20,376 nt of DNA from a virus, in IMG/VR virus record IMGVR_UViG_3300009495_000996, positions 1-20,376 of that record; one strand, given 5' to 3'. The first letter of the stretch is position 1; every line of letters starts with the position of its first letter. Of the stretch, positions 1 through 20,376 are shown piece after piece. Made by a program: the position numbers and the translations under genes. A model generated the notes under the pieces. It was given only the letters and a program-made list of their open reading frames with translations. It was not told the DNA's origin and made no database searches.

Positions 1-1
1 C

Positions 2-127
2 GACATGGCGTTGTTCTTCAATGCGTTAGACGAACGTTCGCTCCCCGAACCGATCATCTATTCCGAGACTCTTGAGGAACAGGCACCGTTCCGATTGTAC
101 CCAAGATTCTCTGCAAAAAACTTGTAA
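2..127 (+). CDS. 3' end of an unidentified protein (partial)
   Basis: An open frame enters from the left edge and ends at TAA 125-127, giving the last 41 residues of a protein. The visible tail is mixed acidic and hydrophobic, reads ...EEQAPFRLYPRFSAKNL, and has no motif I recognise. It is read in the same direction as the following genes, and promoter P1 starts 17 bases after its stop, so it probably ends the preceding transcription unit. I see no terminator hairpin between it and P1, so read-through is possible. Nothing can be said about function. The frame is believable because it is open to the edge and stops just before a clear promoter, but 41 codons is weak evidence. Confidence 0.55.
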   Translation, partial: DMALFFNALDERSLPEPIIYSETLEEQAPFRLYPRFSAKNL

Positions 128-144
128 TTAATTGAAGAAAGCTG

Positions 145-173
145 TTGACAAACGTTGCCTAGTTTGTTATAAT
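145..173 (+). promoter_or_regulatory. Promoter P1, consensus sigma-70 type
   Basis: Perfect -35 TTGACA (145-150), a 17-base spacer and perfect -10 TATAAT (168-173). It is followed by the 18-base block ACTTGTATTGAGAATGAG (174-191), which recurs after promoters P2 and P3. It drives the gene starting at 211. Such a strong host-type promoter fits early phage expression. Confidence 0.92.
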
Positions 174-210
174 ACTTGTATTGAGAATGAGAAGAGAGAG
201 AGATTAAATT

Positions 211-630
211 ATGGCGTATGTATCGCAAGAAGACAAGAAAAAACTTTCAGTAAAAATCAAAGAAGTTGCAAAGAAATATAATGTTAAGATATCTTTGAGT
301 ATTAGACATCACAGTACTTTGGTTGCCAAAGTAAAGAATGCAGATGACATCATGGAAGAGTACATTGATGTCCAAATGTCTCCTGAGAAAGTTAGGAGAC
401 GAGAGTTTGAAAACTTCAAGTTTGACCCTGTTGAAGTTATGAATGATTACCGCAAGTGGACTCACAATGTCAACGAATACTGGATTTCAGAGAACTATGG
501 TAAGAAAGGTGTTGCTTTCTTGACTGAGTTGAAGTCTGCAATGGAAGGTGAAGATTTCTTCAACGAAGATGATGCCATGACTGACTACTTCCACCGTTCA
601 CACTACATTGACATTAAACTGGCTGCATAG
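211..630 (+). CDS. Conserved phage protein, possibly LPD29-like, function unknown
   Basis: A 139-residue soluble protein starting MAYVSQEDKKKL. From memory this N-terminus marks a family common in T4-like and other large phages, sometimes assigned to the LPD29 domain; I could not check this. The N-terminal third is basic and helical (KKKLSVKIKEVAKKYNVK), followed by an SIRHHSTLVAKVKN strand segment and then an acidic, aromatic C-terminal half. No signal peptide or membrane segment is visible. The ATG at 211 follows a purine-rich GAGAAGAGAGAGAG stretch and is the first gene after P1, so it is probably expressed early and strongly. Codon use matches its neighbours. Confidence 0.85.
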   Translation: MAYVSQEDKKKLSVKIKEVAKKYNVKISLSIRHHSTLVAKVKNADDIMEEYIDVQMSPEKVRRREFENFKFDPVEVMNDYRKWTHNVNEYWISENYGKKGVAFLTELKSAMEGEDFFNEDDAMTDYFHRSHYIDIKLAA

Positions 631-638
631 GATATAAA

Positions 639-827
639 TTGAGTATAGATAAAGAGATCAAGGAAAATCGACAACGAATAGTAAATTTGTTGACAAAGAC
701 TGAAGATGAACTTGCTGATGCGCTCCTCCGTGGTGATTTTGAGAGGGTCGCATCCTCGTCATATATGGTCACGGAATATGAATCAATGTTAGAAGAATTT
801 GACCAATATCACGATTCAAATAATTAA
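639..827 (+). CDS. Small acidic helical protein, TTG start
   Basis: A 62-residue protein predicted to be almost entirely helical and rich in Glu and Asp (IDKEIKENRQRIVNLLTKTEDELADALL). I do not recognise the family. The TTG start at 639 is chosen because AGGA (629-632) sits six bases upstream and overlaps the stop of the preceding gene, and because no upstream ATG is in frame. It lies eight bases after the preceding stop and is therefore probably co-transcribed from P1. The helical pattern would suit a small binding or regulatory protein, but that is only inference. Confidence 0.72.
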   Translation: MSIDKEIKENRQRIVNLLTKTEDELADALLRGDFERVASSSYMVTEYESMLEEFDQYHDSNN

Positions 828-861
828 TTTGTATATATAATATTATAGAGGAAAGTCCATT

Positions 862-1284
862 ATGGAAAGAGAAGTATTCGAAATCTTCGAAGATTTTACT
901 AAACTTAAAACAAGGAAAGACAAGATATCTTTCCTGAAAGAACAGGGGAACCAAGTTCCTGCTGTCCAAGATGTCATCCGAGGAATATTCGATGACCGTC
1001 TCAAGTTCTGTTTACCCGAAGGGAAACCTCCCTACATCCCCAATAAGTCCGAAAGTGTCCCCTCATCTCTGAGGAAACTTCACCGTGAGTTCGGTAATTT
1101 TGTCGAAGGTGCAAGAAGTCAACAGTTAGGACAACTGAGGGTTGAAACCAAATTTATTCAGTTATTGGAGAGTGTCCATGCCGAGGACGCCTTGATTGTC
1201 CTAAGTATGAAAGACAAAAAATCTCCAGTCAAAGGTTTGACTAAGAAAATAGTAGAGGAGGCATTCCCAACCCTACTATCTTAG
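862..1284 (+). CDS. Conserved T4-like phage protein (DUF6433-like), function unknown
   Basis: A 140-residue soluble protein. The N-terminal helical part (KTRKDKISFLKEQ) followed by IFDDRLKFCLPEGKPPY resembles a family I remember from marine T4-like phages and believe is catalogued as DUF6433; its role is unknown. The C-terminal half is helical, ending in KGLTKKIVEEAFPTLL, which resembles small phage helical-bundle proteins. The start is supported by AGAGGAAAG (845-853) about eight bases upstream. It is followed by about 40 bases before the next gene and probably belongs to the P1 operon. No catalytic motif is visible. Confidence 0.85.
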   Translation: MEREVFEIFEDFTKLKTRKDKISFLKEQGNQVPAVQDVIRGIFDDRLKFCLPEGKPPYIPNKSESVPSSLRKLHREFGNFVEGARSQQLGQLRVETKFIQLLESVHAEDALIVLSMKDKKSPVKGLTKKIVEEAFPTLLS

Positions 1285-1327
1285 ATTTTCGTTATGTTTC
1301 TTTCAACTAACAGCAGGAGTGCGTTTA

Positions 1328-1501
1328 ATGCCAAGAAACCAAATAGAGAGATTAAAGAATGATAGTCGAGAACTTGACCAGTACATCCACCGTCTCAAGA
1401 AAAAGGGAAGAGACAATCTCGCTCACAAGTTATCGCTAAAAAAATCATACTTAAATCAAACTATTGCAGAGTACGAAAATTCAACTCAAATTCTAGCATA
1501 A
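1328..1501 (+). CDS. Small coiled-coil protein, YdcH/DUF465-like pattern
   Basis: A 57-residue, strongly basic, helical protein. The segment IERLKNDSRELDQYIHRLKKKG...LSLKKSYLNQTI has the spacing seen in the YdcH/DUF465 family (a ReLD motif, then LKK-K-x-L before a final helix), but the match is by eye only. The ATG at 1328 is preferred over an in-frame GTG at 1319 because AGGAG (1315-1319) lies eight bases before the ATG, whereas the GTG overlaps the ribosome site itself. It ends just before a possible weak terminator hairpin. Function is unknown. Confidence 0.75.
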   Translation: MPRNQIERLKNDSRELDQYIHRLKKKGRDNLAHKLSLKKSYLNQTIAEYENSTQILA

Positions 1502-1524
1502 GGTAGGTGGTCTGTATCTCGGAG

Positions 1525-1544
1525 GGGGTGCTAGTCACCCCTTT
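1525..1544 (+). terminator. Possible weak terminator hairpin
   Basis: GGGGTG (1525-1530) can pair with CACCCC (1536-1541) around a CTAGT loop, followed by only TTT and then CGTCATTT. The stem is strong but the T-run is short, so it may attenuate rather than stop transcription from P1 into the genes at 1567-3783, for which I see no other promoter. Confidence 0.45.
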
Positions 1545-1566
1545 CGTCATTTAGGAATGATAATAT

Positions 1567-1812
1567 ATGCCAATGTATACAATTGTAAATAAGAAGACCG
1601 AGGACACACAAACTGTGATGTGTTCCTATGATTCGCTCCAAGAGAAGTTGAAAGAACTGGGGACTGATTGGTCTCAACAGATCAGTGCGCCTGCATTGAT
1701 CAGTGGGACTGGTAATGTCATCAACAAGACAAGTGGGGACTGGAAGAACTTAATGTCAAAGATTGAGAAAGGTGCCGGCGGTAGTCGGGAAGGAGTAAAC
1801 ATAAAATCATGA
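1567..1812 (+). CDS. FmdB-like N-terminal domain protein without the zinc ribbon
   Basis: An 81-residue protein beginning MPMYTIVNKKTEDTQTV, then a helical region and ISAPALISGTGN before a C-terminal segment. This layout, a short beta-rich MP-x-Y start followed by an APAL...G segment, is what I remember from phage proteins often annotated as FmdB-type regulatory proteins. The paired cysteines of a true zinc ribbon are absent; the only Cys is at residue 19. AGGA (1553-1556) precedes the ATG by ten bases. The stop overlaps the start of the PhoH gene (ATGA), implying translational coupling. The role is unknown. Confidence 0.75.
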   Translation: MPMYTIVNKKTEDTQTVMCSYDSLQEKLKELGTDWSQQISAPALISGTGNVINKTSGDWKNLMSKIEKGAGGSREGVNIKS

Positions 1813-2495
1813 CAATGAAACGATTGAAGATAGACCATTTATTAACCTACCAACCGATCACAGAAAATCAAAAACTTGCATACGATTCGTTCAAAGAGGG
1901 AGACCATCTTGTTCTCTGCGGTTCTGCGGGTACTGGCAAAACCTTTGTGGGAATGTATCTTGCACTACAGGATGTCCTTGATAAATCTTATGAACAAGAC
2001 AAACTTGTTATTGTAAGGAGTGTAGTCCCGACAAGAGAAATGGGTTATCTGCCAGGCAGTGTCGAAGAGAAGGTTGATGCATATACTGCTCCCTATCGTT
2101 CGATCTGTACCGAACTCTTCAATGAGAAGATGGCATACGAGAACCTAGAACAACAGGGAATCGTTGAGTTTGTATCGACATCGTTTATACGTGGTACGAC
2201 TCTGGATAACTGTATTGTACTTGTGGATGAGATGCAAAATCTCACCTTCCACGAATTAGATTCTATCATCACAAGGGTGGGTAAGAATAGTCGTATTATC
2301 TTCTCTGGTGATTATTATCAGTCTGACCTCAAGTCGGGTTCAGACAAAAAAGGGATTCTTGACTTTATGAACATCATGGAAGTCATGAATAATTTCACAA
2401 CTGTTGAATATGGATGGACAGACATCGTAAGGTCTGACTTTGTAAGAGACTATATAATGACAAAGGAAATGGTTGAACGAGGAAAAATCAAATGA
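1809..2495 (+). CDS. phoH: PhoH-family P-loop ATPase
   Basis: A 228-residue cytoplasmic ATPase of the PhoH family. Walker A is GSAGTGKT (residues 38-45), Walker B is CIVLVDEMQN with D140 and E141, and further PhoH signatures are VVPTREMGYLPG (72-83) and SGDYYQSDL. The length is that of phage PhoH proteins, which lack the extra RNA-binding domains of some cellular ones. PhoH is very common in marine phages; links to phosphate stress and RNA metabolism have been proposed but its phage role is not settled. AAGGAG (1790-1795) lies 13 bases before the ATG. The gene overlaps its neighbours on both sides by ATGA, so three genes are translationally coupled. Confidence 0.95.
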   Translation: MTMKRLKIDHLLTYQPITENQKLAYDSFKEGDHLVLCGSAGTGKTFVGMYLALQDVLDKSYEQDKLVIVRSVVPTREMGYLPGSVEEKVDAYTAPYRSICTELFNEKMAYENLEQQGIVEFVSTSFIRGTTLDNCIVLVDEMQNLTFHELDSIITRVGKNSRIIFSGDYYQSDLKSGSDKKGILDFMNIMEVMNNFTTVEYGWTDIVRSDFVRDYIMTKEMVERGKIK

Positions 2496-2956
2496 AACTA
2501 AGTAAAAACTTTACACTCAAAGAGTTCGCAAAGTCTATGACTGCGACTCGTTTGGGTATCGATAACACACCCGAAGACGAACATCTAGAGAACGCAAAGT
2601 TGTTGTTCGAACGAGTGGTACAACCAGTACGAGAAAGATTCGGTATCACACGAATCAGTTCTGGTTACCGTGGCCCCGAACTAAACAAAGCGATCGGTGG
2701 TTCTACCAAGTCACAACACTGTAAAGGTCAAGCAGTTGACTTTGAATGTGATGGTGCAGATAACCTTGTTGTTGCAAAATGGATTCGGGACTTGCTGGAC
2801 TATGACCAACTCATTTCAGAGTTCTATGAAGAGGGTGACCCAACGTCTGGATGGATTCACGTATCCTACAACAATAAAGCAGAGAACCGCAGAAGTACTC
2901 TTACTGCACAACGAGTAGATGGTAAGGTTCAATATTCGACAGGTTTGCCTGAATGA
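2492..2956 (+). CDS. Zinc peptidase of the M15 family (cell-wall hydrolase, candidate endolysin)
   Basis: A 154-residue protein matching the peptidase M15 fold (Peptidase_M15_3 type). The metal-site motifs are visible: SQHCKGQAVDF gives H76 and D83, and WIHVSY gives H123, with ISSGYRG (residues 55-61) upstream, all typical of the family. Such enzymes cleave peptide bonds in peptidoglycan cross-links (D-Ala-D-Ala carboxypeptidase or L-Ala-D-Glu endopeptidase type). There is no signal peptide, so release would need a holin; the small membrane protein at 4481 is one candidate. Alternatively it could be a structural or entry-associated hydrolase. It overlaps PhoH (ATGA) and the next glycosyltransferase. 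The family call is firm; endolysin versus other wall role is inference. Confidence 0.92.
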   Translation: MKLSKNFTLKEFAKSMTATRLGIDNTPEDEHLENAKLLFERVVQPVRERFGITRISSGYRGPELNKAIGGSTKSQHCKGQAVDFECDGADNLVVAKWIRDLLDYDQLISEFYEEGDPTSGWIHVSYNNKAENRRSTLTAQRVDGKVQYSTGLPE

Positions 2957-3783
2957 ATCTGATCTATCAGTATATGATTACCAACGAGGAGACCGAGAAG
3001 AGACCCCCTGTTCCCGAATATCCTCAAGGTACTCGTTCTGAATTGTATCGTATGACAGGTGATATGTCTGCGAAATCGTTCGGAATCTATGCTGATAAGA
3101 TTGGTTGTCACCACCAATATTCTAAAAAACAAGTATTCACCAAGGGTAAGACTGGTTCTACGGTCTTACTCTTTGAGTGTCTAAGAATCATATATGACCC
3201 AATCTATGAAAAATACGATAAGATAGCCTTTATTGATTCTGACATTATCTGTAATACCGAAGAGAATATTTTTGATGTGTCAGATGCGGAAGTCTATGGT
3301 GTACTTGAATCCGAGATAAAATTTAATGATAAGGGTGGCGGTTACAACTCTTGGGATTTTAACCCGAAAAAGAAAAAAATATTATTAGACAAACATCGAA
3401 GGTTAAACATTCCAGCAATTCCCACTCCAGAATCACTCCGACCTTCGTGTGTCGCCACATTCAATACTGGTGTTCTGGTATGGACTAAAGAGGCACGACT
3501 CAAAGCAAGAGAAAAGTTCGATGACTGGTATACTTGGATGGAAGATGGTGACAGACACGGAGACCCTAACTGGGTTAACAATGACCAACCATTCATCTCT
3601 GGACAGATAATGAAACACGGTCTTAAATGGGAGACTGTTGATCAAACTTGGAATGACACGCCAACACACTGGAAAGATGATCAAGGTTATGAGAGGAACT
3701 TCCTCCATTATACTGGGGGTGGTAACAAGGTTGTTATGATGGATGATTATAAAAAGGGCAAGTTTAAGTACTTAAAACCTTGA
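2953..3783 (+). CDS. GT-A-fold glycosyltransferase, GT8-like
   Basis: A 276-residue protein with the marks of a GT-A nucleotide-sugar transferase. A DxD metal site sits in IAFIDSDI (D95, D97), NTGVLVW (171-177) matches the N-x-G-V motif of GT8-like enzymes, and NNDQPFIS (209-216) matches their x-x-DQ motif. The C-terminal FLHYTGGGNK segment fits the H-x-x-G metal/donor ligand of GT8 enzymes. There is no membrane segment. It overlaps the M15 peptidase by four bases and ends inside the -35 element of P2. It is the first of six glycosyltransferase-like genes. Donor and acceptor sugars cannot be read from sequence. Confidence 0.85.
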   Translation: MNLIYQYMITNEETEKRPPVPEYPQGTRSELYRMTGDMSAKSFGIYADKIGCHHQYSKKQVFTKGKTGSTVLLFECLRIIYDPIYEKYDKIAFIDSDIICNTEENIFDVSDAEVYGVLESEIKFNDKGGGYNSWDFNPKKKKILLDKHRRLNIPAIPTPESLRPSCVATFNTGVLVWTKEARLKAREKFDDWYTWMEDGDRHGDPNWVNNDQPFISGQIMKHGLKWETVDQTWNDTPTHWKDDQGYERNFLHYTGGGNKVVMMDDYKKGKFKYLKP

Positions 3784-3808
3784 CAAAGTATGTTGAGTGT
3801 AGTATAAT
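3780..3808 (+). promoter_or_regulatory. Promoter P2, consensus sigma-70 type
   Basis: TTGACA (3780-3785), 17-base spacer, TATAAT (3803-3808), then the same 18-base downstream block as P1 at 3809-3826 without a mismatch. The -35 overlaps the stop codon of the preceding glycosyltransferase. It drives the HAD gene at 3836, and that short unit is closed by the terminator at 4440-4479. Confidence 0.92.
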
Positions 3809-3835
3809 ACTTGTATTGAGAATGAGGAGTAAGAG

Positions 3836-4417
3836 TTGATCAAAGACCACAAAAAAGTAATATTGACAGATGCGGATGGTGTCCTACTAAACTGGGGTTA
3901 CGCATTCAATGTCTGGATGACCGAACAAGGTTACACACCAGTGAAACCACTTGAGTACGACATAGATAAAATCTACAACATACCTCGTACCGAATCTAAG
4001 AAACTAGTCAGAATATTCAACGAGTCTGCCCACATGGGTTTCGTGCCTCCACACAGAGATGCAATGCAGTACGTTAAGAAACTGCACGAAGAACATGGTT
4101 ATGTGTTCCACCTAATCACCTCGATGAGTAAAGACGAGAACGCACAGAAGTTACGAACAATGAACATTCAGAAGTTGTTCGGTGACACTGCGTTTGTCAA
4201 GTTCATCTATCTTGATACTGGTGCTGACAAGGATGAAGTTCTTGCACAGTACGAAGGTACTGGTTACGTCTGGGTTGAAGATAAAGTAGAGAACGCAGAG
4301 GTTGGTAAGAGATTCGGTCTAGAGAGTCTTGTGATGGAACATGGTTACAACATGGACAACGAAGAGTTTCCCCTAATGAAAAACTGGAAAGATGTTTACG
4401 AATATCTAGAAGGTTAA
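3836..4417 (+). CDS. HAD-superfamily phosphatase, 5'-nucleotidase-like
   Basis: A 193-residue protein with an intact HAD motif I, ILTDADGVLLN (nucleophile D12, acid/base D14). A motif II-like LITSMS (94-98) and motif IV VWVEDKVENAE (D149) follow. The small size, the helical cap after motif I and the DADGVL start resemble 5'(3')-deoxyribonucleotidase-type HAD proteins found in phages, which dephosphorylate nucleotides; the substrate is inferred. The TTG at 3836 is chosen because GGAG (3826-3829) lies six bases upstream and the predicted N-terminus runs directly into motif I. It is a single-gene unit between P2 and a strong terminator, so it is probably expressed independently. Confidence 0.85.
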   Translation: MIKDHKKVILTDADGVLLNWGYAFNVWMTEQGYTPVKPLEYDIDKIYNIPRTESKKLVRIFNESAHMGFVPPHRDAMQYVKKLHEEHGYVFHLITSMSKDENAQKLRTMNIQKLFGDTAFVKFIYLDTGADKDEVLAQYEGTGYVWVEDKVENAEVGKRFGLESLVMEHGYNMDNEEFPLMKNWKDVYEYLEG

Positions 4418-4439
4418 TCCCCTCCTATATCCCCCCTAT

Positions 4440-4479
4440 ATACCCTATGTAAACTAATAATTTCATAGGGTATTTTTTT
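4440..4479 (+). terminator. Rho-independent terminator after the HAD gene
   Basis: A ten-base stem, ATACCCTATG (4440-4449) with CATAGGGTAT (4464-4473), a 14-base loop and a TTTTTTT tail (4473-4479). The next gene starts at 4481, so its only ribosome-site-like bases (AGGG, 4467-4470) are inside the stem. Confidence 0.88.
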
Positions 4480-4480
4480 A

Positions 4481-4807
4481 ATGGACGAAGAACTAAAACA
4501 AGCGGGTCATCATCCCGCTGATTCTAATGGAGACGGAAAAGTCTCTGATCAAGAACAAGCAATGTACTTAGAGTTCAAACGCAAAGAACTAGACGATGCA
4601 GACGCTATGCGTGATGCACAACGTAGTATGGCATGGTTTGCATTATGGGGTATGTTGTTATATCCTTTTGCGGTTGTCCTTGCGGTTTGGATTGGACTAG
4701 ATACTGCATCCAAAATTCTGGGTGATATGGCTGCGACATACTTTGTATCAGTTGCCGCTATTGTTGCTGCATTCTTTGGTGGACAAGCATTTACCAATAA
4801 GAAGTAG
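4481..4807 (+). CDS. Small membrane protein with an EF-hand loop (holin candidate)
   Basis: A 108-residue protein in three parts. Residues 14-25 (DSNGDGKVSDQE) form a complete 12-residue EF-hand calcium loop with D14, N16, D18, G19 and E25 in the ligand or structural positions. Next comes a charged helix (LEFKRKELDDADAMRDAQR). Two hydrophobic segments follow, at about residues 51-72 (WFALWGMLLYPFAVVLAVWIGL) and about 82-103. The C-terminus is basic. From memory, similar proteins occur in marine T4-like phages without a known role. Two short membrane spans and proximity to an M15 peptidase make a holin possible, but unproven. Its start lies two bases after a terminator and has no free Shine-Dalgarno sequence. 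Confidence 0.82.
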   Translation: MDEELKQAGHHPADSNGDGKVSDQEQAMYLEFKRKELDDADAMRDAQRSMAWFALWGMLLYPFAVVLAVWIGLDTASKILGDMAATYFVSVAAIVAAFFGGQAFTNKK

Positions 4808-4809
4808 AA

Positions 4810-5616
4810 ATGGAACGAGTCCGATGGCGTGGTACTTGGGGTATGGGAGACTGTATGCTCGCACTCCAAGTATGTCATAATTATTGTTACAAAAACAATA
4901 CCAAAGTCAATTTGGAGATGCACTGGGCGACACCTGAAGGTCACCTAGAGACACCTAAAGACCCTGAGACTATCGTTGAACGCATGGAGTGGATACATAC
5001 AAAGTTCCATCGTCAAGAAGATGTGACCATCACCCACGTGTACAATTCCGATTTATTCCCTAGTAGTAATACTGATAACAGTAAAGATAAGAAACGATAC
5101 TATTTTGATTCTGGTAATCATACTGAAGATCAAAGCGCTCCTCATGGGTGGGTATTTAAGAAAAGTGAATATAAAGATAGAAACTTGGAAGGAAGGAAAA
5201 TTGTTTTCTGGACACCGACATATAATACTGAACCACCAAGAAAATGGAAAAGGTTCTTGACAAATGATGATTGGTGGGGTATAATTAAGCTGTTACGCCG
5301 AGAGGGTTGGATACTACAAGAATTGACGTATCGAACACCTATTAAAGAAGCGTATGAAATAATACAAAATGCAGATTATGTAATATGTTATGATGGTATG
5401 TGGCACTATATTGCTGGTCAGTTAGGAAAACCAATGTTTATACCATCTTGGGAAAACATCACTGGTTACGCTTGTCCTCAAGTAGTATGCAGACCTAATA
5501 AAGAATTAGTTATGAAATTTATAAAAGGGTTTACCGACAAAGGTGGACAGCACATGATAAAAAAAGCAAAGCACTATACAGAGAATAGACTGGGAAGATA
5601 TTTTGAAGATCGATAG
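4810..5616 (+). CDS. GT-B/GT9-like glycosyltransferase-related protein
   Basis: A 268-residue protein starting with MERVRWRGTWGMGDCMLALQ. The G-x-G-D near the N-terminus and ADYVICYDGMWHYIAGQLGKPMFI in the C-terminal half follow the pattern of GT-B enzymes such as the heptosyltransferase (GT9) family, where D-x-x-x-x-H-x-A-x-x-L-G-K-P lies at the nucleotide-sugar site. I remember related proteins from cyanophages that lack a functional name. It starts two bases after the preceding stop and overlaps the radical SAM gene by 14 bases. From about base 5040 onward the codons are clearly more A/T-rich than those of its neighbours. Catalytic activity is an inference. Confidence 0.72.
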   Translation: MERVRWRGTWGMGDCMLALQVCHNYCYKNNTKVNLEMHWATPEGHLETPKDPETIVERMEWIHTKFHRQEDVTITHVYNSDLFPSSNTDNSKDKKRYYFDSGNHTEDQSAPHGWVFKKSEYKDRNLEGRKIVFWTPTYNTEPPRKWKRFLTNDDWWGIIKLLRREGWILQELTYRTPIKEAYEIIQNADYVICYDGMWHYIAGQLGKPMFIPSWENITGYACPQVVCRPNKELVMKFIKGFTDKGGQHMIKKAKHYTENRLGRYFEDR

Positions 5617-6565
5617 AGCAGTAATTGAAATTAATGGTGGTTGTAACTACTCGTGTACTATGTGTCCCCAAGACATGAGAACAGGTGGTCGTGATAAGAA
5701 GTTTCTCAAGAAGATGGGACTAGAAGAGTTCGAGAGAAATGTCGCTGACTGTGCAAAACATGGACTACGAGTTGTTAACCTAGAAGGAAGTGGTGAACCT
5801 ACTCTCAATAGAAACCTACCCGAATACATCAAGATCGTTAAGAAGTATGGAGCAAAGTGTTTCATGTTCTCTAATGGATTCAAGATGCAAGGTCAGTTCA
5901 TGAGAGACTGTGTTGATGCTGGAATGGATTTCTATCGATACTCATTCATTGGATATAATCCTGAGAAGTATGACGAGTGGATGAATAATATTATTGGAGG
6001 AAACTTTAATACTATTGTAAACAACATTCGTGAGATGAAAGAGTATGTTGATCAAACAGGAAGTGACTGTGTGGTCGCAACCTACCACTTGATTACTGAC
6101 AACGACAACCTAAATAATGAGTTGGAAGCATACAAAAAGTTAGTTGACGATCTCGGTGTGAAGACTGAAATTTGGAAGATGCATAACTGGTCTGGTGTCT
6201 ATGATATCGGAGAGAATGAAAGAAAGGGAGAAGTCAAAACTTGTGGAAGACCTTTTAGTCCTGATGTCGTTATTCGTGCTGGTGGTCTTGATGGTAAGTC
6301 TGGTGCAGTTGCACCGTGTTGCCAAGTCCTTGGACAAGACGAAGAAGCTGTTCTCGGACACACCTCAGAAGAGACGATCGAAGAAATCTGGAATGGCGAA
6401 GAATATACTAAACTACGTGATGACCATATTACTGGAAATTACCCTGATTACTGTGCTAGTTGCGACTTTCTTCTCGATGACCCCGAAGTCCTAGTATACA
6501 CTAATCACGAACGTGATCTAATGAAGATGCATGGTACGGAGTTCGATCTGAATGACTACCGATAA
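5603..6565 (+). CDS. Radical SAM enzyme with SPASM-type C-terminal domain
   Basis: A 320-residue enzyme. The radical SAM cluster motif CxxxCxxC is GGCNYSCTMC (C14, C18, C21). EGSGEP (61-66) is the SAM-binding GGEP-type motif. C214, the adjacent pair C239/C240 (VAPCC) and C284-x-x-C287 form a C-terminal cysteine set of SPASM type that would hold an extra iron-sulfur cluster. SPASM enzymes modify peptides, sugars or cofactors. In this setting a sugar or a glycan precursor is a reasonable guess but not shown. The TTG at 5603 is the only start that keeps the cluster motif with a normal N-terminus; it has GGAAG just upstream and overlaps the previous gene. Confidence 0.92.
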   Translation: MKIDRAVIEINGGCNYSCTMCPQDMRTGGRDKKFLKKMGLEEFERNVADCAKHGLRVVNLEGSGEPTLNRNLPEYIKIVKKYGAKCFMFSNGFKMQGQFMRDCVDAGMDFYRYSFIGYNPEKYDEWMNNIIGGNFNTIVNNIREMKEYVDQTGSDCVVATYHLITDNDNLNNELEAYKKLVDDLGVKTEIWKMHNWSGVYDIGENERKGEVKTCGRPFSPDVVIRAGGLDGKSGAVAPCCQVLGQDEEAVLGHTSEETIEEIWNGEEYTKLRDDHITGNYPDYCASCDFLLDDPEVLVYTNHERDLMKMHGTEFDLNDYR

Positions 6566-7367
6566 ACCACCAGTAATCATAATACGTACCAAAGACGACC
6601 CCATATCCGAGAAACTTGCGAAGAAGACAAGAGAATCTTGGGAGAAGTGTGGTTATGTAACAGAGTTCTTTGATGCTATTAAACCCGATGAGTTAGATCA
6701 GTATAATTATATAGATTTCGGTAATGAGATATTACCACACAAAAACAGATATCGAAATACAAAGATTAAGAAACTGGGGTTGGTAATTAAACACCCATAT
6801 GAACCTGCTGTGTCCGCTTCTGGTGTGAAATATTCTAGGGTTATATCACCCACCGCTAAATGTATTTACTATTCTCATATAGAAGTTTGGAAACTTGTCT
6901 CCAAAAGAAATACACCACACCTAGTGGTAGAACATGATATGGTATTGAGACATGAACTACCTAAGAATCTATTCAAACGTTTCCATTTTTATCAACTAGG
7001 TGATGGCGTGTGTCATTGTAGTTATATCACACCACTTATAATAAACAAGTTGTTGGAACGTGTTGAAAAATACACTCCAACAGAATCGGTTGCGTTAAGC
7101 GACACAATAGTTCAACGTGGATTACTTAATATTGATGGATTTCTGTGGAGACTCCTAACAAATATTGTATACACAGATCAAAGTCTACAAAATAAAATGT
7201 ATTTTTTTATGGGAAGTGTCGCACCAAGACTAGATCATATAACAGATTATAACCAGTGTCTATATACTGATATATACGGAAAAATGATAAGAGACATATC
7301 AAAAACAAAGGATGGTAGGGATATTGTTTATGAAACAGTAGCTCATGAAATTTTAATAGTGGATTAA
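6552..7367 (+). CDS. GT25-like glycosyltransferase (A/T-rich gene)
   Basis: A 271-residue protein resembling glycosyltransferase family 25 (LPS-type galactosyl/glucosyltransferases). TAKCIYYSHIEVWKLV (101-116) matches the family's acLSHi-x-vW stretch, and LVVEHDMVLR contains E127-H128-D129 where the family normally has E-D-D as metal site. No membrane segment is seen. It overlaps the radical SAM gene by 14 bases. The gene is visibly more A/T-rich than its neighbours (runs such as TATTTTTTTATG near 7199), which hints at a different origin. Sugar specificity is unknown. Confidence 0.75.
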   Translation: MTTDKPPVIIIRTKDDPISEKLAKKTRESWEKCGYVTEFFDAIKPDELDQYNYIDFGNEILPHKNRYRNTKIKKLGLVIKHPYEPAVSASGVKYSRVISPTAKCIYYSHIEVWKLVSKRNTPHLVVEHDMVLRHELPKNLFKRFHFYQLGDGVCHCSYITPLIINKLLERVEKYTPTESVALSDTIVQRGLLNIDGFLWRLLTNIVYTDQSLQNKMYFFMGSVAPRLDHITDYNQCLYTDIYGKMIRDISKTKDGRDIVYETVAHEILIVD

Positions 7368-7370
7368 ATT

Positions 7371-8180
7371 ATGAAAAGATTGATATTCCAAGTATCGGTG
7401 GGCAAACCATCGAAGTTGTATGAACACTGTATAAAGAGTGTTGAATCCTATTGTGAACGACATGGTATTGACCATATTGTTCTAACCCAACCTAAACTAC
7501 GAATCCGACCCGACATATTCTCTAGTGGTAGAAGTGAAGAGTCATACATGAAGTATGGCGGATATCTTCCTATCTACGAGAAAGAGAATGCATTTGAATA
7601 TCTGGACGACTATGATCAGATTGCAATTGTTGATGCAGACATCTTCATTCGTCCAGGCAGTCCCAATATCTTTGATGACTTTGATTGCAAGTGTCAATGC
7701 TATCTTGATTGCAAGTGTGCGTTTGGTGCTGTTTCGGAACGTGAGATGGATATCCAACCTTGGTATCAGAACAAGATAAAGAACTATTCACATATGCAGT
7801 ATGCACAGTTGCACAATCGTGGATTAGACTTCAAACCCAACAATCTAGGTTATGAGTTCTTCAACATGGGAATGATTCTCTTGAACTCAAAACAATTCAA
7901 ACCCTATCTACAGGGACAAGACCCTCACAGTTTTATAAATCGCATGGAGTTCAAAGACTTTGTTGATGGCGTGGGTGCGTACAAGTGGAGTACTGACCAG
8001 ACCCTTCTGAACTACTTCCTGAAGAAGTACAAGATACCTACTCGTCACATGGGTGGTGAGTGGAATGGACTATATGGTGCGGTGGACAATATCAAAGAGT
8101 GTCACTTCGTTCACTTCTTCCTGAAGGACAAACTTCCTAATGGTGGGGAGAATGTCGAGGAATTAATGAAGACGATATGA
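7371..8180 (+). CDS. GT-A-fold glycosyltransferase with an inserted cysteine cluster
   Basis: A 269-residue GT8-like protein. The DxD motif is IAIVDADIF (D88, D90), followed by FFNMGMILLN (about 163-172) and WSTDQTLLN (about 206-214), the same three landmarks as in the gene at 2953. MGGEWNGLYG and HFVHFFLKDK near the end complete a GT8-type C-terminus. Residues 106-116 contain five cysteines (CKCQCYLDCKC) encoded by a 14-base direct repeat, which is not a usual part of this fold. It starts three bases after the preceding stop and overlaps the next gene by four (ATGA). Confidence 0.85.
   Translation: MKRLIFQVSVGKPSKLYEHCIKSVESYCERHGIDHIVLTQPKLRIRPDIFSSGRSEESYMKYGGYLPIYEKENAFEYLDDYDQIAIVDADIFIRPGSPNIFDDFDCKCQCYLDCKCAFGAVSEREMDIQPWYQNKIKNYSHMQYAQLHNRGLDFKPNNLGYEFFNMGMILLNSKQFKPYLQGQDPHSFINRMEFKDFVDGVGAYKWSTDQTLLNYFLKKYKIPTRHMGGEWNGLYGAVDNIKECHFVHFFLKDKLPNGGENVEELMKTI
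7681..7718 (+). repeat. Direct repeat of 14 bases coding a Cys-Lys-Cys pair
   Basis: TTGATTGCAAGTGT occurs at 7681-7694 and again at 7705-7718, a 24-base period (eight codons) in frame, so the protein repeats L/F-D-C-K-C. The identical copies suggest a recent slippage duplication inside the glycosyltransferase gene. Confidence 0.85.
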
Positions 8181-8572
8181 GTAAAAAACCCGACAATGTA
8201 GTTGATGCGCCCGCACTGTTGCCGTATCCAACCAATGTCGGTGCGCCTGCCTTTACTGTACCAGATGTTCTAGGTATAAGTAAAGAACGAGGCATCACTG
8301 CAACACATCAACTTGAAACAAAGTTTGATGCATTGAAAGAGGAGTATTTCAAATTGGTAAAACTTGCCGAAGACACTTCATTGATGTATACTGCAAGATG
8401 CATGATAACGCCTGTGGTTGGTGAAGTCTATCACTTATACAATAGTAAGGATGGTCACTTCATCAGTATGATTGAACCAGAGAAATGGAAATCTCAAGAA
8501 CATCTCGGTAGTTTCAAACTAACTTCCGAACAGACTTGGGAACAAATAGAAGAGACATATTATGAAACCTAA
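8177..8572 (+). CDS. DUF2452-like protein
   Basis: A 131-residue soluble protein. NVGAPAFTVPDV near the N-terminus, a helical middle and MITPVVGEVYHLYNSKDGHFISMIEPEKW toward the end fit the pattern I remember for DUF2452 (a family that also includes human C1orf50). A VGExYxLY stretch followed by a hydrophobic I-x-P-x-x-W strand is characteristic. The biochemical role is unknown. It overlaps the GT before it by four bases and the sulfotransferase after it by 11, so it is an integral part of the glycan operon. The family assignment is from memory and unverified. Confidence 0.78.
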   Translation: MSKKPDNVVDAPALLPYPTNVGAPAFTVPDVLGISKERGITATHQLETKFDALKEEYFKLVKLAEDTSLMYTARCMITPVVGEVYHLYNSKDGHFISMIEPEKWKSQEHLGSFKLTSEQTWEQIEETYYET

Positions 8573-9263
8573 AATGTTTGTACACATTCCCAAGAATGGT
8601 GGGATGACAATACGTAAAGATAACGAAATTCGTAAACAGGTTATTCTGGGTGTTCCAGCTAATCTGAAGAGTGGAGAGTATTCTCGTGGTGTTAAGGAGA
8701 AGATGGACGAGAACAAAGACCATGAGGGTTACGAACACGCACGATGGAGAGACTGGAGACAGGATATCAAAGACCAACTACAGGGTGTTGCGATTGTTCG
8801 TAATCCTTGGGATAGAGTTATGTCTCGTTATGTCTTTGCGAAGAAAGTGATACAACATGAGGGGACACAACCGAGTGGTTATGCGGACATTTCATCCTTC
8901 GAGGCATTCCTAGAGGAACGTCATAAGTGGGGTGGAGAAGAGTATATGTGGCATCGTGCAATTCGTGGATGGTATCCCGCATTCGACCATGTGAGTGACG
9001 AGGAAGGTAATAACCGATGTGACATCTTGCGGTTTGAGAACTACAACGAGGATACAAAACTTTACTTTGGACTGTTACATAACCCCAACCCTCGTAATAT
9101 AACTCGTGTTCAGGGTAAACCTAAGACTAGTTATGGTGTTAATTATAAGGATATATACACTGACAAGACAATACAAATAATCGCTGATTGGTATAAGAAA
9201 GACATAGACTATTGGGGATTTGATTTTGATACTGGCGCAACAAGGAACTACTGGAATGCTTAA
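8562..9263 (+). CDS. PAPS-dependent sulfotransferase-like protein
   Basis: A 233-residue protein of the sulfotransferase fold. FVHIPKNGGMTI at residues 6-17 is the 5'-phosphosulfate loop (usually hIPKTGGTS). VAIVRNPWDRVMSRY (76-90) is the 3'-phosphate-binding motif with R80 and S88, as in Sulfotransfer_2-type carbohydrate sulfotransferases. It lacks the membrane anchor of eukaryotic Golgi enzymes. The expected reaction is transfer of sulfate from PAPS to a sugar hydroxyl. Its position among glycosyltransferases supports a carbohydrate acceptor. It ends overlapping the methyltransferase start (ATGCTTAA). Confidence 0.88.
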   Translation: MKPKMFVHIPKNGGMTIRKDNEIRKQVILGVPANLKSGEYSRGVKEKMDENKDHEGYEHARWRDWRQDIKDQLQGVAIVRNPWDRVMSRYVFAKKVIQHEGTQPSGYADISSFEAFLEERHKWGGEEYMWHRAIRGWYPAFDHVSDEEGNNRCDILRFENYNEDTKLYFGLLHNPNPRNITRVQGKPKTSYGVNYKDIYTDKTIQIIADWYKKDIDYWGFDFDTGATRNYWNA

Positions 9264-9873
9264 AGACTTATTTGACAAATATAAATGTGACAAAGGTACA
9301 TCGAAACACCATTACTATAAGGTATATGAACAATACTTTGAAGATGTGAGAGAAGAACCTCTAAACTTTCTTGAGATAGGAACTTTCAAGGGTGCATCAA
9401 CTCGTGCGTTTTATGATTACTTTCCCAATGCGAACATCTATACCATCGACATATTTGTGAGAACTGACCCAAAGGATTTGGACATCTTACATAAAGACCG
9501 AGTACACTGGATGAAAGCGGACTCTATGAGTGCGACTCTTCCTCAAAAGATTAAAAATGAATGGGGTGATGTTGAGTTTGATTTTGTGATTGATGATGGT
9601 GGTCATTGGCCAGAAGTGAATCGACTGACTTTCGAAAACATTATACCTTTTGTTAAGGATAATGGTGTATACTTTATCGAAGACCTGTGGCCCATGCATA
9701 TCATGAACGAGAGCCAACTGAATAATCCTTGGTTGCAAGGTAGACCAGAGAAGTATGATATGTTGAAACACAATCGTCTGATGTCCACCTTGGACTCATA
9801 CGAAAAGGTACTGCACGACCAAAGGAAAGAAACTAAACAGGGAGACACCTGTATTATGGCGGTGACCAAATGA
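9256..9873 (+). CDS. SAM-dependent methyltransferase, MycE/TylF-like
   Basis: A 205-residue class I methyltransferase. Motif I is NFLEIGTFKGAST (37-49), followed by the acidic strand end IYTIDIF (61-67). VEFDFVIDDGGHWPE (106-120) contains the D-D-G-x-H signature of sugar O-methyltransferases of the MycE/TylF/macrocin type, in which the acidic residues bind a metal. The ATG at 9256 is preferred to an upstream in-frame ATG at 9220, which lies inside the sulfotransferase gene, because AAGGA (9242-9246) is nine bases before it and the protein then starts directly with its conserved MLKDLFDKYKCDKG helix. A sugar O-methylation role fits the neighbours. Confidence 0.86.
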   Translation: MLKDLFDKYKCDKGTSKHHYYKVYEQYFEDVREEPLNFLEIGTFKGASTRAFYDYFPNANIYTIDIFVRTDPKDLDILHKDRVHWMKADSMSATLPQKIKNEWGDVEFDFVIDDGGHWPEVNRLTFENIIPFVKDNGVYFIEDLWPMHIMNESQLNNPWLQGRPEKYDMLKHNRLMSTLDSYEKVLHDQRKETKQGDTCIMAVTK

Positions 9874-10508
9874 TTAAACTAATAATGTTCGGTCTAGATG
9901 GTGTCCTTCTAGACTACGAAAAGGTTCTTAAAGAGTCGTTTAACGAAACGTTGAAGAAGTATGGATATCCCACACTCACTGATTCGAAACGATACTACTT
10001 CGACAATTTACCGATCGAAGGTCAGTTACAGATTCTTAATGTAGACCCCGAAGAGATTCCGAAGATGAAGATTTGGCATGATTCTCTGGTGTTAACAAGA
10101 ATGAAGACGATTGAAAAAGATCACGAACTCATTAAGGTGTTCCGTTCTTTGCAAGAGGAAGGGTACAAAGTCGCAGTGTGTTCTAATGCGATGGCTAGAA
10201 CTGTACATCCTATAATTACTGAGTTGGGACTTACCGAGTATATTGATATGATACGAACAGTAGATGACGTGAGTAATCCCAAACCCCATCCCGAAATGTG
10301 GTGGGACGTGATGTCTGACTTGGGAGTTTTTCCTGAAGACTGTATTATTATAGAAAATAGTAAGAGAGGTTTGGATTCAGCATATCACTCTGGTGTGCCT
10401 GTGAAACAGGTTCAGTCAGTATACTCTCCCGAAGATATACCAAGATTAATTCATTTGTGGGTCAACCCAGAGGCAAAAGCATATCGTAATGAAGTCCTTC
10501 GTAATTAG
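9870..10508 (+). CDS. HAD-like protein lacking the motif I nucleophile
   Basis: A 212-residue protein of the beta-phosphoglucomutase/phosphatase HAD subclass with an alpha-helical cap. Motif II is VAVCSNAM (S105), motif III is NPKPHPEMW (K138) and motif IV is CIIIENSKRGLDSA (E162, N163 where the family has E-D). Motif I reads MFGLDGVLLD instead of FDLDGV: the first aspartate, the phospho-accepting nucleophile, is Gly8 (codon GGT, one base from GAT), while D10 is kept. The protein may be a non-catalytic binding or scaffold relative, or the change may be a mutation or base error. It overlaps the methyltransferase by four bases and the next GT by 20. Confidence 0.88.
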   Translation: MIKLIMFGLDGVLLDYEKVLKESFNETLKKYGYPTLTDSKRYYFDNLPIEGQLQILNVDPEEIPKMKIWHDSLVLTRMKTIEKDHELIKVFRSLQEEGYKVAVCSNAMARTVHPIITELGLTEYIDMIRTVDDVSNPKPHPEMWWDVMSDLGVFPEDCIIIENSKRGLDSAYHSGVPVKQVQSVYSPEDIPRLIHLWVNPEAKAYRNEVLRN

Positions 10509-11202
10509 TCTGGTCAATAACCAAGAGTCCACTGTTGCGACCCGAAGACTTGTTGAATCTATTCAGTCCACAGGTTCCAAACTAGACCCTATCGTTCTAC
10601 CCGCCACGACACCCAGTACTATTACACACGGAATCAAGAGTCTGGGAATGTCTGGTGTTGAGTGGACATACCCGATGGATGTTCATGAAGATGGTCTTGA
10701 TTTGAAAACAGGATTACGTCTGACCCACTACGAGACTGCGAACCATTCCAATCGTGTTGCGTGTATGGTATCTCATATGCGATGTTGGAAGAAGGCAATC
10801 GATCTTAATGAGACTATTGTAGTCCTAGAACACGATGCATTATTTGTTAAAAAATTCAAACCGAAAGACTTGACAGATCAATGGAAGGGTGGTATAATAG
10901 GACTAAACGACCCCAGAGGTGCAACCCGAAGGTCTGGTATGTTCCATGAGAAAGTATCATCATTTATTGGAGTACAACCAGTACCCACGATAGATGACAT
11001 GGATGTACCTCAAGGTCTGGCAGGAAACTCTGCATATATGATCTCACCCAAGGGTGCTAAGAAACTACTAGATAAGGTAAGAGAAGTGGGAATGTGGCCT
11101 AACGATGCGTTGATGAACAAACAGTTCTTCCCTTGGTTAGAAGTCGTTTACCCATATTACACTACAATACAACGAGGGTTGAAGTCAACCACTACACAAT
11201 GA
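10489..11202 (+). CDS. GT25-like glycosyltransferase, first of a tandem pair
   Basis: A 237-residue protein with the family 25 layout: MKSFVISLVNN at the N-terminus, RVACMVSHMRCWKKAI (89-104) matching the LSH-x-x-xW stretch, and VVLEHDALFV with E114-H115-D116 at the metal site. GLAGNSAYMISPKGAKKLLD corresponds to the family's G-x-x-gY-x-is--gA--ll segment. The C-terminal FFPWLEVVYPYYTTIQ is shared with the next gene, so the two look like diverged duplicates. The gene is inside the operon, overlapping the HAD gene by 20 bases and the next GT by four. Confidence 0.85.
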   Translation: MKSFVISLVNNQESTVATRRLVESIQSTGSKLDPIVLPATTPSTITHGIKSLGMSGVEWTYPMDVHEDGLDLKTGLRLTHYETANHSNRVACMVSHMRCWKKAIDLNETIVVLEHDALFVKKFKPKDLTDQWKGGIIGLNDPRGATRRSGMFHEKVSSFIGVQPVPTIDDMDVPQGLAGNSAYMISPKGAKKLLDKVREVGMWPNDALMNKQFFPWLEVVYPYYTTIQRGLKSTTTQ

Positions 11203-11846
11203 AAGCATTTGTAATTACAATAACTGACAACGATAGATCGGTCGAGTCTGCCAATAAGTGTATTGAATCTGGTAAACGTCACGGACAGAAGATCGAGAAG
11301 TTTAAGGCGATCACTCCCGCAGACAATCCTGTAGAACTGTTACAGTCAAAAGGTATTGACCCTGTAAAGTTTGATGAGAAGTATTCTCGTAATCTGAATT
11401 GTATCTCTGCATTCCTATCCCACCATGCATTGTGGGAAGAGTGTTCGAAGGGTTACGAGAACTTTGTTATCTTTGAACATGATGCGATCATGATAGACAG
11501 TATTCCTCCCGCACATCCTAGATACGTAATGAACCTCGGACACCCATCCTATGGTAATTGGAATACTCCACAGATGTTGGGTATCAATCCACTGACCACT
11601 AAGAGATACTTTCCAGGCGCTCATGCGTATATGGTGACTCCTGCTGGTGCAAAACTCTTGGTAGAGAATGCGACCCTGTATGCAAAACCAACTGATGTGT
11701 ATCTGAATACCACAACGTTCCCTTGGTTACAAGAGTGGTATCCCTTTGTCGCAGAAGCGAGAGATACCTTTACAACGATTCAAGTAGAAGCGGGATGTCA
11801 AGCAAAACATAATTGGAAAGAAGGGTATGAAATCATCGATGCATAA
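11199..11846 (+). CDS. GT25-like glycosyltransferase, second of a tandem pair
   Basis: A 215-residue protein, MKAFVITITDND at the start, NCISAFLSHHALWEEC (67-82), and FVIFEHDAIMID with E93-H94-D95. FPGAHAYMVTPAGAKLLVE and TTFPWLQEWYPFV parallel the previous gene. The ATG at 11199 is chosen over an in-frame ATG at 11133 because it forms the operon's usual ATGA overlap and aligns with the N-terminus of its paralogue; the upstream extension lies inside the preceding gene. No separate Shine-Dalgarno is evident, consistent with coupled translation. The sugar transferred is unknown. Confidence 0.85.
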   Translation: MKAFVITITDNDRSVESANKCIESGKRHGQKIEKFKAITPADNPVELLQSKGIDPVKFDEKYSRNLNCISAFLSHHALWEECSKGYENFVIFEHDAIMIDSIPPAHPRYVMNLGHPSYGNWNTPQMLGINPLTTKRYFPGAHAYMVTPAGAKLLVENATLYAKPTDVYLNTTTFPWLQEWYPFVAEARDTFTTIQVEAGCQAKHNWKEGYEIIDA

Positions 11847-12498
11847 TGTATTTTTGACAGGGTGTGATAAACATACCGAATGGCAACTCCCTTGGTTTAT
11901 CGAGAACTATCGCAAACACAATACGAAACCTATTGTACTTGCAGACTTTGGTATGGATATTCGTACACGAAAAAGGATGGAATCTCAGTTTGACTTGGTG
12001 ATTGATGTCAAGAGTGAAGCAAAGGGATGGTTCAAGAAACCTCGTGCGATACTGGATGCCACCAAACTAGATGGTGTGAAGAAAGTCTGTTGGATTGATA
12101 CTGATTGTGAAATCAAAGGCAACATCGATGATGTGTTCAACTTTACTGTTCAGGGTAAACTGTCTATGGTAGAAGATAGACCTTGGACTATGAGAAGACC
12201 TGACATGGGTAGGTGGCATAACTCTGGGGTTGTTGCGGTAGAAGGTACACCAAACATTCTACGTGCATGGGCAGACGAGTGTATTTGTAATCCTGTACAG
12301 GGAGATCAAGAGACTCTGTATCTGATGATGAATGGTGATGAGATATACAAGATGACGTGTATCGAATCTATGCCACACACATATAACACTTTAAGGTTAG
12401 ACTACATAGATGGTATAAACGTGAAGAATCCCAAGATTATCCACCATACTGGTAAGAAAGGGAAAGAATTAATTAAAGAACAAATGGGAAAAATATAA
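11827..12498 (+). CDS. GT-A-fold glycosyltransferase, GT8/capsular-sugar type
   Basis: A 223-residue protein. The DxD site is VCWIDTDCEI (D91, D93). RWHNSGVVAVEG (about 129-140) is the N-x-G-V motif and QGDQETLYLMM (about 157-167) the DQ motif, with HHTGKKGK near the end as an H-x-G ligand. The start is uncertain: ATG 11827 has GGAAAG six bases upstream, while an in-frame ATG at 11839 would give MHNVFLTG, a more natural beginning, with an eight-base overlap. It overlaps the preceding GT25 gene and its stop overlaps the nuclease start (TAATG). Confidence 0.82.
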   Translation: MKSSMHNVFLTGCDKHTEWQLPWFIENYRKHNTKPIVLADFGMDIRTRKRMESQFDLVIDVKSEAKGWFKKPRAILDATKLDGVKKVCWIDTDCEIKGNIDDVFNFTVQGKLSMVEDRPWTMRRPDMGRWHNSGVVAVEGTPNILRAWADECICNPVQGDQETLYLMMNGDEIYKMTCIESMPHTYNTLRLDYIDGINVKNPKIIHHTGKKGKELIKEQMGKI

Positions 12499-12905
12499 TG
12501 TATGAATACAGAACAAAAGTGGTACGTGTCGTTGATGGTGATACCGTTGACGTTGACATCGATTTGGGGTTTGGTGTTTGGCTTCGAAAAGAGAGAGTCC
12601 GACTATATGGTGTGGACACCCCCGAATCACGAACTCGTGATCTCGAAGAAAAGAAATATGGACTTGCCGCAAAAGACTTTCTCGTAGAGAAGTTAGGTGA
12701 TAGTCCTGTTCTGAAAACAACAAAGGATGGCAAGGGTAAGTTTGGTCGTATCCTCGGTGAGTTCCTTGTTGATGATGGTGAAGGTACAGTCCGAAGTGTT
12801 AATGATTGGTTAATCAGTGAACACCATGCGGTAGAGTATATGGGTCAATCGAAAGATGCGATTGCGGAACAACATTTAGTGAATAGAGAATTGGTTAAAC
12901 TATGA
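12498..12905 (+). CDS. Staphylococcal-nuclease-like (thermonuclease) protein
   Basis: A 135-residue SNase-fold protein. VVDGDTVDV carries D13 and D15. RVRLYGVDTPESRT supplies R35, D40 and E43, at exactly the residue numbers of the staphylococcal enzyme. GKFGRILGEF supplies R84 in place of R87. All calcium-binding and catalytic positions are therefore present and the enzyme should hydrolyse DNA or RNA. There is no signal peptide, so it acts in the infected cell (host DNA or RNA breakdown) unless released at lysis. Related small nucleases occur in marine T4-like phages. It is coupled to the preceding GT (TAATG) and overlaps the next gene by four bases. Confidence 0.92.
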   Translation: MYEYRTKVVRVVDGDTVDVDIDLGFGVWLRKERVRLYGVDTPESRTRDLEEKKYGLAAKDFLVEKLGDSPVLKTTKDGKGKFGRILGEFLVDDGEGTVRSVNDWLISEHHAVEYMGQSKDAIAEQHLVNRELVKL

Positions 12906-13156
12906 AAGTATTACACAACAACGTCCTAGTGACACAAGCGGAAGCCGAGACAACTACCTCTGGTGGTATTATTCTACAGAACGATATCTCATCTGGTAAT
13001 AAACCCGCAGTCATTATTGCCTTTGGTGATGATGTACAAGGTCTTCAACAGGAAAACAAAGTGTTTCTTGACTGGAGTAAGTCTATGCCTGTGGAGATAG
13101 ATGGGTTGAAGTGTGCGGTAATTGATTTTAGTCATATTAAATTAATTATAGAGTAG
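12902..13156 (+). CDS. GroES-like co-chaperonin (gp31-type role inferred)
   Basis: An 84-residue beta-rich protein with the cpn10 pattern. VLHNNVLVTQAEAETTTSGGIIL matches the GroES start (PLxDRVxVxxxEaExxTxGGIxL), including the mobile-loop flank TTTSGGI that contacts GroEL. AVIIAFGDDVQGL, KVFLDWSKSMPVEIDGLKCAVIDFSHI and a terminal IIE follow the remaining strands. It is slightly shorter than GroES (about 97 residues). In T4, gp31 replaces GroES to fold the major capsid protein; a similar job here is inference. The ATG overlaps the nuclease stop. Confidence 0.8.
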   Translation: MKVLHNNVLVTQAEAETTTSGGIILQNDISSGNKPAVIIAFGDDVQGLQQENKVFLDWSKSMPVEIDGLKCAVIDFSHIKLIIE

Positions 13157-13161
13157 TACAC

Positions 13162-13797
13162 ATGAACAAGTACAGAGTAAATGTTCTAGGTAATGGTGAC
13201 AATGCGGGTATGTTCGAAAGAGGAACGCCTGGCAAACTATTAGTTTGTAATATGCCACCATTCGAGATTCCACGGAAGGAAGTGTGGGCGACCTGTATGG
13301 TTGACTTCAAGATGATGAAGGCACTTCAAGAAGGTCATATCAAGTTAGATATGTATGACTGGGTTCTTGGTACTAGACCACGATTGTGGATGGAACAGTC
13401 TGGAACATTCTATATGAAGTACTCACACTTGATTAAGGGTTTCTATCAACACGTACCTGAGTATGCAAATGTCACAGGTGACCCTCGTATGGCTGCGACC
13501 AACTTCAACTGTGGTCACATGGCAGTACACTATGCGTGTGCGAAGATGAAGGCAACCGAAGTTCACCTTTATGGTTTTGATACTATCTTTGATATGAACG
13601 CAGAAAGTTTCACTGATCTTTTGTTAGAGAGTGATCGTGGTACTGGTAATACTGTAAGACTAATAGATAACTGGAGACCCATCTGGACTAATATGTTCAA
13701 AGAGTTTCCTAATGTGACATTCCACTTGTATCATAGTCATGACAAGATTAAGATACCTGTCGGAGACAATGTGAAGATTCATACCAAGGGGCGATGA
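13162..13797 (+). CDS. Rossmann-like protein, possibly DUF115/GT42-like
   Basis: A 211-residue protein starting with MNKYRVNVLGNGDNAGMF, a glycine-rich nucleotide-binding-like beta-turn. NFNCGHMAVHYACAKMKATEVHLYGFD (residues about 114-140) resembles the G-x-x-Al-yA---g--eI-L-GfD stretch of DUF115/MptE-like proteins and GT42 sialyltransferases such as Cst-I. That would fit a glycan operon, but the likeness is limited to this segment and I do not claim the activity. No membrane span. It starts five bases after the GroES-like gene with only a weak ribosome site. AAGGGG near its end (13786-13791) serves the next small ORF. Confidence 0.65.
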   Translation: MNKYRVNVLGNGDNAGMFERGTPGKLLVCNMPPFEIPRKEVWATCMVDFKMMKALQEGHIKLDMYDWVLGTRPRLWMEQSGTFYMKYSHLIKGFYQHVPEYANVTGDPRMAATNFNCGHMAVHYACAKMKATEVHLYGFDTIFDMNAESFTDLLLESDRGTGNTVRLIDNWRPIWTNMFKEFPNVTFHLYHSHDKIKIPVGDNVKIHTKGR

Positions 13798-13957
13798 ATG
13801 AAAGATAGAGAATCTTAAAGAGTTTTTGTCACGAACATATCGTGAGATGGTAGAAGGGAAGACTGAAAAGAAAAAGGGGTTAGATGATACTAACCCCCTA
13901 TTACTAAGGATTCAAACACTTGAGAAAAAAGTGAGAGAGTTGGAGAAGAAGAGTTAA
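13798..13957 (+). pseudogene. Small coiled-coil ORF with an apparent +1 frame break
   Basis: ATG 13798 follows the previous stop directly and has AAGGGG six bases upstream, an ideal start, but its frame ends after six codons (MKDRES). A second frame is open from 13802 to TAA 13957. It reads KIENLKEFLSRTYREM, then a basic stretch, and ends RIQTLEKKVRELEKKS, a clear leucine-heptad coiled coil. Removing one base near 13804 joins the ATG to it as a 52-residue protein starting MKIENLKEF. This could be a real frameshift mutation, a base-call error, a programmed shift, or a shorter gene starting at TTG 13826 or ATG 13847. The leftward terminator lies inside it. Confidence 0.6.
13866..13897 (-). terminator. 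Rho-independent terminator of the leftward operon
   Basis: Read on the minus strand, GGGGTTAG (13897-13890), loop TATCAT, CTAACCCC (13883-13876), then TTTTTCTTTT (13875-13866). The eight-base GC-rich stem followed by the T-tract is a strong terminator about 57 bases beyond the stop at 13954. On the plus strand the hairpin has no T-tail, so it should only stop leftward transcription. Confidence 0.9.
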
Positions 13958-14634
13958 GTTCTCTTTTTCTTGTCTCGTTCCTTTCTAATCCATAGTTTTG
14001 CTTTGGCATTCTCTGGTGATTTGTCCAAGAACTTCTTGACATCTTTGTATGCACGAAGTGTCTCTTTCTGGTAGTCCTTACCATCTGAGTTATCAACGAT
14101 TAACATATTGGGTTTACCAAAGAAAGTCTGGAATGCACCGATATTTCTCTGTACAGTCTTCCAGTAGTTAGTAACTTCCTTTTCACCGATAGTACGGTCA
14201 CGTGCTTTGTCACGTGCGATTGCGGTATCAAGGTCGGTGTTTACAAATATCATTGCAATATCATAACCCAATGCTTTCATCGCCTGTGCTTGTTTCTTGA
14301 CTTTTTCGAAGTCTTTACCAGTTCCATCAACCACAACACCGAGTCTACCCATAAGGTATCGTGCCTGTTTCTTACCAGTAAGTGCCTTTGCACGACCACG
14401 AATCTCTTGACCTTTTACTGAGAAGATGTTATCCGAAGACATTTCCATTCCTGCCTTCTTCATTGCAGCTTCATATGCATCGTCAGAGTTTATAACCTTG
14501 AGTCCAAGGGCGGGAAGACCAGTCTTACCCACGATAAAGGATTTACCAGACCCAGGCCCACCAGCGAGGAAGACTGCCTTAAAGATTGCGGGGTCATCGA
14601 CACCCTCGGTCATGAATTTCTTAAATTTGATCAT
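13954..14634 (-). CDS. P-loop kinase, zeta-toxin-like, with possible capsid-targeting N-terminus
   Basis: A 226-residue protein. Walker A is GGPGSGKS (25-32), followed by KVINSDDAYE and an arginine-rich lid (AIARDKARDRTIG), the layout of zeta-toxin/AAA_33-type small-molecule kinases. Proteins annotated as zeta toxin with this core occur in T4-like phages. Residues 1-11, MIKFKKFMTEG, resemble the T4 capsid-targeting sequence of internal proteins (MKTYQEFIAE, cleaved before A), with a hydrophobic-x-E site for the prohead protease after E10. The C-terminus is very basic. It is the last gene of the late operon; its start overlaps the stop of the 275-residue gene. The kinase fold is firm, packaging is inference. 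Confidence 0.85.
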   Translation of the reverse strand: MIKFKKFMTEGVDDPAIFKAVFLAGGPGSGKSFIVGKTGLPALGLKVINSDDAYEAAMKKAGMEMSSDNIFSVKGQEIRGRAKALTGKKQARYLMGRLGVVVDGTGKDFEKVKKQAQAMKALGYDIAMIFVNTDLDTAIARDKARDRTIGEKEVTNYWKTVQRNIGAFQTFFGKPNMLIVDNSDGKDYQKETLRAYKDVKKFLDKSPENAKAKLWIRKERDKKKRT

Positions 14635-15461
14635 TACTTGAATACCTTGTAAAAAGTTTCTAATTGTTCTATATTGTGGTTGAATCTAAAATGTGTTAGA
14701 AGTCTCCGGCGGTCATACGATGGATGACGTTTGTAACCTCTAAGTGCCTCTGGTAATTTGTGTGTACTAGTATAGATTGTTCCCCACATACCACTAGTGT
14801 TTGCAAACTTGATAAATCTTCGTTTGAAATTAGAGAGGTCTCGTGTCTTTCCTTTTATAATTCTTGTTTTCTTACTATTTTTACGACACACATCGATCAT
14901 GTCAAAACTGGGTGTGCAAACTGTTTTGAATTTTTCCTTTATATCATTAGATTGGAATGTGCCTTTTTTTATAGAATGTCGATTACCCATGAGTACAATC
15001 GCATCAAACTTTCCGTGAATATTACAGTCTATATCCTGTATTGTTCTATCTAAAGAAAACCAGTTTTTCACAGGTATAGTATTCACACCGAACTCTTTCC
15101 ATGCACCCTCATACAGATGTCCTTCTTCTGCCACAGCGACAGACACCTTTCCTTCCCCTCCACAAAACTGATGAACAATAGGGAATAGTAAGTCACCCGA
15201 ATGGTCTGTCGGTTCGTATTTCCTGTTTCTCAATCGTTCTTCGGTAATAGGTGTAGGCAATACCAGAATGTTTTTATAACCACCCATAGAGATCATGGAG
15301 GAAATTAACGATGCATCATTCAACAATGTTGATATGTCGGCCAATTTATTATCACAATGACAGATGGTGTTAGTCAATCTTTCTATCACAGAAAGTCTAG
15401 ATGTGTGAGTTACAAAAGATGCCGTGCTAAGAGATGTTGGTTGGGTATCAAACAAAATCAT
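14634..15461 (-). CDS. Unidentified 275-residue protein of the late leftward operon
   Basis: A 275-residue soluble protein that I cannot assign. The middle has alternating strands and helices: GGYKNILVLPTP at about 60, KVSVAVAEEGHLYEGAWKEFGV, and KFDAIVLMGNRHSIKKG. This is the order of a Rossmann-type fold and faintly recalls a degenerate class I methyltransferase, but the glycine-rich SAM loop is missing. The C-terminal third is strongly basic (KNSKKTRIIKGKTRDLSNFKRRF and GYKRHPSYDRRRLL), which could bind nucleic acid. It starts directly after the 89-residue gene and ends overlapping the kinase start (TAATG), so it should be made late. Confidence 0.8.
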   Translation of the reverse strand: MILFDTQPTSLSTASFVTHTSRLSVIERLTNTICHCDNKLADISTLLNDASLISSMISMGGYKNILVLPTPITEERLRNRKYEPTDHSGDLLFPIVHQFCGGEGKVSVAVAEEGHLYEGAWKEFGVNTIPVKNWFSLDRTIQDIDCNIHGKFDAIVLMGNRHSIKKGTFQSNDIKEKFKTVCTPSFDMIDVCRKNSKKTRIIKGKTRDLSNFKRRFIKFANTSGMWGTIYTSTHKLPEALRGYKRHPSYDRRRLLTHFRFNHNIEQLETFYKVFK

Positions 15462-15731
15462 TTACTTGGTTCCCGAATAAATCGTTTGAATGTGCGTTTC
15501 AAATTGTTCAATCTTATCTGTACGATTGGGCCACAGAATGTATTCTTTCTCTGGGTTCGCCTTGAGATTGTTCAACAATGGTTGAATCGCATTGAATAGT
15601 TTATCTAGTTTGTCTTGGGTTTCTGATACCGATGATGATGCAGACGTTACTGATTCTTGTGCCTTCTGCACAACCTCCAGTTCGTTCTCGTCTACTAAAG
15701 TAAACCCGAAATCAAATAGTTCGTTTGACAT
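15462..15731 (-). CDS. Conserved phage coiled-coil protein, first gene of the late operon
   Basis: An 89-residue acidic protein. MSNELFDFGFTLVDE leads into a long helix with a Ser/Ala-rich middle (about residues 22-50, predicted coiled coil) and then KANPEKEYILWPNRTDKIEQFETHI. I remember the NPEKxYIxWPNR signature from small proteins of marine T4-like phages, function unknown. AGGAG lies about eight bases before the ATG, and the late promoter box is about 20 bases upstream, so it is expected to be a late product, perhaps a virion or assembly component. It abuts the next gene exactly. Confidence 0.88.
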   Translation of the reverse strand: MSNELFDFGFTLVDENELEVVQKAQESVTSASSSVSETQDKLDKLFNAIQPLLNNLKANPEKEYILWPNRTDKIEQFETHIQTIYSGTK

Positions 15732-15750
15732 AATTGTTCTCCTATTCTTC

Positions 15751-15758
15751 TATTTATA
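15751..15758 (-). promoter_or_regulatory. T4-type late promoter box
   Basis: On the minus strand the bases read TATAAATA, identical to the T4 late promoter -10 element recognised by gp55 with gp33 and the sliding clamp. No sigma-70 -35 lies at the right distance. The expected RNA start leaves a leader of about 15 bases with AGGAG before ATG 15731. I found no other exact copy next to a gene in the window. Confidence 0.85.
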
Positions 15759-15779
15759 CAACTTTTATTCTTAAAACAC

Positions 15780-15808
15780 TTGACAAACGATGTTCAATTG
15801 TGTATTAT
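15780..15808 (+). promoter_or_regulatory. Promoter P4, sigma-70 type
   Basis: TTGACA (15780-15785), 17-base spacer, TATTAT (15803-15808, one mismatch from TATAAT). A perfect TATAAT at 15812-15817 is too far away (26 bases) to pair with this -35. It drives the gene at 15840, back-to-back with the leftward late promoter. The 18-base block seen after P1-P3 is absent here. Confidence 0.82.
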
Positions 15809-15839
15809 ATGTATAATAGTTAAAGAATAGGAGAGGATT

Positions 15840-16133
15840 ATGCAATCATTTAATGGGTCAATGCGGTATGATGTACATGGGCGCAAACGTAAGACCAATG
15901 CGTGGAGTAAGACCAAGAAGTACAGACCAGAGTTCAAACCTCTAGAATCGGTTTCTGTACACCGTGACACCCATCGTGAGAAGTATCCATCGGTAAGTGA
16001 TATGGGATATGTACAGTCCGAGGACACATCATACAAACTAGAGGAATCCAAAAAGTTTACGGTAGCACCTGCCTTTAATAAAGGTGCATATCAAGTAATA
16101 CCCCAATCTGATGTAAAACATATAGGAAAGTAG
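15840..16133 (+). CDS. Conserved basic phage protein, function unknown
   Basis: A 97-residue basic protein starting MQSFNGSMRYDVHGRKRKTNAW. The MRYDVxGRKRKT start is one I remember from small proteins of cyanophage-type T4-like viruses. It is rich in Lys, Arg, Tyr and Pro, with little predicted regular structure, which is compatible with nucleic-acid binding but proves nothing. The ATG has AGGAGAGG about five bases upstream and is the first gene after P4, so early expression is likely. It is separated by one base from the next ORF. Confidence 0.82.
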   Translation: MQSFNGSMRYDVHGRKRKTNAWSKTKKYRPEFKPLESVSVHRDTHREKYPSVSDMGYVQSEDTSYKLEESKKFTVAPAFNKGAYQVIPQSDVKHIGK

Positions 16134-16134
16134 T

Positions 16135-16320
16135 ATGACTGGAAAGATGATAAACAAATTGTTGAATGCAGACCCTCGAACCCCATTCGTCAGATTTGCA
16201 CAGAAGTTGTACCGAGAGAATTGTGATGAAAGGATATCATATGGTGAACCACACCAGACATTCGATGAATATCTTGAAAAAAATATGAAGTTTTTGCTTG
16301 ACAACTTCAGTGAGAAGTGA
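16135..16320 (+). CDS. Small protein, function unknown
   Basis: A 61-residue protein, MTGKMINKLLNADPRTPFVRFAQKLY..., predicted mainly helical with an acidic C-terminus. I do not recognise it. It begins one base after the preceding stop, with AGGAAAG at 16125-16131 inside the previous gene as ribosome site. Its last 23 bases contain the spacer and -35 of promoter P3, and the stop TGA directly precedes the -10 box, so coding and promoter sequence overlap here. Confidence 0.78.
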   Translation: MTGKMINKLLNADPRTPFVRFAQKLYRENCDERISYGEPHQTFDEYLEKNMKFLLDNFSEK

Positions 16321-16326
16321 TATAAT
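16298..16326 (+). promoter_or_regulatory. Promoter P3, consensus sigma-70 type
   Basis: TTGACA (16298-16303), 17-base spacer, TATAAT (16321-16326). The following 16327-16344 matches the P1/P2 downstream block with one change (GATAATGAG for GAGAATGAG). The -35 and spacer lie within the end of the previous gene. It drives the small-gene run beginning at 16359. Confidence 0.92.
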
Positions 16327-16358
16327 ACTTGTATTGATAATGAGAAAGGTAATTGATT

Positions 16359-16580
16359 ATGTCTGAAGTAACTTATGTAGTTCGTTGTGCCGAAACTGAT
16401 AAACCTCTTGCTGGGTTTTTTACCCCATGTTATGATCGTGATACTGCGTTTAAGTATCAGGAGCAACTCAATGTTCGTGGGTATGAAGATACCTATGTTG
16501 TTGTTCGTAAAGAGAGTACCGAGGTCACTGGTATGTATCAGGAACGTGAAATCTTCAATACGGAGGTATACGGAGTATGA
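16359..16580 (+). CDS. Small protein, function unknown
   Basis: A 73-residue protein, MSEVTYVVRCAETDKPLAGFFTPCYDRDTAFKYQ..., predicted alpha/beta with two cysteines (residues 10 and 24). I do not recognise the family. ATG 16359 is preferred over an in-frame TTG at 16353 because AAGG (16346-16349) is nine bases from the ATG but only three from the TTG. It is the first gene after P3, and its stop overlaps the next ATG (ATGA). The VVVRKES segment and the even strand/helix alternation suggest a compact ferredoxin-like fold, as inference only. Confidence 0.8.
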   Translation: MSEVTYVVRCAETDKPLAGFFTPCYDRDTAFKYQEQLNVRGYEDTYVVVRKESTEVTGMYQEREIFNTEVYGV

Positions 16581-16819
16581 TTACTTTTGCTAACCAAGAA
16601 CGCATTGACGTTCTGACCGAGAAGTTTGACAAACTCACTGAGGGGATGGAGAACTGGAAGATGCCTATCGACACTGTCATCCCTACATCTGAACTGAATG
16701 ATATGCGTGATGCGTGTGAATGGTTTACTGGTTCTAAACTCTATGTGAAGGAACAAGTTTCAAATGAATTGAAATACCGTGTGATGGCGGAAGGATACTA
16801 CAATGCAATCGGAAGTTAA
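16577..16819 (+). CDS. Small acidic protein, function unknown
   Basis: An 80-residue protein, MITFANQERIDVLTEKFDKLTEGMENWKMP..., helical at both ends with TVIPTSELNDMRDACEWFTG between. I do not recognise it. GGAG about five bases before the ATG supports the start, and it overlaps both neighbours (4 bases before, 17 after), so it belongs to the coupled P3 operon. No membrane segment or metal motif is seen. Confidence 0.8.
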   Translation: MITFANQERIDVLTEKFDKLTEGMENWKMPIDTVIPTSELNDMRDACEWFTGSKLYVKEQVSNELKYRVMAEGYYNAIGS

Positions 16820-17084
16820 CGCAATCCAAGGTGGTTGCACTATTGAGAAGTTTGATATGCCAGAACTAAATGGGTATGAACTTGTGTACAAATTTGATAA
16901 TGGTTATGGTGCATCTGTAGTCAAACATGACCTCTCGTATGGTGGAAAGGATGGTCGTTATGAGGTTGCGGTACTTGACAATGAAGGCGCACTGTGTTAT
17001 GATACACCTATAACTGGTAATGTTATCGGTCACTTAAATATGTCGGAGGTTGACAAGATTCTTGTCAATATATCACACTTATGA
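16803..17084 (+). CDS. Small beta-rich protein, function unknown
   Basis: A 93-residue acidic protein. NGYELVYKFDNGYGASVVKHDLSYGGKDGRYEVAVLDNEG looks like consecutive beta-hairpins, ending in a short helix (MSEVDKILVNI). It is not recognised. AAGGA (16790-16794) lies eight bases before the ATG inside the previous gene. The stop forms an ATGA overlap with the next gene. The pattern is typical of small phage proteins that inhibit or bind host targets, but nothing here identifies a target. Confidence 0.82.
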   Translation: MQSEVNAIQGGCTIEKFDMPELNGYELVYKFDNGYGASVVKHDLSYGGKDGRYEVAVLDNEGALCYDTPITGNVIGHLNMSEVDKILVNISHL

Positions 17085-17641
17085 ATATATTCCATTTAGA
17101 CAAAGACCCTATTGAAGCTGCACAGATGATGTGTGACAAACACGTGGTCAAGATGATTGTAGAGTATGCCCAATTGATGTCTACTGCACATCGTGTTCTG
17201 GATGGTGAATTGTATCTGGATAAGACCAAGAATGGTCGTAACATCAAACGATGGAGAGTTGGTGGTGCGGCACAAGAAAGACTCTTGTACAAAGCGTCTC
17301 ATGTCAATCACCCATCTAATATCTGGGTTCGTGAGAATAACAACAACTACCGATGGTTGTATAAACACTTCCGTGCATTGTGTAAAGAGTACACTCATCG
17401 TTATGGTAAAGTTCATTTGACCGAAGAGAAACTGAAAGGTCAGTTGTGGTTCTCACCAAGAAACATCGACCAAGTAGGTAAGATGACTGAGTTCGCACAG
17501 GCAATGCCAGATGATTGTAAAATGCGTGATGCAGTAGAAGCGTACCGAAAATATTATATCAAAGAGAAATCATATATGGCGAAGTGGACTAATCGGGCAG
17601 TGCCTAACTGGTTCTCACAACAATCAATAGGAGTAGCGTAA
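17081..17641 (+). CDS. Conserved phage protein with MCDKHVVKM motif, function unknown
   Basis: A 186-residue protein. From memory it belongs to a family found in many marine phages: MNIFHLDKDPIEAAQMMCDKHVVKMIVEYAQLMSTAHR, then KRW..., LYKASHVNHPSNIWVRENNNNYRWLYKHF, EYTHRYGKVH and a WTNRAVPNWF-type end. The conserved His, Asp, Cys and Lys residues (DKHVVK, STAHR, NHPS) suggest an enzyme, but I cannot name the reaction. There is no membrane segment. It overlaps the previous gene by four bases and the next by one (TAATG). Confidence 0.85.
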   Translation: MNIFHLDKDPIEAAQMMCDKHVVKMIVEYAQLMSTAHRVLDGELYLDKTKNGRNIKRWRVGGAAQERLLYKASHVNHPSNIWVRENNNNYRWLYKHFRALCKEYTHRYGKVHLTEEKLKGQLWFSPRNIDQVGKMTEFAQAMPDDCKMRDAVEAYRKYYIKEKSYMAKWTNRAVPNWFSQQSIGVA

Positions 17642-17826
17642 TGACTAAAGTATTTATGGGGAGGGTTTGGTGTTTCAGTAATCAGTGGACATTTGAACGC
17701 ACTGTCTATCTGACCCCATCAATCAGTCTGGATTTCAACGAAGGTTGGTGTCTAGACATATCATTCTTGGTATTTAAGTTCTACACATATCAAGACTATA
17801 AGAGTAAAATAAACAATGGAGAATGA
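17641..17826 (+). CDS. Small aromatic-rich protein, function unknown
   Basis: A 61-residue protein rich in Phe, Tyr and Trp, MTKVFMGRVWCFSNQWTFER..., predicted mostly beta. The segment WCLDISFLVFKFYTY is hydrophobic but too short and too aromatic to call a membrane span with confidence. AGGAG about eight bases before the ATG and the TAATG junction with the previous gene support it. Its 3' end carries the GGAG used by the next gene. I do not recognise it. Confidence 0.75.
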   Translation: MTKVFMGRVWCFSNQWTFERTVYLTPSISLDFNEGWCLDISFLVFKFYTYQDYKSKINNGE

Positions 17827-17827
17827 A

Positions 17828-18082
17828 ATGACTTATAATGAAATCGTGAACACTCTACGTGAGAGTGTGGTAAACCTATCATTCACAAAAGTGAAAGATG
17901 GTGGAGTACGTGAGATGAAGGCGACATTGGTATCCGATATGATACCAGAGGATAAGATGCCTAAGACTGATGCAAATGCAAATACTGAGAAGAACCAACT
18001 TGCGGTTCGAGTATTTGATTTGGATTTGAATGAATGGCGTTCATTCCGTGTTGATTCCCTCTTGACTTTTAGTGCAGTATAA
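17828..18082 (+). CDS. WYL_2 (DUF2693)-like SH3-barrel protein
   Basis: An 84-residue protein. VVNLSFTKVKDGGVREMKATLVSDMIP and QLAVRVFDLDLNEWRSFRVDSLLTF are the two halves of a small Sm/SH3-like beta-barrel family (WYL_2, formerly DUF2693) that is very common in phages: an FTKxdGxxRxMxxTL stretch, then VxxWDLxxxxWRSFRxDS. Here the second half reads VFDLDLNEWRSFRVDS. It probably binds nucleic acid or a protein partner. ATG 17828 is chosen over 17816 because GGAG (17819-17822) precedes it by five bases and it follows the previous stop by one base. Confidence 0.85.
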   Translation: MTYNEIVNTLRESVVNLSFTKVKDGGVREMKATLVSDMIPEDKMPKTDANANTEKNQLAVRVFDLDLNEWRSFRVDSLLTFSAV

Positions 18083-18100
18083 TATATAATATATACTATT

Positions 18101-18670
18101 ATGAAAAAGACACTGACACCAGCAGAAAAAGCGAAACGCACCAGAGATGCCAAGAAACAGGCAAATCTGGATGCGTTAGGTTTTGAACGTAAGAAAGTGA
18201 AACGTAAACGCAAACCAATGTCTGAGGAACAGAAGAAGGCTGCGGTAGAACGTCTCGCAAAGGCACGTGAAGCACGAGGTGCAGATGGAAGTAAGTCTGT
18301 CCATGAGGACATTCGTAATTTACCCGAAGACCACTTTCTACACTGGAAGAAAGTTAAAGAATGGGTGAAGTCTTGTCAAGACGAACTCAAAGGAATGAAG
18401 AGTTATAAAGACTCTAAGGTTGCCAAGGAAAGAGGACAGTATCTAGACCTTGAAGTTTATATCTCTAACATGAAGAAGTATCTCACTGGAGGTGTATGGT
18501 CTGATTATACGTATGGTGAGAGACGTGAGAGTCGAGTACAAAAGGTTTGTACTGCGATGGCATTTTATGATGATGGAACACCCAAGAGAACCTACGGAAC
18601 TTGGTATCCCGACATAGCACAAGTCTGGACTCCCGAACTTGAAGAGGAAATTAATAGTTATGAAAGTTGA
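18101..18670 (+). CDS. Conserved basic T4-like phage protein, function unknown
   Basis: A 189-residue protein. Residues 1-60 are a highly basic, helical and probably disordered arm (MKKTLTPAEKAKRTRDAKK and KKVKRKRKPMSEEQKKAA). The rest, from about 75, contains HWKKVKEWVKSCQDELKGMKSYKD and a region ending TYGTWYPDIAQVWTPELEEE. The basic arm suggests DNA or RNA binding. It sits where T4 has dsbA/gene 59 near 33 and 32, but I see no convincing similarity to either. No Shine-Dalgarno precedes the ATG; the 18 bases upstream are only A/T repeats. It overlaps the gp33 gene by 11 bases. Confidence 0.82.
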   Translation: MKKTLTPAEKAKRTRDAKKQANLDALGFERKKVKRKRKPMSEEQKKAAVERLAKAREARGADGSKSVHEDIRNLPEDHFLHWKKVKEWVKSCQDELKGMKSYKDSKVAKERGQYLDLEVYISNMKKYLTGGVWSDYTYGERRESRVQKVCTAMAFYDDGTPKRTYGTWYPDIAQVWTPELEEEINSYES

Positions 18671-18920
18671 TATGATAGTAGGTGGTGTTGATTCCTCGCA
18701 AGAAGAATCCAACTTTATGAACAAGAAGAAATTCACCAAGATGGTGGAGGACTGTGTAAGAAGAGAGTCCATGAGTTATATGGACACGGTTGTTTATCTG
18801 TGTGAACAGAACAACCTAGAGATTGAAGATGTCAAGAAGTATATTGCCATCTCAATAAAAGAGAAGATAGAGATCGAAGCAATGAAACTCAATTTTCTCG
18901 AAAAAAGTGGAAGTTTATAA
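18660..18920 (+). CDS. 33: gp33-like late-promoter transcription accessory protein
   Basis: An 86-residue protein whose body (FTKMVEDCVRRESMSYMDTVVYL, EQNNLEIEDVKKYI, SIKEKIEIEAMKLNFLEK) follows T4 gp33, where MVEEFGMSYLEATTAFLEEN...IIEKIQSEAIDENLL occupies the same order. gp33 bridges host RNA polymerase (beta-flap) and the sliding clamp at late promoters. It lies directly upstream of gene 32, as in T4 (33-dsbA-32). ATG 18660 is preferred over the TTG at 18639; ATG 18717 (MNKKKF) is another possibility. Its presence fits the TATAAATA late box at 15751-15758. Confidence 0.85.
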   Translation: MKVDMIVGGVDSSQEESNFMNKKKFTKMVEDCVRRESMSYMDTVVYLCEQNNLEIEDVKKYIAISIKEKIEIEAMKLNFLEKSGSL

Positions 18921-18937
18921 AATACTAAATAAACGTA

Positions 18938-18966
18938 TTGACTTTCTATTTACATTATGATACAAT
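18938..18966 (+). promoter_or_regulatory. Promoter P5 upstream of gene 32
   Basis: TTGACT (18938-18943), 17-base spacer, TACAAT (18961-18966), one mismatch in each box. It is followed by an A/T-rich, G-poor leader of about 40 bases ending in GGAG (19001-19004) before the gp32 start. A TATAAAATA stretch near 18915 is one insertion away from a late box and might add late expression. Confidence 0.85.
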
Positions 18967-19013
18967 GAATACTCATAATACAACTAATACGCAAAAATAC
19001 GGAGAATACAAAT

Positions 19014-19937
19014 ATGTCTTTTGCAAACCTTAAATCTAATTCCCTAGATGTTTCTAAACTCGCACAAGCGGCACAGACTGCATCAGGGGTAACTCAATCT
19101 AAAAACAAATACGAAGACCTCCGATTCTGGAAACCTACTGTTGATGACAATGGTAATGGTTTTGCACAGATTCGATTTCTTCCTGCCGCAGAAGGTCAAG
19201 AACTACCTTGGGTACGTTACTTCGATCATTTCTTCAAAGGCCCAACTGGACAATGGTATGTTGAGAAGTCTCTGACTACTCTAGGTAACAATGACCCAGT
19301 GAGTGAATACAACTCTCGTTTGTGGAACTCTGGTATCGATGAAGATAAAGAGACTGCACGTAAACAGAAACGTAGACTTCACTATGTTGCGAACGTTATG
19401 GTAGTGAGTGACCCATCTAATCCTGCTAACGAAGGTAAAGTATTCCTTTACGACTTCGGTAAGAAAATCTTTGATAAGATTATGGATGTGATGCAACCTC
19501 AATTCCCAGGCGAAACACCTGTAAACCCATTCGACTTTTGGACTGGTGCAGATTTCCAGTTGAAGATTCGTAATGTTGCGGGATATCGTAACTATGATAA
19601 GTCAGAGTTCAAATCATCGACATCACTGTTTGATGCGGATGAGACTAAACTAGAGTCAACTTACAATCAGTTGCACGATGTTTCTGAGTTCGTTGCAGAG
19701 TCTTCATACAAATCATATGATGACTTGAAGTCACGACTTGAAGTGGTACTGGGTCAAGCGACTGGTGCGGGTGCGACTGTAAAGAATGATTCTCTGAGTC
19801 AAACTGCTGAGTCTGCTCCAATTCGATCTGCGGAACCTACTGTAGTTTCTCAGTCTGCTCCTGAACCTGTTATTGCAGAGTCGGGTAGTGAAGATGACAC
19901 ATTGTCATACTTTGCGAAACTTGCTGCGGAAGACTAA
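19014..19937 (+). CDS. 32: gp32-like single-stranded DNA-binding protein
   Basis: A 307-residue protein matching T4 gp32 in length and plan: an N-terminal B-type region for self-cooperativity (MSFANLKSNSLDVSKLAQ), a core OB-fold (about 35-230) with RFWKPTVDDNGNGFAQIRFLP and GKVFLYDFGKKIFDKI, and an acidic C-tail ending EDDTLSYFAKLAAED that in T4 recruits replication proteins. The zinc ligands of T4 (H64, C77, C87, C90) are mostly absent: H72 remains, but the cysteine positions are near S86, D94 and S97 (NDPVSEYN). It coats ssDNA during replication and recombination. It has its own promoter P5 and a strong terminator. Confidence 0.95.
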   Translation: MSFANLKSNSLDVSKLAQAAQTASGVTQSKNKYEDLRFWKPTVDDNGNGFAQIRFLPAAEGQELPWVRYFDHFFKGPTGQWYVEKSLTTLGNNDPVSEYNSRLWNSGIDEDKETARKQKRRLHYVANVMVVSDPSNPANEGKVFLYDFGKKIFDKIMDVMQPQFPGETPVNPFDFWTGADFQLKIRNVAGYRNYDKSEFKSSTSLFDADETKLESTYNQLHDVSEFVAESSYKSYDDLKSRLEVVLGQATGAGATVKNDSLSQTAESAPIRSAEPTVVSQSAPEPVIAESGSEDDTLSYFAKLAAED

Positions 19938-19974
19938 AGAATCCTCGCCTTAGGATAAACCGTTATGGTTATAG

Positions 19975-20001
19975 GGGGACTCGAAAGAGTCCCCTTTTTT
20001 T
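19975..20001 (+). terminator. Strong rho-independent terminator after gene 32
   Basis: GGGGACTC (19975-19982), GAAA tetraloop (19983-19986), GAGTCCCC (19987-19994), then seven T (19995-20001). It separates the rightward block from the convergent leftward genes. The minus-strand reading lacks a T-tail, so it acts in one direction. Confidence 0.95.
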
Positions 20002-20056
20002 ATTTTACCACTTTAACGTATTTAACGCCACGGTAAATGTAGACTAGTTCTTTCAT
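20000..20056 (-). CDS. 18-residue micro-ORF with YRGVKY motif
   Basis: On the minus strand, GGAG lies seven bases before ATG 20056 and the frame reads MKELVYIYRGVKYVKVVK, ending in TAA inside the T-tract of the gp32 terminator. The YRGVKY core recalls the short DUF4278-type motif (yRGv-Y) seen in cyanobacteria and marine phages, and I have a memory of similar tiny peptides in marine T4-like genomes. The good ribosome site and the compact placement support a real peptide, but 18 codons can arise by chance. Confidence 0.6.
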   Translation of the reverse strand: MKELVYIYRGVKYVKVVK

Positions 20057-20091
20057 CGTAGTTCTCCATTAGGATTGTACGATTCTTTTAA

Positions 20092-20144
20092 CGCATGAAC
20101 CTATGCGAACCTCTAGAGTGGGTTAACCTAACTTGCAACTCTAG
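20092..20144. repeat. Two small inverted repeats around the 3' end of the leftward gene
   Basis: CGCAT (20092-20096) with ATGCG (20103-20107), and CTAGAGT (20113-20119) with ACTCTAG (20138-20144) enclosing the palindrome GGTTAACC (20121-20128). Neither has a T-tail in either direction, so they are not clear terminators; they could be RNA-processing or stabilising hairpins between the two leftward genes. Confidence 0.45.
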
Positions 20145-20376
20145 CAAGACCATCTGTCGTATCAGTAGCGGGTGTTGTATCACCATATACCGCAGTACTA
20201 CTATTACTAGAATTGTTCTGTACATTGGTTGATGCATCCACAACATTTGTACCACCAGTACCAGTACTACTTAGTTCTGTGTTCTGTCCCTGTGCAGTAG
20301 ACATCTGTGCGTTCCTTGGCGCACCAAGACCCAATGAAGAGTTCACCTGTGTCATCACTTTACTGATTTCTGGTAC
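20128..20376 (-). CDS. 3' end of a Ser/Thr/Asn-rich protein (partial)
   Basis: The minus-strand frame is open to the window edge and ends at TAG 20130-20128, giving the last 82 residues, starting VPEISKVMTQVNSS. A GTG in frame at 20358 is not a likely start because the frame continues upstream without a stop. The tail is low-complexity: Ser, Thr, Asn and Gly make up most of it (STGTGGTNVVDASTNVQ, NNSSNSSTAVYGD, TTPATDTTDG). Such tails occur on phage structural or secreted proteins, but the body lies outside the window. Leftward orientation matches the late operon, which makes a late structural gene possible. No motif is recognised. Confidence 0.75.
   Translation of the reverse strand, partial: VPEISKVMTQVNSSLGLGAPRNAQMSTAQGQNTELSSTGTGGTNVVDASTNVQNNSSNSSTAVYGDTTPATDTTDGLARVAS

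What the first reader, a model, noticed from the sequence alone, without database searches (positions are those of the whole stretch)
14602..14634. Kinase/toxin-like enzyme with a capsid-targeting-like N-terminus
MIKFKKFMTE|G resembles the T4 internal-protein targeting signal MKTYQEFIAE|A, where the prohead protease cuts after a hydrophobic-x-E. Attached to a P-loop zeta-toxin-like kinase in a late operon, this suggests the enzyme is packed in the head, trimmed at E10 and injected at the next infection.
Basis: partly seen in the sequence, partly recalled or inferred. Interest (0 to 1): 0.75.

Follow-up and report, generated by a model that had tools for sequence, protein, structure and literature searches.

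The report
Phage kinase with a head-packaging tag
A marine T4-like phage makes a small kinase whose first ten residues look like the T4 address label that sends proteins into the phage head, and published virion data from related phages show that other enzymes with the same label do end up in the virus particle, so this kinase is probably carried in the head and delivered to the next host cell.

Summary
The kinase at 13954-14634(-) begins MIKFKKFMTE|G and matches the T4 IPIII capsid-targeting sequence (MKTYQEFIAE|A) at all four positions shown by mutation to matter: aromatic at 4 and 7, aliphatic at 8, Glu at 10. It is not chance. In 52 distinct junctions from homologues the motif [LIMFV]-x-E|G is invariant while the peptide before it varies. 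AlphaFold is confident only from residue 11 on. The operon starts 27 nt after the window's only T4-type late promoter. Unrelated enzymes in related phages (DUF6267, a cytidylyltransferase, an adenylate-kinase-like protein) carry the same tag. Most tellingly, in the published S-CREM2, S-SZBM1 and S-SCSM1 virion proteomes the detected auxiliary enzymes (SAM lyase, APH-like kinase, Cas9-like nuclease, cytidylyltransferases/NMNAT) carry this tag. The Atu_ph07 homologue is fused to an ART-like domain with a similar tag, inside a virion-protein gene cluster. Packaging and trimming are therefore likely (about 0.8), but not shown for this protein. The 'zeta toxin' label is weak: the fold is closest to tRNA and polynucleotide kinases. 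This is a new cargo for a known T4 mechanism.

The parts
13954..14634 (-). P-loop kinase gene, 226 aa (stop codon included)
14605..14634 (-). N-terminal capsid-targeting-like peptide MIKFKKFMTE (residues 1-10), the only stretch of the model with pLDDT under 50
14602..14607 (-). predicted prohead-protease bond E10|G11 (P3 Met, P1 Glu, P1' Gly)
   Evidence: P1 Glu 52/52, P3 hydrophobic 52/52; gp21 motif L/I-x-E (PMC9026906)
14539..14562 (-). Walker A GGPGSGKS (residues 25-32), start of the conserved catalytic core
   Evidence: invariant or nearly invariant in 30 homologues
14482..14484 (-). Asp51, invariant, inferred general base by analogy with PNK/zeta kinases
   Evidence: role is inference
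14634..15461 (-). upstream gene of the same operon, 275 aa, no known family; its end overlaps the kinase start
15462..15731 (-). first gene of the operon, 89 aa, coiled-coil-like, no known family
15751..15758 (-). T4-type late promoter TATAAATA, the only one in the window, 27 nt before the first gene of the kinase operon
   Evidence: seen 34-44 nt before the kinase itself in several homologous loci

Best explanation
The first ten residues are a capsid-targeting sequence of the T4 IPIII type. Late in infection (late promoter: shown as sequence) the kinase is made, and the aromatic residues F4 and F7 dock it into the prohead core with gp22 (inferred from T4). The gp21-type prohead protease then cuts after E10 within F-M-T-E|G and leaves a folded kinase starting at Gly11 inside the head (inferred; the fold boundary is predicted). 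At the next infection it enters the cell with the DNA (inferred from T4 IPs and Alt) and acts before phage genes are expressed. The enzyme is a PNK/PSTK/zeta-superfamily P-loop kinase, so its substrate is most likely an RNA (tRNA or RNA 5' end) or a nucleotide-type small molecule. It belongs to a set of tagged enzymes in these phages: a KWDG nucleotidyltransferase-like protein DUF6267, cytidylyltransferase/NMNAT, an adenylate-kinase-like protein and ATP-grasp.
For: Match at the four experimentally mapped CTS positions. Junction [LIMFV]-x-E|G invariant over 52 distinct junctions although spacing and residues before it change, e.g. MLKFSNFIQQLDE|G, MQTFKDYMEFAE|G, MKVNSFIQHLSE|G. AF2: only residues 1-10 are under pLDDT 50. 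Late promoter in the window and directly before the kinase in 7 of 27 independent homologous upstream regions versus 32/735 other genes, p=2e-4. The same tag on unrelated families, e.g. DUF6267 MKFNDFITE|QKNTH against an untagged cyanophage version MAKNTH. The same kind of site in the major capsid protein: T4 gp23 AFGSFLTE|A and GFMTE|N in the 149-kb relative G001, the same FMTE as the kinase tag. G001 has the gp21/gp22/gp23 cluster with another tagged small protein, MKSYKEILQELSE|A. Published virion proteomes: the regex fixed hits 3/3 in S-CREM2, 1/3 in S-SZBM1 and 2/5 in S-SCSM1, stratified p=0.005. Six auxiliary enzymes detected there (SAM lyase, APH kinase, Cas9-like, two cytidylyltransferases, NMNAT) carry a tag at or near the start. 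The Atu_ph07 kinase homologue is fused behind an ART-like domain with N-terminus MKWNDLNE|A, in a run of paralogues M[KR]W..L[TN]E, inside virion cluster CDS 31-76.
Against: No proteomics was found for this phage or any close relative. Invariance of E10-G11 could partly reflect the fold: the same EGVND motif is internal in Atu_ph07. In the HTVC008M clade the tag is shortened (MIPFILKE|G), which breaks the 4/7 spacing. Some cleanly tagged small proteins in S-SZBM1 (_191, _192) and S-SCSM1 (gp030) were not reported in virions. Cyanophage virion preparations may hold contaminants, as their authors say. Part of the proteomics significance rests on one phage (S-CREM2), and the looser regex was tuned afterwards.
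Confidence: 0.8

Rival explanations
1. The N-terminus is simply the first, variable helix of an ordinary cytoplasmic kinase; E-G-V-x-D-P is part of the kinase domain and any likeness to a capsid-targeting sequence is convergence of a short amphipathic peptide.
For: E10, G11 and D14 are as invariant as catalytic residues and the stretch EGVND-IFKAIF recurs internally in the 778-aa Atu_ph07 protein. AF2 draws a helix at 4-11. In single genomes the regex is only about threefold enriched.
Against: P3 is also always hydrophobic while P2 is free, which is the protease motif and not a usual fold constraint. A distant P-loop relative (L186) has no EG before its strand. Unrelated enzymes carry the same tag, and auxiliary enzymes found in virions carry it.
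Confidence: 0.12
2. The kinase is a zeta-type toxin of a toxin-antitoxin or abortive module acting inside the producing cell, with no role in the virion.
For: Pfam Zeta_toxin 35.2 bits against a cut-off of 22.3; PezT and zeta appear among Foldseek matches, and zeta is the top (weak) PDB sequence match.
Against: AAA_33 scores higher. The best structural matches are PSTK (Z 14.5) and polynucleotide kinase (Z 13.7); zeta-type chains rank lower in Foldseek. No antitoxin-like neighbour was recognised; late promoter. A shared fold does not exclude a toxic activity.
Confidence: 0.05
3. It is packaged, but the tag is a scaffold-binding peptide that stays on (no cleavage), or cleavage occurs but the protein serves head assembly and is not injected.
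For: In T4, CTS targeting and processing are separable: Asp at position 10 blocks processing but still targets (PMC9026906). The HTVC008M cytidyltransferase MKTLKELLRKK and the L174 DUF6267 MFSFKGFITK lack the Glu.
Against: Glu at P1 is never lost in the kinase family. An active-looking enzyme core is an unlikely structural part.
Confidence: 0.15

Closest known systems
T4 internal proteins IPII/IPIII (capsid-targeting sequence MKTYQEFIAE|A)
   Same: 10-residue N-terminal peptide, aromatic at 4 and 7, aliphatic at 8, Glu at 10, small residue after the cut; late-type promoter
   Different: cargo is a P-loop kinase, not a small internal protein; virion presence and cleavage not shown
T4 Alt (head-packaged, injected ADP-ribosyltransferase, N-terminus MELITELFDE|D)
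   Same: an enzyme with an N-terminal propeptide; in Atu_ph07 the kinase homologue is fused behind an ART-like domain
   Different: different enzyme class; the marine kinases stand alone
Virion-associated enzymes of cyanophages S-CREM2, S-SZBM1, S-SCSM1 (cytidylyltransferase/NMNAT, APH-like kinase, SAM lyase)
   Same: same N-terminal tag (MKNFSSFLTEA, MRFRQFIIEA, MKSFLQFLKEA, MKRFDAFLTEE, MKDFDSFLEEF) and reported in virions
   Different: not homologous to this kinase; their authors did not describe a tag in the passages read
Polynucleotide kinase / O-phosphoseryl-tRNA kinase / zeta toxin P-loop kinases
   Same: fold, Walker A and a conserved Asp after strand 2
   Different: about 20% identity; substrate unknown
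Polyvalent or MuF-linked injected effectors (PMC5512222; PMC9503650)
   Same: enzymes predicted to be head-packaged and injected, including ART domains
   Different: those are linked by fusion to structural or multi-domain proteins or by gene context, not by a 10-residue tag

Membership tests
T4-type capsid-targeting-sequence (CTS) internal head proteins | short N-terminal propeptide with targeting residues at positions 4 and 7 | tested here: met
   F4 and F7 in the window protein; aromatic residues kept in most homologues, shortened in the HTVC008M clade
T4-type capsid-targeting-sequence (CTS) internal head proteins | prohead-protease motif L/I-x-E at residues 8-10 | tested here: met
   M-T-E in the window (Met where T4 has Leu or Ile); [LIMFV]-x-E|G in 52/52 distinct junctions; FMTE also precedes the presumed gp23 cleavage site of relative G001
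T4-type capsid-targeting-sequence (CTS) internal head proteins | propeptide removable without breaking the fold | tested here: met
   AF2 residues 1-10 under pLDDT 50, confident fold from residue 11; prediction only
T4-type capsid-targeting-sequence (CTS) internal head proteins | late gene expression | tested here: inconclusive
   TATAAATA 27 nt before the operon and before the kinase in several relatives fits late expression; no expression data
T4-type capsid-targeting-sequence (CTS) internal head proteins | phage encodes a gp21-type protease and gp22/gp23 head | tested here: met
   seen in the 149-kb relative G001, not in the 20-kb window itself
T4-type capsid-targeting-sequence (CTS) internal head proteins | protein present in the mature virion, cut at the motif | not testable with these tools
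   no proteome for this phage; other tagged enzymes are found in published virions
T4-type capsid-targeting-sequence (CTS) internal head proteins | enters the host cell with the DNA | not testable with these tools
   needs infection experiments
Zeta toxin family (UNAG kinase of epsilon/zeta TA systems) | Pfam Zeta_toxin match | tested here: met
   35.2 bits against cut-off 22.3, but AAA_33 scores 39.1
Zeta toxin family (UNAG kinase of epsilon/zeta TA systems) | zeta as closest fold rather than other P-loop kinases | tested here: inconclusive
   PSTK, PNK and NMP kinases rank first; PezT and zeta also match
Zeta toxin family (UNAG kinase of epsilon/zeta TA systems) | cognate antitoxin gene | tested here: inconclusive
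   upstream genes match no known family

The most novel reading that the evidence does not exclude
A ten-residue head-targeting code of the T4 IPIII type works across marine T4-like phages (Kyanoviridae and relatives) and in a different form in jumbo phages. It marks a whole battery of otherwise unrelated enzymes (RNA/nucleotide kinase, KWDG ligase-like DUF6267, NMNAT-like cytidylyltransferase, SAM lyase, protein kinase, ART) for delivery at infection. Injected effectors could then be read directly from genome sequence.
Probability: 0.6. Interest if true: 0.75.

Novelty: new member of a known kind. Interest (0 to 1): 0.62.

Why it matters
Phages of the oceans encode many enzymes of unknown timing. 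If a short N-terminal tag predicts which are carried in the head, the first-minutes effectors of uncultured phages can be listed from metagenomes. It would also explain why cytidylyltransferases, kinases and a SAM lyase keep turning up in cyanophage virions, which their authors could not separate from contamination. The kinase would be a new class of T4-type head cargo.

Tried and rejected
Single-genome regex counts as proof: only about threefold over background in G001 and S-SZBM1, so not relied on alone. Motif allowed up to 16 residues from the start: lost significance in S-CREM2 (p=0.23), so only start-anchored hits are used in the statistics; S-CREM2 gp12 is mentioned separately because its extension is shared with S-CRM01 g128. 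A looser regex (5/6 in S-CREM2, p=0.003) was tuned after seeing the data and is quoted only as such. The stricter CTS regex pooled over three proteomes gives p=0.017. AF2 of DUF6267 gave a poor model (mean pLDDT 54), so no fold search was made and its ligase likeness rests on motifs only. A PDB sequence search with DUF6267 found nothing convincing. Supplementary proteome tables of the papers could not be opened. The whole genome of the window's phage is not held (20-kb record). My first regex missed the HTVC008M and Melnitz kinases because their tags are shortened.

Full report
What is there. The window is a 20,376-base fragment of a T4-like phage (gp32, PhoH, a GroES-like protein and a pyrimidine-dimer glycosylase; G000 is a virus record of just this length). 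Its kinase relatives lie in the Pelagibacter phage HTVC008M, the Methylophilales phages Melnitz and the jumbo phage Atu_ph07, and in about 150 fetched IMG/VR loci. The kinase ORF runs 14634-13954 on the minus strand and begins MIKFKKFMTE|GVDDPAIFKAVFLAGGPGSGKS.

Comparison with the T4 signal. A review of T4 head work (PMC9026906) states that the first ten residues of IPIII suffice for incorporation, that targeting depends mainly on residues 4 and 7 and processing on residues 8 and 10, and that the gp21 protease cuts after L/I-x-E. IPII and IPIII, read from the T4 record, start MKTYQEFIAE|A. The window peptide has F4, F7, M8 and E10. T4's own gp23 carries the same motif at its propeptide end, AFGSFLTE|A. 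The marine relatives have GFMTE|N (G001), AFLSE|A (Melnitz), AFLGE|I (HTVC008M), GLLTE|A (S-CREM2) and GILTE|A (S-SZBM1) at the corresponding place. That these are the gp23 sites is inferred from their position, not measured.

Conservation. Across homologues the peptide before the junction changes in sequence and length (MIKFKKFMTE, MKSFKTFLDE, VLTFEQFLNE, VLRFSKYLEE, MLKFSNFIQQLDE, MQTFKDYMEFAE, MKVNSFIQHLSE, MIKKVKSFMQNISE, MIPFILKE, MKTFAELQE), yet P1 is Glu in 52/52 distinct junctions, P3 is L/M/I/F/V in 52/52, and P2 is free. That is the gp21 specificity. A caution is that E10, G11 and D14 are invariant like catalytic residues, and that the Atu_ph07 homologue has VTE|GVND internally, between an ART-like domain and the kinase. 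This can be read either as part of the fold or as a second cleavage site. L174/L175 show a comparable case: an adenylate-kinase-like domain fused to the kinase with TFKEMKEFIKE|G at the joint.

Fold. AlphaFold2 on 30 homologues gives pLDDT under 50 only for residues 1-10; the confident fold starts at residue 11. The nearest solved structures are O-phosphoseryl-tRNA kinase (Z 14.5, 3.0 A over 170), Clostridium thermocellum polynucleotide kinase (Z 13.7) and NMP kinases, with zeta/PezT also present in the Foldseek list. By sequence AAA_33 (39 bits) beats Zeta_toxin (35 bits). I therefore call it a PNK/PSTK/zeta-superfamily kinase of unknown substrate, not a toxin.

Expression. TATAAATA, the T4 late promoter core, occurs once in the window, on the kinase strand, 27 nt before the first gene of the three-gene operon. 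One exact match in 20 kb is not rare by itself (1.2 expected). In relatives, however, it lies 34-44 nt before the kinase start in 7 of 27 independent upstream regions, against 32 of 735 other genes (p=2e-4).

The tag on other proteins. In the 149-kb relative G001 the same tag is on DUF6267 (MKFNDFITE|QKNTH), on the cytidylyltransferase (VIKDFKSYLVE|E) and on a 73-aa protein inside the prohead gene cluster next to gp21 (MKSYKEILQELSE|A). Among 438 ORF families from related contigs, 7 carry the spaced motif at the start, against 0.9 for shuffled patterns. DUF6267 exists with the tag and, in S-SZBM1 and S-CRM01, without it (MAKNTHLEH.., MAKDGKNVHLEH..), so the tag behaves as a module. DUF6267 has KWDG, EGFVAI and VKLVD motifs that recall covalent nucleotidyltransferases (ligases); this is from memory of the motif set and was not tested by structure (the model was poor).

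Test against experiments. Three cyanophages of family Kyanoviridae have virion proteomes in papers I could read (S-CREM2 PMC10665884, S-SZBM1 PMC9146016, S-SCSM1 PMC9602691 with virion labels in its RefSeq record). With the regex fixed, before any of these data were seen, tagged proteins reported in virions are 3/3, 1/3 and 2/5 against base rates of 49/214, 30/218 and 45/282; the stratified exact p is 0.005. Looked at from the other side, the auxiliary enzymes reported in those virions are tagged: SAM lyase MKDFDSFLEE, APH-like kinase MKRFDAFLTEE, Cas9-like nuclease ..RFASFMAEAA, cytidylyltransferases MKNFSSFLTEA and MRFRQFIIEA, NMNAT MKSFLQFLKEAA. I leave out lysozyme-like proteins, which are probably tail parts, and the RegA-like repressor of S-SCSM1, a possible contaminant. 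The untagged S-SZBM1 DUF6267 protein was not reported. In S-CRM01 the related locus is tagged throughout (MISFDQFLSE, MKKLDQFLTE, MNFSEFLE, MKLFNQFFKE). In Atu_ph07 the kinase homologue is gp053, fused behind an ART-like N-terminal half that begins MKWNDLNE|A, next to a run of paralogues all beginning M[KR]W..L[TN]E. The paper reports CDS 31-76 as a virion-protein cluster with 29 proteins seen by MS. The individual entries are in a supplement I could not open, and I assume that RefSeq and paper numbering agree.

Verdict. Shown: the peptide, its conservation pattern, the predicted fold boundary, the late-promoter core, the tag on unrelated enzymes and the association of the tag with virion presence in relatives. 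Inferred: packaging, cleavage and injection of this kinase, and its substrate. The concept (CTS used by T4-like phages to carry various proteins) is known from Black's work and is stated in the 2022 review. New here, as far as the searches reached, are the kinase as cargo, the spread of the tag through marine T4-like phages, and the match to existing virion proteomes.

Noticed in passing
L140-L185 (e.g. L146:5400-5987): A second P-loop enzyme, adenylate-kinase-like, directly upstream of the kinase carries its own tag MKSFRDFIFE|KLGR; in L174/L175 the two are fused and a tag-like TFKEMKEFIKE|G sits at the joint.
   Followed up: partly
L005:322-9590 (Atu_ph07 gp053-gp061): Nine or more tandem paralogues with YRGM motifs (ART-like by eye, no Pfam hit for the two tested) all begin M[KR]W..L[TN]E, perhaps a jumbo-phage version of the head tag.
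   Followed up: partly
L091:3643-4863 and homologues (DUF6267): DUF6267 has KWDG, EGFVAI and VKLVDR motifs reminiscent of covalent nucleotidyltransferases (ligases); often tagged, untagged in S-SZBM1 and S-CRM01.
   Followed up: partly
L111:7704-10313 (S-CREM2 gp12, annotated Cas9) and L117:14453-15004 (S-CRM01 g128): Both have a shared pre-extension SRWxxWSxG before the tag-like FASFMAE/LDSFIKE; the 'Cas9' has no Pfam match here.
   Followed up: no
L220, T4 18969-19133 (-): T4 encodes a 54-aa ORF starting MKTFKEFIKE|D, a possible unrecognised CTS protein.
   Followed up: no
window 15775-15855 (+): Divergent sigma-70-like promoter (TTGACA .. TATAAT) precedes the plus-strand genes opposite the late-type promoter of the kinase operon.
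   Followed up: no
window 2953-13797 (+): A long run of glycosyltransferase-like, radical-SAM-like and methyltransferase-like genes (by eye), possibly a surface-glycan module.
   Followed up: no
L109 (S-SZBM1 _191 and _192); L215:44215-44535: Small proteins next to virion genes with near-perfect tags (MKSFKSFLSES, MKTFKQYITEA, MKTFKQFMSES) that were not reported in the virion proteomes.
   Followed up: no
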